In this document: piece by piece, positions 1-64,000 of the stretch
How the letters are laid out: every line of letters begins with the position of its first letter
How positions within the stretch are numbered: the stretch's first letter is position 1
NCBI RefSeq assembly: GCF_900185725.1
Contig: NZ_FYAU01000015.1
Coordinates: 1 to 64,000 of the forward strand
DNA: 64,000 nt
Direction: 5' to 3'
DNA from: Stappia sp. TSB10P1A
GTDB lineage: Bacteria > Pseudomonadota > Alphaproteobacteria > Rhizobiales > Stappiaceae
The notes under the pieces: generated by a model
Told to the model about the DNA's origin: nothing
Database searches by the model: none
The model's input: the letters and a program-made list of their open reading frames with translations, nothing else
Program-made: the position numbers and the translations under genes

Positions 1-92
1 CGCGCTACATCGACGGTTTCTACAATCCCTCAAGACGCCACTCGGCGCTTGGATACATCAGCCCCGTCCAGTTCGAAAAAATGGGCGGATAA
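1..92 (+). CDS. IS3-family transposase (OrfB), C-terminal end, partial
   Basis: Reading from base 3, the frame gives the last 29 residues of an integrase-core (rve) transposase and stops at TAA 90-92. The run YNPSRRHSALGYISP is the typical C-terminal signature of IS3-family OrfB proteins, which carry the DDE catalytic core needed to cut and join the element's ends. Only the tail is inside the window, so intactness cannot be judged. The right inverted repeat of the element should lie shortly after the stop, probably before about base 130, but I could not fix its boundary without the left end. Confidence 0.85.
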   Translation, partial: RYIDGFYNPSRRHSALGYISPVQFEKMGG

Positions 93-350
93 CAAAACCC
101 CTCTCCACTTTTGCGAAGCAAGTCCAAGCCACGGCGGTTGTGGCTTGGTTCCGGTGTCCTCACGACCGCTCTGGGAACGAATGGGCCCCGGCGCGCGCTG
201 CGCTTGGCCGGGGTGACGTCCGAGGGGAGGCGAGGTCGCGCGTCATTCCCAGGCCGTCATCCCGGCCGCAGGCGAAGCCGGAGAGCCGGGAACCATTGGC
301 ACCCTTAGCGGGCATGTGGCGGGCGGCGTTCACCCCCCTCTCACTTGTCA

Positions 351-368
351 TACCTGCGAAGGCAGGTA
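351..368. repeat. Extragenic palindrome, copy 1
   Basis: TACCTGCGAAGGCAGGTA, a 7-bp inverted repeat around GAAG. Read with its flanks it encodes the VIPAKAGIQ string typical of dispersed bacterial repeats. Confidence 0.85.
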
Positions 369-727
369 TCCAGCATCCGCCGGCGTGGGGGTCTTCGCTC
401 CAGCCTCTCTCCTCGTCATTCCGGACGAGGCCGAAGGCCGAAGATCCGGAACCGGCGAGCCATGGCGGCTGTGGCTTGGTTCCGGTGTCCTCGCCCCCGC
501 TCTGGGAACGAATGGGCCCCGGCGCGCGCTGCGCTTGGCCGGGGTGACGGCAGAGGGGGAGGAAAGCGCGCACCCGTCCCAAGCACCCGCCCAGAGCGGC
601 GGAGCAGCGCAAGGCCGTGCCCCCTCTCAGGTGTCGTCCCGGACGAGGCCGAAGGCCGAAGAGCCGGGACCCATTGGCGCCCTTAGCGGGCATGTGGCGG
701 AAGGCGTTCACCTCCTCTCACTTGTCA

Positions 728-745
728 TACCTGCGAAGGCAGGTA
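728..745. repeat. Extragenic palindrome, copy 2
   Basis: Identical 18-bp copy of the palindrome at 351, 377 bp downstream of it. Confidence 0.85.
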
Positions 746-1282
746 TCCAGATTCCGTCGGCGTGGGGGTCTTCGCACCAGCCTCTCTCGTCGTCATTCCG
801 GACGAGGCCGAAGGCCGAAGATCCGGAACCGGCGAGCCACGGCGTTTGCGGTGTCTTTCGTACGCGCCCTGTAGGCCCTCGGCTCCCCGATCCCGGCTCG
901 GCGCTACGCGCCGTCCGGGAAGACGAAGGAGGGGCCTGCGCGCGAATGGCGCTTCGTGCGGGAGGACGCCGTAGGGCCTGCGCGCGGGGTGGCGCGCAAA
1001 ACGGGCATGCGCTCCCCGCCGATACGCTCCCCGCCGAGGTGTCCTCGCCACCGCTCTGGCAGCCAATGGGCACCGGGTCGCGCTTCGCTTGCCCGGTGTG
1101 ACGGCCAAGGGGGAGGAAAGCGCGCAGCCATCCCAAGCGCTCGCCCAGAGCAGCGGAGCAGCGCAAGGCCGTTCCTCCCCCTCGGATGTCGTCCCGGCCG
1201 CAGGCGAAGCCGGAGAGCCGGGACCCATTGGCGCCCTTAGCGGGCATGTGGCGGAAGGCGCTCACCCCATTTTCGGCTGTCA

Positions 1283-1300
1283 TACCTGCGAAGGCAGGTA
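1283..1300. repeat. Extragenic palindrome, copy 3
   Basis: Identical 18-bp copy, 555 bp after copy 2. The preceding unit carries the extra segment. Confidence 0.85.
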
Positions 1301-1658
1301 TCCAGTATCCGCCGGCGTGCGGATCTTCGCGCCAGCCTCTCTCGTCGTCATTCCGGACGAGGCCGAAGGCCGAAGATCCGGAACCGGCGAGCCACGGCGC
1401 TTGCGGCTTGGTTCCGGTGTCCTCGCCACCGCTCTGGCAGCCAATGGGCACCGGGTCGCGCTTCGCTTGCCCGGTGTGACGGCAGAGGGGGAGGAAAGCG
1501 CGCAGCCATCCCAAGCGCCGCGCGGAGCAGCGGAGGAGCGCGAGGCCGTGCCCCCTCTCGGAGGTCATCCCGGCCGCAGGCGAAGCCGGAGAGCCGGGAC
1601 CCATTGGCGCCCTTAGCAGGCATGAGGCGGAAGGCGCTCACCCCATTTTCGGCTGTCA

Positions 1659-1676
1659 TACCTGCGAAGGCAGGTA
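1659..1676. repeat. Extragenic palindrome, copy 4
   Basis: Identical 18-bp copy, 376 bp after copy 3. The array degenerates soon after it, ahead of the TetR promoter region. Confidence 0.85.
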
Positions 1677-1838
1677 TCCAGGTTCCGCCGGGGCGATTGA
1701 GTCTTTGCGCCAACCTTTGCCTGCGCCTTGCCCGGTGTGACGGCCGGTGGGTGGTGCGACCCACCCAAAATCCCGTTTGACTCTCGCCCACCCGCGAAAT
1801 ATGAAACTGATGTCATTTTTAGTTATGAGGTCGCCGCG

Positions 1839-2516
1839 ATGCCGCGTGCCGCGCCCCGGCAGGGGGAGGATCAGGTGCTGTTCTATCCGCAGGCTCTCGC
1901 CGCGCGCGCCGCCGGGCGGCCCAAGGGCGAGCGCACCCGCGCCCAGATCCAGGCGGCGGCCTGTGCCGTGCTCGACCGGCAGGGGCCGCAGGAGTTCACC
2001 GTCTCCGCCGTCTGCGAAGAGGCGGGCATCTCCAACGGCACCTTCTACATCTACTTCGCCGACCGCACCGTGCTGCTCGACGAGCTGCTGGTCGGCTTCG
2101 TCGGTTTCCTGCAGGCGGCGATGCGGGTCGCCGGCTCCGCCCACCCGGAAGATCCGGTGCGCGCGGCGACCAGCGCCTATGTCGCGCTGTTTCGCGGCAA
2201 TCGCGGGCTGATGCGCTGCCTCGTCCACCATCTCGACACGCTGCCGCAGGCGCGCGAGGCCTTTCACCGGCTGAACCGCGACTGGCTGGAAAGCGTGGTG
2301 GCGGCGGTCGAGCGCCGCCTCACCCGCCTCGGGCGCGGCGGCGCGGTCGACCGGGAGGAGCTGCTGCGCCGCGCCTATGCGCTCGGCGGCATGGTCGACC
2401 AGTATCTCTCCGGCCTCATCCTGTCGCAGGACCCCGCGCTCGTCGCGATCTCGGGCCGCGACGAGGCGGTCGTCGACACACTCACCCTCATCTGGAAACG
2501 GGCGATGACGATATGA
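1839..2516 (+). CDS. TetR/AcrR-family transcriptional regulator
   Basis: A 225-residue repressor-type protein. The N-terminal helix-turn-helix is clear (FTVSAVCEEAGISNGTFYIY, the usual TetR recognition-helix pattern) and is followed by a long helical ligand-binding domain. I start it at ATG 1839; upstream in-frame codons run back into the repeat array and do not look like protein. It overlaps the start of the CoA-ligase gene by 4 bases (ATGA), so the three genes to 4575 look like one operon and the regulator probably controls its own catabolic genes. A likely effector is a CoA thioester or the free acid substrate, which is inference from context. No operator is obvious in the short 1741-1838 leader. 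Confidence 0.9.
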   Translation: MPRAAPRQGEDQVLFYPQALAARAAGRPKGERTRAQIQAAACAVLDRQGPQEFTVSAVCEEAGISNGTFYIYFADRTVLLDELLVGFVGFLQAAMRVAGSAHPEDPVRAATSAYVALFRGNRGLMRCLVHHLDTLPQAREAFHRLNRDWLESVVAAVERRLTRLGRGGAVDREELLRRAYALGGMVDQYLSGLILSQDPALVAISGRDEAVVDTLTLIWKRAMTI

Positions 2517-3817
2517 GCACCGTTGCGCAGGCGGACCGCGTTCCGCTTCACGAGTTGCAGCCCCATATCGATGCCGCCTGGGCGCGGCAGCGGGCGCATG
2601 TGATGGCGCATTCGCCATTCTACCGGGCGCTGTGGCAGGGGGAGGCGCCGCCCCGTTCGCTGCGCGACCTTGCCGAGCTGCCGCTGTCCGACAAGTCGCA
2701 ACTGCGCCTGTCGCAGGCCGCCCATCCGCCCTTCGGCGACTATCTCGCCGCCCCGCGCACCCTGGTCAACCGGCTGCACCGCACCTCCGGCACCACCGGG
2801 CAGGCGATGAACCTTGCCCTGTCGGCGCGCGATGCCCGCATCACCCAGGAGGTCGGCGGCCGCTGCCAGCGCGCCGCCGGCCTCGGCCCGCAGGACACGG
2901 TGGTCCACTGCCTCAATTACCAGATGTGGATGGGCGGGCTGACCGACCATCTGACGCTGGAGGAGGCGGGGGCGACGGTGGTGCCCTTCGGCGTCGGCTC
3001 GACCGAGCTGCTGGTGCGGACGATCCTGGAGGTCGGAGTGACGGCGATCTCCTGCACCCCGTCCTATCCGGCGGTGCTGGAACGGGTGATCGCGCAGAAG
3101 TTTCCCGGCCTGCTGCCGCGCGATCTCGGCCTCAGGCTCGGCCTGTTCGGCGGCGAGCCCGGCGTCGACGATCCCGCCTTCCGCGCCCGCATGACCGAGA
3201 CCTGGGGCCTGCAGCCGCGCAATTCCAACTATGGCGTTTCCGACGTCTTCTGCAATTTCGCCTCCGAATGCGAGCACGACACGCATCTGCATTTCATGGC
3301 GGCCGACGTGCTGCATGCCGAACTGATCGACCCGGACAGCGGCGCGCCGAAGGCCCTGGAGGCCGGCGAGAGCGGCGAACTGGTGCTCACCCACCTGGTG
3401 CGCGACTGCCAGCCTTTGGTGCGCTTTCGCACCGGCGACATCATCCGCGTCGCCGCCACCACGCCCTGTACCTGCGGCCGCACCGGCTTCCGCTTCTCCG
3501 TCGTCGGCCGCTCCGACGACATGGTGGTGGTGCGCGGGCTCAACATGTTCCCGACCATGGTCGCGGCGGTGCTCAACTCCTTCGCCGAACTGTCGGGCGA
3601 ATACCGCATCCGTCTCGCGTCGCCGCCCCCCTACGACACGCTGCCGGTGGAGGCGGAACTGGCGAAGGGCGTGTCGGAGACAGGGGAGCTTGCCACCCGG
3701 GTGGCGGGCGAGATCAAGGCCCGGCTCGGGGCGAGTGCCAGCGTCACGCTGCTGCCCGCCGGCAGCCTGCCGCGCACCGAAGGCAAGACCCGGCGGGTCA
3801 TCAGGGAGGGGCAATGA
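2513..3817 (+). CDS. PaaK-like phenylacetate--CoA ligase family protein (AMP-forming)
   Basis: A 434-residue member of the adenylate-forming family nearest phenylacetate-CoA ligases, which activate an aryl or alkyl carboxylate with ATP and CoA. Visible motifs are the nucleotide-binding loop RTSGTTGQ (near residue 90), the NYGVSDVF segment where other members have the YG-x-TE motif, a Cys-rich stretch TPCTCGRTG, and the C-terminal hinge region RFSVVGRSDDM. The length matches PaaK (about 430-440). It overlaps the TetR gene by 4 bases and the hydratase gene by 4 bases, so the three are translationally coupled. The substrate cannot be named from sequence. A hydratase as partner suggests that the CoA ester enters a beta-oxidation-like step. 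Confidence 0.85.
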   Translation: MSTVAQADRVPLHELQPHIDAAWARQRAHVMAHSPFYRALWQGEAPPRSLRDLAELPLSDKSQLRLSQAAHPPFGDYLAAPRTLVNRLHRTSGTTGQAMNLALSARDARITQEVGGRCQRAAGLGPQDTVVHCLNYQMWMGGLTDHLTLEEAGATVVPFGVGSTELLVRTILEVGVTAISCTPSYPAVLERVIAQKFPGLLPRDLGLRLGLFGGEPGVDDPAFRARMTETWGLQPRNSNYGVSDVFCNFASECEHDTHLHFMAADVLHAELIDPDSGAPKALEAGESGELVLTHLVRDCQPLVRFRTGDIIRVAATTPCTCGRTGFRFSVVGRSDDMVVVRGLNMFPTMVAAVLNSFAELSGEYRIRLASPPPYDTLPVEAELAKGVSETGELATRVAGEIKARLGASASVTLLPAGSLPRTEGKTRRVIREGQ

Positions 3818-4575
3818 CCGAATTTGCTTACGAGACCGTGCTGAGCACGCTTGGCGCGGGCGGGGTGCGCACCATCGCCCTCAACCGGCCGGCGAGCCTC
3901 AACGCCATGAACCGGCAGCTCGTCGACGATGTCGCGCGCGCCTTCGACGATGCCAATCGCGATCCCGCTACCCGGGCGATCCTCTTCACCGGCACCGGCA
4001 AGGCGTTCTGCGCCGGCGACGACCGGCGCGAACATGTCCACCCGGAAACGGAGGAGGCCGCGCGCGATCTCGTTCTCGCCATCCAGCGGGCGACCCATGC
4101 CATTACCTTCGGTCCGAAGCCCGTGGTCGGCGCGATCCACGGCTGGGCCGTGGGCGGCGGCTTCGAATGGGCGATCAATTGCGACTTCCCGCTCTGGGGC
4201 GAAGGGGCGAAGGCCTTCTTCCCGGAAGTCTCGCTCAACGTCTTCGTCACCGGCGCGGTGACGGCGCTGCTGCCGGCGCTGGTCGGGCTGATGAAGGCGC
4301 GCGAGATGCTGTTTCTGGGTGAGCGCTACACGGCGACTGAGCTCGGCGCGATGGGCCTTGCCCACAAGGTGGTGGCGGATGACGCGCTGCTGGCGGAAGC
4401 CGAGGCGCTGGCCCGGCGGCTTGCCGAGCTGCCGCCGCTCGCCGTGCGGTCGATGAAGCGGGTGCTCAATGCGGTCGCCGCCGGCGATCTTCACCGGGCG
4501 CTCGATCTGGAAACCGAGGCGACGGTCGCCGGCTTCCTCGATCCGGAGACCACCCGCCGGATCACCGCCTTTTGA
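3814..4575 (+). CDS. Enoyl-CoA hydratase/isomerase family protein
   Basis: A 253-residue crotonase-fold protein that should act on an unsaturated acyl-CoA. The oxyanion-hole segments are visible: AFCAGDD near residue 68 and HGWAVGGGFEWA near residue 110, with Glu in the position of the first catalytic glutamate. The second catalytic glutamate region reads FFPEVSLNVF instead of the common PEV-x-LG-x-x-PG, so hydratase, isomerase or hydrolase activity are all possible. The start ATG overlaps the stop of the CoA ligase (ATGA). Together with that ligase it forms a minimal activate-and-hydrate pair under the TetR regulator. Confidence 0.85.
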   Translation: MTEFAYETVLSTLGAGGVRTIALNRPASLNAMNRQLVDDVARAFDDANRDPATRAILFTGTGKAFCAGDDRREHVHPETEEAARDLVLAIQRATHAITFGPKPVVGAIHGWAVGGGFEWAINCDFPLWGEGAKAFFPEVSLNVFVTGAVTALLPALVGLMKAREMLFLGERYTATELGAMGLAHKVVADDALLAEAEALARRLAELPPLAVRSMKRVLNAVAAGDLHRALDLETEATVAGFLDPETTRRITAF

Positions 4576-4613
4576 AGCGGGACCCGGCGGGTTATACGAA
4601 AAGGCGTGTTCCG

Positions 4614-5390
4614 TCAGAGGCTTCTGATCGCGCCGCCGTCGACGCGCACGCGGCTGCCGGTGACATAGGACGCGCGCTCGGAGGCGAGGAACGCCACCAT
4701 GTCGGCGAATTCCTGCGGCCGGCCGTAGCGTCCCGCCGGGATCGAGGCGGCGGAAGCCCTGGCGATCTCCTCCACGCTCTTGCCGGTGCGCTTGGCGGCG
4801 GCTGCGTCCAGTTCGTCGACGCGGGCGGTGTGGATGCGTCCCGGCACCACCATGTTGACGGTGACGCCGTCGCCCGCGACCTCGCTCGCCAGCGTCTTCG
4901 ACCAGGCCAGCACCGCGGCGCGGATGCCGTTCGACATGGCAAGGTTGGGGATCGGCTGCTCGACGCCGGACGAGCCGATGGTGATCACCCGGCCGAAGCC
5001 GCGCGCGCGCATCGGCGGCACCAGCTTCGAGGTGATGTGAAAGAGGCTTGCCGCCATCGCCGAGAAATTGGCGGTCCAGGCGGCATGGTCGGCGGCGAGC
5101 GCCGTTCCGGGCGGCGGGCCGCCGGCATTGTTGATCAGGATGTCGACCCCGCCATCGGCCAGGATCGTCTCCAGCGCGCCGTCGATCGAGGCGATGTCGG
5201 CAAGGTCGATCCGCAGCGGGGTCACGTCGCAATCGGGCGTTGCTGCGGCCCATTCGGCGATTGCCGGTTCGTTGCGGGCGGCGGCGATGACGCGGACGCC
5301 CTCGCGCGCCAGCGTTTCGGCGATCGCCCGGCCGAGGCCGCGGCTGGCTCCAAGGACGAGGGCGCGCTTGCCCGTCAGGCCGAGATCCAT
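4614..5390 (-). CDS. SDR-family oxidoreductase with non-canonical active site
   Basis: A 258-residue short-chain dehydrogenase/reductase. The nucleotide-binding Rossmann motif GASRGLGRA is near residue 14, and NNAGG and the C-terminal GGAIRS end are in place. The Tyr-x3-Lys catalytic pair is not: the aligned stretch reads LAMSNGIRAAV, giving Ser and Arg where Tyr and Lys are expected. This matches a known FabG-like SDR subgroup that departs from the standard tetrad (family knowledge recalled, not searched). Its ATG overlaps the stop of the DapA-like gene by one base (TGATG), so the two are co-transcribed. The pair suggests an aldol cleavage/condensation followed by a carbonyl step on an unknown hydroxy or keto acid. 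Confidence 0.88.
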   Translation of the reverse strand: MDLGLTGKRALVLGASRGLGRAIAETLAREGVRVIAAARNEPAIAEWAAATPDCDVTPLRIDLADIASIDGALETILADGGVDILINNAGGPPPGTALAADHAAWTANFSAMAASLFHITSKLVPPMRARGFGRVITIGSSGVEQPIPNLAMSNGIRAAVLAWSKTLASEVAGDGVTVNMVVPGRIHTARVDELDAAAAKRTGKSVEEIARASAASIPAGRYGRPQEFADMVAFLASERASYVTGSRVRVDGGAIRSL

Positions 5391-6313
5391 CAGTTGAGCT
5401 CCTTCAGGCGTTTGTCGAGACGGGCCATCAGCCGGTCGACCTCGGCCCGCGACAGCGGATCGAGGGCGGCGCCCGGCTTGCGCAGGGCGGGGGTGGCGAG
5501 CACACCGCGCCGGTAAAGGACGTATTTGCGGATGGCAAGGCCGAGGCCCGGCTGCTGCTCGAAGCGGGCGAGCGGCAGATAGGCGTCGAACAGGTCGCGG
5601 GCCCGCTCCATGTCGCCCCTGGCGTGGTTCGCGACGACGCCGGTCATCATCTCCGGATAGGCGAAGCCGGTCATCGCGCCGTCGGCCCCGCGCTCCATCT
5701 CCTCGGGCAGGAACACGCCGCCATTGCCGCACAGGATCGACACCCGGCGGGCGGTCGCCCCCTCCTTGCGCAGCGCCGTGATCTTGGCAAGGCCCGGCCA
5801 GTCCTCGTGCTTCAGGCAGACGCAACTGGGGATATCCTTGATGATGCGGGCGATCACCGGCACGGACATCTGCACGCCGGTGGTCAGCGGGAAGTCCTGC
5901 AGCACGAAGGGGACATCTCCGATCATCTCGGCCGCCTGCTCGTAATAGCCGGCGATCTGGTCGTCGGTGCGCAAGGTCCCCGGCGGGGCGATCATCACAC
6001 CGGCGGCGCCGTCGTCCATCACCCGGCCCGTCAGCGCCTGCATCTGGGCGAAGCCCGGCGACGACACGCCGACGACGACCGGCACGCGCCCGTCGACACG
6101 CTTCAGCACCCGGTTGACGACGGTGGCGGACTCGTCCGTCGTCAGCTTCGGCGCCTCGCCCATCACCCCTAAGAGGGTCAGCCCGGTGGCGCCCGCCTCC
6201 AGATAGAAGTCGACCATCCGGTCGCAGCCGTCGAGGTCGAGCGCGCCGGTCTCGGTGAAGGGGGTGACGGCGATCAGGTAGACGCCGCGGGCACTTTCGT
6301 CCAGTCGGGCCAT
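5390..6313 (-). CDS. Dihydrodipicolinate synthase (DapA) family aldolase/lyase
   Basis: A 307-residue TIM-barrel class I aldolase. The family's substrate-carboxylate loop appears as GVMGEAPKLT (canonical G-T-T-G-E), and the Schiff-base lysine is in CVCLKHEDWPG. The canonical Tyr of the YN-x-P motif is replaced (LQDFPLTTG), so lysine biosynthesis is unlikely. Relatives with this pattern cleave or dehydrate 2-keto-3-deoxy-type acids. I chose ATG 6313, 28 codons inside the longest frame, because an AAGGAC Shine-Dalgarno sits just before it and the upstream codons fall in the AT-rich control region. It is followed with a one-base overlap by the SDR gene. Confidence 0.85.
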   Translation of the reverse strand: MARLDESARGVYLIAVTPFTETGALDLDGCDRMVDFYLEAGATGLTLLGVMGEAPKLTTDESATVVNRVLKRVDGRVPVVVGVSSPGFAQMQALTGRVMDDGAAGVMIAPPGTLRTDDQIAGYYEQAAEMIGDVPFVLQDFPLTTGVQMSVPVIARIIKDIPSCVCLKHEDWPGLAKITALRKEGATARRVSILCGNGGVFLPEEMERGADGAMTGFAYPEMMTGVVANHARGDMERARDLFDAYLPLARFEQQPGLGLAIRKYVLYRRGVLATPALRKPGAALDPLSRAEVDRLMARLDKRLKELN

Positions 6314-6373
6314 GATGTCCTTCCGCAGGAGGTGGATTGAGACGGGAGTCTCGAAAATCAGCGATTTCGAGAC

Positions 6374-6391
6374 GGAATTTTGCAAAATTCC
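6374..6391. promoter_or_regulatory. Perfect 18-bp palindrome upstream of the DapA-like gene
   Basis: GGAATTTTGCAAAATTCC reads the same on both strands and lies 61 bp upstream of the ATG at 6313 in an AT-rich island. Its size and position fit a dimeric repressor operator. A second, imperfect copy-like stretch follows at about 6391-6415. No regulator gene is adjacent, so the binding protein is unknown. Confidence 0.6.
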
Positions 6392-6533
6392 GCGCAAAAT
6401 TTCTCAAAATTCGCGAGGAGCGTGGAGAGGCGTGCGGGCCGGCGGGGATAGTTGCGCCCATCCCGCCTCGGGGACGTGGATGGTAGGCCGCGCGCGGCAG
6501 GAGTCAATCGCCGGCAAGCCTCTGCTGCCAAAC

Positions 6534-6563
6534 AAAAAGGCGCGGCGGAGGGTCCGCCGCGCC
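6534..6563 (-). terminator. Rho-independent terminator of katG
   Basis: On the minus strand an 11-bp GC-rich perfect stem (6553-6563 pairing with 6539-6549) with a 3-nt loop is followed directly by five T residues. It lies 62 bp past the katG stop. Confidence 0.9.
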
Positions 6564-6625
6564 TCTCGTGTCGCCTGCGCCGGCGGGCGGGGAGATCCCC
6601 TTCCGCCGGCGGGCACAGCATGCGT

Positions 6626-9149
<2,524 letters not shown>

Positions 9150-10100
9150 ATGAGAAACCTCACCCTCAAGCAGCTTCGCTACTTCCGGGCGCTGGCCGAG
9201 TACGGCCATTTCGGCCGGGCGGCGGAAGCCTGCTCGATCTCGCAGCCGGCGCTCTCCGTGCAGATCCGCGATCTGGAGGAGACGCTCGGCACGGAGCTGT
9301 TCGAGCGTACCGCCCGGCAGGTTCGCCTGACGGCGTTCGGCGAGGAATTCGCGCGGCGGGCCAATGACATCCTGCAGGCGGTCGACGAGCTCGGCGACCT
9401 TGCGCGCGCCTCGCGCGACCGGCTGGCCGGGCGCCTGCGCATCGGCATCATTCCGACGATCGCGCCCTATCTGCTGCCGGCGGTGATCGCCCGGTTGACC
9501 CGCGCCAACGAGGGGCTCGACATCCATGTGCGCGAGACGGTGACCTCGCGCCTGGTGCAGGAACTCGCCGAGGGGCGGCTCGACACGGCCATCGTCGCGC
9601 TGCCGGTCTCCGAACCGGCGCTCAGCGAAGTGGCTCTGTTTTCTGAGAGTTTCGTGCTGGTCCGGCCGACGGAGGACGAGGGCAAGCCGGTGCCCAACCG
9701 CGAAGCCTTGCGCGAGATGCGCCTGCTGCTGCTGGAGGAGGGGCACTGTTTCCGCGAGCAGGCGCTGTCCTTCTGCAACATGGGGCCGGCGCAGCCGCGC
9801 GAGCTGATGGATGGCAGTTCGCTGTCGACGCTGGTGCAGATGGTCAGCGCCGGCATCGGTGTGACCTTGATCCCGGAAATGGCGCTGCCGGTGGAAACTC
9901 GCTCGGCCGCCGTCTCCGTCTCGCGTTTCGACGAGCCGCAGCCCTCGCGCACCATCGGCATGATCTGGCGCAAGGCGAGCCCGCTCGCCCGGCAACTGGA
10001 GCAGATCGCCGATGCGGTGCGCCAGACCGCGCAGGAGATGCGGGCCCGATCCGACGCGAGCGCCGGACCGGGCGGTGCCGTCAGCCCGCAACCCGGCTGA
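9150..10100 (+). CDS. oxyR: Hydrogen-peroxide-sensing LysR regulator OxyR
   Basis: A 316-residue LysR-type activator. The N-terminal winged HTH covers residues 5-62 (LKQLRYFRALAEYGHFGRAA). The peroxide switch is present: Cys200 and Cys209 in GHCFREQALSFC match the redox-active Cys199/Cys208 pair of E. coli OxyR, so disulphide-based activation is expected. It lies divergently next to its typical target katG. The start ATG is placed by protein similarity; no purine-rich Shine-Dalgarno precedes it, so translation may be weak or from a very short leader. Its last 20 bases overlap the convergent pirin gene. Confidence 0.95.
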   Translation: MRNLTLKQLRYFRALAEYGHFGRAAEACSISQPALSVQIRDLEETLGTELFERTARQVRLTAFGEEFARRANDILQAVDELGDLARASRDRLAGRLRIGIIPTIAPYLLPAVIARLTRANEGLDIHVRETVTSRLVQELAEGRLDTAIVALPVSEPALSEVALFSESFVLVRPTEDEGKPVPNREALREMRLLLLEEGHCFREQALSFCNMGPAQPRELMDGSSLSTLVQMVSAGIGVTLIPEMALPVETRSAAVSVSRFDEPQPSRTIGMIWRKASPLARQLEQIADAVRQTAQEMRARSDASAGPGGAVSPQPG

Positions 10101-10809
10101 CGCCTGGGCGCGCGCTCATGTCGAAGAGCAGGGCGCGGCCGTCCGTCTGCCAGAGGAGATCGCCGATCTCCTCCTCGCCGACCTGCAATCCGTCGCCGGC
10201 GACGAGACGCTCGCCCTCGACCGTGGCGATGCCTTCGACCAGATGGACGAAGAGCCGCCGCCCATCGGCGAGGGGAAGCGCGGTGGCGTCTCCCGCCAGC
10301 GGCGCGGCGATCGAGACGCGCGTGTCGGACAGGAGCCGCAACGGCGCCTCGCCGTCCTTGCCGCTGGCCAGCAGCGTCCAGTCCCGCACCGTCTCCGGTG
10401 CCGGCAGCTTCACCTGTTGATAGGTCGGCGCGCCGCCGGTGGTGTCCGGGATCAGCCAGATCTGCAGGACATGGGCGGGTTCGCTGCCGGAGGCGTTCAT
10501 CTCCGCATGGCGGATGCCGCGTCCCGCCGACATCAGTTGGAGTTCGCCTGCGGCAATCTCCGCCTCGTTGCCCAGCGTGTCGGTGTGGCGCAGCCGGCCC
10601 GACAGGACCATGGTGAGAATGTCCATGTCGGAATGGCCGTGTTCGGAAAAGCCGGCGCCGGGGACGACGCGGTCCTCGTTGAGCACCCGCAGGGCGGCGT
10701 AGCCCATGCGGGCGGGATCGCGGAAACCGCCGAAGGAGAAGGTATGCCAGGCGTCGAGCCAGCCGCTCTGGGTGCGGCCGCGGCTCATGTTCTCATGGAT
10801 CAGCACCAT
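10081..10809 (-). CDS. Pirin family protein (YhhW-like)
   Basis: A 242-residue bicupin. The metal site is visible in the N-terminal cupin: GFSEHGHSDMD supplies two His, and AGRGIRHAEMN supplies another His and a Glu. Bacterial pirins of this type (such as YhhW) bind iron and can have quercetin 2,3-dioxygenase activity; others act in redox sensing. The gene is downstream of and co-directional with an MhqD-like esterase and an MhqO-like dioxygenase, which favours a role in quinone or electrophile detoxification. It ends inside the convergent oxyR gene. Confidence 0.9.
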   Translation of the reverse strand: MVLIHENMSRGRTQSGWLDAWHTFSFGGFRDPARMGYAALRVLNEDRVVPGAGFSEHGHSDMDILTMVLSGRLRHTDTLGNEAEIAAGELQLMSAGRGIRHAEMNASGSEPAHVLQIWLIPDTTGGAPTYQQVKLPAPETVRDWTLLASGKDGEAPLRLLSDTRVSIAAPLAGDATALPLADGRRLFVHLVEGIATVEGERLVAGDGLQVGEEEIGDLLWQTDGRALLFDMSARPGVSRVAG

Positions 10810-10834
10810 CGCTCCGTCTCCTTGTCATGCGTCG

Positions 10835-11452
10835 TCATGCGTCCGGCGGCTCGTTCAGAAAGCCGACCAGCGCGTCGATTTCGGTCTGTCGCAACTCGTG
10901 CCCGCCCTCATGGGCGGCGAGCGTCACCTCGGCTCCCTGCGCCGTGAACCAGTCGATCAGCGCGCTGGTCGCGGCCGGCGGGCAGATCGGGTCCCGCTTG
11001 CCGGCGGAAATCAGCACCTTTCGCCCGGCAAGACCCGGCTGGGGCGCCGGCTCGAACGGGATCAGCGGATGCAGAAGCGCGATCCGGTCGAACAGGTCCG
11101 GCCGCAGGAAGGCGACCGAGGCCAGGATGTTGGCGCCGTTGGAATAGCCGAAGCCGTAGACCGGGCGGCCCGGATGCGCCTTGCGGTGGGCCTCGACGAA
11201 GCCGGCCATCGCCTGCGTGCGCCGGGCGAGGTCGTCCATGTCGTAGACGCCTTCGCCGGTGCGGCGGAAGAAGCGCAGCGCGCCGTGCTCCGAGACATCG
11301 CCGCGCGGGGCGACAAGGCCGGCGCCGGGCAGGGCCTCCTCGACGAAGCGGGCGAACTGGTGCTCGTCGCCGCCGGTGCCGTGGAAGGCGAAGACCAGCG
11401 GCGCGCCGGGCGCCGGCTGCGTGGTCAGGGCGTGATAGGTGTCCGTGATCAT
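10835..11452 (-). CDS. Alpha/beta hydrolase (phospholipase/carboxylesterase family, MhqD-like)
   Basis: A 205-residue serine hydrolase. The triad is readable: nucleophile Ser in GYSNGAN, Asp in GKRDPICP, and His in EGGHELR. An oxyanion HGTGGDEHQF loop is near the N-terminus. The size matches the phospholipase/carboxylesterase family that includes B. subtilis MhqD, an enzyme of methylhydroquinone resistance. It lies 38 bp downstream of the ring-cleaving dioxygenase gene and 25 bp before pirin, so the three form an operon. The esterase substrate is unknown. Confidence 0.88.
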   Translation of the reverse strand: MITDTYHALTTQPAPGAPLVFAFHGTGGDEHQFARFVEEALPGAGLVAPRGDVSEHGALRFFRRTGEGVYDMDDLARRTQAMAGFVEAHRKAHPGRPVYGFGYSNGANILASVAFLRPDLFDRIALLHPLIPFEPAPQPGLAGRKVLISAGKRDPICPPAATSALIDWFTAQGAEVTLAAHEGGHELRQTEIDALVGFLNEPPDA

Positions 11453-11490
11453 GACGGTGAGTCCCTTGTGGCCGGAGGGAAGGAGCCGAG

Positions 11491-12423
11491 TTAGTCCCGG
11501 ATCGGGGTCAGGATGTCCTCGATCTGCGCGCGGAACTGCTCGTAGCGGGTCGGCAGTTTCAGGGCCTCGCCGAGATGGGCGGTATCCTCGTCCCGGTCGA
11601 AGCCGGGCTCGTTGGTCGCCACCTCGAACAGGATGCCGCCGGGGCTGCGGAAGTAGATCGCCCAGAAATAGTCCCGGTCGATCACCGGCGTGACCTGATA
11701 GCCCGTGTCCATCAACGCCTTGCGCACCTCCAACTGGGCCGCCCGGTTCTCCACCGCGAAGGCGATATGGTGCACCGAACCGGCCCCCTGGCGGGCGTGA
11801 GCGGCCGAGGAAACCTCTTCGATATCAATGACATCGGCGCCGTTTCCACCCTCGACCGCGAAGCGGGTCCAGGTGCCGCTGCGCTCCACCTCGCGGTAGT
11901 TCATGAAGCGGAGCAGCTCGGCTGTCCCCCCGCTATCCCGCAGGCGGAACGCCGCGCCGCGGAAGCCCTGGATCGCCTCGGCCGAACTGACACCGCCGGC
12001 GCTCCAGCCGAGGCGCTCGTCGCCCGTCGTCTCGACCAGCGAGAAGCCGTCGCCGTCCGGTCCCTGGAAGCGCAGGCGCTTTTCGCCGAAGGGGTTATCC
12101 TCCTCAAGACCGCCGACGCCGAGCCCCGCAAGGCGCTCTTTCCAGTAGGGCAGGGAGCCCTCGGGCACCGCGAAATAGGTGTTTCCGACCTCGCCGGCGC
12201 CGGGGCGGCCCTGCACGATATCCGGGAAGGGGAAGTAGGTCATGACCGAGCCGGGCGTGCCGGTCTCGTCGCCATAATAGAGGTGGTAGACCTCCGGGGC
12301 GTCGAAGTTGACCGTCTTCTTGACCCGCCGCAGGCCGAGGGTGCGGGTGAAGAAGTCGTTGTTTTCCTGAGCGTTTCCCGCCATCGACGTGACGTGATGG
12401 AGGCCCTTGATCTGCGTCAGCAT
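11491..12423 (-). CDS. Ring-cleaving dioxygenase (glyoxalase/VOC family, MhqO-like)
   Basis: A 310-residue protein with two VOC (glyoxalase) modules. The first begins LHHVTSMAG with a metal-binding His. The second has VHHIAFAVE, and its closing FEVATNEPG carries the Glu ligand expected of extradiol-type enzymes. Such proteins (MhqO, LinE-like) open hydroquinone rings using Fe(II) and O2. I chose ATG 12423, 17 codons inside the open frame, because GGGAG precedes it and it matches the family start MLTQIKGLHHV. It is the first gene of the operon with the esterase and pirin and is divergent from a LysR gene. Confidence 0.9.
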   Translation of the reverse strand: MLTQIKGLHHVTSMAGNAQENNDFFTRTLGLRRVKKTVNFDAPEVYHLYYGDETGTPGSVMTYFPFPDIVQGRPGAGEVGNTYFAVPEGSLPYWKERLAGLGVGGLEEDNPFGEKRLRFQGPDGDGFSLVETTGDERLGWSAGGVSSAEAIQGFRGAAFRLRDSGGTAELLRFMNYREVERSGTWTRFAVEGGNGADVIDIEEVSSAAHARQGAGSVHHIAFAVENRAAQLEVRKALMDTGYQVTPVIDRDYFWAIYFRSPGGILFEVATNEPGFDRDEDTAHLGEALKLPTRYEQFRAQIEDILTPIRD

Positions 12424-12499
12424 GGCGCTGCTCCCTTTCCCGAACCGTGGCTGCGGCCTTCGCCGCTGCTGCAAAGATGGGGCGGGCGGGATGCTTTGA

Positions 12500-12514
12500 G
12501 AATGGAAGCAATTC
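12500..12514. promoter_or_regulatory. Candidate LysR operator between the dioxygenase operon and its LysR gene
   Basis: GAAT-N7-ATTC (GAATGGAAGCAATTC) is an inverted repeat of LysR-like size in the 127-bp divergent region, 37 bp before the LysR start and 77 bp before the dioxygenase start. Confidence 0.45.
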
Positions 12515-12550
12515 CTCGGATATCATTTCAATTCATGCAATAATCGCCGC

Positions 12551-13450
12551 ATGATCGATCTCGACCATATTCGCGTGTTCCTGGCGGTCGCCGAGCAGCG
12601 GAGCTTCGTCGCCGCCGCCCGGCAGCTCTCGATGACGGCACCGACGGTGACGCGCGCGGTGAGCGCGCTGGAAGAAGAACTCGGGGTGCAACTGCTGTTG
12701 CGCACCACCCGGCAGGTGTCGCTGACCTCGGCCGGCGCGGTCTATGCCGCCCGCATCGCGCCGCTGCTGGAGGCGTTCCGCCGCACGACCGAGGACCTGC
12801 AGGAGCAGCAGGGCGATGTGGCCGGCACGATCCGTATCAACGCCCCGATGTCGCTCGGACAGCAGGTGCTGCCGGATGTCGTCGCCGGGTTCCGCAGCCA
12901 GTATCCCCGGGTGTCGCTGTCGATCGGGCTCACCGACCGCTTCATCGACATCGTCGCCGGCGATGTCGACCTGGCGATCCGGATTTCCGAGGCACCGCGC
13001 GACAAGTCGACGATCTGGCGCAAGATCTGCCGCGTGCGCCGGGTGATGGTTGCCTCGCCCGCCTATCTGGCGCTGCGCGGCGCGCCGCAGACGCCGGAGG
13101 ACCTTTCGGCCCATGCCTGCCTTGCCTATGACGAGCGCTCGCAGGCCGAGACCTGGGACTTGCGCCGCGACGGGCGCACGCGCCGGGTGCGGGCCGGTAC
13201 AACGATTGCCGGCAACAATGGCGACCTGCTGGCGCGGCTTGCGGAAAACGGCGAGGGCATCGCCCTGCTGCCGCTGTTCATCGTCGAGGAGGGGCTGGCG
13301 CAGGGCCGGCTCGCCCAGGTGCTGCCCGACTGTGAGGCGCCGGAGATCTGGCTGACGCTCTATTATCCCCCGTACGAGCGCCTGCCGATGCGGGTCGCGC
13401 GGTTCTCCGATTTCTTCGAGGCCTATGTGACGCAGACCCGCCCGCTCTAG
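12551..13450 (+). CDS. LysR-family transcriptional regulator
   Basis: A 299-residue LysR protein with an N-terminal winged HTH (residues 3-62, DHIRVFLAVAEQRSFVAAAR) and a substrate-binding-like effector domain of the CrgA/AaeR-like type. It is divergent from the dioxygenase-esterase-pirin operon, the normal arrangement for a LysR protein and its target. By analogy with quinone-responsive LysR regulators the effector may be a quinone or hydroquinone, but nothing in the sequence proves it. Its 3' side faces the convergent nitronate monooxygenase gene across 129 bp with no clear terminator. Confidence 0.93.
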   Translation: MIDLDHIRVFLAVAEQRSFVAAARQLSMTAPTVTRAVSALEEELGVQLLLRTTRQVSLTSAGAVYAARIAPLLEAFRRTTEDLQEQQGDVAGTIRINAPMSLGQQVLPDVVAGFRSQYPRVSLSIGLTDRFIDIVAGDVDLAIRISEAPRDKSTIWRKICRVRRVMVASPAYLALRGAPQTPEDLSAHACLAYDERSQAETWDLRRDGRTRRVRAGTTIAGNNGDLLARLAENGEGIALLPLFIVEEGLAQGRLAQVLPDCEAPEIWLTLYYPPYERLPMRVARFSDFFEAYVTQTRPL

Positions 13451-13579
13451 GTCGTGAACCATCATTCTGGCGAGAAACGGTCTGCGCGTGCCTGTCCGAA
13501 TGGAATGAGATAAAAGGCGTTATTTTTCAAGGCCTTGCGACGCCGTTGCTGGCACAATTATGAGCCTGCGACCTGGCGA

Positions 13580-14518
13580 TCAGGCGTAAGGGTCCGAGGC
13601 GAGGGCGGCGCAGGCGGCGCGGTATTCGGCGCGAAGGCGCGCGCACAGCTCGGCGGCGGGCGGCAGGTCGGTGATGGTTCCCGTGCCCTGGCCGGCGGAC
13701 CAGATGTTCTTCCAGACCTTCGCCTCGCTGCCCATGTCGAGCGTGCCCGCGTGCTGCAGGTTGTCCGGGTCGAGGCCGGCGCGCTCGATGCTCGGGCGCA
13801 GGAAGTTGGCGTTCACGCCGCTGATTGCCGGTGTGTAGAGAATGTCGGCGGCGGTCGCATCCAGGATCATCTGCTTGTAATCGTTAACGATCATCGCTTC
13901 CTCTGTGGCGAGGAAGCGGGTGCCGAGATAGGCGAGGTCCGCGCCCATGGCGCGGGCGGCGGCGATCTGCGCGCCGGTGTTGATGGCGCCGGCGAGGATG
14001 ATGGCGCCGTCGTAGAAGGCGCGGATTTCCGAGACCAGCGCGAAGGGGCTCATGGAGCCGGCATGGCCGCCGGCGCCGGCGCAGACCGCGATGATGCCGT
14101 CGACGCCGGCCTCGGCCGCCTTGCGGGCGTGGCGCGGGTTGATGACGTCATGGAAGACGAGGCCACCATAGGACTGGACGGCGGAGACGACATCCGGATT
14201 GGCGCCGAGCGAGGTGATGACCAGCGGCACCTTGCGCGCGACGGTCATCGCCAGATCCGCCTCCAGCCGCGTGTTGCTGCGGTGGACGATCAGGTTGACG
14301 CCGTAGGGCGCGGCATCGGCATGGCCGGAGAGGCGATCCTCGATTTCGCTCAGCCACTCGCCATAGCCCTCCGTCGTGCGCTGGTTGAGCGCCGGGAAGG
14401 TGCCGATCACGCCGGCGCGGCAGGTGGCGACGACAAGGTCCGGGCCGGAGGCGAGGAACATCGGCGAGGCGATCGCCGGAACCTTGAGGCGGCCGTCGAA
14501 TGCTTTCGGCATGGTCAT
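13580..14518 (-). CDS. Nitronate monooxygenase family FMN protein
   Basis: A 312-residue TIM-barrel flavoprotein of the nitronate monooxygenase (2-nitropropane dioxygenase) family. The FMN-binding glycine-rich segment is CAGAGGHAG, and the later ARAMGADLAYLGTRFLAT stretch is the usual phosphate-binding region. I chose ATG 14518; upstream frame codons overlap the preceding hydratase gene. It is the last gene of the acyl-CoA operon. Paralogues in such operons are often of unknown substrate, and a role with acyl-CoA or nitro compounds cannot be decided. Confidence 0.88.
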   Translation of the reverse strand: MTMPKAFDGRLKVPAIASPMFLASGPDLVVATCRAGVIGTFPALNQRTTEGYGEWLSEIEDRLSGHADAAPYGVNLIVHRSNTRLEADLAMTVARKVPLVITSLGANPDVVSAVQSYGGLVFHDVINPRHARKAAEAGVDGIIAVCAGAGGHAGSMSPFALVSEIRAFYDGAIILAGAINTGAQIAAARAMGADLAYLGTRFLATEEAMIVNDYKQMILDATAADILYTPAISGVNANFLRPSIERAGLDPDNLQHAGTLDMGSEAKVWKNIWSAGQGTGTITDLPPAAELCARLRAEYRAACAALASDPYA

Positions 14519-14550
14519 GCGGGAACCCTCCGGTCTGCCGGGCGTGCCGG

Positions 14551-15345
14551 TTACTCGCCGCGGAACTGCGGCTGGCGCTTTTCGAGGAAGGCCGAGACGC
14601 CCTCGCGGAAGTCGCGGGTCCCGGTCATGCGGATGAAGGAGGCGCGCTCGGCCTCCAGATGGGCGGCGAAGGGACGGTCCAGCGCGCCATCGACGAGCGC
14701 ACGAACCGCGCCCTGTGCTTGCGTCGGGCCGCTGGCGATCCGCTTTGCAAGGGCGAGGGCCTCGGCGTTGAGTTCTTCCGCCGGCACCACGGTGTTGACG
14801 ATGCCCGCCGCGCGGGCTTCCTCCGCGCTCAAGGTCTCGCCGAGCAGCAGCAGTTCCATCGCCTTCGCCCGGCCGACCTTGCGCGGCAGCGCCCAGGTGC
14901 CGCCGCAATCGGGCGAGGTGCCGATGCGGTCATAGGCGACGACGAAGCGCGCGCCGGCCTCCGCGATCACCAAGTCAGCGCCGAGCACCAGGCTGAAACC
15001 GGCACCGGCGGCGACGCCCTGCACCTTGGCGATCACCGGGGCGGGGGACTCGCGCAGGGCGGTGAGGGCGGGGTGCAGCGCGTCGAGGAGGTCGTGGACG
15101 ACCTCGGCGGCGCGGTCCGGCTCGGTGCCGAAGGCCGCGACATCGCCGCCGGCCATAAAGGCGCGGTCGCTGCCGGAAAGAACGATGCAGCGCACGCCCT
15201 TGGTCGCGGTGACCTTGCGCACGGCCTGCAGGAAAGCGCGGGCGGTCGGTACGTCGAGCGCGTTCAGCACCTTCGGCCGGTTGATCGTGAGGGTGGCGAT
15301 GCCGGTTGCGGCATCGATCTCGGTGAGCACCAGATCCTCGCTCAT
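14551..15345 (-). CDS. Enoyl-CoA hydratase/isomerase family protein (PaaG-like)
   Basis: A 264-residue crotonase. The oxyanion segments are FMAGGDVAAFG and GVAAGAGFSLV. In place of a catalytic Glu the second site reads IGTSPDCGGTWALPR, as in PaaG-type isomerases (canonical IGL-x-PD-x-GG). That points to isomerase rather than classic hydratase chemistry, an inference from motif only. The start ATG overlaps the stop of the FadJ-like gene by 4 bases, so the two are coupled. It probably complements the hydratase domain of that neighbour in degradation of a cyclic or branched acyl-CoA. Confidence 0.88.
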   Translation of the reverse strand: MSEDLVLTEIDAATGIATLTINRPKVLNALDVPTARAFLQAVRKVTATKGVRCIVLSGSDRAFMAGGDVAAFGTEPDRAAEVVHDLLDALHPALTALRESPAPVIAKVQGVAAGAGFSLVLGADLVIAEAGARFVVAYDRIGTSPDCGGTWALPRKVGRAKAMELLLLGETLSAEEARAAGIVNTVVPAEELNAEALALAKRIASGPTQAQGAVRALVDGALDRPFAAHLEAERASFIRMTGTRDFREGVSAFLEKRQPQFRGE

Positions 15346-16733
15346 GCGACGGCCTCCTTGGGTGCGTGGAACCGGCCGCCGTCGCGGGCCATGGCGGCAA
15401 GGCCGACCGGGATCTCCAGCTTGTCGGCGCGGCAGGCGGCGACGAACCTGGCCGCCCCTTGGGTGTCGATCAGGCTCAGCGGCCCGCCGGTCCACACGGG
15501 GAACCCCGCCGCGTCGATGGCATGGACGTCGGCCTCAGCGGCCGAGGCGACATCGCCGCGCTCAAACGTAGCAGCAGCGGCAAGCGCCATGGCGCGCAAG
15601 AGCCGCAGGCCGGCGGGGCGCAGGGCCGTGCGCGCGCGCTCGTCGTCGGTGTCCGCAAGGGGCGCGTCTGCCGGCAAGGCGGGCAGGGCGGAGAGGCCGA
15701 CACCCTCGGCGGCGTTTCGGATGAAGGCGGGACTCATGCCCTCAGCCTGCATGCGCAGCGCCTCGGCGTCGAGCGCGTTTCGGCAGGCGTTGGCGAGCGG
15801 CCCGTCCTTGTCCGCCCGCGCCCGGCCCTCGCGGGCCAGCACCTGGCGGGCGAAGAACTGGGTGCGGATCATCGCCTGCGCGACATCGCCATGGACGAGA
15901 TGGCCGAAATACTGGCGCTCAACCTTCAGCGCCTTGTCGATGGGCAGCCGCAGTCCCTCGTAGACGCAGGAGAGGATCGCCTCCAGCGCCGGATAGTTGC
16001 GGTGGCCGCGCGCGCGCACCTTGGCATTGGCGAAAAGGAAGACGTTCGACGCTGCCTCGGAGGTCACGGCGGGACCCGGCGGGGCGAAGCCCTTGGCGTC
16101 CCACGGGGCGGCGGCAGGGACGCGGCCTTCGGTGAGTGCGCGCCGTGCCGCGGCAACCAGGTCGTCCGGCTCGGCCAACTCGTCGAGAATGCCGAGCGAC
16201 AGCGCCTCCTCGGCGGAGAGGCGCTCGCCTTCCAGCAGCAGGGGCAGGGCGGCCTCGATGCCGATGACGCGGGGCAGGCGCTGCGTGCCGCCGGCGCCCG
16301 GCAGGATGCCGAGCGTGACCTCGGGCAGGCCGAAGACCGCCTTGGGATTGCGCGCGGCGATCCGGTAATGGCAGGCGAGCATCAGTTCCAGCCCGCCGCC
16401 GAGCGCGGTGCCGCTGGCCGCTGCGACGACCGGCTTGCCGCAGGTTTCCAGCGCGCGGAAGGCGTCGGTCATGGCGCGGATGCGCTCCGACGCGGTGGCC
16501 GGAGAGGTGCCCGGACCGGTCATGCCGTTCATGATCGCAAGATCGGCACCGGCGATGAAGCCGTCCTTGCCGGACGCGACGATGATGCCGGTGACCGCCG
16601 GATCGGCGGCGAGCCGGGCGAGCTCCTCGCGCAGGGCTTCCGTGAAGGCCCAGTCGATCACGTTCATCGAGCGGCCGGGCATGTCGATGGTCAGGAGGGC
16701 GATGCCGCCATCGTCGATCTCGTGTGTCAGCAT
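15342..16733 (-). CDS. FadJ/FadB-like protein with hydratase domain and C-terminal HAD remnant, NAD domain absent
   Basis: A 463-residue protein. Residues 1-190 are a complete enoyl-CoA hydratase domain with both catalytic Glu regions (GGGLELMLACH and LPEVTLGILPGAGGTQR). Residues about 250-300 match the helical linker of FadJ (VYEGLRLPIDKALKVERQYF). The chain then goes straight to a C-terminal 3-hydroxyacyl-CoA dehydrogenase segment ending GFPVWTGGPLSLIDTQG. The Rossmann NAD-binding domain and the catalytic His region that lie between these in FadJ (about 700 residues) are missing. The frame is open throughout, so this looks like an established shortened form. Hydratase activity is expected, dehydrogenase activity is not. 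Confidence 0.85.
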   Translation of the reverse strand: MLTHEIDDGGIALLTIDMPGRSMNVIDWAFTEALREELARLAADPAVTGIIVASGKDGFIAGADLAIMNGMTGPGTSPATASERIRAMTDAFRALETCGKPVVAAASGTALGGGLELMLACHYRIAARNPKAVFGLPEVTLGILPGAGGTQRLPRVIGIEAALPLLLEGERLSAEEALSLGILDELAEPDDLVAAARRALTEGRVPAAAPWDAKGFAPPGPAVTSEAASNVFLFANAKVRARGHRNYPALEAILSCVYEGLRLPIDKALKVERQYFGHLVHGDVAQAMIRTQFFARQVLAREGRARADKDGPLANACRNALDAEALRMQAEGMSPAFIRNAAEGVGLSALPALPADAPLADTDDERARTALRPAGLRLLRAMALAAAATFERGDVASAAEADVHAIDAAGFPVWTGGPLSLIDTQGAARFVAACRADKLEIPVGLAAMARDGGRFHAPKEAVA

Positions 16734-16744
16734 GGGGCGCCTCC

Positions 16745-17953
16745 TCAGATCCGCTCGATGATGGTGGCGACGCCCATGCCGGCGCCGACGCACAGGGTGA
16801 CGAGGGCGGTCTGTCGGTCCGTGCGCTCGAGTTCGTCCAGCGCGGTGCCGAGGATCATCGCGCCGGTGGCTCCCAGCGGATGGCCCATGGCGATGGCGCC
16901 GCCATTGGCGTTGACGATCTCCGGGTCGAGATCGAGCGCCTCGATGAAGCGCAGGGCGACGGCCGCGAAGGCCTCGTTGATCTCGAAAAGATCGATGTCG
17001 GAAACGGTCATGCCGGCCCGCTTCAGCGCCTTTTCCGCCGCGAAGGAGGGGGCGGTGAGCATGATGGTCGGCTCCGAGCCGATTTCGGCGAAGGCGCGGA
17101 TGCGGGCGCGCGGAACGAGGCCGGCGCGGCTGCCCGCCTCGCGGGTGCCGAGCAGCACGGCGGAGGCGCCGTCGACGATGCCGGACGAGTTGCCGGCATG
17201 GTGGACGTGGCGGATTTCCGCGAAGTCCGGATAGCGCTCCAGCGCCACCGCGTCGAAGCCGGCCTTCTCGCCGAGGGCTGCAAAGGAGGGCTTCAGCCGG
17301 GCCAGGTCCTCGACCGTGGAATTGCCGCGGATGGTTTCGTCGCGGGCGAGCAGCACCTCGCCGACCCGGTCATGGACGGGAACGACGCTGCGGGTGAAGC
17401 GGTCCTCCGACCAGGCCCGCGCGGCGCGGCGGTGGCTCTCGACCGCGAAGGCGTCGAGCTGCGCGCGCGAATAGCCCCATTTGGTGGCGATGAGATCGGC
17501 GGAAATGCCTTGCGGCACGAAGGTCGTTGCGGCCGCCACCTGCGGATCGGCGCCCCAGGCGCCGCCGTCGGAGAGGATCGGGATGCGCGACATGGATTCG
17601 ACCCCGCCGGCGACCATCATGTCGGCTTGGCCGGCCATCACCTTGGCGGCGGCCATGTTGCAGGCCTCTAGCCCCGAGGCGCAGAAGCGGTTGATCTGCA
17701 CGCCTGCGGTCTCTTCCGCATAGCCGGCGGCGATGGCGGCAACGCGCGGCAGGCACTGGCCCTGTTCGCCGACGGGCATGACGATGCCCATCACCACATC
17801 GTCGACAAGGGCGGTGTCGAGCGCGTTGCGCTCGCGCACCGCCTCCAGCACCGTGGTGGCAAGGCGGATCGGCGTCACCTCGTGCAGGGCGCCATCGGGC
17901 TTGCCCCTGCCGCGCGGCGTGCGCAGGTGGTCGTAGATCAGGGCGTCGGGCAT
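16745..17953 (-). CDS. Acetyl-CoA C-acyltransferase (thiolase)
   Basis: A 402-residue thiolase that cleaves 3-ketoacyl-CoA with CoA. The nucleophilic Cys is in NRFCASGLEA near residue 90, the GGVESMS motif follows, and the C-terminal active-site motifs NEAFAA, GGAIAMGHPLGATGA and the second Cys in CVGAGMG are intact. Length is normal. It lies 11 bp upstream of the FadJ-like gene and 41 bp after the acyl-CoA synthetase gene. Since the neighbour lacks a dehydrogenase domain, the NAD-dependent oxidation step before thiolysis must come from elsewhere. Confidence 0.95.
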   Translation of the reverse strand: MPDALIYDHLRTPRGRGKPDGALHEVTPIRLATTVLEAVRERNALDTALVDDVVMGIVMPVGEQGQCLPRVAAIAAGYAEETAGVQINRFCASGLEACNMAAAKVMAGQADMMVAGGVESMSRIPILSDGGAWGADPQVAAATTFVPQGISADLIATKWGYSRAQLDAFAVESHRRAARAWSEDRFTRSVVPVHDRVGEVLLARDETIRGNSTVEDLARLKPSFAALGEKAGFDAVALERYPDFAEIRHVHHAGNSSGIVDGASAVLLGTREAGSRAGLVPRARIRAFAEIGSEPTIMLTAPSFAAEKALKRAGMTVSDIDLFEINEAFAAVALRFIEALDLDPEIVNANGGAIAMGHPLGATGAMILGTALDELERTDRQTALVTLCVGAGMGVATIIERI

Positions 17954-17994
17954 GTCGGGGTGTCGGGCTCCGTTGGATCCGGGCGGGTGATGCG

Positions 17995-19800
17995 TCAGCC
18001 GCTCGGATAGAGGCTGGCGATTTCTCCGGCGTATTTGGTCTGGATGCTGGAGCGGCGCACCTTCATGGTCGCCGTGACCTCGTCGTCGTCGTGGTCCAGT
18101 TCCTTGGTCAGCAGGTGGAAGCGGCGGATGTGGGAGACCTGCGCCAACTGGCTGTTGGCGGTGCGGATCTCCGCATCGACCAGTTCGCGCACCGCCGGGT
18201 TTTCGGCCAGACTGCGGAAGTTGGTGTAGGACAGGCCCTGTTCCTCCGCCCATTTGGCGACGGTCTCGAAATCGATCTGGATGAGCGCCGCGACATATTT
18301 GCGGGCCTCGCCGATGACGATGCATTCCTTGATGTAGGGGCTGCCCTTGACCGTGTTCTCGATTTCCGAGGGGCTGAGATTCTTGCCGCCGGCGGTGATC
18401 ATGATGTCCTTCAGGCGGTCGACGATGCGGAACTCGCCGTTCTCCACCTCGACCACGTCGCCGGTATGCAGCCAGCCGTCCTTCAGGGTTGCCTGCGTGG
18501 CGGCGGGGTTCTTGTAGTAGCCGGCGAAGACGGTGTCGCCCTTCAGCAGCAGTTCGCCGTGCTCGCCGACGCGCGCCTCGACGCCCTTGACCGAGGGGCC
18601 GACCGAACCCGGCACCAGCCGGCCGAGCGTCTGGCCAAGCGCGATGCCGCTCGATTCCGTCATGCCGTAGACCTCGACGAGGGGCACGCCGATGGTGCGG
18701 AAGAAGCGGACGATGCGCGGCGAGATCGGCGCGGCGCCGGTCATGGCGACATGGGTGCGGCGCAGGCCGATGTAATTCTGCAGCGCGCGGAAGACGAGGA
18801 GGTAGCAGATCGCGAAGAGGATCCGCTCGCTGAGGCTGCGCTCTGCGCGGGATTTTTCGGCGAAGGGCTCGCAGGCGCGGTAAGCCCATTCGTAGAGCGC
18901 GCGGCGATAGCCGCCGGCCTCCAGCATGCGGATATGGATCGAGGAATGCAGTTTCTCCCAGATCCGCGGCACGCCGAGGAAGGAGGAGGGGGCGACCTCG
19001 CGCAGGTCCTCCTGGACGGTGCGCAGGGACTCGCCGAAGCAGATCCGCGAGCCGAGATAGATCGGCGCCATCACCGTCACCATCTGCTCGGCGACATGGC
19101 ACAGCGGCAGATAGGACAGGTGTACGGACTGCGCGTCGAGGCCGATGCGGTCGGCGACCGCGATCGCCTGGGCGCGCAGGTTGCGATAGGAGAGCATCGC
19201 GCCCTTGGGCTTTCCGGTCGAGCCCGAGGTGTAGATCATCAGGGCGATGTCATCGAGCGAACGGGCGGTTGGTCCGTCTCCGGTGGCGGCCGGGCCGGCG
19301 GCGCGCCGCGTCCGCCCGATCTCCTCCATAGCGTCGAAGGAGATGACGAAGTCTCCCGAATAGCCGCGCAGACCCTTGGTCTCCACGACAACGACGCGCC
19401 GCAGCTTCGGCAACTGCTCGCGCACCTCGATCACCTTGTCGAGCTGCTCCTGGTCCTCGCAGACGATGATCTCGCTGTCGGAATGTTCCAGCACATAGCC
19501 GACCTCGTTGGCCGGGCTGGTCGGATAGACGCCGATGGTGACGCCGCCGACAAGGCCGGTGCCGAGCTGGGCGAGCACCCATTCGACGCGGTTTTCCGAC
19601 AGCACCGCCACATGGCCGCCTTCGCCGAGGCCGAGGGCCACAAGGCCTTCGCCGACATCGCAGGCGCGCTCGTGATACTGGCGCCAGGAAAGGGGGTTCC
19701 AGATGCCGAAGTCCTTCTGCAGGACCGCCACCCGGTCGGGCGTTGCCTCGGCATGGGCGCGCAGCATCTGCGGCAGGGTGAGTTCGGGGAAGTCGGCCAT
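17995..19800 (-). CDS. AMP-dependent long-chain fatty-acid--CoA ligase family protein
   Basis: A 601-residue adenylate-forming enzyme. The P-loop YTSGSTGKPKGAM is near residue 190, the A5 motif YGMTESSG near 375, and the adenylate-binding TGD and hinge DRLKDIM follow. The C-terminal extension with KELDHDDDEVTATMKVRR is typical of the long-chain (FadD15/ACSBG) subgroup. It activates the imported acid to its CoA ester. It lies 11 bp downstream of the LivF-type gene inside the operon, so transport and activation are coupled. The chain length or aromatic nature of the substrate is not visible. Confidence 0.93.
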   Translation of the reverse strand: MADFPELTLPQMLRAHAEATPDRVAVLQKDFGIWNPLSWRQYHERACDVGEGLVALGLGEGGHVAVLSENRVEWVLAQLGTGLVGGVTIGVYPTSPANEVGYVLEHSDSEIIVCEDQEQLDKVIEVREQLPKLRRVVVVETKGLRGYSGDFVISFDAMEEIGRTRRAAGPAATGDGPTARSLDDIALMIYTSGSTGKPKGAMLSYRNLRAQAIAVADRIGLDAQSVHLSYLPLCHVAEQMVTVMAPIYLGSRICFGESLRTVQEDLREVAPSSFLGVPRIWEKLHSSIHIRMLEAGGYRRALYEWAYRACEPFAEKSRAERSLSERILFAICYLLVFRALQNYIGLRRTHVAMTGAAPISPRIVRFFRTIGVPLVEVYGMTESSGIALGQTLGRLVPGSVGPSVKGVEARVGEHGELLLKGDTVFAGYYKNPAATQATLKDGWLHTGDVVEVENGEFRIVDRLKDIMITAGGKNLSPSEIENTVKGSPYIKECIVIGEARKYVAALIQIDFETVAKWAEEQGLSYTNFRSLAENPAVRELVDAEIRTANSQLAQVSHIRRFHLLTKELDHDDDEVTATMKVRRSSIQTKYAGEIASLYPSG

Positions 19801-19811
19801 GATCTCTTGCC

Positions 19812-20621
19812 TCAGGACAGCCAGCGCTTGCGGCGCTTGTAGTGCTTGATGTCGCGATAGCTCCTGGTGCCCTCGCCGCCGCTGGCGCCGAGGTAGAATT
19901 CGCGCACGTCCTCGTCCTTCACCAGCCGCTCGGTCGGCCCGTCGAGCACGATCTTGCCGGTCTCCATGATGTAGCCGTAATGGGCGACGGCGAAGGCGAC
20001 GGCCGCGTTCTGCTCGACCAGGAGCATGGAGACGCCGAGATCGCGGTTGATCGAGGCGATGATGGTGAAGATCTCCTCGACCAGCACCGGCGAGAGGCCG
20101 AGCGAGGGCTCGTCCAAGAGGATCAGCGAGGGCTGGGCGATGAGCGCGCGCCCGATCGCCAGCATCTGCTGCTCTCCGCCGGACAGGTAGCCGGCACGGC
20201 CGTTGCGCCGCTCGAACAGGCGCGGGAAATACTGGTAGACGAGGTCGAAGGGCGTCGGCTTGAGCCCGCGCCCGGACAGGGCGAAGGTCGCCGCCGTCAG
20301 GTTCTCCTCGACCGTCAGGTCCTCGAAGATGCGGCGCCCCTCCATCACGTGGAAGAGGCCGCGCCGCACCAGGGCGTGGGGCGTCAGGCGGGAGATGTCG
20401 TTGCCGTCGAAGCGGATGGTTCCCGCCGTGACGGCGCCGTTCTCCAGCGTCAGGAGGTTCGACACTGCCTTCAGCGTCGTCGACTTGCCCGCGCCGTTGG
20501 AGCCGAGCAGGGTGACGATCTTGCCGCGCCCGACGCTCAGGGACAGGCCGCGGAGCACCTGTACCGTCTTGTTGTAGACGACCTCGATGTTGTTGATGTC
20601 GAGGAGGATGTCCGCGGCCAT
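19812..20621 (-). CDS. LivF-type ABC transporter ATP-binding protein
   Basis: A 269-residue ATPase of the hydrophobic amino acid transporter family. Walker A is GSNGAGKST, the signature is LSGGEQQM, Walker B is LILLDEPSLGL and the H-loop region is LLVEQNA, the Gln form typical of LivF. It has a short basic C-terminal tail (about 20 residues) beyond the usual end. It lies 5 bp from the substrate-binding-protein gene. In the same operon LivG, LivH, LivM and the binding protein complete one importer. Confidence 0.93.
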   Translation of the reverse strand: MAADILLDINNIEVVYNKTVQVLRGLSLSVGRGKIVTLLGSNGAGKSTTLKAVSNLLTLENGAVTAGTIRFDGNDISRLTPHALVRRGLFHVMEGRRIFEDLTVEENLTAATFALSGRGLKPTPFDLVYQYFPRLFERRNGRAGYLSGGEQQMLAIGRALIAQPSLILLDEPSLGLSPVLVEEIFTIIASINRDLGVSMLLVEQNAAVAFAVAHYGYIMETGKIVLDGPTERLVKDEDVREFYLGASGGEGTRSYRDIKHYKRRKRWLS

Positions 20622-20626
20622 CTCGC

Positions 20627-21796
20627 TTACTCCTGCACGCTGATCCAGTCGGACGCCGGCAGCATCTGCTGGGCGCTGGCGTCGTAGCGATAGATGCGGC
20701 CGACCGGGATCGAGTTGCCGGGGATCGAGATCGGCACGCCGATGATGCCGCCGGTGTCGAAGTTCTCGATCGAGTTGAGGGCCGCCTTCAGGTTGGGGGC
20801 GTTGAGTTCCTGGCCCGCCTCCAGCGTGCGCTTGGCCGCCTCGGTGAACAGCATGGCGGTGAGGAAGCCCTGCATGTAGGGCGTCGACTGGTACTCGGGG
20901 CGCATCTCGCGGATGCGGTCGAGCATCGGCGCGTTGTCTGCCTCGTCATAGTAGTAGCGATAGGGCATGACGCCCATGAAGCCGTCGGCGGCCTCGCCGA
21001 CCTTGCTCCAGATGCTGGCATCCATCGACCAGAAGGTGCCCATGAACTTGGTCTCGAGGCCAAGCTGCTTGGCCTGGGTCATGAACTCGGGCAGCGGCGC
21101 CAGCACGTAGCCGTGGAAGATGGTGTAGTCCGGCCGGGCGCGGCGCAGCTTCAGCACCTCGGTGGAGACGTCGACGGCGGTCGGCGGGGTGATGATCTCC
21201 TCGACCACTTCGAGGCCGAGTTCGCTGGCGCGCGCCTTGGTGGCGGCGATCGGATCGCGGCCGAACTCGGTGTCGGAATTGACCAGCACGATGCGGGCGC
21301 CCGGCTTCTCCTTGGCGATGTATTCCAGCAGGATGCCGGTCATCTCCGAATAGTCGGGGCCGGCCATGAACTGATACTGGAAGGCCTTGGGATCGTTCAG
21401 CTCGGTGGCGAAGGAGGCGCCGGCCATGATGGTCGTGCCCATCCGGTCGAGCTCGCCGTTGATGGTCTTGGCGAAGCCGGTGGAGTCGCCATAGTAGAGG
21501 TGGATCGTGTTCTGGCTCGTCAGCTTGTTGAAGGCGGCGACGGAGGCGTCGACCTTGTAGCCGGTATCCTCGTAGGCGAGGCGCAGCTTGCGCCCCTGGA
21601 GGCCGCCGGCCTCGTTGACGATCTTGATATAGTCCTGCATGCCGGCCTCGATGCCGACGCCGGCGAAGGCGAAGACGCCGGTGAGCGGGATCGAACCACC
21701 GATGACGATGTCGTCCGCGGCCGCAGCCGGCAGCGCGGTGGCGATGGCTGCCGATGCCGACAGGGCAAGCAGCGTTCTCCTGGTAAAGCTAAGCAT
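20627..21796 (-). CDS. ABC transporter substrate-binding protein (LivK-like, periplasmic)
   Basis: A 389-residue periplasmic type I binding protein. The N-terminus is a signal peptide with a twin arginine (TRRTLLALS) and cleavage near ALPAAAA-DD, so Tat export is possible. The mature start IVIGGSIPLTG is the usual Liv-family opening. I chose ATG 21796, 12 codons inside the open frame, for its GGAGG Shine-Dalgarno. In this operon, with a CoA ligase and beta-oxidation enzymes downstream, a carboxylic acid ligand is more likely than an amino acid (inference). Confidence 0.93.
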   Translation of the reverse strand: MLSFTRRTLLALSASAAIATALPAAAADDIVIGGSIPLTGVFAFAGVGIEAGMQDYIKIVNEAGGLQGRKLRLAYEDTGYKVDASVAAFNKLTSQNTIHLYYGDSTGFAKTINGELDRMGTTIMAGASFATELNDPKAFQYQFMAGPDYSEMTGILLEYIAKEKPGARIVLVNSDTEFGRDPIAATKARASELGLEVVEEIITPPTAVDVSTEVLKLRRARPDYTIFHGYVLAPLPEFMTQAKQLGLETKFMGTFWSMDASIWSKVGEAADGFMGVMPYRYYYDEADNAPMLDRIREMRPEYQSTPYMQGFLTAMLFTEAAKRTLEAGQELNAPNLKAALNSIENFDTGGIIGVPISIPGNSIPVGRIYRYDASAQQMLPASDWISVQE

Positions 21797-21832
21797 TGTT
21801 TCCTCCGGTTTTATCGCGTGACTTTTGGTCAT

Positions 21833-22876
21833 TCACTTCTTGAAGGGCCAGAGATGGAAGTAACGCCGGGTTCTCTGGACGATTTCGGCAAGTCCCTTCG
21901 GCTCGAAGATGAGAAAGCCGACGATCAGGAGGCCGAAAACGATGGTGCGGACGGGCGAGAGCATCGCCGCCGCGTTGGGAAGGACGGGGGTGAGCCAGTC
22001 GATGCCGAAGCGCAGCAGCTCCGGCACGAGGGTCATGAAGACGGCGCCGAGAATGGCGCCGAGGATCGTGCCCATGCCGCCGACGATGATCGCGGCGAGG
22101 AAGAAGATCGAATAGACGAAGGGGAAGCTCTCCGGCGTCACCACGCGGAAGAAATAGGCCCACATGCCGCCGGCGACGCCGGCATAGAAGGACGAGATGG
22201 CAAAGCTCGTCAGCTTGTAGCGCAGCAGCGAGATGCCCAGCACCTCGGCCGAGATGTCGCGGTCGCGGATGGCGATGAAGGCCCGTCCGACGCGGGTGCG
22301 GAAGAGGTTCGCCGCGCCCAGCACCATCAGCGCGGTGATCGGCACGAAGACGAAATAGAGCTGCTTGTAGTCGGTGAGCGGCGTGCCGAGGAAGGTCGCC
22401 GGCGTCAGCGTCAGGCCGCTGTTGCCGTTGGTCACGCTCTGCCAGTTGACGAAGACGAAATGCAGGATGATGGAGGCGGCGATGGTGGCGATGGCGAGAT
22501 AGAGGCCCTTGACCCTGAGGCTCGGCAGGCCGACCAGCAGGCCGACGGCGGCGGCAACGATGCCGCCGGCCACGATGTTGAGCAGGAAGGGCGTGCCGAG
22601 GCGGAGCTGCATCCAGCCCACCGTATAGGCGCCGACCGCCATGAACGCCGCCTGGCCGAGGCTGACGAGGCCGGTATAGCCGGTCAGGATGTTGAGGCCG
22701 GTGGCGCTCGCCACGTTGATGGCGACAAGGCAGGCGAGATAGAGCCAATAGTTGTCGAGCATGAACGGGGCGATGCAAAGACCGAGGGCGAAGAGCCCCA
22801 TCCACAGGCGCTGCGGCCGGGTGGTCAGCAGCGCCTCGTCGGCCTGGTAGCTGTGCTTGGCGGTTCCGATCTTCAT
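21833..22876 (-). CDS. LivM-type ABC transporter permease
   Basis: A 347-residue inner-membrane permease with about 9-10 hydrophobic segments. Family marks are GLNILTGYTGLVSLGQAAF near residue 60, the EAA-like cytoplasmic loop RVGRAFIAIRDRDISAEVLG near 220, and the late GGMGTILGAILGA. It pairs with the LivH-type permease to form the membrane channel. Its ATG lies one base before the stop of livH, so translation is coupled. Confidence 0.94.
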   Translation of the reverse strand: MKIGTAKHSYQADEALLTTRPQRLWMGLFALGLCIAPFMLDNYWLYLACLVAINVASATGLNILTGYTGLVSLGQAAFMAVGAYTVGWMQLRLGTPFLLNIVAGGIVAAAVGLLVGLPSLRVKGLYLAIATIAASIILHFVFVNWQSVTNGNSGLTLTPATFLGTPLTDYKQLYFVFVPITALMVLGAANLFRTRVGRAFIAIRDRDISAEVLGISLLRYKLTSFAISSFYAGVAGGMWAYFFRVVTPESFPFVYSIFFLAAIIVGGMGTILGAILGAVFMTLVPELLRFGIDWLTPVLPNAAAMLSPVRTIVFGLLIVGFLIFEPKGLAEIVQRTRRYFHLWPFKK

Positions 22877-22877
22877 G

Positions 22878-23759
22878 TCAGAGACGCTCGATTTCTGTCG
22901 TGCCGAACAGTCCGTAGGGACGGATCATCAAGGCGACGAGGAGGAGGCCGAAGGTGGTGACGAGCTTGAATTCGCCGCCGAGATAGGTGCCGGCCCAGGC
23001 CTCGATGAGGCCGATCACGAGGCCACCGACGAGGGCTCCGGCGACGGAGTCGAGCCCACCGACAATGACCACGACCAGAGCGGAGAGGCCGAACACGCCC
23101 ATGGCTGGCGAGATGCCGCCGATGGAGCCGAGCAGCACGCCGGCGCCGGCAGCGGTGCCGCAGCCGATCACCCAGGCGAGCGAGAAGACACCAGGCACGT
23201 TGATCCCGCAGGAATAGGCCGCGGCCTGGTCGGTCGCCGTCGCCCGCAGCGCGACACCGCCGCGCCAGTAGCGGAAGAGGACGAGGAAGACCGCGATGAC
23301 CACGGCGGCAACCGCGAAGGCGATGGCGATCTTGCGCGAGACATAGGCTTCGCCGATGAAGATCGGGGTGTTGCCCATGAAGGCGGGCAGGGCGCGCGGG
23401 TCGGTACCCCAGATCAGTTCGACGAGGCCGACCAGGATCGAGCCGAGGCCGATGGTCACCATGAAGACGGCAATCGGGCTCTCGCCGAGCATCGGGCGGA
23501 TCAACCCGCGCTCGACCACTGCGCCGACGAGGCCGCCGCCGGCGATGGCGAGCGGGATCGCCGCCCAGGCCGGCAGGCCGAACCCGGCGGCGAAGGCGAA
23601 GAACAGGTAGCCGCCGAGCATCAGCATTTCGCCGACGGCGAGGTTGATGACGCGGGTCGCCTTGTAGATCAGCACGAAGGCGAGGGCCGTCAGCGACAGC
23701 AGCGCCCCCGAACCGAGGCCGGCCAGCGTCACCTCGAAGAAGAACAGAAGGTCGCTCAT
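22878..23759 (-). CDS. LivH-type ABC transporter permease
   Basis: A 293-residue inner-membrane permease with about 8 hydrophobic segments. It begins with the typical SGALLSLTALAFVLIYKATR and INLAVGEMLML, has the EAA-like loop GVALRATATDQAAAYSCGIN, and ends RPYGLFG. I chose ATG 23759, inside a longer open frame that overlaps livG; the 4-base overlap with the livG end supports this start. It is the channel partner of the LivM-type protein. Confidence 0.94.
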   Translation of the reverse strand: MSDLLFFFEVTLAGLGSGALLSLTALAFVLIYKATRVINLAVGEMLMLGGYLFFAFAAGFGLPAWAAIPLAIAGGGLVGAVVERGLIRPMLGESPIAVFMVTIGLGSILVGLVELIWGTDPRALPAFMGNTPIFIGEAYVSRKIAIAFAVAAVVIAVFLVLFRYWRGGVALRATATDQAAAYSCGINVPGVFSLAWVIGCGTAAGAGVLLGSIGGISPAMGVFGLSALVVVIVGGLDSVAGALVGGLVIGLIEAWAGTYLGGEFKLVTTFGLLLVALMIRPYGLFGTTEIERL

Positions 23760-24652
23760 GCCACGTCCTCGCGCCTGTCGTCCGTGGGCGCACCGGAATT
23801 GCCGGTGGTTCCCGTTTCGCCCTTGAGCCGGGCCATCAGCGCCGCCGGGTCGCCGCTGCCGAGATAGGCCTCGGTGACATGCGGGTCGGCCTGCACCTCG
23901 TGCGGCAGGCCGCGAGCGATGACCTCGCCGAAATTCAGCACGACGACATGGTCGGAGATGTCCATCACCATGCCCATGTCGTGCTCGACCATCAGGATGG
24001 TGGTGCCCCATTCCTCTTTCACGTCGAGGATGAAGCGGGCCATATCCTCGGTCTCTTCGCGGTTCATGCCCGCGACCGGCTCGTCGAGCAGGAGGATGCG
24101 GGGGCGCATGGCGAGGGCGCGGGCGAGCTCGACCCGCTTCTGCAAGCCGTAGGAGAGCGCGGCGACCGGCATGTTGCGGATGTGGTCGATCTCGAGGAAA
24201 TCGATGATGCGACGCTCGACCTCGGCGCGCAGTTCCATCTCCTCGCGCTGGGCCGGCCCCCAATAGGCGAGGGCCTGCAGCAGGCCGGTCTTCATATGGG
24301 CGTGGCGGCCGAGCTTGATGTTGTCGAGCACGGTCATGCCGCGGAAGAGCGCGATGTTCTGGAACGTGCGGGCGAAGCCGAGGGCGGCGCGTTCGGGCGG
24401 ATGCATCCGAGTCACGTCGCGTCCATCGAAGCGGACGCTGCCTTTCTGCGGCTTGTAGAAGCCGGAGATGCAGTTGAACATGGAGGTCTTGCCGGCGCCG
24501 TTCGGGCCGATCAGCGCGGTGATCGAGCCGGGCTCGGCCGAGAAGGACACGCCGCGCAGCGCCTTGAGGCCGCCGAAGGACAGCGACAGGTCTTCCACCT
24601 CCAGACGGGCGGCGCCGGTCGCGCCACTGTCGAGCGCGCCCGTCATCGGCAT
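23756..24652 (-). CDS. LivG-type ABC transporter ATP-binding protein
   Basis: A 298-residue ATPase. Walker A is GPNGAGKTS, with the LivG-typical FNCISGFYKPQ just after it, signature LSYGLQKRVELARAL (Y for the second signature residue G, common in LivG), Walker B ILLLDEPVAGM and H-loop VEHDMGMV. The C-terminal tail of about 30 residues after the ATPase core is Gly/Thr/Asp rich. It is the first structural gene of the operon after gntR, from which 193 bp separate it. Confidence 0.94.
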   Translation of the reverse strand: MPMTGALDSGATGAARLEVEDLSLSFGGLKALRGVSFSAEPGSITALIGPNGAGKTSMFNCISGFYKPQKGSVRFDGRDVTRMHPPERAALGFARTFQNIALFRGMTVLDNIKLGRHAHMKTGLLQALAYWGPAQREEMELRAEVERRIIDFLEIDHIRNMPVAALSYGLQKRVELARALAMRPRILLLDEPVAGMNREETEDMARFILDVKEEWGTTILMVEHDMGMVMDISDHVVVLNFGEVIARGLPHEVQADPHVTEAYLGSGDPAALMARLKGETGTTGNSGAPTDDRREDVA

Positions 24653-24845
24653 ACCGTCCGGGCGCTCGTGGGGACACTCCGCCCACGTGCCAACGTGATG
24701 GGGCCGGCCGATTGCGGCCGGTCGTGCAGGACGTTCGACATGTTCCTCCCCGATGTCTTCCTTGCCGGTGCGTCGCCTGCCGGTCTTTTACGGGTTTCTT
24801 TTCTCGATCTTCCGCGCCGCCCCCTCCAGGGCCGCCCGCCTTACC

Positions 24846-25622
24846 TCATGCGTATTGCCGGACGCTCGACAGCCTCTCGAAGATGCTCTCCACCGGCTCG
24901 TCGATATCTCGGCCCGCGCGTTCGAAACCGCGCTTCCAGTCGACCACGTGCCGCCGCATCCAAAGGCGCGCTTCCTCCTTGTCGCGCGCGGCAACGGCAT
25001 CGATCAGTCGGCGATGGGCGGCGACCATGCGGCCGGCGCCCTGCGGCACCCGGCGGCAGATCAGCTCGGATGTGGGAAAGAACAGGAGCGCTGCCGGCTC
25101 ACGCGCCAGTTCCAGCACCCGGTTGCGCGAGGCCTTGGCCAGCAGCGCATGAAACTCCGTGTCGAGGCCGGCAAGGCGGACGGGATCGCCCAGCGCCGCC
25201 TCGGCCAGCGCCTGGTTCTCCTCCAGCGCGGCAAGGTCTTGCTCCGAAGCCTCGTCGACGGCGGCGTCGATGACGCCGAGTTCCAGGATCACGGCCGCCT
25301 CGAACAGCTCACGGAACGTGACCTGATGCAGCACCAGCGCCCGGCTCATGCGATCCGACAGCTTGCGATAGTGGGGAAGGCAGACATAGAGCTTGCGGCC
25401 GGCCTCGCGCTGGACCAGTCCCGCCTGCTCCAAGAGGCGGATGCCCTCGCGGACCGTCGAGCGGTTGACGCCGAACTGGCGCACCAGCACCGCCTCGGTG
25501 CCGATCTCGTCGCCCGGACGCAGCCTGCCGGCCATGATCTCGCGCTCGATCGCCTCCGCGACCATCTGGTAGGCGGACGGCACCTTGATCTTCTCGAAGC
25601 GCCCTGGCTCCGCCAACGACAT
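24846..25622 (-). CDS. GntR-family regulator with FCD domain
   Basis: A 258-residue FadR-subfamily regulator. The winged HTH covers residues 12-75 (TEAVLVRQFGVNRSTVREG is the recognition segment), and the all-helical FCD effector domain runs from 90 to 235 with the metal-binding D-x-E-FH and later His residues. I chose ATG 25622, with a strong GGGAGGAG 9 bases upstream. It heads the operon of the Liv importer and acyl-CoA genes on the same strand. Two TTTGTC-N-GACAAA operators in its leader suggest autoregulation and control of the operon. Confidence 0.92.
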   Translation of the reverse strand: MSLAEPGRFEKIKVPSAYQMVAEAIEREIMAGRLRPGDEIGTEAVLVRQFGVNRSTVREGIRLLEQAGLVQREAGRKLYVCLPHYRKLSDRMSRALVLHQVTFRELFEAAVILELGVIDAAVDEASEQDLAALEENQALAEAALGDPVRLAGLDTEFHALLAKASRNRVLELAREPAALLFFPTSELICRRVPQGAGRMVAAHRRLIDAVAARDKEEARLWMRRHVVDWKRGFERAGRDIDEPVESIFERLSSVRQYA

Positions 25623-25688
25623 TCTGAACGTCTCCTCCCGAACGCTCCGGCATCGCACGTCTTGATGGCGCGTATTGTCGGTTCGTCC

Positions 25689-25703
25689 CTTTGTCCGACA
25701 AAG
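25689..25703. promoter_or_regulatory. GntR/FCD operator, proximal
   Basis: CTTTGTCCGACAAAG is a perfect inverted repeat around one base, 66 bp upstream of the gntR ATG. The TTGTC-N-GACAA form is typical for FadR-subfamily regulators. Confidence 0.75.
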
Positions 25704-25808
25704 CTTGGCATGAGCCTGAACCGGCCGTCAAGTGGAGATTTCCGAGCATCAACTCGAGAAAATGTCCGGCGAGAGGGCCCGTCCGTTCGAAATTCTGGCC
25801 TTTGCCGG

Positions 25809-25821
25809 TTTGTCGGACAAA
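25809..25821. promoter_or_regulatory. GntR/FCD operator, distal
   Basis: TTTGTCGGACAAA, a perfect inverted repeat and the same motif as at 25689, with 120 bp between starts. Two such sites could allow looping across the gntR promoter. Confidence 0.75.
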
Positions 25822-26076
25822 TGGGCCCGGGAGGCGGCGGGGGGCTTCTGTCAGCGACTTGCCAAGGTGTGGCCACAACGCGCCGGGACGGGCGCCAAAG
25901 GGAGGGGCTGCTCCTGCTGGCCCAGGCGGCGCCTGCCCGCTCCTGCCATGCCTGCTCCTGACATGCCCGCTCCTGTCGTTTCGCCCCTCCCGGACCGTCG
26001 GCCGACGAGGTGTCCGGCGATCGGCAGTCTCCCGCCCCTGCTGCCTCTGGTTGATTTGCGGGCGCCTGCACAAAGA

Positions 26077-26091
26077 TTTTGCAGTGCAAAA
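26077..26091. promoter_or_regulatory. Palindrome 1 upstream of the methyltransferase operon
   Basis: TTTTGCAGTGCAAAA, a perfect 7-1-7 inverted repeat. Its centre lies 19 bp from the centre of palindrome 2. Confidence 0.6.
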
Positions 26092-26095
26092 AATG

Positions 26096-26110
26096 ATTGC
26101 ATATTGCAAT
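26096..26110. promoter_or_regulatory. Palindrome 2, likely MarR operator
   Basis: ATTGCATATTGCAAT, a perfect 6-3-6 inverted repeat followed by CAAGCAAATA. Almost the same motif, including CAAGCAAATA, overlaps the marR start codon at 33211-33231. This suggests that the MarR protein binds both places. Confidence 0.65.
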
Positions 26111-26381
26111 TGACAAGCAAATAAAACGCTAGATATCGTCGTGACACTGCAAGGGGGAACTCGCCGGAAACGGCCATTCCCCTCGGCGTAAGTGTCCATG
26201 ACAGAAGTGTCGGTACTTGCCGGCTCCTCACCGCGGGAACCTGGCGCAGGCCGGGTTCGGGTGAGGCGGGGCGGGGGCGCCGGGCACAGAGGCGAGGGCT
26301 CGACACAACAGGGCCGTCAAAAGAAGTCGGGGAGGAAAGCGTCCGGATCGGATCCATCGAAAGCCACAGGGAGCTTGCACC

Positions 26382-27170
26382 ATGTATGCCGATGCCAAGT
26401 CCGTGGAATTTGTCGGAAAGCGCTCCGCAGACTATCGCGATGCACTGTCGCTCTACGCGGATGCCTGGTTGCCGGATATCGCCTGCATGAAGCGATTCCT
26501 GGCGCCCGCCCCCGGAGAACACATTCTCGAAGTCGGTGCCGGAAACGGCTATTTCAGCCGGGCGATCGCTGCTGCCATCGGTCCGAGCGGCCTGCTCGTC
26601 GCCAGCGACCCGTCGGTGGAGCAACTGGCCAATCTGGGGGCGGAAGCGCCCTTCGGCAACATTGTCGTCGTGCCTGCCTCGGCGGACACGCTGGATGTCG
26701 GCCATGACGGGTTCGACGCGGTCTGGAGCCGGGGCGCCATTCATCACGTTGCCGACAAGACCTCCGCCTTCCGGCGCTTCAACGAGGTCGCGCGTCCGGG
26801 AGGGCGGCTCGTCATCGCCGACATTTTCGCCGGGACGCCGCTCGCCCGCTATTTCGATGCCTTCATCGCGCGGAGCTGTTCGACCGGCCACGAGGTCGCC
26901 TTCCTGTCGCGGGAGTTCGCCGAAAGCCTGTGCGAGCTGACCGGCTGGGCGCCGCCGGTGTTTCACGAGGTGGTCACCCCTTGGGAATTCGCTCGCAAGG
27001 AGGAGATCGGCCACTTCCTGCATCTGCTGTTTTCCGCCAAGCCCGGCTACTCGCCGCAGGATTGCCTGGCGGCGGCGGATCACTTCCTGAGCGTCACCGA
27101 GACCGGATCCGGCTGGGCGCTGATGTGGCCGATGACGGTCATGACCAGCACGCGCCCGGCCCATGGCTAG
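26382..27170 (+). CDS. Class I SAM-dependent methyltransferase
   Basis: A 262-residue methyltransferase with a UbiE/Methyltransf_11-type core. SAM motif I is ILEVGAGNGYFSR (residues 48-60), the acidic residue ending strand 2 is in VASDPS, and motif IV/post-I is FDAVWSRGAIHHV. The acceptor is unknown. A GGGAG Shine-Dalgarno precedes the ATG. It is the first gene after the double palindrome and lies directly before a prephenate-dehydratase-like gene, so a small aromatic or keto-acid substrate is plausible but unproven. Confidence 0.88.
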   Translation: MYADAKSVEFVGKRSADYRDALSLYADAWLPDIACMKRFLAPAPGEHILEVGAGNGYFSRAIAAAIGPSGLLVASDPSVEQLANLGAEAPFGNIVVVPASADTLDVGHDGFDAVWSRGAIHHVADKTSAFRRFNEVARPGGRLVIADIFAGTPLARYFDAFIARSCSTGHEVAFLSREFAESLCELTGWAPPVFHEVVTPWEFARKEEIGHFLHLLFSAKPGYSPQDCLAAADHFLSVTETGSGWALMWPMTVMTSTRPAHG

Positions 27171-27183
27171 AGCGGAGGGCGCC

Positions 27184-28236
27184 ATGATCAGGTCGGGTCA
27201 GGTGGCCCCGTCCGGCGCCGGCGAGCGCCGCAGCGGGCCGGGACATCGGCGGCTTGCCCAGCCGCCACGGCTGCGCGTGCTGGGGCGCGGCGGCGGTCAG
27301 GCGCGCCTCACGGGCACTGCGGGCCGGACAGGCGAGGCGGCCCGCCTCGGCGAGGGTGGCTTCGCGCCGGCGAAGGTCGTCTATCACGGCTCGGCAGGGG
27401 CCTTCGCCCATATCGCCTGCCGCTCGGCCTTTCCCGAGGCGGAGGCGGTCGGACGGACCAGTCTCATGGGGGTGATCGAGGCGGTGCGCAGCGGTGCTGC
27501 GGAAGCGGCGGTGCTGCCTTGCGAGAACGTGCTGGTCGGCCGGGTGCCGGACATCCATCTGCTGCTGCCCGAAAGCGGGCTGGCGATCGTCGGGGAGATC
27601 TTCGAGCGGATCGAGCATCATCTGGTCGCGCCGCCCGGCTGGCGTCTCGATCTCATCCGGCGGGTGCATTCGCACCCCGTGGCCCTGATGCAGGTGCGCC
27701 GGTTTCTGGCGACCCACGGGATTGCCGGCGTGGAGGCGCCGAACACGGCGATGGCGGCGGCACTGGTGCGGGAGCGGGCCGACCCGTCGGAAGCGGCGGT
27801 GGCCTCGGAACTGGCGGCGGAGGTCCACGGACTGACGATCCTCAAGCGCAACATCGAGGACGACCCGGCCAATCGGACACGCTTCTACGTGCTCGCCGCC
27901 CGGCCCGTCATGCCGGCGGCGGACGTGCCGGAGCCGATCACCAGCCTGCTGTTCGAGCTGCGCAACGAACCGGGGGCGCTGTTTCGCGCGATGGCCGGTT
28001 TCGCCGGGGAGGGGGTCAACCTGACCAAGCTCGAGAGCTACCTCGTCGGAGGGCAGTTCGTCGCCACGCGCTTCTTCTGCGAGTTCCAGGGGCATCCCGA
28101 GCAGCCGGCCGTGCGCCGGGCGATCGAGGTGCTTCGGCGCAACACGACCCGCCACGCGGTGCTCGGCGTGTTCGCCATGCATGCCCAGGGTGCAGGCCTG
28201 CGGATCGCGGCGGCGGAACACGCGCCGGACAGTTGA
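27184..28236 (+). CDS. Prephenate dehydratase-like protein with ACT domain
   Basis: A 350-residue protein. Residues 1-63 are a Gly/Arg-rich extension without a family match. Residues 64-240 are a prephenate dehydratase domain keeping the catalytic Thr232-Arg233-Phe234 (canonical TRF), but the usual P-x-ENS-x-x-G is PCENVLVG, with Val for Ser. Residues 250-335 are an ACT domain in which the GAL motif is kept and the phenylalanine-binding ESRP reads ESYL. I chose ATG 27184, with GGAGG 5 bases upstream; an ATG 7 codons earlier overlaps the methyltransferase. Ordinary phenylalanine synthesis would need no such operon, so a specialised phenylpyruvate-forming or related role is possible. Confidence 0.85.
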   Translation: MIRSGQVAPSGAGERRSGPGHRRLAQPPRLRVLGRGGGQARLTGTAGRTGEAARLGEGGFAPAKVVYHGSAGAFAHIACRSAFPEAEAVGRTSLMGVIEAVRSGAAEAAVLPCENVLVGRVPDIHLLLPESGLAIVGEIFERIEHHLVAPPGWRLDLIRRVHSHPVALMQVRRFLATHGIAGVEAPNTAMAAALVRERADPSEAAVASELAAEVHGLTILKRNIEDDPANRTRFYVLAARPVMPAADVPEPITSLLFELRNEPGALFRAMAGFAGEGVNLTKLESYLVGGQFVATRFFCEFQGHPEQPAVRRAIEVLRRNTTRHAVLGVFAMHAQGAGLRIAAAEHAPDS

Positions 28237-28303
28237 AAAGGCATTTGAAAACAAGGGCGATCGATCCAGGCGTCGCGATGCCTGGTCGTCCGGGGAGGGT
28301 GGT

Positions 28304-29581
28304 GTGAGAGGGGAAATGCCGGGGCGAATGGACAAAGCCGGGGCGGAGGTTCCGGGCGAGATCGCGGGGCTGCCGCAGTCGATCGAGGATTTCCGCAGCT
28401 TGGCGTGCCGGCGGCTGCCGCGCTTCGTCTTCGATTTCATCGATGGCGGCAGCGGCTCGGAAGATACGCTGGCGGAAAACCGCGCCGCGCTCGACCGCAT
28501 CCGGCTGGTCGGCTCGGCTCCGCGCGATGTCAGCGCCTGCAGCCCGGCGATCACACTTTTTGGCGAACCGCTGTCGATGCCGCTGATCATCGGGCCGACC
28601 GGGCTTGCCGGGGCGGCCTGGCCGCGCGGCGATCTGGATCTTGCGCGGGCCGCCTCGCGTTGCGGCATTCCCTTCGTCATGAGTTCGGCGGCGACCGCCA
28701 GCATGGAAGAGGTGGCGGCGGCCGGTGCCGGTCCCAAATGGTTCCAGCTCTATCTGTTCCGCAACCGGGAGGTCAGCCGGCGGCTGGTCGAGAGGGCCGC
28801 CGCGCTGGGGTTCCGGGCGCTGGAGGTGACGGTCGACAATGCGGTGCCGGGGCGGCGCCTGCGCGATGTGCGCAACGGGTTCTCGCTGCCGTTCCGCTGG
28901 TCGCCTGCAAAGCTCGCGAGCCTCCTGGCGCATCCCCGCTGGTCGCTGCAGATGGCGCGGGCCGGGGCGCCGAGGCTGGAGGTGATGGCGGCCGAACTCG
29001 GCCGGCTGGGCGCCACGGACACGATTGCCGAACTGATGCAGTCGCAGCTCGATCCGTCGGTGGGCTGGGACGACATCGACCGGATCCGCGACGCCTGGCG
29101 GGGGCCGCTGATCGTCAAGGGGATGATGGATCCGGCGCAGGTGCGCCGCGCCGTGGAAATCGGCGTCGACGGCCTCGTCGTCAGCAATCACGGCGGGCGG
29201 CAGCTCGATGGCGCGGTCGCCAGCATTGACATCCTGCCCGAGTTTCGCGCCGAAGCAGGCCGGCGGCTTGCGCTCTTGGTCGACAGCGGCTTCCGGAGCG
29301 GCTCGGACATCGCTCGTGCACTCGCTCGCGGGGCGGATGCCGTGCAGGTGGGACGGGCAACCCTCTATGCGCTGGCCGCGGCGGGCGAGTGCGGCGTCGT
29401 CCAAGCGCTTGCCGTCCTCAGACGCGAGTTCGAGGTCGTCCAGATGCTCATGGGCGTGCGGCGTCCGGCCGAATTCACGCGGTCCATGCTGCGGGAACCG
29501 GCCGCCGGCAATGGACCGGCGGTTCGGAGCGAGCGGGCGGGAGCCCGCCAACAGGATCTTCCAACGGTGATGACGGAGTGA
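28304..29581 (+). CDS. FMN-dependent alpha-hydroxy-acid dehydrogenase (lactate/mandelate family)
   Basis: A roughly 425-residue TIM-barrel flavoprotein that oxidises an L-2-hydroxy acid to the 2-keto acid. Family marks are FVFDFIDGGSGSEDTL at the N-terminus, FQLYLFRN, the VTVDNAVPGRRLRDVRNGF segment, the substrate-binding VKGMMD, the catalytic His in SNHGGRQLDG near residue 295, and the FMN phosphate site DSGFRSGSDIARALA. The start is uncertain: GTG 28304 has the best Shine-Dalgarno (GGAGG), and ATG 28316 or 28328 are alternatives. The C-terminal 40 residues are low complexity. Beside a prephenate-dehydratase-like gene, phenyllactate or mandelate are candidate substrates (inference). Confidence 0.87.
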   Translation: MRGEMPGRMDKAGAEVPGEIAGLPQSIEDFRSLACRRLPRFVFDFIDGGSGSEDTLAENRAALDRIRLVGSAPRDVSACSPAITLFGEPLSMPLIIGPTGLAGAAWPRGDLDLARAASRCGIPFVMSSAATASMEEVAAAGAGPKWFQLYLFRNREVSRRLVERAAALGFRALEVTVDNAVPGRRLRDVRNGFSLPFRWSPAKLASLLAHPRWSLQMARAGAPRLEVMAAELGRLGATDTIAELMQSQLDPSVGWDDIDRIRDAWRGPLIVKGMMDPAQVRRAVEIGVDGLVVSNHGGRQLDGAVASIDILPEFRAEAGRRLALLVDSGFRSGSDIARALARGADAVQVGRATLYALAAAGECGVVQALAVLRREFEVVQMLMGVRRPAEFTRSMLREPAAGNGPAVRSERAGARQQDLPTVMTE

Positions 29582-29592
29582 GGAGAAAAGCG

Positions 29593-30561
29593 ATGTTCCG
29601 ATCGAAATGGGCTGCCATGGCGGCGATGCTGCTCGCGGGTGCCGGGCTTTGGGGCGCCGAGGCGGCCGAACAGAAGCAGGTGGCGATCACCTATATCATC
29701 GATCATCCGGCGATCGACGCGGCGCGCAACGGCATTGTCGAGGAACTGGCCGAGGCCGGCTACAAGGCCGGCGAGACGCTGAAGCTGCACACCCAGAGCG
29801 CCCAGGGCAGCATGCCGACGCAGTTGCAGATCGCCAAGGAATTCGCCGGGCTGAAGCCCGACCTGCTGGTCGCCATCAGCACGCCTTCGGCCCAGGCCCT
29901 GCAGAGCGCGGCGGGCGACATCCCGGTGCTGTTCTCGGCGGTGACCGATCCCGTCGAGGCAAAGCTGGTGGCGAGCCTGGAGAGCCCGGGCGGCAACATC
30001 ACCGGAACCACCGACAAGCAGCCGTTCGGCCCGACCCTGCAACTGATCCGCGACCTGCTGCCCGAGGCCAGCAAGCTCGGCGTCATCTACAATGCCGGCG
30101 AAGCCAACTCGGTCTCCCAGGTCGCGGCGCTGAAGCAGGAGGCGGGCGCCTATGGGTTCGAGATCGAGGAGAGCTCCGCCTCGCAGACGGCGATGGTCGG
30201 CGATGCCGCGCTGAGCCTTGCCGGCCGCGCCGACGCCATTCTCATTCCCACCGACAGCACCGTGGTGGCGGCGGTCGAAAGCGTCGTCAATGTGGGCCGG
30301 AAGGCGAAGATCCCGGTCTTTGCCAGCGACACGGATTCGGTCGAACGGGGCGCCGTCGCGGCCCTCGGTTTCGACTATTACCAGCTTGGCCGCATCACCG
30401 GAAAGATGGCGATCCGGGTGCTGTCGGGCGAGAGCCCGGCGACGATCCCGGTCGGGGCGCTGGAGAGCCAGGATCTCTATCTCAACAAGACATCGGCCGC
30501 GGCCATGGGCGTCGAGCTGCCCGAAGCGCTGCTCGCCTCGGCCAAGAAGGTGGTCGACTAA
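29593..30561 (+). CDS. TrpX-type ABC transporter substrate-binding protein
   Basis: A 322-residue exported protein of the ABC_sub_bind family (COG2984), which includes tryptophan-binding TrpX. The signal peptide ends near AEAAE at residue 26. It keeps the family's LVAISTPSAQALQSAA and PVLFSAVTDPVEAKLV stretches and the FDYYQLGR end region. An AGGAG sits 7 bases before ATG 29593, directly after the dehydrogenase stop. With the downstream TrpY- and TrpZ-type genes it makes one importer, likely for an aromatic amino acid or related compound; the ligand is inferred from family only. Confidence 0.92.
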   Translation: MFRSKWAAMAAMLLAGAGLWGAEAAEQKQVAITYIIDHPAIDAARNGIVEELAEAGYKAGETLKLHTQSAQGSMPTQLQIAKEFAGLKPDLLVAISTPSAQALQSAAGDIPVLFSAVTDPVEAKLVASLESPGGNITGTTDKQPFGPTLQLIRDLLPEASKLGVIYNAGEANSVSQVAALKQEAGAYGFEIEESSASQTAMVGDAALSLAGRADAILIPTDSTVVAAVESVVNVGRKAKIPVFASDTDSVERGAVAALGFDYYQLGRITGKMAIRVLSGESPATIPVGALESQDLYLNKTSAAAMGVELPEALLASAKKVVD

Positions 30562-30654
30562 GCCCTTTTGTAGTTCGGAGCCATTCTGACGGAGCGATTT
30601 TGTGACAAGGTCAAGCAAAGACACGCAGGCCGTATCTGGAGACGGACAGGGGGA

Positions 30655-30676
30655 TTTGCGCCGGAACTGGCGCAAA
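30655..30676 (+). promoter_or_regulatory. Intercistronic hairpin between the TrpX- and TrpY-type genes
   Basis: TTTGCGCC and GGCGCAAA form a perfect 8-bp stem with a 6-nt loop inside a 268-bp gap, otherwise unusual within an operon. No T-run follows, so it is not a standard terminator. It could stabilise the upstream mRNA end (binding-protein excess is common) or act as an operator. Confidence 0.5.
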
Positions 30677-30829
30677 ATCGCCCGCCCCACAGGGCTTCCG
30701 ATTGGTGGGCGCCCGACGCCGAACCGATCTTGCCCGATGCGAAGGCATCGCGCGGCGACCGTTTCGACACCGGATCGCCGTCCCAATCGAGAAGCAGAAT
30801 TCACTTCGAACTGGCCGAAAGGGCTCTAG

Positions 30830-31765
30830 ATGAGCATGCTGGCATTGTCCGGGGCTATCGAGGCGGGGCTGCTGTTCTCGCTGGTGGCGCTCGGGGTCTA
30901 TATCTCGTTCCGGGTCCTGAATTTTCCGGATCTGACGGTGGACGGCAGCTTCCCTCTGGGGGCTGCCGCCACGGCGGTGGCGATCGTCTCGGGCATCAAC
31001 CCACTGCTGGCAACGCTGATCGGCACGGGGGCGGGTGCCTGTGCCGGTTTCGTCTCGGCCTATCTCAACGTCCGCTTCAGGATCCTGAACCTGTTGGCCG
31101 GCATCCTGACCATGGTCGCGCTCTACTCGATCAACCTGCGCGTCATGGGGCGGCCGAACATCTCCCTCTATGGCGAGGAAACGATCTTCACGCCGTTCGA
31201 CGGGCTGCTCGGGCTCGGCATCTGGACCAACGCCGTCGTGCTGCTGGCGATTGCCGTCGCGATGAAATTCGCCGTCGACTGGTTTCTCGCAACGGAGATC
31301 GGACTGGCGCTGCGAGCCAGCGGCGAGAACCCGGTGATGGCGCGGGCGCAGTCGGTCGACAACGACCGGATGACCCTGATCGGCCTGACAATCAGCAACG
31401 GCCTTGTCGGCCTGGCCGGTTCGCTCTTCGCCCAGAGCCAGGGGGTTGCCGATGTCTCAATGGGCATCGGCACCATTGTCACCGGCCTTGCGGCGCTGAT
31501 CATCGGCGAGACCCTGCTCGGTTCGCTCAAGGTCGGCTGGGCGACGCTCGGCTGTCTGGCCGGGGCGCTGCTCTACCGCTTCTTCATCGCGCTTGCGCTG
31601 AGTGCCGGTTTTCTCGGCATCCAGGCCCAGGATCTCAACCTGGTGACGGCGGTGGTGGTGGCCGTGGCGGTGGTCCTCTCCCGCGCCCGCCGCAAGCACC
31701 CGCTGCATCTGCGCACGCGGCTGCAGCGGCTTTTCGCCCGCCCGCAAGGACAGAAAGGTGCCTGA
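30830..31765 (+). CDS. TrpY-type ABC transporter permease
   Basis: A 311-residue inner-membrane permease (COG4120 family) with about 8-9 hydrophobic segments. It starts with the typical GAIEAGLLFSLVALGVYISF and LNFPDLTVDGSFPLGAA, and carries the EIGLALRASGENPVMARAQ cytoplasmic loop that contacts the ATPase. The C-terminal 25 residues are basic. The ATG directly follows an in-frame-unrelated TAG, 268 bp after the binding-protein gene. The ATPase gene starts 3 bp after its stop. Confidence 0.92.
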   Translation: MSMLALSGAIEAGLLFSLVALGVYISFRVLNFPDLTVDGSFPLGAAATAVAIVSGINPLLATLIGTGAGACAGFVSAYLNVRFRILNLLAGILTMVALYSINLRVMGRPNISLYGEETIFTPFDGLLGLGIWTNAVVLLAIAVAMKFAVDWFLATEIGLALRASGENPVMARAQSVDNDRMTLIGLTISNGLVGLAGSLFAQSQGVADVSMGIGTIVTGLAALIIGETLLGSLKVGWATLGCLAGALLYRFFIALALSAGFLGIQAQDLNLVTAVVVAVAVVLSRARRKHPLHLRTRLQRLFARPQGQKGA

Positions 31766-31768
31766 CCC

Positions 31769-32566
31769 ATGCTGAGCATCTGCGATGCCTATGTCACGTT
31801 CAATCCCGGCACGCCGATCGCGGTCCCCGCGTTGCGCGGGGTCGATCTGGATCTCGCGCCGGGCGAGTTCGTCACCGTCATCGGCACCAATGGCGCCGGC
31901 AAGTCGACGTTGCTGTCGGCGGTCGCCGGCGATGTCCGGCTGGACCGGGGCGGGATCTATGTGGACGGCCATGACGTGACGCGCTGGCCGACCGAGCGGC
32001 GCGCCAGCCTGATCGGCCGTGTCTTTCAGGAGCCGCGCGCCGGCACCTGCAGTTCGCTGACCGTGGAGGAGAACCTGGCGCTGGCGGCAAGCCGGGGCGG
32101 CCGCCGCCGGCTGCGGCTGGCCCTCGGGCGGGGGGCGGAGCGCGCGCGCCTGAAGGAGCACCTGGCACGGCTCGGCATGGGGCTGGAGGACAGGCTCGGT
32201 GCGCATGTCGGCACGCTCTCGGGCGGGCAGCGCCAGGCGCTCAGCCTGTTGATGGCAACGCTTCTGCCAATGAAGATCCTGATCCTTGACGAGCATACCG
32301 CGGCGCTCGACCCCGGCGCGGCGGCGACGATCCTGGCGCTGTCGAGCGAGATCACGGGCGAGCAGCGGCTGACCACGCTGATGGTCACCCACAGCATGCG
32401 CAATTCGCTCGATCACGGGGAGCGGACGATCATGATGAATGCCGGCCGCGTGCTGCTGGACATTCGCGGCGATGAGCGCAAGGGCTACGACGTGCCCGAC
32501 CTGCTCGCGCTCTTCAAGAAGACCACCGGCAAGGCAGTCGAGGACGATCAACTGGTCCTGGCGTGA
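31769..32566 (+). CDS. TrpZ-type ABC transporter ATP-binding protein
   Basis: A 265-residue ATPase (COG1101 family). Walker A is GTNGAGKST, the Q-loop region RVFQEPRAGT, signature LSGGQRQALSLLMATL, Walker B ILILDEHTAALD, and the H-loop MVTHSM. It energises the importer formed with the two preceding genes. It is the last plus-strand gene of this operon segment and converges with the YciI gene. A GC hairpin follows its stop. Confidence 0.93.
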   Translation: MLSICDAYVTFNPGTPIAVPALRGVDLDLAPGEFVTVIGTNGAGKSTLLSAVAGDVRLDRGGIYVDGHDVTRWPTERRASLIGRVFQEPRAGTCSSLTVEENLALAASRGGRRRLRLALGRGAERARLKEHLARLGMGLEDRLGAHVGTLSGGQRQALSLLMATLLPMKILILDEHTAALDPGAAATILALSSEITGEQRLTTLMVTHSMRNSLDHGERTIMMNAGRVLLDIRGDERKGYDVPDLLALFKKTTGKAVEDDQLVLA

Positions 32567-32574
32567 CGCGCACA

Positions 32575-32591
32575 CCGGCCCGGTGGGCCGG
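32575..32591. terminator. GC hairpin between convergent genes, possible weak terminator
   Basis: CCGGCCC-GGT-GGGCCGG, a perfect 7-bp stem 8 bp after the ATPase stop. It lacks a T-run on either strand, so the assignment is tentative. Confidence 0.35.
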
Positions 32592-32629
32592 GCGGAGACG
32601 GGATCGGGCGATCCGGGGCGGGGCCGGCT

Positions 32630-32962
32630 TCAGGCCAGCGCCCGTTCCCTTGCCAGTTCCGACAGGAGCAGGCCGGGGGGATGTTCCGGCACCATCTGCC
32701 GCAGCCGGTGCACACCGACCGTGGAAAACAGGCCGGCCCGGGCATAGGGTTCGTCGGCGAGGAAGGCCTCGACCGCTTGCCTGTCGTCGAAGGCGAGCAC
32801 CATCAGGCTGCCGAGCACCCGGCTGCCGTCCTCGCTTTGCAGCGGGCCGCCGAACAGAACCCGGGACTGGTGCGCTATCATGTATTCCAGATGCACGGCC
32901 CGGGTGCGGCGGCGCAGGTCGCCGGCGTCGGGACGATCGATGCAATAGACGACATAGGGCAC
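32630..32962 (-). CDS. YciI family protein
   Basis: A 110-residue YciI-like protein (dimeric alpha-beta barrel, muconolactone-isomerase-like fold). The family's histidine and aspartate are visible in RAVHLEYMIAH and FDDRQAVEAFLADEPYARAGL. The open frame extends far upstream, but GTG 32962 is preceded by AAGGAG 7 bases away and matches the family start PYVVYCIDRPD, so I chose it. YciI proteins often act as small lyases or hydrolases in catabolic pathways; the reaction here is unknown. It lies opposite to its neighbours, between the ABC genes and marR. Confidence 0.82.
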   Translation of the reverse strand: MPYVVYCIDRPDAGDLRRRTRAVHLEYMIAHQSRVLFGGPLQSEDGSRVLGSLMVLAFDDRQAVEAFLADEPYARAGLFSTVGVHRLRQMVPEHPPGLLLSELARERALA

Positions 32963-33210
32963 GCTATCTCTCCTTCCGCTTCCACAGGGTCCAGGGTCTC
33001 GGCAGAGCGGCCGCACCGCCCTACGGTTGCGCGCGCCGCGCGCCGGAAGACCGGCTGGCGCATGACTTGCCGGCGCCCGCACCGCCGACGGCCGCCTTTC
33101 CCACGTCGGGCGGGATGGCACGCCGGCTCGCGAGAGCGAAGGCGGTTGCTTTTTCGCGCCCGGACGCGGCACAACCTCTCGGGTTGCCTGGGACAATTAG
33201 AAGGGATATG

Positions 33211-33231
33211 ATTGCAATATGCAAGCAAATA
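33211..33231. promoter_or_regulatory. MarR operator overlapping the marR start codon
   Basis: ATTGCA-N3-TGCAAG followed by CAAATA. The marR ATG (33219) is inside the inverted repeat, and AAGGGA is just upstream. Compare 26096-26123. Binding here would block initiation of marR, consistent with autorepression. Confidence 0.65.
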
Positions 33232-33779
33232 GCAATCAAGGTTCGCGGCCCGCAAAGGCCGGAACCGCGGAAACCGGTGCCGACGAATGGCTTCAACTCG
33301 AAACCTGGCTGCCCTACCGGCTATTTCGGATCTCCTCGCGGGTGGCGGATGTGCTCGGCGCCTTCTACGGACCGAAATACGGCCTGTCCCGCGCGGCCTG
33401 GCGAACGATGGCGATCGTCGCGAACCGTCCGGGGATCAGCGTCAAGGAGATCTGCCAGGCTGGCGGGCTCGACCAGTTCGCGGTGTCACGGGCCATCCGG
33501 CAACTGGTCGAACTGGGCTTCGCGCAGCGCCAGACCGGCAAGTCCGACCGGCGCTATGCGGCGATCGAGCTCTCCGAAACGGGATGGTCGGCCTATGGCG
33601 AGATCTCGCAGTTGTCGCGCCGCATCCATGCGGAACTGACCGGGTCGATCACCGACGAGGAACTGGCGGTGCTCGATGTCCTGCTCGCCAAGCTCGACAA
33701 TGCCAGCGCCGGTGTCCTGGCGCGTGGCTGGCACGGAGTGATGGACAGCAAGGTGGGCGGCAGAAGCGACAGGTCCTGA
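33219..33779 (+). CDS. MarR-family transcriptional regulator
   Basis: A 186-residue MarR protein with winged HTH in the middle (ISVKEICQAGGLDQFAVSRA recognition region, DRRYAAIELSETG wing). It has a polar N-terminal extension of about 25 residues. The start ATG lies inside an inverted repeat that also occurs upstream of the methyltransferase gene 7 kb away, so it probably represses itself and the 26382-32566 operon. MarR proteins usually respond to small aromatic ligands, which suits a cluster with aromatic-acid-type enzymes and an exporter (inference). Confidence 0.92.
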   Translation: MQANSNQGSRPAKAGTAETGADEWLQLETWLPYRLFRISSRVADVLGAFYGPKYGLSRAAWRTMAIVANRPGISVKEICQAGGLDQFAVSRAIRQLVELGFAQRQTGKSDRRYAAIELSETGWSAYGEISQLSRRIHAELTGSITDEELAVLDVLLAKLDNASAGVLARGWHGVMDSKVGGRSDRS

Positions 33780-33879
33780 TCAGGGCGGGCAGCCGTCCGC
33801 CCAAGCATCGCCTGGACCGCATCCGGCGCGGAACCGGGTCTTGCGGACGCGGTTCGCTCGGCGCTTGAAAGGGACGGCC

Positions 33880-34821
33880 ATGCACGCATTCTTGTTCGCC
33901 GCCACCGCGATCTTGTGGGGCAGCAGCGCCATCGTCACCGGTCATCAGGCCGTTTCCGGGGCGCCGGAAGTGTCCGTCGGCTATCGCATGGCGCTGGTCA
34001 GCCTGATCATGTTCGGCTGGTGCCTCGCATCAGGCCAGAAGCTTGATCTGCGCGCCGTCGACCGGCCCTGGGTGATGCTGCAGGGGGTGCTTTTCTTCGG
34101 CCTCGCCTTCATCACCTTCTACCACGCAACGACGCTGATCCCGAGTGGCATCGCGGCGCTGATCCTGTCGACCTCCTCGCTTTTCGCCGCCCTGGTCGGC
34201 TGGCTGTTCCTGTCCGCCCCCGTAACCGGGCGGACCGTTGCCGGGATCCTCGCCGGCGTCGTCGGACTTGCCATCATCGCCTTGCCGCAGCTTGCCGCCA
34301 CGGTCTCGGGCATCGCCTCCGATGCCGCCGTGACGCAGAGCAGCCTCGTCGGCGCGGTGCTGGCCGTCGCCGCGGCGTTCTGCACCGGCTGCGGCACGGT
34401 GGTGGCGATGCGCAACCAGCGCGGCGGCATGCCGATCGCCGCTCTGATCAGTTGGGCGGCCCTGTTTGGCGCGCTGTTCTCGTTCCTGCTTGCCGTTCTG
34501 GGACAGATGAGCTTCCGCGTCGAGGTTTCGGCGGAATACCTGATGGGGCTGGCCTATCTGGCGGTGTTCTCGTCCTGCCTGACCTTCTTCATGTATTTCA
34601 GTCTCGTGCAGCGCATCGGCGCAGCCAGCGCCTCCTATACGCTGGCGCTGGTCCCGGTGGTCGCGCTGATCCTGTCGGCGCTGTTCGAGAACCTGACCCT
34701 CGACGCCTATATCCTGGCCGGCAGCGCGGCAGTGCTGGTCGGCAACGTTCTCGTACTCGGGGGGCAGGGACGGCCGACCCCCTCGGCGGCATCGCTCCAG
34801 ATGGGGGAGGAGAGATCATGA
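33880..34821 (+). CDS. EamA/DMT-family transporter
   Basis: A 313-residue inner-membrane protein with ten predicted hydrophobic segments in two EamA repeats (residues about 3-135 and 160-295), the layout of drug/metabolite exporters. I chose ATG 33880, with AAAGGGA upstream; an upstream in-frame start would add a basic leader. It follows marR by 100 bp and overlaps the RidA gene by 4 bases (ATGA). Export of an amino acid or a toxic pathway intermediate is likely from family and context. Confidence 0.9.
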   Translation: MHAFLFAATAILWGSSAIVTGHQAVSGAPEVSVGYRMALVSLIMFGWCLASGQKLDLRAVDRPWVMLQGVLFFGLAFITFYHATTLIPSGIAALILSTSSLFAALVGWLFLSAPVTGRTVAGILAGVVGLAIIALPQLAATVSGIASDAAVTQSSLVGAVLAVAAAFCTGCGTVVAMRNQRGGMPIAALISWAALFGALFSFLLAVLGQMSFRVEVSAEYLMGLAYLAVFSSCLTFFMYFSLVQRIGAASASYTLALVPVVALILSALFENLTLDAYILAGSAAVLVGNVLVLGGQGRPTPSAASLQMGEERS

Positions 34822-35204
34822 CCAGGACGGTTCACGGCGTGCATCCGACCGTGCCGCTGAGCGCGGCGGTCCAGGCGGGCGATTTTCTCTTCCTGTCGGG
34901 CCAGGTGCCGTTCGGGCCGGACGGCCGGCTTGTGCCGGGTGACATCACCGTTCAGACCCGTCAGGTGCTGGAGAATATCGCTGCCGTGCTCGGCAAGGTC
35001 GGCGCGTCGATGGAGGATGTGGTGAAGACCACGGTCTGGCTGACCGACGCGGCCGACTTTGCCGCCTTCAACTCCGTCTATCGCGAGTATTTCCCGTCCC
35101 TGCCGCCGGCCCGATCCTGCGTCGTTTCCCTGCTGGCGGTCGATGCCAGGGTCGAGATCGAGGCGATCGCCCATGTTCCGGTGGGCAGTTCCGGCGGGGC
35201 GTGA
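34818..35204 (+). CDS. RidA family protein
   Basis: A 128-residue trimeric YjgF/YER057c/UK114-type protein. The catalytic arginine of active RidA enzymes is present in PPARSCVVS, and FLFLSGQVPFG and VEIEAIA are typical. Such proteins hydrolyse reactive enamine/imine intermediates from PLP or flavin enzymes. It overlaps the exporter gene by 4 bases, so removal and export of a reactive product may be coupled. It converges with the TRAP genes 51 bp away. Confidence 0.93.
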   Translation: MTRTVHGVHPTVPLSAAVQAGDFLFLSGQVPFGPDGRLVPGDITVQTRQVLENIAAVLGKVGASMEDVVKTTVWLTDAADFAAFNSVYREYFPSLPPARSCVVSLLAVDARVEIEAIAHVPVGSSGGA

Positions 35205-35255
35205 CGGCGCTGCGCCGATCTGTTGCTGCGCGGGCCTCCTGCTTGTTGCCGGGCT

Positions 35256-36539
35256 TCAGCGCATCAGCGAGGGCAGGAACAGCGTGACGGCCGGCAGATA
35301 GGTGACCAGCATCAGCACGACGAAGCTGACCAGAAGCATCGGCCAGAGCGCGAGGGAGATGCGCTCGATCGACAGTTTGCTGATCGCCGCGGCAACGAAC
35401 AGCGAGTAGCCGAAGGGCGGTGTTGCCATGCCGATGGCCAGGTTGATCACCACCAGCGCGCCGAGATGGACCGGGTCGAGGCCGATCTGCGCCCCGATCG
35501 CGGTCAGCGTCGTGCCGAGAATGATCATCGCGGCGATATTGTCCATGATCGCGCCGATGAACAGCAGGAACAGGTTCAGGATCAGCAGGATGACGATCGG
35601 GTTATCGGAGACCGACAGAATGGCCGCAGCGATGGCGGTCGGAAGCTGCTCGATGGCGACCAGCCAGCCGAAGGCGGAGGCAATGGCGATGATGAAGCAG
35701 ATGATCGCCGAGGTGCGCATGGAGGCGACGACGATCCGGCCGAGATCGGCGATCTTCATCTCGCGATGGACGAAGACACCGATGATGAGCGCATAAAGGA
35801 CGGCGATGGCGGAGGCTTCGGTCGGGGTGAAGACGCTGCCATAGATGCCGCCGAGGATCACCAGCGGCGCGAGCAGGGACCACTTGCCGGCATCGAGAGC
35901 CTTCAGCAGTTCGGCGAGGGTGGTGCGGCTGCTCGCGCGGATCTGTCCGCTGCGCCGGGCGGCGATGTAGCAGACGAGCATCAATCCGAGCGCGACCAGC
36001 AGGCCGGGGATGATCCCGGCGAGAAAGAGCTGGCTGATCGATTCCTCCGCCACCACGCCCCAGATGATCAGGGGAATCGAGGGCGGGATCATCTGGCCGA
36101 TGGGGCCGGATGCGGTGGCAAGGGCTGCGGAGAAATCCCGGCGCCATCCGCGCTGCTCCATCTCCGGGATCATGATGCCGCCGATCGCGGCGGTGGTGGC
36201 GGGGGCCGAGCCGGAGATGGCGGCGAAAAACGTCGCCGACAGCACCGTCACCATGCCGAGCCCGCCGGTGACATGCTGCACCAGGCATTGGCAGAAGCGC
36301 ACGAGCCGCCGCGACAGGCCGCCATGCATCATCAGATCGCCGGCCAGGATGAAGCCGGGAATGGCAAGCAGCGAGAAGCTCTGGGTGCCGGCGATGATCC
36401 GCTGCGCCAGGACGACCAGCGGCAGGTCGGCGACCAGCAGGCCGATGATCGAGGCGAGGCCAAGGCAGAACGCGATGGGCATGCCGCCGAACATCGTCGT
36501 CAGGAAGGTGGCGAGAATGGCGAGGGCGACGGCGCTCAT
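35256..36539 (-). CDS. TRAP transporter large permease (DctM-like)
   Basis: A 427-residue inner-membrane protein with about 12 hydrophobic segments. Family stretches are PIAFCLGLAS near the start, GVATVTAIGG-like SGSAPATTAAIGGIMIPEM near residue 120, and GPIGQMIPPSIPLIIWG. It carries the substrate with sodium together with the small permease and the periplasmic binding protein. Its ATG overlaps the small-permease stop by 4 bases. It is the last gene of the minus-strand TRAP operon. Confidence 0.94.
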   Translation of the reverse strand: MSAVALAILATFLTTMFGGMPIAFCLGLASIIGLLVADLPLVVLAQRIIAGTQSFSLLAIPGFILAGDLMMHGGLSRRLVRFCQCLVQHVTGGLGMVTVLSATFFAAISGSAPATTAAIGGIMIPEMEQRGWRRDFSAALATASGPIGQMIPPSIPLIIWGVVAEESISQLFLAGIIPGLLVALGLMLVCYIAARRSGQIRASSRTTLAELLKALDAGKWSLLAPLVILGGIYGSVFTPTEASAIAVLYALIIGVFVHREMKIADLGRIVVASMRTSAIICFIIAIASAFGWLVAIEQLPTAIAAAILSVSDNPIVILLILNLFLLFIGAIMDNIAAMIILGTTLTAIGAQIGLDPVHLGALVVINLAIGMATPPFGYSLFVAAAISKLSIERISLALWPMLLVSFVVLMLVTYLPAVTLFLPSLMR

Positions 36540-37030
36540 CCGATTTTCTCCGCTTCGGCCGGCGCCGGCGGGTTGAACAGGAGCGCCAGCGCGTGCAGGC
36601 AGCCGAGAGCTCCGCAGACCGGCGCGGCGAGGTGGAGGACCTCGATCGGCACGCGCATGGCGGCGGAGACCTGACCGAGGGTGGCATCGGTGTAGTCGAT
36701 ACCCGAGCGCAGCAGGACCAGGCAGAAGCCGAGGATCGCCAGCATGATCAAGGCCTGCCAGGCTCGCCGCAGGCGCGGCGACAGAAGCGAGAGGAACAGG
36801 TCCAGCCGTACATGTGCTCCCGCCCGCAGCGCTGTCGTCGCGGCGAGCAGCGTCGACCAGGTGAACAGCATCAGGGCGAGTTCCTCGGACCAGACCAGCG
36901 AGGCACCGAGCACATAGCGCGAGAAGACCTGGAGAATGAGCGCGGCCATCATCACGGTCGCCATGATGGCGACAACGACATTGGTCAGGCGCGCCACGTG
37001 ATGCGAGAGGCGATCCAAAAGCCAGGCCAT
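36536..37030 (-). CDS. TRAP transporter small permease (DctQ-like)
   Basis: A 164-residue protein with four hydrophobic segments and the family motif ASLVWSEELALMLFTW. The start is not certain: ATG 37030 has GGAA at a suitable distance and starts MAWLLDRLS, while ATG 37042 adds four residues, and the open frame runs back to 37114. It completes the membrane part of the TRAP system and overlaps the large-permease start by 4 bases. Confidence 0.88.
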   Translation of the reverse strand: MAWLLDRLSHHVARLTNVVVAIMATVMMAALILQVFSRYVLGASLVWSEELALMLFTWSTLLAATTALRAGAHVRLDLFLSLLSPRLRRAWQALIMLAILGFCLVLLRSGIDYTDATLGQVSAAMRVPIEVLHLAAPVCGALGCLHALALLFNPPAPAEAEKIG

Positions 37031-37097
37031 GGCCGGTTCCATTTCGTGCGGGGCGGGGACGGCGCCCGCCGTTCGGCGGGCGCCGGAAGACTGCGCT

Positions 37098-38096
37098 CTA
37101 TTCGACCGCGGCAAGGGCCTTGTCGAACAGTTCCGCGCCGATCACCGGCTTGAACTGCTCGTAGACATTGCCGACGCGGGAGCGGAAGGCGGCCGCGTCC
37201 TTGACCTCGTTGATCTCCATGCCGGCCGCCTTCAGCACGTCGAGCAGTTCGGCGGTGTTGCGCGCGGTCTCGGCGCGCTGGCTGGCGATGGCCGCGGCCG
37301 CCGCTGCGCGGAAGGCCTCCTGTTCCTCGGCGGAGAGCTTGTCGAAGAAGCGCTTCGACACGAGCACGCCGAGGGCCGAATAGGTGTGGCGGGTCAGGGA
37401 GAGATACTTGGTGACCTCGGCATATTTGTTGGCGGCAATCACCGCGAGCGGGATTTCCAGCCCGTCGATGGTGCCCTGCTGGGTGGCCGTGTAGGTCTCG
37501 CCCCAGGCCATCGGCGTCGCATTGCCGCCGAGCGCCTCGAACATGCCGATGAAGACCGGGTTCTGCATCACCCGGTACTTGACGCCGGAAACGTCCTCGG
37601 GCTCCAGGACCGGGCGCTTGTTGTTGATCATGTGCCGGAAGCCGCCTTCGGCGAAGCCGAGGCCGACAATGCCCTTGCCATCGAGCGTGGCGAGGATCTG
37701 CTGGCCGATCTCGCCGTCCAGCACCTGGTGTGCCTGCTCTTCGCTCGCGTAGAGAAAGGGCATGTCGTTCAGTTGGAAGGCCGGGGCAATGTTGCCGATG
37801 GGGGCGTTGGTGATGATGCCGACGTCCAGCGTGCCGAAGCCGAGGCCTTCCAGCATCTGCTTCTCGTCGCCCAACTGGTTGTTCGGGAACATGGCCACGT
37901 CGAACTTGCCCGGCAACCGCTTGTCGAGTTCGGCGGCAAGGGTGCGCGCCGTGATCGCATAGGGATCCGTCGGCCCGTCCGATGTCGTCCAGCCGACGCG
38001 CAGCTTGTCGGCGGCGTCTGCCGGTGCAAGGCCGGCAATGGCAATCCCACAGACCGCGACGGCGGCCTGCAAGCTGCGGGTAAAGGACATTCTCAT
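37098..38096 (-). CDS. TRAP transporter periplasmic binding protein (DctP-like)
   Basis: A 332-residue exported protein with a signal peptide ending near APADAAD at residue 29. DctP family marks are FPNNQLGDEKQMLEGLGFGT, the conserved YRVMQNPVFIGMFEALGGNATP with the carboxylate-binding Arg, and GLEIPLAVIA. The GGGAGG Shine-Dalgarno before ATG 38096 is strong. The ligand is an organic acid by family. The neighbour is a COG3618 amidohydrolase, so a lactone or lactone-derived acid is a reasonable guess. Confidence 0.94.
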   Translation of the reverse strand: MRMSFTRSLQAAVAVCGIAIAGLAPADAADKLRVGWTTSDGPTDPYAITARTLAAELDKRLPGKFDVAMFPNNQLGDEKQMLEGLGFGTLDVGIITNAPIGNIAPAFQLNDMPFLYASEEQAHQVLDGEIGQQILATLDGKGIVGLGFAEGGFRHMINNKRPVLEPEDVSGVKYRVMQNPVFIGMFEALGGNATPMAWGETYTATQQGTIDGLEIPLAVIAANKYAEVTKYLSLTRHTYSALGVLVSKRFFDKLSAEEQEAFRAAAAAAIASQRAETARNTAELLDVLKAAGMEINEVKDAAAFRSRVGNVYEQFKPVIGAELFDKALAAVE

Positions 38097-38131
38097 TATC
38101 GTTTCCTCCCAGTTTCCGTTGGTTTTGCGGA

Positions 38132-39766
38132 TCAGAAGCCGTACAGCCGGGCCGGATTGTCCGCGAGGATCCGGTCCCGCGTGGCGGCATCGGGTGCCCA
38201 GTCGCCGAGCATGTCGAGCAGCGCGCCGTCATTGGGCATGGGCACGTTGATGTAGGGATGCGGCCAGTCGCTGGCCCACAACACCCGCTCAGGGTTGGCG
38301 CGGATGATCTCCCGCGCGAAAGGGGCGATGTCGGAATAGGGTGTTTCCGCCTCGCTGGTGATGCGGTAGCTGCCCGACAACTTCACCCAGGCGCGCCCGT
38401 CCGCCATCAGCGAGAGCATGTCCTGGAAGCCCTTGTGGTTGATGCCGGCGGAGGTCGGCATGTGTCCGAGGTGGTCGAACACGGTCTCGATGGGGAGCTT
38501 GCCGAAGGTCTCGCGGATGTCGGCGAATTCGGAGACGTCGACGAGCATCTGCAGATGCCAGCCGAGGGGCGCCACCTTCTCCGCCATGGTGCGCACGTCG
38601 GAGACCTCGATGCCTGAGCGGAAGAGCAGGTTGAGGCGAACGCCGCGCGCCCCGGCCTCGTGCATCTCCTCCAACTCGCGCTCGGTGACGGTGTGGTCGA
38701 CCACCACGACGGCGCGCAGCCTGTCGGGCATCATCCGTGTCGCATCGAGGGTGCAGCGATTGTCGCGGCCATAGACGCTCGGCTGGACGATGACACCGCG
38801 TTCGAGGCCGAGGGCGTTCAGCATCGCCATATAGGCGGACAGGCTCGCCGGCGGCGGGGTGTAGGTGCGGTGGGGGGTGAAAGGATAGGTCGCGGCGGGG
38901 CCGATGATATGCGCGTGGCAGTCGCAGGCACCGGGAGGCGGCGTGAAGCGCGGCGCGCGCGGAGCCGGGTCGGCCGCCGCGCAAACCGGGATCATCGTCT
39001 CGCCGATGGATGTCATTCTGCTCTCCTCCCAGCCTTGCAGGCCGCGTAGTCCAAGTCTGTCGGCCGAGCGCAGCAGGTGGTTCCAGGCGGCGCGGCGGGC
39101 CTTGTCGGGATCGCCGATGCGGATCGCCTCGACGATGTTGGTATGCTCCCGGATCAGGTCGGCGGGGCCGGTGCCGCGCAGCACCGAGCGCGCCAGTTCG
39201 TCGGCGATGCCGGTGCCGATCCGCAGGCTGAGAAACTGCATGAAATCGCGGAAGTAGGGGTTGCCGGTCGCCGCGGCGACCACCCGCTGGAACTCGCGCT
39301 GTTCCGCAACGGCGGCATCGCCCGCTTCCAGCCTGGCCCGCATGGCGGCGAAGGCCTCGTCAATCAGCGCCATCTGCGCCAGGGTGCGCCGGCGGGCGGC
39401 CATGGCGGCGCCGGCCACCTCGATTTCCATGCGCAGTTCCAGGACCTGGCGCAGCGCCTCGATCGACTGGAGCCGTCCGGCATCAATGCGGAAGCTGGCG
39501 GGAGTGGGATCGGACGACACGAAAGCCCCGACGCCATGGCGGGTTTCCACCAGGCCCGCCTCGCGCAGCTTGGCGATCGCCTCGCGCACGGCGCTCCGGC
39601 CGACGCCGAACTCCGCCGTGAGCGTTGCTTCCGTCGGCAACTGGTCGCCGGCCGAGAAGCGGCCGGACACGATCATCTCGGAAAGCTGCTCCGCAATTTC
39701 GTCCGGAAGCCGGCGGCGGCCGAGCGGTCGCGGCGCAAACGGTCTTTCCTGTTCAGTCCGACTCAT
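38132..39766 (-). CDS. GntR/FCD regulator fused in frame to a COG3618 (LigI-like) amidohydrolase
   Basis: One uninterrupted 544-codon frame. Residues 1-80 are a GntR winged HTH (TEATLTAEFGVGRSAVREA), 90-240 an FCD effector domain, and 251-544 a complete metal-dependent amidohydrolase of the 2-pyrone-4,6-dicarboxylate lactonase family: DCHAHI (His284, His286), IVQPSVYGRDN, VFDHLGHMP and the catalytic Asp in LWASDWPHP. No stop codon separates the two. Met251 (ATG 39016) is preceded by GGGAGGAG, so the enzyme could also be made alone by internal initiation. Each half has the full length of its stand-alone family. The TRAP genes follow 35 bp downstream. Alternative: a lost stop codon or a sequencing error between two ordinary genes. 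Confidence 0.88.
   Translation of the reverse strand: MSRTEQERPFAPRPLGRRRLPDEIAEQLSEMIVSGRFSAGDQLPTEATLTAEFGVGRSAVREAIAKLREAGLVETRHGVGAFVSSDPTPASFRIDAGRLQSIEALRQVLELRMEIEVAGAAMAARRRTLAQMALIDEAFAAMRARLEAGDAAVAEQREFQRVVAAATGNPYFRDFMQFLSLRIGTGIADELARSVLRGTGPADLIREHTNIVEAIRIGDPDKARRAAWNHLLRSADRLGLRGLQGWEESRMTSIGETMIPVCAAADPAPRAPRFTPPPGACDCHAHIIGPAATYPFTPHRTYTPPPASLSAYMAMLNALGLERGVIVQPSVYGRDNRCTLDATRMMPDRLRAVVVVDHTVTERELEEMHEAGARGVRLNLLFRSGIEVSDVRTMAEKVAPLGWHLQMLVDVSEFADIRETFGKLPIETVFDHLGHMPTSAGINHKGFQDMLSLMADGRAWVKLSGSYRITSEAETPYSDIAPFAREIIRANPERVLWASDWPHPYINVPMPNDGALLDMLGDWAPDAATRDRILADNPARLYGF
39017..39030 (-). promoter_or_regulatory. Internal ribosome-binding site of the amidohydrolase half
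   Basis: GGGAGGAG lies 6 bases before the internal ATG 39016, within the coding sequence for the last residues of the GntR part. It is strong enough to start the enzyme separately. Confidence 0.7.
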
Positions 39767-40186
39767 TGCGATCTCCCTGTAATAACTTACATAGCAGGTG
39801 ATCCGTTGTCTGACAACTGATGACTTGAAGGGGCGCGCTTCTGAGAACTCCCGACGGGGAGGTGAAGGTCGATCGTGAGAAGGCGGGAAAGGGCGTTGAG
39901 GGGCGAGTGATGCGGCCGGCCGGCGGCACCAAGAGCCGAGCGAAGGCAGTAAGCAGCAGGGACGCGGGTGGAGCAGGGTAGGGTTGGGCAGGGCAGGCGG
40001 TCAGCCTACCCCGCACGCCGTCAAGCGGGACGGCAGGGCCGGCTGTTGCGGGAGGTCGGCCCTCGTTGGCGGTTCGACCGACCGGCCTGAGGGGGCCCAG
40101 ATTGATCTCATCGCTGGCGCTGGTGCCCCGGTCGTCCACCCGGGGCGGCGGCTTCGGTCAGGCGGCGCTGCGGGGTTCCATCTGCC
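39767..40186. other. Intergenic region upstream of the GntR-amidohydrolase/TRAP operon
   Basis: 420 bp without a credible gene. It holds one FCD-type operator (39805-39817), an AT-richer stretch just before the gntR start, and GC-rich filler up to the end of the aldehyde dehydrogenase gene. I saw no clear terminator for that gene. Confidence 0.65.
39805..39817. promoter_or_regulatory. GntR/FCD operator
   Basis: GTTGTCTGACAAC, a perfect inverted repeat around one base, 38 bp before the regulator start. It has the same TTGTC-N-GACAA core as the operators at 25689 and 25809. Confidence 0.75.
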
Positions 40187-41647
40187 TCACGAGGCGGCGA
40201 CCGCGAGGCACAGATACTTGGTCTCGAGATAGTCCTCGATCCCGTATTTCGACCCTTCGCGGCCGAGGCCTGAGGACTTGATGCCGCCGAACGGCGCCTC
40301 GGCAGTCGAGATGAGGCCGGTGTTGATGCCGACCATGCCGTATTCTAGGGCTTCCGCGACGCGCCAGATGCGCGAGACGTCGCGGGCATAGAAGTAGGAG
40401 GCGAGGCCGAATTCGGTGTCGTTCGCCATCGAGATGCCTTCGCTCTCGCTGTCGAAGGGGATCAGCGGAGCGACGGGCCCGAAGGTTTCCTCCGTGAGGA
40501 TTTTCATGCCCGGCGCCACATCGGCCAGCACCGTTGGCTCGTAGAAGGTGCCGCCGAGTTCGGAGCGGCGTCCGCCGGTCATCACGCGTGCGCCGTGGGC
40601 CAGGGCATCGGCCACATGGTTCTCGACCTTGGCCAGCCCCTGGGCATCGATCAATGGCCCGATCTGGACGCCGGGGACGACCCCGTCGCCGACGCGAAGA
40701 GCCGCCGTTGCCTCGGCGAGTTTCTCGGCGAAGGCGTCCATCACCCCGCGCTGCACATAGATGCGGTTGGCGCAAACGCAGGTCTGACCCGAGTTGCGGT
40801 ACTTGGCGATCAACGCGCCTTCGACGGCGGCATCGAGGTCGGCATCGTCGAAGACGAGGAACGGGGCATTGCCGCCGAGTTCCAGGGAGAGCTTCTTGAT
40901 GTCATGGGCGCATTGACGCATCAGGATGCGCCCGACATTGGTCGAGCCGGTGAAGGTCAGCTTGCGCACCTTCGGGTTGGTGCAGAGCTCAAGACCCATG
41001 CCCGGAGCATCGAGGCCCGGCACGATGGACAGCACACCCGCCGGGATGCCGGCGCGCTCCGCCAGCACCGCCATCGCCAGCGCCGAGAGGGGGGTCTTCT
41101 CCGCCGGCCGCCCGACGAAGCTGCAGCCGGCGGCGAGCGCCGGTGCGACCTTGCGTGCGATCATCGCATTGGGAAAGTTCCAGGGCGTGATCGATCCCAC
41201 CACGCCCACGGGCTGCTTGAGCACCAGAATGCGCTTGTCGGGCTGGTGGCCGGGGATCACGTCGCCATAGATCCGGCGGCCTTCCTCGGCAAACCACTGG
41301 ATGAAGCTGGCGCCATAGGCGATCTCGCCCTTGGCCTCGGCCAGCGGCTTGCCCATTTCGGCGGTCAGGATCGCGGCGAGGTCGTCGGCATTGTCCAGCA
41401 TCAGCGCCTGCCAGGCGAGCAGGATCGCGCAGCGGTCCTTTGCGGTGCGCGCCGCCCAGCTTTTTTGCGCGTCATAGGCAGCGTCGATCGCGCGGCGGAT
41501 GTCGGCGGGCCCGAGATCCGCCACCTCCGCCACCTTCTCGCCGGTGGCCGGGTTGGTGACGGCGAAGCGGGCGCCTCCCTCTTCCCATCGTCCCGCCACG
41601 AAGGCACGCGGCTCCAGGAGCGAGGGGTCACGCAAGGCAAGGGCCAT
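40187..41647 (-). CDS. NAD(P)-dependent succinate-semialdehyde dehydrogenase family protein (BlcA/AttK-like)
   Basis: A 486-residue aldehyde dehydrogenase. TPWNFPNAMIARK, the general-base Glu in LELGGNAP, the nucleophilic Cys in NSGQTCVCANR (near residue 285) and EETFGPVAP are all in place, and the overall sequence is of the GabD type. In the Agrobacterium blc system such an enzyme oxidises succinate semialdehyde to succinate. It is the last gene of the 13-gene minus-strand operon, 31 bp after an iron alcohol dehydrogenase that would supply its substrate. Confidence 0.92.
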   Translation of the reverse strand: MALALRDPSLLEPRAFVAGRWEEGGARFAVTNPATGEKVAEVADLGPADIRRAIDAAYDAQKSWAARTAKDRCAILLAWQALMLDNADDLAAILTAEMGKPLAEAKGEIAYGASFIQWFAEEGRRIYGDVIPGHQPDKRILVLKQPVGVVGSITPWNFPNAMIARKVAPALAAGCSFVGRPAEKTPLSALAMAVLAERAGIPAGVLSIVPGLDAPGMGLELCTNPKVRKLTFTGSTNVGRILMRQCAHDIKKLSLELGGNAPFLVFDDADLDAAVEGALIAKYRNSGQTCVCANRIYVQRGVMDAFAEKLAEATAALRVGDGVVPGVQIGPLIDAQGLAKVENHVADALAHGARVMTGGRRSELGGTFYEPTVLADVAPGMKILTEETFGPVAPLIPFDSESEGISMANDTEFGLASYFYARDVSRIWRVAEALEYGMVGINTGLISTAEAPFGGIKSSGLGREGSKYGIEDYLETKYLCLAVAAS

Positions 41648-41678
41648 GATCTGTCCTTTCGGGGCGTCGATGGAGACG

Positions 41679-42839
41679 TCAGTGGGCGGCGGTGTAGATG
41701 TCGAGGGCGTCGGCCTCGGTCAGGGGCCTGGGATTGTTGACCAGCAACCGGGTCTGGTTCATGGCGTCGCGCGCCAGTCGTGGCAGCACCTCGGCCGAAA
41801 TCTCCATGTCGCGCAGCCGCTGCGGCAGACCGCAAACGGCCGACAGGGTCGCCAGCCGCTCGATGAAGGCTGCGGCCCGCTCCTGCCCGTCGAGAGCGGC
41901 AAGATCGGGGAAAGCATGGGGCGCGAGTTCCGCATAGGGCGCCGGGGCGACCACCGCGTTGAACCGCAGGACATGGGGCAGGACGAGGGCGTTCGACAGG
42001 CCGTGCGGGATGTGGAAATGCCCGCCCAGCGGATAGGCGAGGGCGTGCACCGCCGCGACCGGGGAATTGGCGAAGGCCTGGCCCGCGAGCATTGACCCGA
42101 GCAGCATGTCGGCCCGCGCCGCCGCATCGCTGCCATCCCGCACGGCCCGCAGCAAGGCTCCGCCCATCAGCCGCAGGGCTTCGCAGGCGAGCGCCCGGGA
42201 CACCGGATTGTTGTTCGGGCTGGCGGAGGCATAGGCCTCGATCGCGTGCACCATCGCGTCGATGCCGGTGGCGGCCGTCACATGCGGCGGCAGACCCAGG
42301 GTCAACTCGGGATCAAGCAGCGCGAGGTCGGGGATCAGGTGCGGGCTGACGACGCCCATCTTCTCCGCCGCCCCGGTGGTGACGATGGAAATCGGCGTGA
42401 CCTCCGAGCCGGTGCCCGAGGTGGTGGGGATCAGCACCAGCGGCAGACGCGGCCCCCTGGCCTTGCCGACGCCATAGACATCGGCGAGCGCTTCCGTTCC
42501 CGGAGCAAGCAGCGCGACAAGCTTCGCCACGTCGAGCGACGACCCGCCTCCCAGGCCGATAATGCCGCCCGCCCCGGCTTCGCGTGCGGCATCGACGGCG
42601 GCAAGCACCACGGCTTCCGGCGGGTCGGCCTGGACATCCGCGAACAGCGTCGTCTCCAAGCCGGCGTCACGCAGCAGGGCCACTGCGCGATCGACGATGC
42701 CGGTGCCCATCATGCCGGGATCGGTGACGATCAGCACGCGCGGGCCGGTCAGCGGCAGGGCAAGGGCCGGCAGTTCGCCGAGCACGCCGGCGCCGAAGCG
42801 GACGGAACGGGTGGTGTTGAAGGTGAAGGGGGCGGTCAT
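41679..42839 (-). CDS. Iron-containing alcohol dehydrogenase (BlcB/AttL-like, putative 4-hydroxybutyrate dehydrogenase)
   Basis: A 386-residue group III alcohol dehydrogenase. The NAD site is GLGGGSSLDVAK, and the metal ligands are Asp and His in GIDAMVHAIEAYAS and the two His in HALAYPLGGHFHIPHG. With a lactonase upstream and a succinate-semialdehyde-type dehydrogenase downstream, oxidation of 4-hydroxybutyrate to succinate semialdehyde is the best prediction. That rests on the shared set of genes with the blc (att) operon, not on a residue-level diagnostic. It lies 10 bp after the symporter gene. Confidence 0.9.
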   Translation of the reverse strand: MTAPFTFNTTRSVRFGAGVLGELPALALPLTGPRVLIVTDPGMMGTGIVDRAVALLRDAGLETTLFADVQADPPEAVVLAAVDAAREAGAGGIIGLGGGSSLDVAKLVALLAPGTEALADVYGVGKARGPRLPLVLIPTTSGTGSEVTPISIVTTGAAEKMGVVSPHLIPDLALLDPELTLGLPPHVTAATGIDAMVHAIEAYASASPNNNPVSRALACEALRLMGGALLRAVRDGSDAAARADMLLGSMLAGQAFANSPVAAVHALAYPLGGHFHIPHGLSNALVLPHVLRFNAVVAPAPYAELAPHAFPDLAALDGQERAAAFIERLATLSAVCGLPQRLRDMEISAEVLPRLARDAMNQTRLLVNNPRPLTEADALDIYTAAH

Positions 42840-42849
42840 GTTGTTGCTC

Positions 42850-44760
42850 CTATCCGCCGAAGGACAGCGCCGTCAGGACGATCAGCGCGAAACCGATGGC
42901 TGCGGTCAGCACCAGGGCGCGCAGTCGCTCCCGCTCTGCCGCGCGCGTGTCGGGGCGCAGGCGCGGCGGCGGGGTATAGGCCGGTATGGCGCCGGTATGG
43001 GGGCTGGCCATCTCCATCTTGTAGGAGAGGAACCAGACGAGCCCGAGGCCGAGGGCCCAGAACAGAAGGCCCCAGGCCCATTGCGACGGCATTCCGACCA
43101 GCCAGGTGCCTGCGGGCGCGCCGAAGGCGATGTTTCCGAACACCAGGCCGGGACCGACGGCGAAGAAGGCCCAGGCCAGCGCCACCGACCAGGCGGTCGA
43201 GCGCAGCGCCTCGGCGCGGGGCGACTGGCGCAGCGTGCCGGCAAGGAACCGCCTTGCTTCTTCCGCCTCGCTGCCGAAGCCCCGGCGCTGGGTGAAGAGG
43301 GAGACGAGCATGGTCACGACAAGGTTGGGCACAAGACCCCAGGCGGCGGAGTGGATCGTCCAGGGCCAGCGACCCCATGGCAGGTCGAGCCCGAGGAAGG
43401 ACAGCACCGCCTGGCCGAAAGGCTCGGTCAGCAGCACGCCGGCAATGCCGAAGCCGGTGCCGGTGATGACCGCGGGGCGCGTGAACCAGCGCACCCAGGT
43501 CATGCCGAGCAGCGGCGTCCACAACTGGACGGAGAGGGGCAGCGCCAGCGCGCCGAGCACGGACAGCGTCACCGGGGTCAGCGCCTGCATCAGCAGCGAC
43601 AGCAGTGCCAGCAGCACCACGGCGATACGCGCCAGGCTGACCGTCGCCGAGCGCGACAGGGCACTGTGGAACCAGGGCTTGTACAGGGTGCGGACCAGCG
43701 CTTCGGCCGCCGTCAGCAGGGCCAGCCCGGCCAGGAGCTGGATGCCGCAGAGGATGCCGATGAAGATCCAGGCCGCGAACCAGGGCGACAGGTTCGCCAT
43801 CAGGGCCGGCACAGACAGCGCCGGATCGGTATAGCCGGCCACCCCGACGGCGGCGGCGGCCAGCGCCACCGCAAGACCGAAGGCGCCCGCCATCACCCAG
43901 GTCTGCCCGGCGGCAAGACCGCGCGGCGTGGCCGTGGACAGCACCACCTTCAGCACGACGGGGCTGGCCTGCATGCCCAGCAGCGCAAAGGCCAGCGACA
44001 GGGCGGCGACGGCGGTGCCCTCATGCCCGGCGGCAGCTTCGCGCCCGATCCCGGCGGTGAACTGGATGACGCCGGCAACGGTCAGGTGGCCGCCGCCGCT
44101 CTCGGCCACAACGGCCTGCAGGCCCCGGTTGAGCGCGGCGAAACCCCCGGCCTCGACCAGGGCGAAGGTGGCAAGGCCGATCAGCGCGGCCATTGCCAGC
44201 ACCGCCTGGATCGCGCCGAGATAGCCGACGGCCCGCATGCCGCCGATCACCACATAGCCGATCAGGATCGCCCCCAGCAGCAAGGCCGCTCCTTCAAGCG
44301 ACAGTGCCCCATCGGTGAGCTGCGCGGCGATGGCCGAGAGGGCCCGCAACTGCAGCCCTGCGAAGGCCACGGCGAAGACCACCGCCACCAGGGCGGAAAA
44401 CACCACGAGGAACTCCGACTGCCAATAGGCGCGCAGCAGTTCCCCTTGCGAGGACAGGCGCAGCCGCTGGCCGACCAGCCACAGCCGCTTGAAGAACAGG
44501 ACCCCGGGGATGGCCAGAACCACGCCGGCTTGCAGGAGCGAGGGATGTGAAAAGCCCTGCGCCGCGATCTCGGCAGGCAGCGCCAGCGTTGCCCAGCCGG
44601 AGACGGAGGCGCCGGCGACGACCAGCGCCGACACCCAGGCGGGAAGCGTGTGTCCGGCCGAGAACCAGGTCTCGTGGCCGGCGTTGGCGAGGGCCGCCAC
44701 CCGCGCCCAGTACAGGGTGACGGCAGCCCAGAACAGCAGGTAGAGCGGGAGCCAGATCAT
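42850..44760 (-). CDS. Sodium:solute symporter (SSS) family protein
   Basis: A 636-residue inner-membrane protein with about 14 hydrophobic segments. It begins with the SSS-like WFSAGHTLPAWVSALVVAGA, and the sodium-site region SVSGWATLALP follows. The C-terminal 150 residues are longer than in simple SSS carriers and end in two further membrane segments. Substrate unknown; a carboxylate would suit the adjacent alcohol and aldehyde dehydrogenases. Its ATG begins directly after the TAG of the 4-TM protein gene with no spacer, so the two are coupled and may form one transporter. Confidence 0.9.
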   Translation of the reverse strand: MIWLPLYLLFWAAVTLYWARVAALANAGHETWFSAGHTLPAWVSALVVAGASVSGWATLALPAEIAAQGFSHPSLLQAGVVLAIPGVLFFKRLWLVGQRLRLSSQGELLRAYWQSEFLVVFSALVAVVFAVAFAGLQLRALSAIAAQLTDGALSLEGAALLLGAILIGYVVIGGMRAVGYLGAIQAVLAMAALIGLATFALVEAGGFAALNRGLQAVVAESGGGHLTVAGVIQFTAGIGREAAAGHEGTAVAALSLAFALLGMQASPVVLKVVLSTATPRGLAAGQTWVMAGAFGLAVALAAAAVGVAGYTDPALSVPALMANLSPWFAAWIFIGILCGIQLLAGLALLTAAEALVRTLYKPWFHSALSRSATVSLARIAVVLLALLSLLMQALTPVTLSVLGALALPLSVQLWTPLLGMTWVRWFTRPAVITGTGFGIAGVLLTEPFGQAVLSFLGLDLPWGRWPWTIHSAAWGLVPNLVVTMLVSLFTQRRGFGSEAEEARRFLAGTLRQSPRAEALRSTAWSVALAWAFFAVGPGLVFGNIAFGAPAGTWLVGMPSQWAWGLLFWALGLGLVWFLSYKMEMASPHTGAIPAYTPPPRLRPDTRAAERERLRALVLTAAIGFALIVLTALSFGG

Positions 44761-45192
44761 CTAGTCACCCTTCCGCATGGCGGGTCCCGCCGAACGCATG
44801 TGGAATTGCGAGAAGGCGCCGCGCAGCCCGTGGCGGGTGACGAGATAGGCAAGGAAGCCGGCCGCCAGCGTGCCGAACAGGGTCAGGCCCGCATAGTAAT
44901 CGGCCATCGTCATGTCTCCCTGCAGCGCTCCGACGATGAACACGAAGCCCAGCACACCGTAGGTTCCGACACCGAGCGCCGCCTCGCCGCGGGTGAACCC
45001 GGTGCCGTGGACGGCATTGACGACAACATGCGCGCCAAGGGCCGTCAGGATCACGGCGACGCCCGCTGCCGAGACGGCCCAGACATCGTGCGCCATCCCT
45101 TCAAGGAACAGCCCGAGGCCCAGAAAGCCAAGGCTGCCCCAGATCGAGAAGACGAGGATTCCGCGGTCGACGTTCGGGGTGCGTTCGCGCAT
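44761..45192 (-). CDS. Small four-TM membrane protein, function unknown
   Basis: A 143-residue protein with four clear hydrophobic segments (about residues 11-33, 38-62, 71-94 and 103-123). It has a charged N-terminus (MRERTPNVDRG) and a basic C-terminus. I do not recognise the family. It lies between the SPFH gene and the symporter, touching the symporter start codon, so an accessory-subunit role for the symporter is the simplest guess. Confidence 0.8.
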   Translation of the reverse strand: MRERTPNVDRGILVFSIWGSLGFLGLGLFLEGMAHDVWAVSAAGVAVILTALGAHVVVNAVHGTGFTRGEAALGVGTYGVLGFVFIVGALQGDMTMADYYAGLTLFGTLAAGFLAYLVTRHGLRGAFSQFHMRSAGPAMRKGD

Positions 45193-45247
45193 GGCTCAGC
45201 CGCTCCGTTGGGGAGGGCGGGGCGCAGGTCGCGCGCCCCGCGATGTG

Positions 45248-46942
45248 TCAGTTGGCCGAAGGCTTGCCGCCGCGCGCCTTGGTGCCCTTGGTGGCCGGTT
45301 CGGGAGCCGAAGGGTCGGTGTAGACGATCTTCGACAGGTCCTGCAGCGTATGCGGGCGGTGGACCGTGTCTGCCGACAGGCCGATCTCACCCAGCAGCGT
45401 ATCGACGAAGGGCGCCTGGCTGCGATAGCGCAGGGCCGAGGTCACCACCTGGTCGGCCAGGTTGCCGTCGCGCGGGGTGCCGCCGTCGATCGCGGCGCCG
45501 CTCGCCTGTCCGGAGAGCGAGGCTCCCGAGAGCCCGGGCAAGCCTTCCACATGGACGATCTTGATCTCGTCGATCTGCTCCATCGGCTTGACGCTCTCGC
45601 GGATGATGGCGGGAAGGTTCTCCACCAGCGCCTTGTGCAGCGCCGACCGGCGGCTGGCGTCGGAGCGCAGGTTTTCGGCCGCGTTCAGCTTCTCCTTGCC
45701 CTCCGCTTCCACGCGCAGGCGTTCCTCGAGCGCGGCGACGGCGATGCGGTCGGCATCCGCCCGGTCGCTCGCGGCGGCCTTCTCCGCTTCCGCCAGGATG
45801 CGCAGCCGGACGGCCTCGGACTCGGCAGCGCGCTCGGCCTCGATCACCTCCACCTTCTTCTGGCGGTTGGCGATCTCCAGGTCGCGCAGGGTCTGCACCC
45901 GTTCGGTGGCCTCCACGGCGGCGGCGCGTGCCGCTTCGGCGATCGACTGCGCCTCGGCCCGCTCCTTCGACTTCAGCGAGACGGCGATCTCGCGCATCTG
46001 CTGCTCCAGATCCAGGGCCTCGCGGCGCTTGATCTCCAGCCGCTCGATTTCCAGCTCCATCTCGATGCGGGTGCGCTCGACCGCCTCGCGTTCCTTCACC
46101 TTCGCCGTCTCGATCTCGCGTTCGCGGGCGGCCGCCTCGTTGGCGATCTCGGCCTTGCGGTTGGCGCGCTCGACCGCCACTTCGGCTTCATGCGCCAGCC
46201 GCGCATATTCGCTCTCGCGCTGGATCTCGAGGCTGCGCTTCTCGGCTTCGAGGTTCTTGGCGCGCATCGCGACCGCCGTGTCCTTCTCGATGTCGTTGCG
46301 CTTCTTCTTGCGGCTCTCGATCTGCTCGGTGAGGCGCGTCAGACCTTCGGCGTCGAAGGTGTTGGACTCGTCGAACAGCTTGATGTCGGTCTGGTCGAGC
46401 GAGGTGAGCGAGACGCTTTCCAGTTCCAGCCCGTCGAGGGCAAGGCTCTCGGCCACCTCCTGCTTGACCTCCTTGACGAAGGCCTGCCGGTGCTCGTGGA
46501 TGTGTTCGAGCGTCATCTTCGCCGCGGCGCCGCCCATGGCATCGACAAAACGGCCCTGGATCAGGTCCTTGAGCTGTTCGGCATTCATTGTCCGGGAGCC
46601 GAGGGACCGCGCGGCAATCGCCACGGCCTCTTCCGTCGGGGCGACGCGGACGTAGAATTCCACGGTCAGTTCCACGCGCATGCGGTCCTTGGTGATGAGC
46701 GAGCGCTCGCGGGCGCGCGTCACCTCCAGCCGCAGGGTGTTCATGTTCACCTCGGTGATGTCGTGCAGGATGGGCAGCACCAGCGCGCCGCCGCCCATGA
46801 CGACCTTCTCGCCGCCGAAGCCGGTTCGCACGAAGGAGATGTCCTTGGTCGATCGGCGGTAGAGCCAATGAAGCAGGTAGGCGGCCACGGCGATGACGAT
46901 CGCCGCCAGGATGATGATGGCAATGACGTCTGCACCGTTCAT
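45248..46942 (-). CDS. Flotillin-like SPFH/band 7 protein (YqiK-type)
   Basis: A 564-residue membrane-scaffold protein. One N-terminal hydrophobic segment (residues 6-28) is followed by an SPFH domain (about 35-210, RTGFGGEKVVMGGGALVLP) and a long Ala/Glu-rich coiled coil (about 215-440) with many EAERA-type repeats. The C-terminal 120 residues are less regular. This is the layout of bacterial flotillins such as YqiK, which organise membrane microdomains. It lies 45 bp after the rhodopsin-like gene and 55 bp before the 4-TM gene, so it probably organises the membrane proteins made by this operon (inference). Confidence 0.93.
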   Translation of the reverse strand: MNGADVIAIIILAAIVIAVAAYLLHWLYRRSTKDISFVRTGFGGEKVVMGGGALVLPILHDITEVNMNTLRLEVTRARERSLITKDRMRVELTVEFYVRVAPTEEAVAIAARSLGSRTMNAEQLKDLIQGRFVDAMGGAAAKMTLEHIHEHRQAFVKEVKQEVAESLALDGLELESVSLTSLDQTDIKLFDESNTFDAEGLTRLTEQIESRKKKRNDIEKDTAVAMRAKNLEAEKRSLEIQRESEYARLAHEAEVAVERANRKAEIANEAAAREREIETAKVKEREAVERTRIEMELEIERLEIKRREALDLEQQMREIAVSLKSKERAEAQSIAEAARAAAVEATERVQTLRDLEIANRQKKVEVIEAERAAESEAVRLRILAEAEKAAASDRADADRIAVAALEERLRVEAEGKEKLNAAENLRSDASRRSALHKALVENLPAIIRESVKPMEQIDEIKIVHVEGLPGLSGASLSGQASGAAIDGGTPRDGNLADQVVTSALRYRSQAPFVDTLLGEIGLSADTVHRPHTLQDLSKIVYTDPSAPEPATKGTKARGGKPSAN

Positions 46943-46987
46943 GGACGTGCTCCCTTCATATGCGCGGCAGAGGAATGACCGATGGCG

Positions 46988-47692
46988 TCAGTCACGGCGG
47001 GTCTCCGAGGATGCGCACAGCACCCCGGTGGCCAGCACCGCGACGCCGAAGGCCATGCGGTTCAGGATGTCGGCGATATTGTAGGCCACCGTCAGTTCCC
47101 CGGTGTCGGGGATGCCGGCGAAGGCGGTCAGGAAATTGCCGAGCGGATAGATCGCCCAGCCGATGGTGACGATCAGGCGCAGCCAGAAATAGCCGCTGCG
47201 CACCGCATCGCTTTCAGCCTCACGCACCGCGTCGTCCATTCCGCCGAAATAGAGCTCGCCGAGAATGTAGAGCCAGAACACGAGCCCGATCAGGAAGGCC
47301 AGCGTGGCGTTCATATAGGCCGCCTCGCCCAGGTAGCGGACGAAGACCATCAGCACGGCGACGACGATGAGGCGCCAGAACAGGCCGGCTCCGAGCCGCC
47401 GCGAGGTGGCGGCGAAGAAGTAGAGGGCCATCACCTGCAGCGGGATCGACACGACCCAGCCGACATAGTGATAGACGACCGGCACCTGTCCGGCCGCGCC
47501 CCAGGCGATCCGTCCCTCCCAGGCCGCGGCGACGCCCACCAGGGCCGCAACGGCGCACAGCGTCACCGGCAGCTTCCAGGCCCGCCCCACCCAGGCCGTG
47601 CCGAGAAGCAGCAGCACCGCTGTCGCGGCAAGACCGAAGATCGCCACCGAATAGCTCGCCGCGGTCAGGTCGGCCGTCTCATAAACCGCCAT
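46988..47692 (-). CDS. Microbial (type 1) rhodopsin homologue lacking the retinal lysine
   Basis: A 234-residue seven-TM protein clearly related to proteorhodopsin: HYVGWVVSIPL matches helix C, VRYLGEAAYM helix D, TIGWAIYPLGNF helix F and YNIADILNRMAFG helix G. Key positions have changed. The Schiff-base Lys231 of proteorhodopsin is Arg212 (codon CGC), the counterion Asp97 is Gly78, the proton donor Glu108 is Ala89, and Arg94 is His75. Asp227 is kept as Asp208. Covalent retinal binding and proton pumping are therefore not expected. I chose ATG 47692 for its GGAGG. It sits between an ABC permease gene and the SPFH gene. Rhodopsins without the lysine are known as a scattered group with undefined role. 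Confidence 0.92.
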   Translation of the reverse strand: MAVYETADLTAASYSVAIFGLAATAVLLLLGTAWVGRAWKLPVTLCAVAALVGVAAAWEGRIAWGAAGQVPVVYHYVGWVVSIPLQVMALYFFAATSRRLGAGLFWRLIVVAVLMVFVRYLGEAAYMNATLAFLIGLVFWLYILGELYFGGMDDAVREAESDAVRSGYFWLRLIVTIGWAIYPLGNFLTAFAGIPDTGELTVAYNIADILNRMAFGVAVLATGVLCASSETRRD

Positions 47693-47738
47693 CGCGTTTC
47701 CTCCGTTCGCGGATGTGCCTGTTGCCCATGGTCCCGCC

Positions 47739-49118
47739 TCAGATCTGCGTGCGGATGTGCGGGGAGCGCGCATAGAGCGCGACCATGGGCAGGATCAGCA
47801 GTCCGAAGATGAACTGCTGCCATTGAAAGTTGAGGCCGAGCCCGACAAGGAAGCTCGACAGGACCTGCAGGACTAGGACGCCGATCACCGTGAAGCCGTA
47901 GCCGCCCTGTCCGCCCAGCAGCGAGGTGCCTCCGACCACGACAGCGGCCAGCGTCAGGAACAGATACTGGTCGCCGACGCCGATGAATCCGCCGCCCGAC
48001 CAGCCGAGCAACAGCGATCCGGTCAGCGCCGCGAAGAAGCCGGACAGGGCGTACATGGAGACCCAGTAACGCAGCTCCGAGATCATCACCCGGTTGGCCG
48101 AGGTGCGGTTGACGCCGAGCGCGTAGAGGTAGCGTCCATAGACGGTGGTGCGCATGCCGACGATCAGAACCAGCGCGATGAGGGCCCAGATCACGATCAC
48201 CGGCGGAACAGGCAGGCCGAACGTGGTGCCGTTCATCGAGCTCAGGTTGGCCAGCCATTTGGGAACGGTGCCGAACACGTTGCCCGAATAGGCGGTGCCG
48301 ATCGACGTCAGGATCTGCACGCCGCCGGAGATCGCGAAGCCGGTGCCCAGCGTCACGATCAGCGCCTGACCCTGCAGCCGGTAACTGAGGAACCCGTTGA
48401 TGACGCCCAGGACGACGCCGACGGTCAGCACGATGATCATGGCGAGCCAGGGCGGCACGCCGAGCGAGATCAGGTAGAGCAGGCCGACATTCGCCGCGCC
48501 GATGATGAAGGGGATCGACAGGTCCAGTCCGCCGAGCAGCGCCACCATGGTCTGCCCGACCGAGGCCAGCCCGAGGAAGGCCGCGAAGAGCAGCATCGAC
48601 TTGATGTTCTGCGCCGAGGAGAAGCCTTCGATGTTCATCGCGCCGACGGAAAAGAGGCCCGACAGAACCATGATGCCGATGAAGGCGGAGCGATTCTGCT
48701 GGAACTGTCGGCCGAGCGTGCGCGTCAGGACCAGAATCGTCAGCAGGATCAGCAGCGAGATGACGTTCCAGACATTGAAGAAACCCGTCACGGTCGCGCT
48801 GAGCACGAGGAACGCGAGCAGGATCGCGGCGAGCCCCAGAAGCGGCCAGCGATAGCTGTTCCACAGGCTGCGGATCGGACCGGGGCCGTCTTCGCTGTCG
48901 CCGCCGATCTCCCAGAACTGGCCAAGAACATAGTGCCAGCCCCACATCCACAGGGCGAGCGTGGCGATGGCGGCCAGGATCACCAACTGCACGCTGACGG
49001 CCTCGGCAAAGCCCATGATGATGCCGATGCCGGTCAGGATCAGGCCGGCCACCAGGCCGAGGATGCGGGCGCCGAGCGGCAGGGGGGTGCGCGGGGCAAC
49101 GCGGGCGGCGTCGGTCAT
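47739..49118 (-). CDS. Sugar-type ABC transporter permease (RbsC/BPD_transp_2 family)
   Basis: A 459-residue inner-membrane permease, long for the family (about 330). The first 150 residues contain extra hydrophobic segments and a soluble stretch before the RbsC-like core, which begins near VGQTMVALLGGLDLSI. The EAA-type loop GRYLYALGVNRTSANRVMIS is present. It overlaps the second permease gene by 4 bases and ends 46 bp before the rhodopsin-like gene. The two permeases likely form a heterodimer. Confidence 0.9.
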   Translation of the reverse strand: MTDAARVAPRTPLPLGARILGLVAGLILTGIGIIMGFAEAVSVQLVILAAIATLALWMWGWHYVLGQFWEIGGDSEDGPGPIRSLWNSYRWPLLGLAAILLAFLVLSATVTGFFNVWNVISLLILLTILVLTRTLGRQFQQNRSAFIGIMVLSGLFSVGAMNIEGFSSAQNIKSMLLFAAFLGLASVGQTMVALLGGLDLSIPFIIGAANVGLLYLISLGVPPWLAMIIVLTVGVVLGVINGFLSYRLQGQALIVTLGTGFAISGGVQILTSIGTAYSGNVFGTVPKWLANLSSMNGTTFGLPVPPVIVIWALIALVLIVGMRTTVYGRYLYALGVNRTSANRVMISELRYWVSMYALSGFFAALTGSLLLGWSGGGFIGVGDQYLFLTLAAVVVGGTSLLGGQGGYGFTVIGVLVLQVLSSFLVGLGLNFQWQQFIFGLLILPMVALYARSPHIRTQI

Positions 49119-50533
49119 TCGGCGACCTCCTGCGAAACGGGCGCTGCGGTCTGTGCGGGCGGTGCCGGTCTCTCGCTGCTCATCACCCAGGCAATTGCCA
49201 GAACCAGCGCCGCCACGACGACACCAGTGGCCATGCCGATCTCACGCCGCCGACCGGCCTCGGTGATCGCAAGGCGCAGGAACAGGGCAACCACGGCGAG
49301 GACGATCACCGAAAGGACCAGCGGCGCGGCCTGCAGGCGCAGGGCCTCGGTTGCCGGCGACACGATGGCGATTTCCAGCGGCCCGGTCAGGGCAGCCTGC
49401 ATGTCGAGCGGGCCGGGAAGGACGGCGCCGGCAGCGCCGAGGCTGCGATAGTCGAAGCTGGCATGCAGGATGACGCCGAGCACCACCACCGACAGGGCGA
49501 CGAAGTAGAGCAGCGGCGAGAAGTTCGGTATGCGCCGCTGGATCACCGGGATCAGCAGCGTCAGCAGCAGCGAGACGACCAGGATCGTGCCATAGGCGAG
49601 ATTGGTGACGAAGCTCTGCACCGCGCCGAAGTTGAAGGTCGAGAGCGAGAAGGTGATGAGGTAGAGGTTCAGCGCGCCGAGCGCCGACCCGAAGACGCCC
49701 GCCCGCCCGCCGGCCAGCGACGCGCCGCCCAGCACCAGCGCGGTGACGGCGATCAGCGTATAGGTCGTGCCCTGCGAGGGGTCGCCGGAGCCGATCAGGG
49801 CGGTGAAGCAGATCGCCGCCAGCCCCGCAAAGGCGCCCGAAATCAGATGCGCGCCGATCCGTACGACGGAGATCTGGACGCCGGAGGTATAGGCGGCGCG
49901 CTCGTCCGAGCCCATCAGTCGCAGATGGGTGTAGAAGGCGGTTGCGGTGAACAGCAGCCACAGGCCGGTGGCGATCAGGACGATGATCAGCGGCGGCGAG
50001 AAGATGGTGGTGCCGTAGCCCCATTCGGCCATGAATTCCGGGGCAAGGCCGCCTGGTCGCGGCAGTATGACAAGATTGATCCCCGACAGGGCCAGATAGC
50101 CGGACAGCGACACGATGATCGGCTGGACGCGGACATAGATGACGATCAGGGCGAACAGGAACTGGTACAGCGCGCCTGCGGCGATGGCGTAGAGGAACAC
50201 CGCGATCGGGGACGAGATAATGCCGGCGCCGCTCAGTTGGATCAGCGTGACGTTGATGAAGCCGATCAGCGGTCCGACCGACAGGTCGACGGTTCCGCGT
50301 CCGGAGATCACCGAGGCCATCAACGCATAGGTTGCCAGGATCAGCGGCGAGACGACGATCACCGCCGCGCCGAGGCCATAGCTTGTCGTCAGGCTGGGCG
50401 AGCGCAGGACGGCGAGCGTCAGCAGCGCGAAGAACAGGGTGATCGGCATCAGCAGGAACGGATTCGACCGTCCTCCCTGCCGGGGGGCGTCGCTGCGAGC
50501 GCTGGCGCCGGGACCTGTCGTGGTGATGCTCAC
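49115..50533 (-). CDS. Sugar-type ABC transporter permease (BPD_transp_2 family)
   Basis: A 472-residue inner-membrane permease. It has the RbsC-like core (GRGTVDLSVGPLIGFINV, and the cytoplasmic loop LMGSDERAAYTSGVQISVVR) followed by a further C-terminal part of about 150 residues with two more hydrophobic segments. The N-terminal 25 residues are polar. It overlaps the ATPase gene by 4 bases upstream and the other permease gene by 4 bases downstream, so all three are translationally coupled. Confidence 0.9.
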   Translation of the reverse strand: MSITTTGPGASARSDAPRQGGRSNPFLLMPITLFFALLTLAVLRSPSLTTSYGLGAAVIVVSPLILATYALMASVISGRGTVDLSVGPLIGFINVTLIQLSGAGIISSPIAVFLYAIAAGALYQFLFALIVIYVRVQPIIVSLSGYLALSGINLVILPRPGGLAPEFMAEWGYGTTIFSPPLIIVLIATGLWLLFTATAFYTHLRLMGSDERAAYTSGVQISVVRIGAHLISGAFAGLAAICFTALIGSGDPSQGTTYTLIAVTALVLGGASLAGGRAGVFGSALGALNLYLITFSLSTFNFGAVQSFVTNLAYGTILVVSLLLTLLIPVIQRRIPNFSPLLYFVALSVVVLGVILHASFDYRSLGAAGAVLPGPLDMQAALTGPLEIAIVSPATEALRLQAAPLVLSVIVLAVVALFLRLAITEAGRRREIGMATGVVVAALVLAIAWVMSSERPAPPAQTAAPVSQEVAE

Positions 50534-52344
50534 CGCTGGCCTCCACGGGTCTGACGACCGTCGGCGTCGAACTCGACGATCTTGATACGGCGCGCCGGGG
50601 GCGTTGCTGCGGGGGAGGGCGTCCGGTGAGCCGCCTGCGGCACACGGCCTTCCGCTGGCGGGCGGGGCTGGGGCGCGGCGGCGCGAAGGTGGTCGGGGAT
50701 GTCGACGCGGACCCGCACGCCGTCGCCGGTCGCAGGCGTCTCGGCCGGTCGGCCGGCGACGGGCTTCAACCCCCAGGCAGCGTTGAGCCCGCTTCCGTCG
50801 GTCTGGCCGAACATCGCCTCGAGCACGAGATTGGCGCGCAGGCCGCGCCCGTCAAACGCATCGAATGGCGCCCCGTCGCGGAAGACGATCACCCGGGTGG
50901 CGAAGCCGAGGAACTCCTCGATCTCGGACGACAGATAGACGACGGAGCGCCCTTCGGCCGCGAAGCGATGCAGGTGCTTGTAGAGCTCGTTCTTGGCGCC
51001 GACATCGATGCCTCTCGCCGGGTCGTTCAGCACGATGATGTCGGGACGCATGGCGAAGCCGCGCCCGATCAGCACCTTCTGCTGGTTGCCGCCCGACAGC
51101 GAGGTGATGCGGTCTTCCTTGACGCCGAACTTGATCAGCAGGTTGTCGGCCTCGCGTCGGAACGTGGTGTTCAGGGTTTCCCAGTCGATGATGCCGAGGA
51201 TGCCGGCACGCTTCTTCTCCCGGTAGAGAGGCATCACCATGTTCTCGAAGATCGACAGCGACGCGAAGATGCCTTCGCGCTTGCGGTCGCCGGAGACATA
51301 GGCAATGCGTCCCTTGACGGCTTCGGCAAGGGCGCGCACCGGATGCCAGTGTCCGTGCCGATCCTGCACCTCAACGCTGCCGGACGGGGCGGGCTGGACG
51401 CCGGCCAGCGCTCGCACGAAGGCATCCTGCCCCTGTCCGTCCAGCCCGGCGATGCCGACGATCTCGCCCCGGCGCAGGTCGAAGTCGAAGCTGCGGCTGG
51501 CCGGCCATAGTTTGAGGGCGGCGGCGCGCAGGGCTCGTTCCGGCGTCGCCGGCCGGGCCGGCTCCTGCGTCATGTGCCCGGTTCCAGGGTCCTCGCCAGT
51601 CATCAGCGACAGGAGATTGCGCTCGGTGATATCGGCCCGCTCGAGCACGCCGACGTCGCGGCCGTCGCGCATGACCGTGGCACGGTCCGAGATGCGCACC
51701 AGTTCCGCGATGCGGTGGGTCACGATCAGCACCGTGGTGCCGGCGTCGCGCAGGGCGCGCATCTTGGAAAACAGCCGTTCGGTGGAATCGAAGTCGAGCG
51801 CCGCCGAGCTCTCGTCGAGGATCAGGATGCGCGGATCCGACAGAAGCGCGCGGGCGATGGTGAGCCACTGTTTCAGGGACAGGGGCAGGGTGCCGGCGAG
51901 GGCGTGCGGATCGACCGGCTCCCCCGAAAGCTCTTCCATCAACTGGGCGGCGCGGGCGACCTTCTGCGCCTGGCCCAGGGTCTTGGTGAAGAGCGTGTCC
52001 GCACCCATGAAGATGTTGTCGACGACGCTGGCCTCATCGGCAACGAGCACCTCCTGATAGACGGTGGAGATGCCGAGTGCGCGGCTTTCGGCCGGGGTGG
52101 ACGGGCTTTCGCCAAGGATCGATACAGTGCCGCCGTCCACCGGAAGGATGCCGGAAACGACCTTTGCCAGCGTGCTCTTGCCGCAGCCGTTGCCGCCGAC
52201 GACGGCATGAATTTCGCCGGCCCGGGCGGAGAAGTTGACGCCGTCGAGAGCGCGGGTCGGCCCGAAATACTTGCGAACGTTCCGAACCGCGATGGTCTCG
52301 CGGCCGGGCTTCGCTGTTGCGGCGGGGAGAGCGGCGTCGGCCAT
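50530..52344 (-). CDS. Sugar-type ABC transporter ATP-binding protein (tandem NBDs) with KIVEFD tail
   Basis: A 604-residue protein with two ATPase domains, as in RbsA. NBD1 has Walker A GGNGCGKST (50-58) and Walker B ILILDESSAALD, but its signature is LPLSLKQW rather than LSGGQ. NBD2 has the usual degenerate Walker A (AGLDGQGQDAF) and a normal signature LSGGNQQKVLIGRG. After NBD2, near residue 515, comes an unusual tail of about 90 residues, Pro/Ala-rich, ending PAATPPARRIKIVEFDADG plus nine residues. The same PAATP-ARR and KIVEFD pieces occur at the N-terminus of the lactonase in this operon. Confidence 0.91.
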   Translation of the reverse strand: MADAALPAATAKPGRETIAVRNVRKYFGPTRALDGVNFSARAGEIHAVVGGNGCGKSTLAKVVSGILPVDGGTVSILGESPSTPAESRALGISTVYQEVLVADEASVVDNIFMGADTLFTKTLGQAQKVARAAQLMEELSGEPVDPHALAGTLPLSLKQWLTIARALLSDPRILILDESSAALDFDSTERLFSKMRALRDAGTTVLIVTHRIAELVRISDRATVMRDGRDVGVLERADITERNLLSLMTGEDPGTGHMTQEPARPATPERALRAAALKLWPASRSFDFDLRRGEIVGIAGLDGQGQDAFVRALAGVQPAPSGSVEVQDRHGHWHPVRALAEAVKGRIAYVSGDRKREGIFASLSIFENMVMPLYREKKRAGILGIIDWETLNTTFRREADNLLIKFGVKEDRITSLSGGNQQKVLIGRGFAMRPDIIVLNDPARGIDVGAKNELYKHLHRFAAEGRSVVYLSSEIEEFLGFATRVIVFRDGAPFDAFDGRGLRANLVLEAMFGQTDGSGLNAAWGLKPVAGRPAETPATGDGVRVRVDIPDHLRAAAPQPRPPAEGRVPQAAHRTPSPAATPPARRIKIVEFDADGRQTRGGQR

Positions 52345-52411
52345 GGGGTTCCGGCGGTCAGGTGGAAAGGTGGGGCCGCACGGTGTGCGGCCCCGCGGTT
52401 TCAGATCCGGT

Positions 52412-53584
52412 TCACGGCTTGTAGGCGCGCGGATCGGCCGGACGCAGGAAGAAGTCGTCCAGATAGGCGGGGTCCTGGCCCCAGCGGCTCGCTCCGACGG
52501 CCAGCCAGTCCGGGCTGTCCTCGTTGCAGTCTTCGCCCATCACCTCGGCGAGATCCTGGTGGGTGATCTTGACCGGATCGACGAGCACCGACTGCACCTT
52601 CGGACCCTGGCCCTGCAGCGTGCGCATCATGATGTTCCAGATCAGTTGGATCTCGTCGGCCGGCGGCCAGACCTGATAGGCCGCGGTGATGTAGTCGGGG
52701 TTCTTGCGCCAGTAGCAGAGCGCGCCCAGCTCGCCGCCGATCGCGACGGGGATGTTGCCCCGGCCCGACTGCTGCACGGCGCGCAGCACGCCCATCTCGG
52801 CGGCCGACTGGACGACGATCGCGTCAAGCTGGCCGGGATTGGTCGCAAGCCAGCGCTGGACCTCGCCCTGGGCGACCTGATCGGTCCACATGCCCGCGAC
52901 CTGGCCGGCCACGCGAATGTCGGGCGAGCTTGCCAGTCCGGCAAGGACGCCGCGATGCTGGCTGTCGGATCCGGAGGTGCCGGGAATGCCCTCGACCACC
53001 AGGACGTTGCCCTTGCCGCCGAGCTGCTCGACCACTTCCCGGGCGATCTCATAGCCTGCGACCTGGTAGTTGACCGAGGAATTGACCGAGTATTCCGAGG
53101 TCAGGTAGCCGGTCATCGAGAACACCGGGACACCGCGGTCGGCGGCATACTTGACGGTGGCATTGAGCGCGGTCGGGTTCGAGCAGCACACGATGATCGC
53201 ATCGACGCCCTGGTCGACCAACTGGCGCATCTGCTGGATCTGCGTCGCGTCGTTCAGGTTGGACTGGGTGACGACGACCTCCGACACAAGCCCCAGCGCC
53301 TGCCATTCGGGAATGATGGTGTTCTGCAACTCGTCCATGGCGGCGGCGCGCCAAGTGTTGCCGGCATAGGACGAGGCATAACCGATCTTCCACGGCGGCG
53401 GGTTCTTCGCCTTGAACTCGCGCCAGGCGCTGGGCCCGACCGGCTGCATCGGGTCGAGCATGTCCTTGTTGTAGAGACGCTCGACGACAGCGGGGTTGAG
53501 TTCGTCGAGGCCTTCCGCCAGGGCCGGGCTGATCGCAACGGCCAGCAGGGCTGCGGTCAGGCCGAGGTATCTTTTCAGCGTCAT
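52412..53584 (-). CDS. Periplasmic sugar-type ABC binding protein
   Basis: A 390-residue exported protein of the periplasmic-binding-protein type I (Peripla_BP_4/RbsB) family. The signal peptide ends at ISPALA near residue 23. The mature part has the fold-typical KIGYASSYAGNTWRAAAM, LVDQGVDAIIVCCSNPTALN and VLVVEGIPGTSGSDSQHRG. The C-terminal 60 residues, with Cys and Trp, are not common in RbsB. GAGGAGG precedes ATG 53584. It is the first gene of the ABC block, 39 bp after the lactonase gene. A ligand other than a sugar is plausible. Confidence 0.92.
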   Translation of the reverse strand: MTLKRYLGLTAALLAVAISPALAEGLDELNPAVVERLYNKDMLDPMQPVGPSAWREFKAKNPPPWKIGYASSYAGNTWRAAAMDELQNTIIPEWQALGLVSEVVVTQSNLNDATQIQQMRQLVDQGVDAIIVCCSNPTALNATVKYAADRGVPVFSMTGYLTSEYSVNSSVNYQVAGYEIAREVVEQLGGKGNVLVVEGIPGTSGSDSQHRGVLAGLASSPDIRVAGQVAGMWTDQVAQGEVQRWLATNPGQLDAIVVQSAAEMGVLRAVQQSGRGNIPVAIGGELGALCYWRKNPDYITAAYQVWPPADEIQLIWNIMMRTLQGQGPKVQSVLVDPVKITHQDLAEVMGEDCNEDSPDWLAVGASRWGQDPAYLDDFFLRPADPRAYKP

Positions 53585-53623
53585 GCTATTTCCTCCTCAG
53601 TTGCCCTCTCTCGGGGCGTGGCT

Positions 53624-54571
53624 TCAGTCGTAGAAGTCGTGCGGCGCCTTGCGGAACGCGGCCCAGCCGTCGGGGTCGTGGCCGGTGACGACCATCGCGC
53701 CGGTGTCCTTCGCGATCCGGCGCAGCTTGGCGACGGAGTTGGCGGCATCGGCGGCGGAGTGAACCAGTCCCGGCAGCGCCCGGTCCTCCCAGTGGTCCTG
53801 GGTGTAGGCGGCATCGATGGTCAGCAGCACCGGTCCGGTCTGGGGGAGGGTGACCAGAAACGACATGTGTCCGGGAGAATGGCCGGGCGTGAAGATCATC
53901 CGCACCGTGCCGTCGCCGAACAGGTCGTAATTGTCGGTGTAGTCGCCGCCGAGAAACTTCCAGTCGAGGCCCGGCCGGTCGAAATCCGAGCGGATATAGG
54001 CGCCCTGGGAGAACCAGTGGGGGCGGAAGGCATAGTCGTATTCCGCCCTCTGCACGACATAGGTGGCCTTCGGGAAGCGGCCGATGGCGCCGGTGTGGTC
54101 GAGATGCAGGTGCGACTGCAGGACGTAGCGCACCGTATGCGGCGCCACATCCACCATCTTGAGCTGCTCGATGCAGTTCTCGGACAGGCCCATGACCGGG
54201 TCATAGGCATCCACCACCTTGCCCCAGTGTCCGCGCTTGTCGACGGCGACCTCGGCGGCATTGCCGCCATCGATCACCACGTTGCCCTTGGGGTGGCGGA
54301 TCAGGAACCACGGCACGGGGATCTCGAAGTCCTCCTCACCCTGGTTCATCTTGATGTATTTGAGCTTGGTGCGCAGCGTGCCGGTCTGGAACATGTGCAG
54401 CTCCATCCCCGAGGACTTGCGCCGCCGCGCCGGCGTTGCGGCCGGTGCCGGCGTCGGCGCGAAGACCGGGCGGGGGGCAAGCGCCGAGCCGTCCGCGCGG
54501 CTCCTGCCGCCGGCGCCATCCGCTTCGACCTCGACCCGCAGGCCCTTATCGTCGAACTCCACGATCTTCAT
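53624..54571 (-). CDS. Metallo-beta-lactamase-fold lactonase (AttM/BlcC type) with N-terminal KIVEFD extension
   Basis: A 315-residue protein. From Met56 on it follows the AttM/BlcC/AiiB lactonases closely: the zinc site SHLHLDHTG, FTPGHSPGH, TIDAAYTQDHWE and VTGHDPDGW. These enzymes open gamma-butyrolactone and acyl-homoserine lactones. The first 55 residues are an extra module: MKIVEFDDKG, then an acidic and Pro/Ala-rich linker ending APAATPARRRKSSG. The KIVEFD and PAATP-ARR pieces recur at the C-terminus of the ABC ATPase of this operon. The alcohol and aldehyde dehydrogenases downstream would complete conversion of 4-hydroxybutyrate to succinate. Confidence 0.91.
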   Translation of the reverse strand: MKIVEFDDKGLRVEVEADGAGGRSRADGSALAPRPVFAPTPAPAATPARRRKSSGMELHMFQTGTLRTKLKYIKMNQGEEDFEIPVPWFLIRHPKGNVVIDGGNAAEVAVDKRGHWGKVVDAYDPVMGLSENCIEQLKMVDVAPHTVRYVLQSHLHLDHTGAIGRFPKATYVVQRAEYDYAFRPHWFSQGAYIRSDFDRPGLDWKFLGGDYTDNYDLFGDGTVRMIFTPGHSPGHMSFLVTLPQTGPVLLTIDAAYTQDHWEDRALPGLVHSAADAANSVAKLRRIAKDTGAMVVTGHDPDGWAAFRKAPHDFYD

Positions 54572-54602
54572 CGGGCGATCACTCCTCCGGCGGCGGCGCG
54601 GC

Positions 54603-55451
54603 TCATGTCCGCTCCTCGATGATGCGCAGCGCTTCCCTCAGGTAGACGGCGAACAGCGGATAGTTTTCGGACATCGGGAAATGGCCGATGTCCTCCATCT
54701 CGATGTAGATGCCGCCGGGGATCTGGCGGGCGGTGTTCTCGGTTGCTTCGGGGGGCGTCAGATAGTCGTAGGTACCCGTCATCATGATCACCGGGCAGCG
54801 CCGGGTATCGATGTTGCCGAGCTGGCCGCGCAGGTCGTGGTCGATCGAGTAGAAATAGAGATCGCCCCGGAACACCTCGGAGCCTTGCGTGTAGTAGTGC
54901 CAGGTCAGCCAGCGGTCCTGGTCGGGGGACTGCGGCGCCATCAGATCCCACACGCCGGAGGCGCAGACCTGAGCGGCGTTGGCGTGGGGATGCCGCCACC
55001 AGTCCAGGAAGAAGCCGGGGGCATGCTCCGCCGCCTCGACCGGGATCACGGCGCGGAAGCGGTCCGGATGGTGCAGGGCGAGCTGAAGGGCAAGGTTGCC
55101 GCCGAAGGAAGAGCCCATGAAGATCGGGTTCTTCAGCTCCAGCGCGTCGCAGAACGCGACGACGAACTTCATGTAGTGATCGGCGGTGAGGAGGTACTCC
55201 TCCTTCCACCATTCGCGATTGTGCGGCGGGTCGGACTTGCCGTGCCGGGCCAGATCATAGGCGATCACGTCGTAGTCCCGGGTGATCGCCTCGTCCTCCA
55301 GCAGGCCGCGCCACTGATGATTGTGGCAGCCGGCCGTATGCTGGCACACCAGGGGCTGTCCCTGGCCGTTGCGCAGGTAGAACACCTTGTATTCATAGCC
55401 GTCGACGTCGATGGTCACATAGCGACCGATGACCGGCGAGTGCTTGGCCAT
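54603..55451 (-). CDS. Alpha/beta hydrolase
   Basis: A 282-residue hydrolase of the alpha/beta fold. The nucleophile elbow is GSSFGGNL, the oxyanion-region motif is HTAGCHNHQW, the acid is likely Asp in TGTYDYLTP, and the catalytic His is in EDIGHFPM. It lies between the SCP2-like gene (36 bp) and the lactonase gene (31 bp). It may hydrolyse an ester or lactone that enters the same pathway as the lactonase. The exact substrate is not visible. Confidence 0.88.
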   Translation of the reverse strand: MAKHSPVIGRYVTIDVDGYEYKVFYLRNGQGQPLVCQHTAGCHNHQWRGLLEDEAITRDYDVIAYDLARHGKSDPPHNREWWKEEYLLTADHYMKFVVAFCDALELKNPIFMGSSFGGNLALQLALHHPDRFRAVIPVEAAEHAPGFFLDWWRHPHANAAQVCASGVWDLMAPQSPDQDRWLTWHYYTQGSEVFRGDLYFYSIDHDLRGQLGNIDTRRCPVIMMTGTYDYLTPPEATENTARQIPGGIYIEMEDIGHFPMSENYPLFAVYLREALRIIEERT

Positions 55452-55487
55452 ACCGGAGTCCTTCAGGTCTGGGATTGAAACGCGGGG

Positions 55488-55877
55488 TCAGACGGGAACG
55501 CCGACCTTGCGCAGGAGCTCGAACTGGACAGTGAAGTTCCGCAGGTTCTGCATCATCACGAGGGTGTTGCCCTCGATCTTCAGGTCGCGGCGGAAACTTG
55601 CTGCCCAGATGCCGTGATACATCGGCTCGGGAACCGGGCGGGCGAACTCGCGCCAGGTCGCCGGACTTGCGCGCAGGGCGAAGTCGTAGGCATCCAGCGG
55701 CCGGGGATCGGTGTTGATGCGATAGACCTTGCCGTCGATCATTTCGACGATGACCTTCGCCGTGCCCATGTCCCACATGTAGGTGCACGTGAAATACTTG
55801 GCCATCGCGCCGATGGTGGCGTCACGATCCGAAGCCTCGCTGAAGCGCACGGCCCAGTCGCGCAGGCTCATCACCAT
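55488..55877 (-). CDS. Small SCP2-like protein
   Basis: A 129-residue soluble protein with weak resemblance to the SCP2 sterol-carrier fold (the DFALRASPATWREFARP and DLKIEGNTLVMMQNLRNF stretches fit strand-helix positions). The assignment is by pattern and remains tentative. ATG 55877 is preceded by GGAGG. It is the first gene of the 13-gene operon, 85 bp downstream of the likely -10 box. A lipid- or hydrophobe-binding role would fit an operon rich in membrane proteins. Confidence 0.72.
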   Translation of the reverse strand: MVMSLRDWAVRFSEASDRDATIGAMAKYFTCTYMWDMGTAKVIVEMIDGKVYRINTDPRPLDAYDFALRASPATWREFARPVPEPMYHGIWAASFRRDLKIEGNTLVMMQNLRNFTVQFELLRKVGVPV

Positions 55878-55931
55878 TGCTGTTCCTCCCCGGAGGCGGC
55901 GCCAGGAGTGCCGCCCAATCCACCCTCAAGA

Positions 55932-55944
55932 AGAACTGCGTTCT
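55932..55944. promoter_or_regulatory. Inverted repeat in the IclR/operon divergent region
   Basis: AGAACTGCGTTCT, a perfect 5-3-5 inverted repeat. It shares the GAAC/GTTC half-site with the neighbouring repeat at 55959-55974. Confidence 0.5.
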
Positions 55945-55958
55945 CCTTGGCGATTTCG

Positions 55959-55974
55959 GTTCAATATGCTGAAC
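55959..55974. promoter_or_regulatory. Likely IclR operator
   Basis: GTTCAATATGCTGAAC, inverted repeat GTTCA-N6-TGAAC. It lies just downstream of the predicted -10 of the minus-strand operon, a position where a bound repressor would block transcription. Confidence 0.6.
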
Positions 55975-55991
55975 TCTTTTCTGTGGACTGA

Positions 55992-56021
55992 ACGTTAGTC
56001 ATCATGCTAGACGCATGTCAA
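55992..56021 (-). promoter_or_regulatory. Sigma-70-like promoter of the 13-gene operon
   Basis: On the minus strand TTGACA (56021-56016), an 18-bp spacer and TAACGT (55997-55992). The -35 is perfect and the -10 is moderate. The GTTCA-TGAAC repeat follows about 18 bases downstream. Confidence 0.5.
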
Positions 56022-56111
56022 GGACAAAACGCGGATACATTGCCTGAATTGACAAGCTGGGCGGGGGGCGTAGAACACTCGCGAAGATTGCAGCGGGCAC
56101 AGGAGGAATGG

Positions 56112-56936
56112 ATGGCGACGGATGGGCTGAAGCCGCGGCTGGTGCCTGCGCTGGAGCGGGGCATACGGATTCTCGATTTCGTGACTCACGCCAGAAATCC
56201 CCCCTCGCTCACCGAGATCGCCCGGGAACTCGAGATCGCCAAGAGCTCCGCGCATACGCTGTGCCACACGCTCACGGAACTGGGACTGCTGATCCGCAGG
56301 CCGGATCAGACCTTCCGCGTCGGCCCGCATGTGATGCGCTGGGCCAACGCCTTCGTTCAGCAGTCCGATGTCGCCGCCGAATTCGCCACACTGTGGGACG
56401 AAGAGACCGAATTGCCGGGTGCGACCATTACCCTGACCGTGCTGGAAGGGGGCGAGGTCGTGTATATCGCGGCGCGGAATTCGGCCATTTCCCACTCCCT
56501 CATCGAGTTTCGCGCCGGCATGCGCCTGCCAGCCTGTTTCACCGCGACCGGCAAGGCCTTCCTCAGCCATATGAGCGAGTTCGAGGTCCGGAGATTGTAT
56601 CCCGAGGGGCTTCCGGAGCCCCGCACGCCCTACAGCGTCAAGGACATCGATACCCTGCTGTCGGAACTGGCGCTGGTGCGGCAGAACGGCTTTTCCGTCG
56701 ACGACCAGCAGGTGGCCGAAGGGATCATCTGCTTTGGTGCGTCCGTCCTCGATTCGCGCAACCGGCCGATGGCGGGTGTCGCTGTCAGCCTGCCGGTCGA
56801 CCGGCTGGAGGACACCAGCCAGGATTGCATCATTGCCAGTGTCCAGCGCATCGCCGCGCGCCTGTCACATCGCATGGGAGCGAATATCGGGTTGCACCAG
56901 ATGACAGATGCCGTCCCTGCAACCGCGAGCGGGTGA
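56112..56936 (+). CDS. IclR-family transcriptional regulator (BlcR/AttJ-like position)
   Basis: A 274-residue IclR protein with N-terminal winged HTH (about 10-65, PSLTEIARELEIAKSSAHTL) and a GAF-like effector domain (ACFTATGKAFLSHM and VAVSLPV are typical). I chose ATG 56112, with AGGAGG 5 bases upstream; the open frame runs 36 codons further back into the control region. It is divergent from the lactonase-containing operon. The Agrobacterium blc operon is repressed by the IclR protein BlcR, so an equivalent role with a 4-carbon effector such as gamma-hydroxybutyrate or succinate semialdehyde is likely. Confidence 0.92.
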   Translation: MATDGLKPRLVPALERGIRILDFVTHARNPPSLTEIARELEIAKSSAHTLCHTLTELGLLIRRPDQTFRVGPHVMRWANAFVQQSDVAAEFATLWDEETELPGATITLTVLEGGEVVYIAARNSAISHSLIEFRAGMRLPACFTATGKAFLSHMSEFEVRRLYPEGLPEPRTPYSVKDIDTLLSELALVRQNGFSVDDQQVAEGIICFGASVLDSRNRPMAGVAVSLPVDRLEDTSQDCIIASVQRIAARLSHRMGANIGLHQMTDAVPATASG

Positions 56937-56979
56937 TCCGCCTCTCCGGTGTTCGGTCGCATGAGGGGGTGAGGCAAGG

Positions 56980-57885
56980 CTAGCGCTTGCGGACCTGCGC
57001 GCAGGCCCAATCCGCGAAGGCCTGGGCCAACTGGCCGCGCGGGCTCTGGTCGGGCATCGCGATGTAATAGGCGGCGGTGGAGACGAGGGCCGGCGCATCC
57101 AGCAGCAGCAACTCGCCGGTCGCCAGTTCGGTCTCGATCAGATAGTCGGGCAGCAGCGCCACGCCGAGCCCCGCCTGCGCCGCGGCAATGGTGGTGGCAA
57201 AGCTGTCGAAGCGCGGCCCGCGCAGGCTGAAATCCCGTTCAAACCCTGCCTGGGTCAGCCAGTCCTGCCATTGCAGCGGGCGACCGGCATTCTGCAACAG
57301 CGGCAGGCGTGCCAACACCGTCTCGACCGGCTCGGCCGGGTCCGGCAGGAGCTGCGGCGCGCAGACGGCGACGACCTGCTCGCTGCACAGATAACGGCAC
57401 TCGCCCTGCGGCCAGACCGGATCGCCGAAGTGAAAGGCCAGGTCGCAATGCTCCCGCGCCAGCGGAAAGGGAGCGTCATAGGTGATGACGTCGATCTGCA
57501 AGCCCGGATGGTCGGCGCAGAAGCGGGGCAGGCGTGGCACCAGCCAGCGGCCGGCAAAGGTCGGCAGCGTGGCGATGCGCAGCACCTCGGGACTGTCGCC
57601 GGTGTGCAAGGCGCGCATCATCATCGTCCGGCTGTCCTGCAAGAGCCGCGCCGCCTCGCGCTGGAATTGCAGTCCCGCCGGCGTCAGCACGACCTGACGG
57701 CGCACCCGGTTGAACAGCGCGACGCCCAGTTGCGCCTCGAGATCCTGGACATGGCGCGAGATCGAGCTCTGCGTCAGGTGCAATTCCTCGGCCGCGCGGG
57801 TAAAGTTCAGGTGTCGTGCCGCGCTGTCGAACGACTGCAGCATGATCATGTCGGGTATCAGTCGGCGGCGAAGATCCATGCGCAT
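56980..57885 (-). CDS. LysR-family transcriptional regulator (GcvA-like)
   Basis: A 301-residue LysR protein with HTH at residues 14-72 (SAARHLNFTRAAEELHLTQS) and an effector domain of the GcvA type. ATG 57885 or ATG 57879 are both possible, the latter having AGGA at better distance. It is divergent from amaB across about 250 bp, so it probably controls that gene. It converges with the IclR gene 43 bp away. The 57886-58132 leader contains a direct repeat GCTCGACCGG at 57991 and 58005 of unknown meaning. Confidence 0.92.
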   Translation of the reverse strand: MRMDLRRRLIPDMIMLQSFDSAARHLNFTRAAEELHLTQSSISRHVQDLEAQLGVALFNRVRRQVVLTPAGLQFQREAARLLQDSRTMMMRALHTGDSPEVLRIATLPTFAGRWLVPRLPRFCADHPGLQIDVITYDAPFPLAREHCDLAFHFGDPVWPQGECRYLCSEQVVAVCAPQLLPDPAEPVETVLARLPLLQNAGRPLQWQDWLTQAGFERDFSLRGPRFDSFATTIAAAQAGLGVALLPDYLIETELATGELLLLDAPALVSTAAYYIAMPDQSPRGQLAQAFADWACAQVRKR

Positions 57886-58132
57886 CCTGCATCAACTCAT
57901 GAGATATTAGCACGATTCAATCGATGATCCATGCTTTAGGCAGATGCAAGATGCGATCACCCGCTCAAGGAGCTGACGTGGCGCAGAACGGCTCGACCGG
58001 ATCCGCTCGACCGGAACGGGCCCGACGCGTGAGGCCGGTGACCGGACCTGGACAACGCCGCCGCGCCGCCGACAGGGCCTGAAAACCGATACATGACTGC
58101 CGATAGCTGAACGTCGACAAGGGAACATTCCG

Positions 58133-59641
58133 ATGACCAAGCTGACCGCCGCCACCGCCGAGATCTTTTCCCGGCTTAGCCTCTCGCCCGACCTGCTGAC
58201 CGGCGGCGATCTGGCCACCTTCTCGCCGCTGACGGGAGAGCAGGTCGCGGCCATCGCGACCCATGACCTCGCCACGACCGATCGCATCATCGCCGACGCG
58301 CACAAGGCGTTTCTGGACTGGCGCGGCGTTCCTGCTCCGCGGCGGGGCGAATTGGTGCGCCTGCTGGGTGAGGAACTGCGGGCCAGCAAGAGCGACCTGG
58401 GCCGGCTGGTCTCGATCGAGGCGGGCAAGAGCACCTCGGAAGGACTGGGCGAAGTCCAGGAGATGATCGACATCTGCGACTTCGCCGTCGGCCTGTCGCG
58501 CCAGCTCTACGGCCTGACCATCGCCACCGAGCGTCCCGGCCACCGGATGATGGAGACCTGGCATCCGCTGGGCGTGGTCGGCATCATCTCGGCGTTCAAT
58601 TTCCCGGTCGCGGTCTGGTCGTGGAACGCGGCGCTGGCGCTGGTCTGCGGCAACAGCGTGGTCTGGAAGCCCTCGGAGAAGACGCCGCTGACCGCGCTCG
58701 CCTGCCAGGCGATCCTGGACCGCGCGCTGGCGCGCTTTGGCGATGCGCCCGCGAACCTGTCGCAGGTGCTGATCGGCGGCCCGCAGATCGGCGCGGCGCT
58801 GGTCGAGGACACGCGCGTGCCGGTGATCTCGGCCACCGGCTCGACCCGCATGGGGCGGATCGTCGGTCCCAAGGTCGCGGCGCGCTTCGGCCGGGCGATC
58901 CTGGAACTGGGCGGCAACAATGCGGGCATCGTCACGCCGTCCGCCGATCTGGACATGGCGCTGCGCGCGGTTGCCTTCGGCGCCATGGGCACGGCGGGCC
59001 AGCGCTGCACGACGATGCGGCGGCTGTTCGTGCATGACAGCGTCTACGATCAGATCGTGCCGAAACTGATCAAGGTCTATGGCCAGGTCAGCGTCGGCAA
59101 TCCGCTGGAGACCGATGCGCTGGTCGGCCCGCTGATCGACAAGGCCGCCTTCGATGCCATGCAGTCGGCGCTGGATGCTGCCCGCGCGGCCGGCGGTACC
59201 GTCCATGGCGGCGAGCGCGTCACCGTCGGCCAGGGCGGCTATTACGCCCGCCCGGCGCTGGTCGAGATGCCCAGCCAGACCGGCCCGGTGCTGGAGGAGA
59301 CCTTCGCGCCGATCCTTTACGTGATGCGCTACCAGGACCTGACCGACGCCATCGCCCAGCACAATGCAGTGGGCGCGGGCCTGTCGTCCTCGATCTTCAC
59401 GCTGGATATGCGCGAGATGGAGATGTTCCTGTCGTCCGCCGGCTCGGATTGCGGCATCGCCAACGTGAACATCGGCACCTCGGGCGCCGAGATCGGCGGC
59501 GCCTTCGGCGGCGAGAAGGAGACCGGCGGCGGCCGTGAAAGCGGTTCGGACGCGTGGAAGGGCTACATGCGCCGCGCGACCAACACGATCAACTACTCCA
59601 CCGCGCTGCCGCTGGCCCAGGGCGTCAAGTTCGACATCTGA
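58133..59641 (+). CDS. amaB: L-piperidine-6-carboxylate / alpha-aminoadipic semialdehyde dehydrogenase AmaB
   Basis: A 502-residue ALDH7 (antiquitin) family enzyme that oxidises alpha-aminoadipic semialdehyde, in equilibrium with piperideine-6-carboxylate, to alpha-aminoadipate with NAD. The family hallmark FGGEKETGGGRESGSDAWK is near the C-terminus. SAFNFPVAVWSWN, the general base in LELGGNNAG and the nucleophilic Cys in GTAGQRCTTMRR are present. Length matches the family. A pipecolate-oxidase-like gene lies 1.1 kb downstream, so the pair forms the pipecolate branch of lysine degradation as in Pseudomonas amaAB. Confidence 0.93.
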   Translation: MTKLTAATAEIFSRLSLSPDLLTGGDLATFSPLTGEQVAAIATHDLATTDRIIADAHKAFLDWRGVPAPRRGELVRLLGEELRASKSDLGRLVSIEAGKSTSEGLGEVQEMIDICDFAVGLSRQLYGLTIATERPGHRMMETWHPLGVVGIISAFNFPVAVWSWNAALALVCGNSVVWKPSEKTPLTALACQAILDRALARFGDAPANLSQVLIGGPQIGAALVEDTRVPVISATGSTRMGRIVGPKVAARFGRAILELGGNNAGIVTPSADLDMALRAVAFGAMGTAGQRCTTMRRLFVHDSVYDQIVPKLIKVYGQVSVGNPLETDALVGPLIDKAAFDAMQSALDAARAAGGTVHGGERVTVGQGGYYARPALVEMPSQTGPVLEETFAPILYVMRYQDLTDAIAQHNAVGAGLSSSIFTLDMREMEMFLSSAGSDCGIANVNIGTSGAEIGGAFGGEKETGGGRESGSDAWKGYMRRATNTINYSTALPLAQGVKFDI

Positions 59642-59732
59642 GGCGAGGCAAGACCCCGCGATGCAGGCCGCCGCCGGGCTCCCGCCCAGTGGCGGCTGTG
59701 TCGTGTCTTCCCCGGCGCGAGACTGCCGGGGA

Positions 59733-60620
59733 TCAGGGCTCGCGCAGCTCCTCAAGCAGCGCGATCAGGTCCGCCAGGGCGGCCGAGGGCGGGCGCGCCT
59801 CGGGCCAGACCAGCGCATAGCGGCCCTGCGTGGGGGCATAGCGATCGAAGGCCGGCACCAGTCGGCCACGATGGAACTCGGCCTCGGCCATGGGGCGGGG
59901 CAGCAGGGCCAGTCCAAAGCCCAGCACCGCCGCCTCGGCCAGGGTGGCGAACTGGTCGAACAGCATGCCCCGCAGGCGCGAGGCCTCGGTTCCTTGGGCC
60001 TGGAACCACTCCTCCCAGGCGCCGGGGCGGCCTTCCAGATGCAGAAGCGGCAGCGCCAGCAGCGCCTGCGGATCGTCGATGCGGTCTGGCCGCAGGGTCG
60101 GAGCACAGCAGGGGATGACCTCTTCGCCGGCAAGATCCAGCCAGCACATGCCCGGCCAGTCGCGCAGCCCGAAGTGGATCGCCGCGTCGAAGCGCTCCTG
60201 CGCGAAGTTGAAAGGCTTCAGGCGCGTGCCGAGATTGATCGAGATCTCGGGATGGCGCGCGGCATAGATGCGCAGCCGCGGCGCCAGCCAGGACATGCCG
60301 AAGGCCGGGCGGATGGCAAGGTTCAGGCTGATCCGCGTCCCGGCGGCACGGATGCGCAAGCTGGCGTCGGCCAGATCCTGCAGGCAGTTCCGCGCGGATT
60401 GGGCATAGTCGCGGCCACTGTCGGTCAGCCGGACGCCGCGCCCTTCGCGGCGCAGCAGTTCGACGCCAAGCTGCTCTTCCAGTACGGTCAACTGACGGCT
60501 GACGGCGGAATGGGTCAGCGCCAGATCCTGCGCCGCTGCTGTCACCGACCCCAGCCGGTCCACCGCTTCCAGTGCCAGCAGCGAGGGGATTGAGGGCAGG
60601 AACCGACGCGGCGCAATCAT
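59733..60620 (-). CDS. LysR-family transcriptional regulator
   Basis: A 295-residue LysR protein of the GcvA type with HTH at residues 12-70 (SVTAAAQDLALTHSAVSRQL). It is divergent from the pipecolate-oxidase-like gene and convergent with amaB, and so sits between the two lysine-catabolism genes. Three AAATCGCG-type half-sites lie in the divergent region, which suggests that it controls the oxidase gene. A GC hairpin (59710-59731, CCCCGGC/GCCGGGG) near its stop lacks a T-run. Confidence 0.92.
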   Translation of the reverse strand: MIAPRRFLPSIPSLLALEAVDRLGSVTAAAQDLALTHSAVSRQLTVLEEQLGVELLRREGRGVRLTDSGRDYAQSARNCLQDLADASLRIRAAGTRISLNLAIRPAFGMSWLAPRLRIYAARHPEISINLGTRLKPFNFAQERFDAAIHFGLRDWPGMCWLDLAGEEVIPCCAPTLRPDRIDDPQALLALPLLHLEGRPGAWEEWFQAQGTEASRLRGMLFDQFATLAEAAVLGFGLALLPRPMAEAEFHRGRLVPAFDRYAPTQGRYALVWPEARPPSAALADLIALLEELREP

Positions 60621-60647
60621 GTGAGTTTTCCTTGAGTATCGGTGACG

Positions 60648-60703
60648 AAATCGCGCTTTTTTAGCAGGTTTCGCGATTTATGCTCACGCCAATGTCAAAT
60701 CGC
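60648..60703. promoter_or_regulatory. LysR half-site array before the pipecolate oxidase gene
   Basis: AAATCGCG (60648-60655), its inverted form CGCGATTT (60672-60679) and AAATCGC (60697-60703) alternate in orientation with about 24 bp between starts. The layout resembles multi-site LysR binding in a divergent promoter. Confidence 0.6.
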
Positions 60704-60736
60704 CCGGATCAGGCGGGCACGTTCGGGGACGCTTCC

Positions 60737-62014
60737 ATGACCAGCAAGGGAAATCTTTGGCGGGCGAGTTCTGCTGTTCGGGTCGAGGCACCGGCGCTGG
60801 ACCGCCCGCTGGACGTGGACCTGGCGATCATCGGCGGCGGCTTCACCGGCCAGGCCGCGGCGCTGGAGGGTGCGCGGCGCGGCGCCTTGGTCGCCGTGTT
60901 CGAGGGCGAGACCTTCGGCCACGGTGGTTCGGGGCGCAATGTCGGGCTGGTCAATGCGGGGCTTTGGCTGCCCCCCGAAGAGGTCGTCAGGGCAATGGGC
61001 GCCGAGGCGGGCGGGCGGCTGATGGCGCTGCTGGCCGATGCGCCGCGCCGGGTGTGGTCGCTGATCGAGCGCGAGGGCATCGAGTGCGAGGCGACGCGGC
61101 AGGGCACGCTGCATCTGGCTCATGCGCCTGCCGGCTTTCGCGATCTGGCCGAGCGGCACCGCCAGGGTACGGCCCTCGGCTGGCCGCTGCAATTGCTGGA
61201 TGCGGCGGAAGCGGCCCGCCGCACCGGCAGCAGGGCCTTTCACGGCGCGCTGTTCGATCCGCGTGCGGGTACGATCCAGCCGCTGTCCTATGCGCTGGGT
61301 CTGGCGCGGGCGGCAATTTCGGCGGGGGCGCAGGTGTTCGAGCACAGCCGCGTCAGCCGGGTGCGGCGCGAGGACCAGCACTGGCATCTGAGCGTGAACG
61401 GTCAGCCGGTGCGGGCGCGCAGCCTGCTGCTGGCGACCAACGCCTATTTCGACGGGATCGACATGGGCACACGCCCGGAGATCGTCGCCGTCAACTATTT
61501 CCAGGCCGCGACCGTGCCGATCCCGCAGGACCTGCGCTTGCGCATCCTGCCGGGGCGCCAGGGCTGCTGGGATACGGATCTGGTCATGTCCTCGTTCCGC
61601 ATGGACGCGCAGGGCCGCTTCATCATCGGCGGCATCGGCAATCTGGAAGGGCCGGGACGGGCTGTCCACATGAGCTGGGCGCGCCGCAAGCTGCGTCAGA
61701 CCTTCCCGGAACTGGGCGACCTGCCGTTCGAACATGACTGGTCCGGCCGCATCGCCATGACCGGCGATCACATCCCCAAGATCCTGCGCTTCGGCACCTC
61801 GGCCCTGGCCTGCTTCGGCTATTCCGGCCGGGGGATCGGGCCGGGCACCACTTTCGGCACGCTTGCGGCCGAGGCGCTTTTGACCGGCGACGACACCGTC
61901 CTGCCCGTCGCGCCGGTGACCAGCCACCGCGAGAGCTTCGTTCCCGTGCGCGAGGCCTATTACGAGATGGGCGCCGTCCTGACCCATGCCGTCAAGGCGA
62001 GGGGCGGCGCCTGA
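60737..62014 (+). CDS. amaA: FAD-dependent L-pipecolate oxidase (AmaA-like, DAO family)
   Basis: A 425-residue flavoprotein. The FAD dinucleotide-binding motif IIGGGFTGQAAALEGARRGA is near residue 30 and the second DAO motif FGHGGSGRNVGLVNAG follows. The C-terminal FGYSGRGIGPGTTFG is typical of this oxidase group. It should oxidise pipecolate to piperideine-6-carboxylate, the substrate of AmaB. I chose ATG 60737 over 60680 and 60692 because the LysR half-sites extend to 60703 and GGGGA precedes 60737. Other DAO-family substrates (for example glycine-like amines) are possible, but the amaB neighbour favours pipecolate. Confidence 0.85.
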   Translation: MTSKGNLWRASSAVRVEAPALDRPLDVDLAIIGGGFTGQAAALEGARRGALVAVFEGETFGHGGSGRNVGLVNAGLWLPPEEVVRAMGAEAGGRLMALLADAPRRVWSLIEREGIECEATRQGTLHLAHAPAGFRDLAERHRQGTALGWPLQLLDAAEAARRTGSRAFHGALFDPRAGTIQPLSYALGLARAAISAGAQVFEHSRVSRVRREDQHWHLSVNGQPVRARSLLLATNAYFDGIDMGTRPEIVAVNYFQAATVPIPQDLRLRILPGRQGCWDTDLVMSSFRMDAQGRFIIGGIGNLEGPGRAVHMSWARRKLRQTFPELGDLPFEHDWSGRIAMTGDHIPKILRFGTSALACFGYSGRGIGPGTTFGTLAAEALLTGDDTVLPVAPVTSHRESFVPVREAYYEMGAVLTHAVKARGGA

Positions 62015-62523
62015 CGCGGGCGGGCCCGTCCGCCCGTTCTTGCGGCGCGGTGCAGCGGCGCGCGCAGCCTGCACGCAGCCTGTGTGGGAGGTAGTGCGCC
62101 CTTCAGGCCGTGGACTGAGGCCGCGGACTGGAATGCTTGCTGTAACCCGCAAGAACAGTTGGCAATTGACGGGGAGATCCGGGGAGACCCGAGGAGGGCC
62201 GGAAACAGGCAGAGACACCGTGGGAAATCAAGGATTTGTGCGGGGTTTGACGGGGTTGTGCGGCGGAAAGCCGCGTGCCGTTGATCGGATCGGCCGCGCA
62301 AGATCACTTGGCAATTGGGGCCGAAAAAGCCAGTTGGCGCCGAGTTTCCCAGGCTAAAAATGGCAGAAATCCGCCAATCGTCGATTTGATGGTGGGAACA
62401 GAAATGCCGGATAGGCCGCTGAGTTCCCACCATGAAAAAACGGCTAATTTCTGCCGGAGTCGGCCGAAACTCGGGCTCTGAGAGGCGTTGATGGTGGGAA
62501 ATTTCAAATCGCGCCGAAAGCGC
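62015..62523. other. Gene-free stretch with short repeats
   Basis: About 500 bp without a credible gene, and lower in GC in its second half. It holds TTGGCAATTG twice (62159, 62308), GGCCG(T/C)GGACTG twice near 62107-62131, and three copies of ATGGTGGGAA (62389, inverted at 62423, 62491). It separates the lysine-catabolism genes from a small block that looks acquired. Confidence 0.6.
62389..62433. repeat. Inverted repeat ATGGTGGGAAC / GTTCCCACCAT
   Basis: Perfect 11-bp arms (62389-62399, 62423-62433) separated by 23 bp. A third, direct copy of the first ten bases is at 62491-62500. This could be an integration or protein-binding site. Confidence 0.6.
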
Positions 62524-62712
62524 CTATTCGACGGGCTCCAGACCGGCCAGCAGAGCGGCCAGCGCGAGGCGCAGCTCGCCCGTCTCAGGGATCGGCTTGG
62601 TGCCGCGCTCCCATGTCGAGATCGTCACCGGATGGCGGCCGAGGGCGGCGGCAAGCTCGACCTGGTTTAGGCCGAGCTTGGTGCGGATCTCGCGGAGATC
62701 TGCGGGGGTCAT
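62524..62712 (-). CDS. Small XRE-family HTH regulator
   Basis: A 62-residue protein that is little more than one lambda-repressor-like HTH (LREIRTKLGLNQVELAAALG and RHPVTISTWERG). It is the second gene of a two-gene operon, 2 bp after the small acidic protein. Two near-identical palindromes overlap the operon promoter, so autorepression by this protein is likely. The size, gene order and operators are those of antitoxin/regulator pairs and of anti-CRISPR-associated (Aca) regulators in mobile elements. The sequence alone does not choose between these. Confidence 0.85.
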   Translation of the reverse strand: MTPADLREIRTKLGLNQVELAAALGRHPVTISTWERGTKPIPETGELRLALAALLAGLEPVE

Positions 62713-62714
62713 GA

Positions 62715-62912
62715 TCAGACCTGCGGATTGCGCGTGTTGAAGGCAAATTCTTCACCGAACTTGTCTTCATGGGCGGAGCAATAGGCATCGAAGAACGCCT
62801 GATCGCTGTCGAAGCCCTGAGAGTGCAGAGCCTCGCGGATGTCGTCGTCCATCATGTTGGCGACTGCGTCCATGTCGAATTCTGCGCCGTGCTGGTTGGT
62901 GATCTTGGTCAT
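62715..62912 (-). CDS. Small acidic protein, function unknown
   Basis: A 65-residue, strongly acidic protein (DMDAVANMMDDDIREALH in the middle, FFDAYCSAHEDKFGEEF towards the end). I do not recognise a family. ATG 62912 has GGAG 9 bases upstream and lies about 57 bases after the predicted transcription start. Codons are less GC-biased than in flanking genes. It is co-transcribed with the XRE regulator. Small acidic proteins in this arrangement can be DNA mimics, anti-CRISPRs or toxin partners, but no function can be assigned. Confidence 0.75.
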   Translation of the reverse strand: MTKITNQHGAEFDMDAVANMMDDDIREALHSQGFDSDQAFFDAYCSAHEDKFGEEFAFNTRNPQV

Positions 62913-62975
62913 CTGTCTGTCTCCGCCCCTCATTTCCGGGAGGCGCCGGTCACCAGCTCCCTTGCTGATGACTTG

Positions 62976-63004
62976 AATATAAGTCTGAGACTTAGTGATG
63001 TCAA
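62976..63004 (-). promoter_or_regulatory. Consensus sigma-70 promoter of the acidic-protein/XRE operon
   Basis: On the minus strand TTGACA (63004-62999), a 17-bp spacer and TATATT (62981-62976). It is close to a perfect promoter and is framed by the two operators listed next. Confidence 0.85.
62980..62994. promoter_or_regulatory. Operator O1
   Basis: TAAGTCTGAGACTTA, a perfect 7-1-7 palindrome covering the -10 edge and most of the spacer, so a bound repressor would exclude RNA polymerase. Confidence 0.8.
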
Positions 63005-63012
63005 ACAAAAAA

Positions 63013-63027
63013 TAAGTCTCAGGCTTA
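63013..63027. promoter_or_regulatory. Operator O2
   Basis: TAAGTCTCAGGCTTA, one mismatch from a perfect palindrome and near-identical to O1. Its centre is 33 bp (about three helix turns) from that of O1, just upstream of the -35. Confidence 0.8.
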
Positions 63028-63095
63028 TTTTTATCCGGCGGGGCTCCGCTAGAGCACCAGCCCGATCTGGCGCACATGCTCATGGTGGCCACTCA

Positions 63096-63638
63096 TCAGT
63101 CCCATTTTTGACCGCCGGACCGGATCCTGTCGACAATGGTCATGGCTTTGTTGAAGCCTTCGAGATACGTGCTCGTGTCGACGGGATAGTCATACGGCCA
63201 GCGATAGCGCCGGGTCAGAAGTTGAGATCCCGTTTTGAGCTGAGACAGGATCCGGCCTGCGGGAACACAACCATCTCGATCCGTGGTGATCGGCTGATGC
63301 TTGTCGACACGAATTTGCCCACGCCGACCAGGAAAGTCATGCCCAGAGATACAGATGCTCTGAGGCGTTGCAGAAAATCCATAATAGACCAGAACACCCC
63401 CCGTGGCTCTGTCAAAGCTACACCTCCGCTTATCTCTCATCTTGTCAATGCGGCAGTCGATGGACCAATGCTCGACGCTTGTATCTGGGCTGTTGGAAAC
63501 AGATGCGCTGCCATCGTAGTACATTCGGACATAGTAGCCATCTTCCAGAACAGCAGGATTGCGCTCGCTGGATTGATGTTGCCCCGTCTGGCAGCCACCC
63601 GCCGCCAGCAGTAGAACCAGAGCTGCGCGTTTCATCAT
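63096..63638 (-). CDS. Putative lipoprotein, function unknown
   Basis: A 180-residue protein with a lipoprotein signal: MMKRAALVLLLAAGGC, the lipobox Cys following a short hydrophobic stretch. The mature part is polar with four further Cys (IDC, RRC, SIC, DGC), which could form two disulphides. I do not recognise the family. ATG 63638 is preceded by GGGGGAA. GC content and codon use are visibly lower than in the genes to the left, which suggests transfer. Confidence 0.78.
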   Translation of the reverse strand: MMKRAALVLLLAAGGCQTGQHQSSERNPAVLEDGYYVRMYYDGSASVSNSPDTSVEHWSIDCRIDKMRDKRRCSFDRATGGVLVYYGFSATPQSICISGHDFPGRRGQIRVDKHQPITTDRDGCVPAGRILSQLKTGSQLLTRRYRWPYDYPVDTSTYLEGFNKAMTIVDRIRSGGQKWD

Positions 63639-63743
63639 TTGTTCCCCCAAACCCCATTGCTACCAATGAGCGTAGTTGTACGACGATTGCAATTCCGGCA
63701 AAGGCCGGAAAAGACTACGGGATCGACGTTGTAGTGTGGACGA

Positions 63744-64000
63744 TCATGAGGCCGGACGTTTACCGGTGCCCGGCGCAGCCGCAGCCGTCTGGAGCCTCCT
63801 ACGCAGCCGCGCCTCCAGCCACGGCAGGAGCGCCTCTAGCTCCGCCGGATCGGCAGGGTCCTCAGCACGCGTTATGACAGCGTTATAGGCGTCCGCCTGT
63901 TCGCCAAGCAGGGCATCCGGCGGCAGCCTGACGCCTTCCTCCTTATGCACGCGCGCCACAAGGCGGCCGACCTGGCGAAATAGTGCCGGATCGATTGCGC
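63744..64000 (-). CDS. Hypothetical protein, N-terminus outside the window
   Basis: The frame is open from the window edge and gives about 84 C-terminal residues rich in Ala, Glu and Arg (helical, for example VRLPPDALLGEQADAYNA and LEALLPWLEARLRRR). It ends TGA on the minus strand at 63744-63746. No family recognised. It is kept because the composition is protein-like and the frame extends past the edge, but it could still be a chance frame. Confidence 0.5.
   Translation of the reverse strand, partial: AIDPALFRQVGRLVARVHKEEGVRLPPDALLGEQADAYNAVITRAEDPADPAELEALLPWLEARLRRRLQTAAAAPGTGKRPAS

Follow-up and report, generated by a model that had tools for sequence, protein, structure and literature searches.

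Flotillin-associated rhodopsins (FArhodopsins, FARs) were named by Haro-Moreno et al. (2023; PMC10308929), and their function is left open in the accessible text of that paper. The clusters described there hold a flotillin gene beside the opsin, an SCP-like protein, an inner-membrane translocator, a sodium symporter, and an iron alcohol dehydrogenase. As far as the same text extends, marine members keep the retinal-binding lysine, carry the motif DTT, DTL, or DNI, and coexist with a proton pump; most freshwater members have no lysine and carry Gln, Thr, Leu, or Arg instead. Organising of membrane microdomains is a role proposed for the family. Lysine-less type-1 opsins also comprise the haloarchaeal ORPs, one group of which has Arg at this site (PMC4915679), and the betaproteobacterial Rh-noK (via the accessible text of PMC10308929). 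The opsin studied here is encoded in a 64,000-nucleotide stretch of the Stappia sp. TSB10P1A genome, hereafter the window, and differs from both: the ORPs probably form another clade and often lie beside chemotaxis transducers, whereas none of the 13 same-strand genes of the window operon encodes a transducer, and Rh-noK, unlike our opsin, is xanthorhodopsin-related and arranged in tandem with a working rhodopsin.

The opsin gene (46988..47692) lies on the minus strand, which an earlier note on this DNA had left out while giving the coordinates correctly. The frame is intact and encodes 234 amino acids, and GGAGGAAA directly precedes its ATG. Assignment to the type-1 rhodopsins, made in that note by eye, is borne out by the profile search it had proposed: Pfam Bac_rhodopsin matches residues 16–221 (2.1e-20, 73.6 bits, cut-off 24.6), and seven helices are predicted. 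The protein had been likened to proteorhodopsin; the two can indeed be aligned, but the nearest relatives form the flotillin-associated branch. The best sequence match in the PDB is PsFAR (9r21/9r23; 3.4e-40, 33% identity), followed by the proton pump PsPR and then by proteorhodopsins, with bit scores of ~141 to PsFAR versus ~95–105 to the proteorhodopsins listed above 9jov. For an AlphaFold2 model of the opsin (mean pLDDT 91.1), the top Foldseek matches are 9r23 and 9r21 (TM 0.96, rmsd 1.3–1.4), and 8cnk ranks third; green proteorhodopsin (7b03) and the retinal-free proteoopsin 8cnk have the fold in common with it at TM 0.87–0.89 and 30% identity. A literature search found no paper on PsFAR. 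That the gene encodes a lysine-less flotillin-associated rhodopsin is virtually certain. The earlier note was unaware of this published family, for which lysine loss, including replacement by Arg, is reported from freshwater (accessible text of PMC10308929); the opsin is thus no new kind but a member of a lysine-less FAR branch already glimpsed in freshwater metagenomes.

The alignment of the opsin with PsFAR is free of gaps, so that its numbering runs one off that of PsFAR and Arg212 faces Lys213; a lysine hidden in the helix G column by misalignment is thereby ruled out. Alignment with 69 proteorhodopsin-like sequences, which include many near-copies from one marine group, places His75 at the position of R, Gly78 at D, Ala89 at E, and Arg212 at K, exactly as the earlier note had it, and the helix F residues Trp179, Tyr182, and Pro183 and the helix G residue Asp208 are retained, again in agreement with it. 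The equivalents of the Schiff-base lysine, Asp97, and Glu108 of light-driven proteorhodopsin, all of which 7b03 and 8cnk carry, are absent from the opsin (R212, G78, A89), and its motif G78-S82-A89 differs from those of the marine FArhodopsins. We counted residues in 37 lysine-less sequences (25 of an R group and 12 of an L group; the duplicates L044 and L013 were excluded). Arg212 is found in 24 of the 25 R-group sequences and is constant in the first close set (8/8). Leu occupies this site in the L group, and site 208 is D or E in every sequence compared. At site 119, all 37 lysine-less sequences, the L group included, have Arg and all 69 proteorhodopsin-like sequences have Gly; five Lys-keeping FARs have Ala (three), Glu (one), or Gly (one). 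Sites 119 and 83 lie opposite Glu120 and His84 of PsFAR in the gap-free alignment, and by its title PDB entry 9r23 is the PsFAR mutant H84V/E120G, which suggests by analogy that this site is relevant to the pocket. Judged from its position, Arg119 would plug the retinal pocket. Exactly one of sites 75 and 212 is Arg in 35 of 36 readable lysine-less sequences, L045 having neither; we note this Arg swap only in passing, for it essentially amounts to a single difference separating the R clade from the L clade.

In a tree of 55 sequences, with five Lys-keeping FARs within the FAR clade, support was 100/98 for the FAR clade and 95/81 for the Lys-keeping FARs. The lysine-less sequences form a single clade with support of 100/100, whose branch measures 0.96 changes per column, and the lysine was therefore lost on one branch of this tree. 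The L group has support of 100/97; the R group (93/78) is not strong, and L045 falls in it yet carries Leu at 212. A scan of genome contigs, from which the best 80 of 593 relatives were retained, gave 26 lysine-less loci (16 with Arg and 10 with Leu at 212) and 54 with Lys. The named carriers include members of the Rhizobiaceae, Roseobacteraceae, Paracoccaceae, Phyllobacteriaceae, and Devosiaceae, with one from the Sphaerotilaceae. The lysine-less hosts have genomes of 3–7 Mb, several are cultured soil, plant, or marine bacteria, and they are not streamlined. A rhodopsin match occurs in 29 of the 397 genomes from the window's order: 13 lysine-less FARs (window included), two Lys-keeping FARs (G144 and G009), and 14 others, in which sites 78, 82, and 89 are Asp, Thr, and Glu. 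No rhodopsin match was found in four other genomes of the genus or in 14 of the 15 other genomes of the family, the fifteenth (G388) holding a canonical proteorhodopsin together with the retinal-forming dioxygenase BCD; from this near-absence, we infer horizontal gain of the opsin. Among 72,556 plasmids searched, six records matched, five of them at 60–80% identity. One of these, Pararhizobium gei plasmid p2 (L158, NZ_CP119410.1), carries the entire cluster; it is typed as conjugative, and its annotation names bacteriorhodopsin, AttM, and flotillin. Beyond the accessible text of PMC10308929, the main texts of the open-access literature yielded no prior report of such opsins in Rhizobiales.

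The opsin belongs to a series of thirteen minus-strand genes that runs from 55877 to 40187 and in which no gap exceeds 67 bases; an IclR-family regulator gene on the plus strand diverges from it (56004..56936; Pfam IclR_C 9.7e-26; NCBIfam BhcR 127.6 of 350, below cut-off). Neither the promoter scan nor the terminator scan exceeded its shuffled controls. The first gene (55488..55877) encodes an SCP2-fold protein with a Pfam SCP2 score of 13.9 bits, below the cut-off of 21.3, and a model (pLDDT 86.7) whose best PDB match is sterol carrier protein 2cx7 (TM 0.72). It is followed by genes for an alpha/beta hydrolase (54603..55451; Pfam Abhydrolase_1 3.9e-23), an AttM-family lactonase of the MBL fold (53624..54571; NCBIfam AttM 430.2 bits, cut-off 390), and an ABC importer, comprising a periplasmic substrate-binding protein (52412..53584; Pfam Peripla_BP_4 1.8e-35), an ATPase of the YtfR/Rbs type (50530..52344; Pfam ABC_tran; NCBIfam YtfR 338 bits, below the cut-off of 850), permease 1 (49115..50533; Pfam BPD_transp_2 2.7e-14), and the Rbs-type permease 2 (47739..49118; Pfam BPD_transp_2 3.7e-22). 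Beyond the opsin, and 45 bases after it, starts the gene for a flotillin/SPFH protein (45248..46942; Pfam Flot 2.5e-33, Band_7 1.2e-16). The remaining genes encode a small hydrophobic protein (44761..45192; the 4-TM protein of the earlier note, with no family match above cut-off), a sodium:solute symporter family protein (42850..44760; Pfam SSF 1.9e-12), an iron-containing alcohol dehydrogenase assigned by Pfam (41679..42839), and a succinate-semialdehyde dehydrogenase (SSADH, 40187..41647; NCBIfam 699.7 bits, cut-off 646.35). The alcohol dehydrogenase may be a 4-hydroxybutyrate dehydrogenase or ErcA-like enzyme, both NCBIfam scores being below cut-off (ErcA 293 of 550, 4-hydroxybutyrate dehydrogenase 258 of 500). 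Outside the operon, a single 544-residue frame at 38132–39766 combines a GntR-FCD regulator with an amidohydrolase domain and adjoins a gene for a TRAP-type solute-binding protein.

AttM/Blc enzymes turn a gamma-lactone into a dicarboxylate, with a 4-hydroxy acid and then a semialdehyde as intermediates, and the Agrobacterium blcABC/attKLM locus unites an AttM-type lactonase, an iron alcohol dehydrogenase, SSADH, and an IclR-type regulator. The gene set of the window may be of this type, and adds the importer, the opsin, and the flotillin; by analogy, the lactonase, alcohol dehydrogenase, and SSADH together would take a gamma-lactone to a dicarboxylate. With the described FArhodopsins (accessible text of PMC10308929; PsFAR), the opsin shares the clade, the fold, and the flotillin gene adjoining on the same strand, and the SCP2-like (sterol-carrier-like) protein, the inner-membrane translocator, the sodium symporter, and the iron alcohol dehydrogenase are likewise common to both; the lactonase–SSADH catabolic module is one point on which the window cluster differs. 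Apart from that text, the main texts of the open-access literature contained no prior report that combines an opsin and a flotillin with a transporter and a lactonase.

Permease 2, opsin, and flotillin are contiguous, on one strand and in that order, in all 26 lysine-less loci among the best 80 of 593 relatives, which confirms the genetic link to the SPFH protein and importer suggested by the earlier note. In these loci, the stop-to-stop frames are separated by gaps or overlaps of tens of bases, with the exception of one 273-base overlap where the opsin frame is open upstream; the small hydrophobic protein is present in 25 of them. Seven cluster genes were looked for in the 54 Lys-keeping loci of the same best 80, none of which carries any. 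In a wider sense, same-operon orthologues that keep the lysine, named in the earlier note as a refutation, do exist in more distant FAR clusters, where the permease, flotillin, SCP2 protein, and hydrolase are related, but not in the lysine-less clade. Since Lys-keeping FARs share much the same cluster, lysine loss does not define the role of the opsin. The catabolic set of the Lys-type clusters is different in the stretches read: L149 encodes a LamB/YcsF protein, a biotin carboxylase, and a DMFA2_C protein, with an AttM-like fragment (77% identity) at its edge, and L111 encodes hydantoinase A. A profile search inside the Lys-type clusters found no small membrane protein. When 385 genomes of the class were searched for the FAR flotillin, 54 matched, and an opsin lies beside it in five (L127, L128, L133, L134, and L136) of the 29 loci fetched (L119–L147). 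The FAR-type flotillin is thus common without an opsin and alone predicts nothing.

Both permeases of the importer are enlarged. Residues 1–131 of permease 2 form an extra four-helix N-terminal extension by hydropathy count, and for most families the family match starts only at residue 137–144; in permease 1, the family match stops near residue 331 of 472, and the last ~148 residues form an extra three-helix C-terminal extension, again by hydropathy count. Besides the window and seven clusters obtained by the genome search, 25 of the 26 lysine-less loci (best 80 of 593) have the permease 2 extension with 3–4 predicted helices; permease 2 of the 26th locus (L037) is cut by the contig end. The permease 1 extension occurs in all 25 such loci that include the gene (best 80 of 593), as it does in the window. 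Six of the seven genome-search clusters have it too; in the seventh (L148), the permease 1 frame has unread bases and a single predicted helix. Two Lys-type clusters, L111 (5231–7447) and L149 (5251–7527), have 9–10 extra predicted helices in permease 1, and permease 1 of the Lys-type L148 (5530–7917) contains a G/S-rich IQSLGSG repeat. Both extensions are absent from the importers of two rhodopsin-less relatives (G045 and G281; permease 2 at 60% identity), which also come without the flotillin, SCP2 protein, small membrane protein, and symporter. Used alone as a query, the permease 2 extension matches 16 of 397 genomes, namely 14 of the 15 with a FAR and two of the 382 others, the latter two matches being weak and short (7.7e-4 and 9.6e-4). 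The match in G144 is also weak (6.6e-5 over 46 residues), and in G009, the FAR genome without a match, the contig ends beside the opsin. The binding protein, in turn, matches 20 of the 397 genomes at 1e-60, six of which (49–67% identity) are without a rhodopsin hit; the reading covered four of these (all but G023 and G385), two in context and two, G329 and G181, at contig edges. G329 (67%) may represent either a cluster without an opsin or an assembly gap at the contig edge.

A short peptide is shared by the ATPase and the lactonase. The ATPase tail ends in KIVEFD (50566–50583), and the N-terminal leader of the lactonase reads MKIVEFD (54551–54568). The pattern [KR][IV][IV][ED]F is found in the ATPase tail of all 20 R-group ATPases read and of the window, in 17 of 19 lactonase leaders (missing in L116 and L117) and that of the window, in one of 185 other cluster frames, and in none of eight non-FAR ABC ATPases. 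We read the peptide as a putative docking motif. In the L group, the linkers read, those of eight of nine loci, are without the KIVEF motif; the C-terminal domain is instead a phosphatidylethanolamine-binding protein (Pfam PBP; L048, 5251–5754, 3.1e-33; other loci by eye). The joining of such a domain to an ABC ATPase in L-group clusters is an odd fusion in itself. No mention of the permease extensions or of KIVEF was found in the accessible text of PMC10308929 or in literature searches.

In the reading we propose, the retinal-binding lysine of a type-1 opsin was lost a single time within the FAR clade, and the protein would have been kept for a role without light, contributing its seven helices to a membrane assembly as a structural or regulatory subunit. 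This putative assembly would consist of the adjoining flotillin and the enlarged Rbs-type ABC importer, with the SCP2-like protein, the small membrane protein, and the sodium symporter. The importer would bring in a lactone or hydroxy-acid ester, and the lactonase, alcohol dehydrogenase, and semialdehyde dehydrogenase of the operon would convert it towards succinate. We give this reading as a whole, in which the opsin is a seven-helix subunit without pigment and the flotillin organises an importer for lactones or hydroxy acids, a probability of roughly 0.6. The identity of the opsin and its independence of light are well supported; its contact with the flotillin and the permease extensions, as well as the lactone/hydroxy-acid substrate class, are presumed. 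Co-inheritance fits a physical assembly, and linkage in one operon could give the same pattern. Between an importer partner and a sensor, the odds for the former are about even. More tentatively, and less likely than not, the opsin fold may have become a permanent component of the ABC importer that carries no pigment, with opsin and flotillin docking on the FAR-only permease extensions and KIVEF docking the lactonase, to form a transport-and-catabolism complex in a flotillin domain.

The emptied pocket could alternatively serve a chemoreceptor, in which the pocket with Arg119 and Arg212 would bind a carboxylate, that of a substrate, of a product, or of a fatty acid, and the opsin would gate the importer or signal that the compound is present. 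The charged residues of the pocket region are conserved (Arg119 in 37/37 sequences, Arg212 in 24/25 of the R group), retinal-free proteoopsin holds decanoate through a carboxylate–lysine salt bridge (accessible text of PMC11322631), and a non-light sensor role has been proposed for haloarchaeal ORPs (PMC4915679). However, the L group combines Leu212 with Arg119, so Arg212 is no general ligand anchor; moreover, large side chains at 119 may fill the pocket rather than open it, and no signal transducer gene is among the 13 same-strand genes. We therefore consider a sensor of this kind rather unlikely.

A light-driven role for the opsin in the window genome is very improbable. The whole-genome search found exactly one rhodopsin there, the 46988–47692 opsin, which extends to the genome the earlier statement that no other rhodopsin lies beside it. 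In a Pfam search of 31 lysine-less genomes, a set that omits six of the 26 named loci (L031, L033, L035, L038, L040, and L042), 30 had one rhodopsin and one (G411) none; the search missed the known divergent FAR of G411, and a very divergent second rhodopsin could escape likewise. BCD occurs in one of the 31 lysine-less genomes (G405, partial) versus six of seven proteorhodopsin genomes (Fisher 1.7e-5, descriptive since the genomes are related), and the search that detects it in the latter did not find it in the window genome. At the default threshold, lycopene cyclase matches all 40 genomes through weak FAD-domain matches, and we therefore used only matches below 1e-15, a limit set after the match list was seen: three of 31 lysine-less versus six of seven proteorhodopsin genomes have one, and the window genome has no strong match (best 7.5e-6). 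Even in the absence of a Schiff base, the opsin might still bind a pigment taken up from outside, be it retinal or some other carotenoid derivative, and some proteorhodopsin bacteria without retinal synthesis may scavenge it (accessible text of PMC11322631). With no lysine, no counterion, and Arg119 at the pocket glycine, this is very unlikely, and the mutation of E120 (site 119) and H84 of PsFAR in 9r23, known from the title, suggests that the pocket site is relevant.

Seven Lys-keeping FAR genomes were also compared. Two, 1.4 Mb in size, combine the FAR with a pump and BCD; the other five, two of which are 61% and 84% complete, have the FAR alone and no BCD. In G601, G694, and G771 (4–4.5 Mb), the Lys-keeping FAR is the one rhodopsin, and BCD was not found. 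Assistance to a light-driven proton pump that the cell also contains, as proposed for marine FArhodopsins, agrees with the two rhodopsins and BCD of the marine-type genomes G674 and G751 and with the same pattern published for streamlined marine bacteria (accessible text of PMC10308929). A second rhodopsin was, however, found neither in the window genome nor in the 31 lysine-less genomes, which makes such assistance highly improbable here and rules it out for the window genome unless the pump is too divergent for Pfam. That Lys-keeping FARs, including those of the three genomes named above, occur without a pump or BCD argues against FArhodopsins helping pumps in general.

The opsin is under purifying selection, with dN/dS of 0.040–0.262 over 15 pairs (Nei–Gojobori; rough values, as many dS exceed 1); the values for flotillin and permease 2 are near, and the close relatives whose sequences were fetched contain no frameshifts and no neutral dN/dS. 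Together with the constancy of Arg212 (8/8), the missing second rhodopsin, and the rarity of BCD (1/31 genomes), this agrees with the view, already taken in the earlier note, that the fold is selected without the chromophore. A decaying proteorhodopsin relic, to which the loss of lysine, counterion, and proton donor alike would point, is scarcely credible given the intact frame, dN/dS like that of the neighbours, invariant new residues, and a gene order conserved across many families, and a pseudogene is ruled out by dN/dS and intact frames.

Three points are new here: which bacteria are the hosts, that any retinal setting has been lost, and the association with an enlarged importer and lactone catabolism. 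The lysine-less FARs, in whose genomes no other rhodopsin was found and almost always no BCD, take light out of the question of FArhodopsin function. They occur in cultured, non-streamlined bacteria and once on a conjugative plasmid (Pararhizobium gei). The catabolic genes suggest a substrate class, and the setting in an importer operon makes the job of the opsin testable. If the coupling is real, a type-1 opsin would serve as a transporter subunit.
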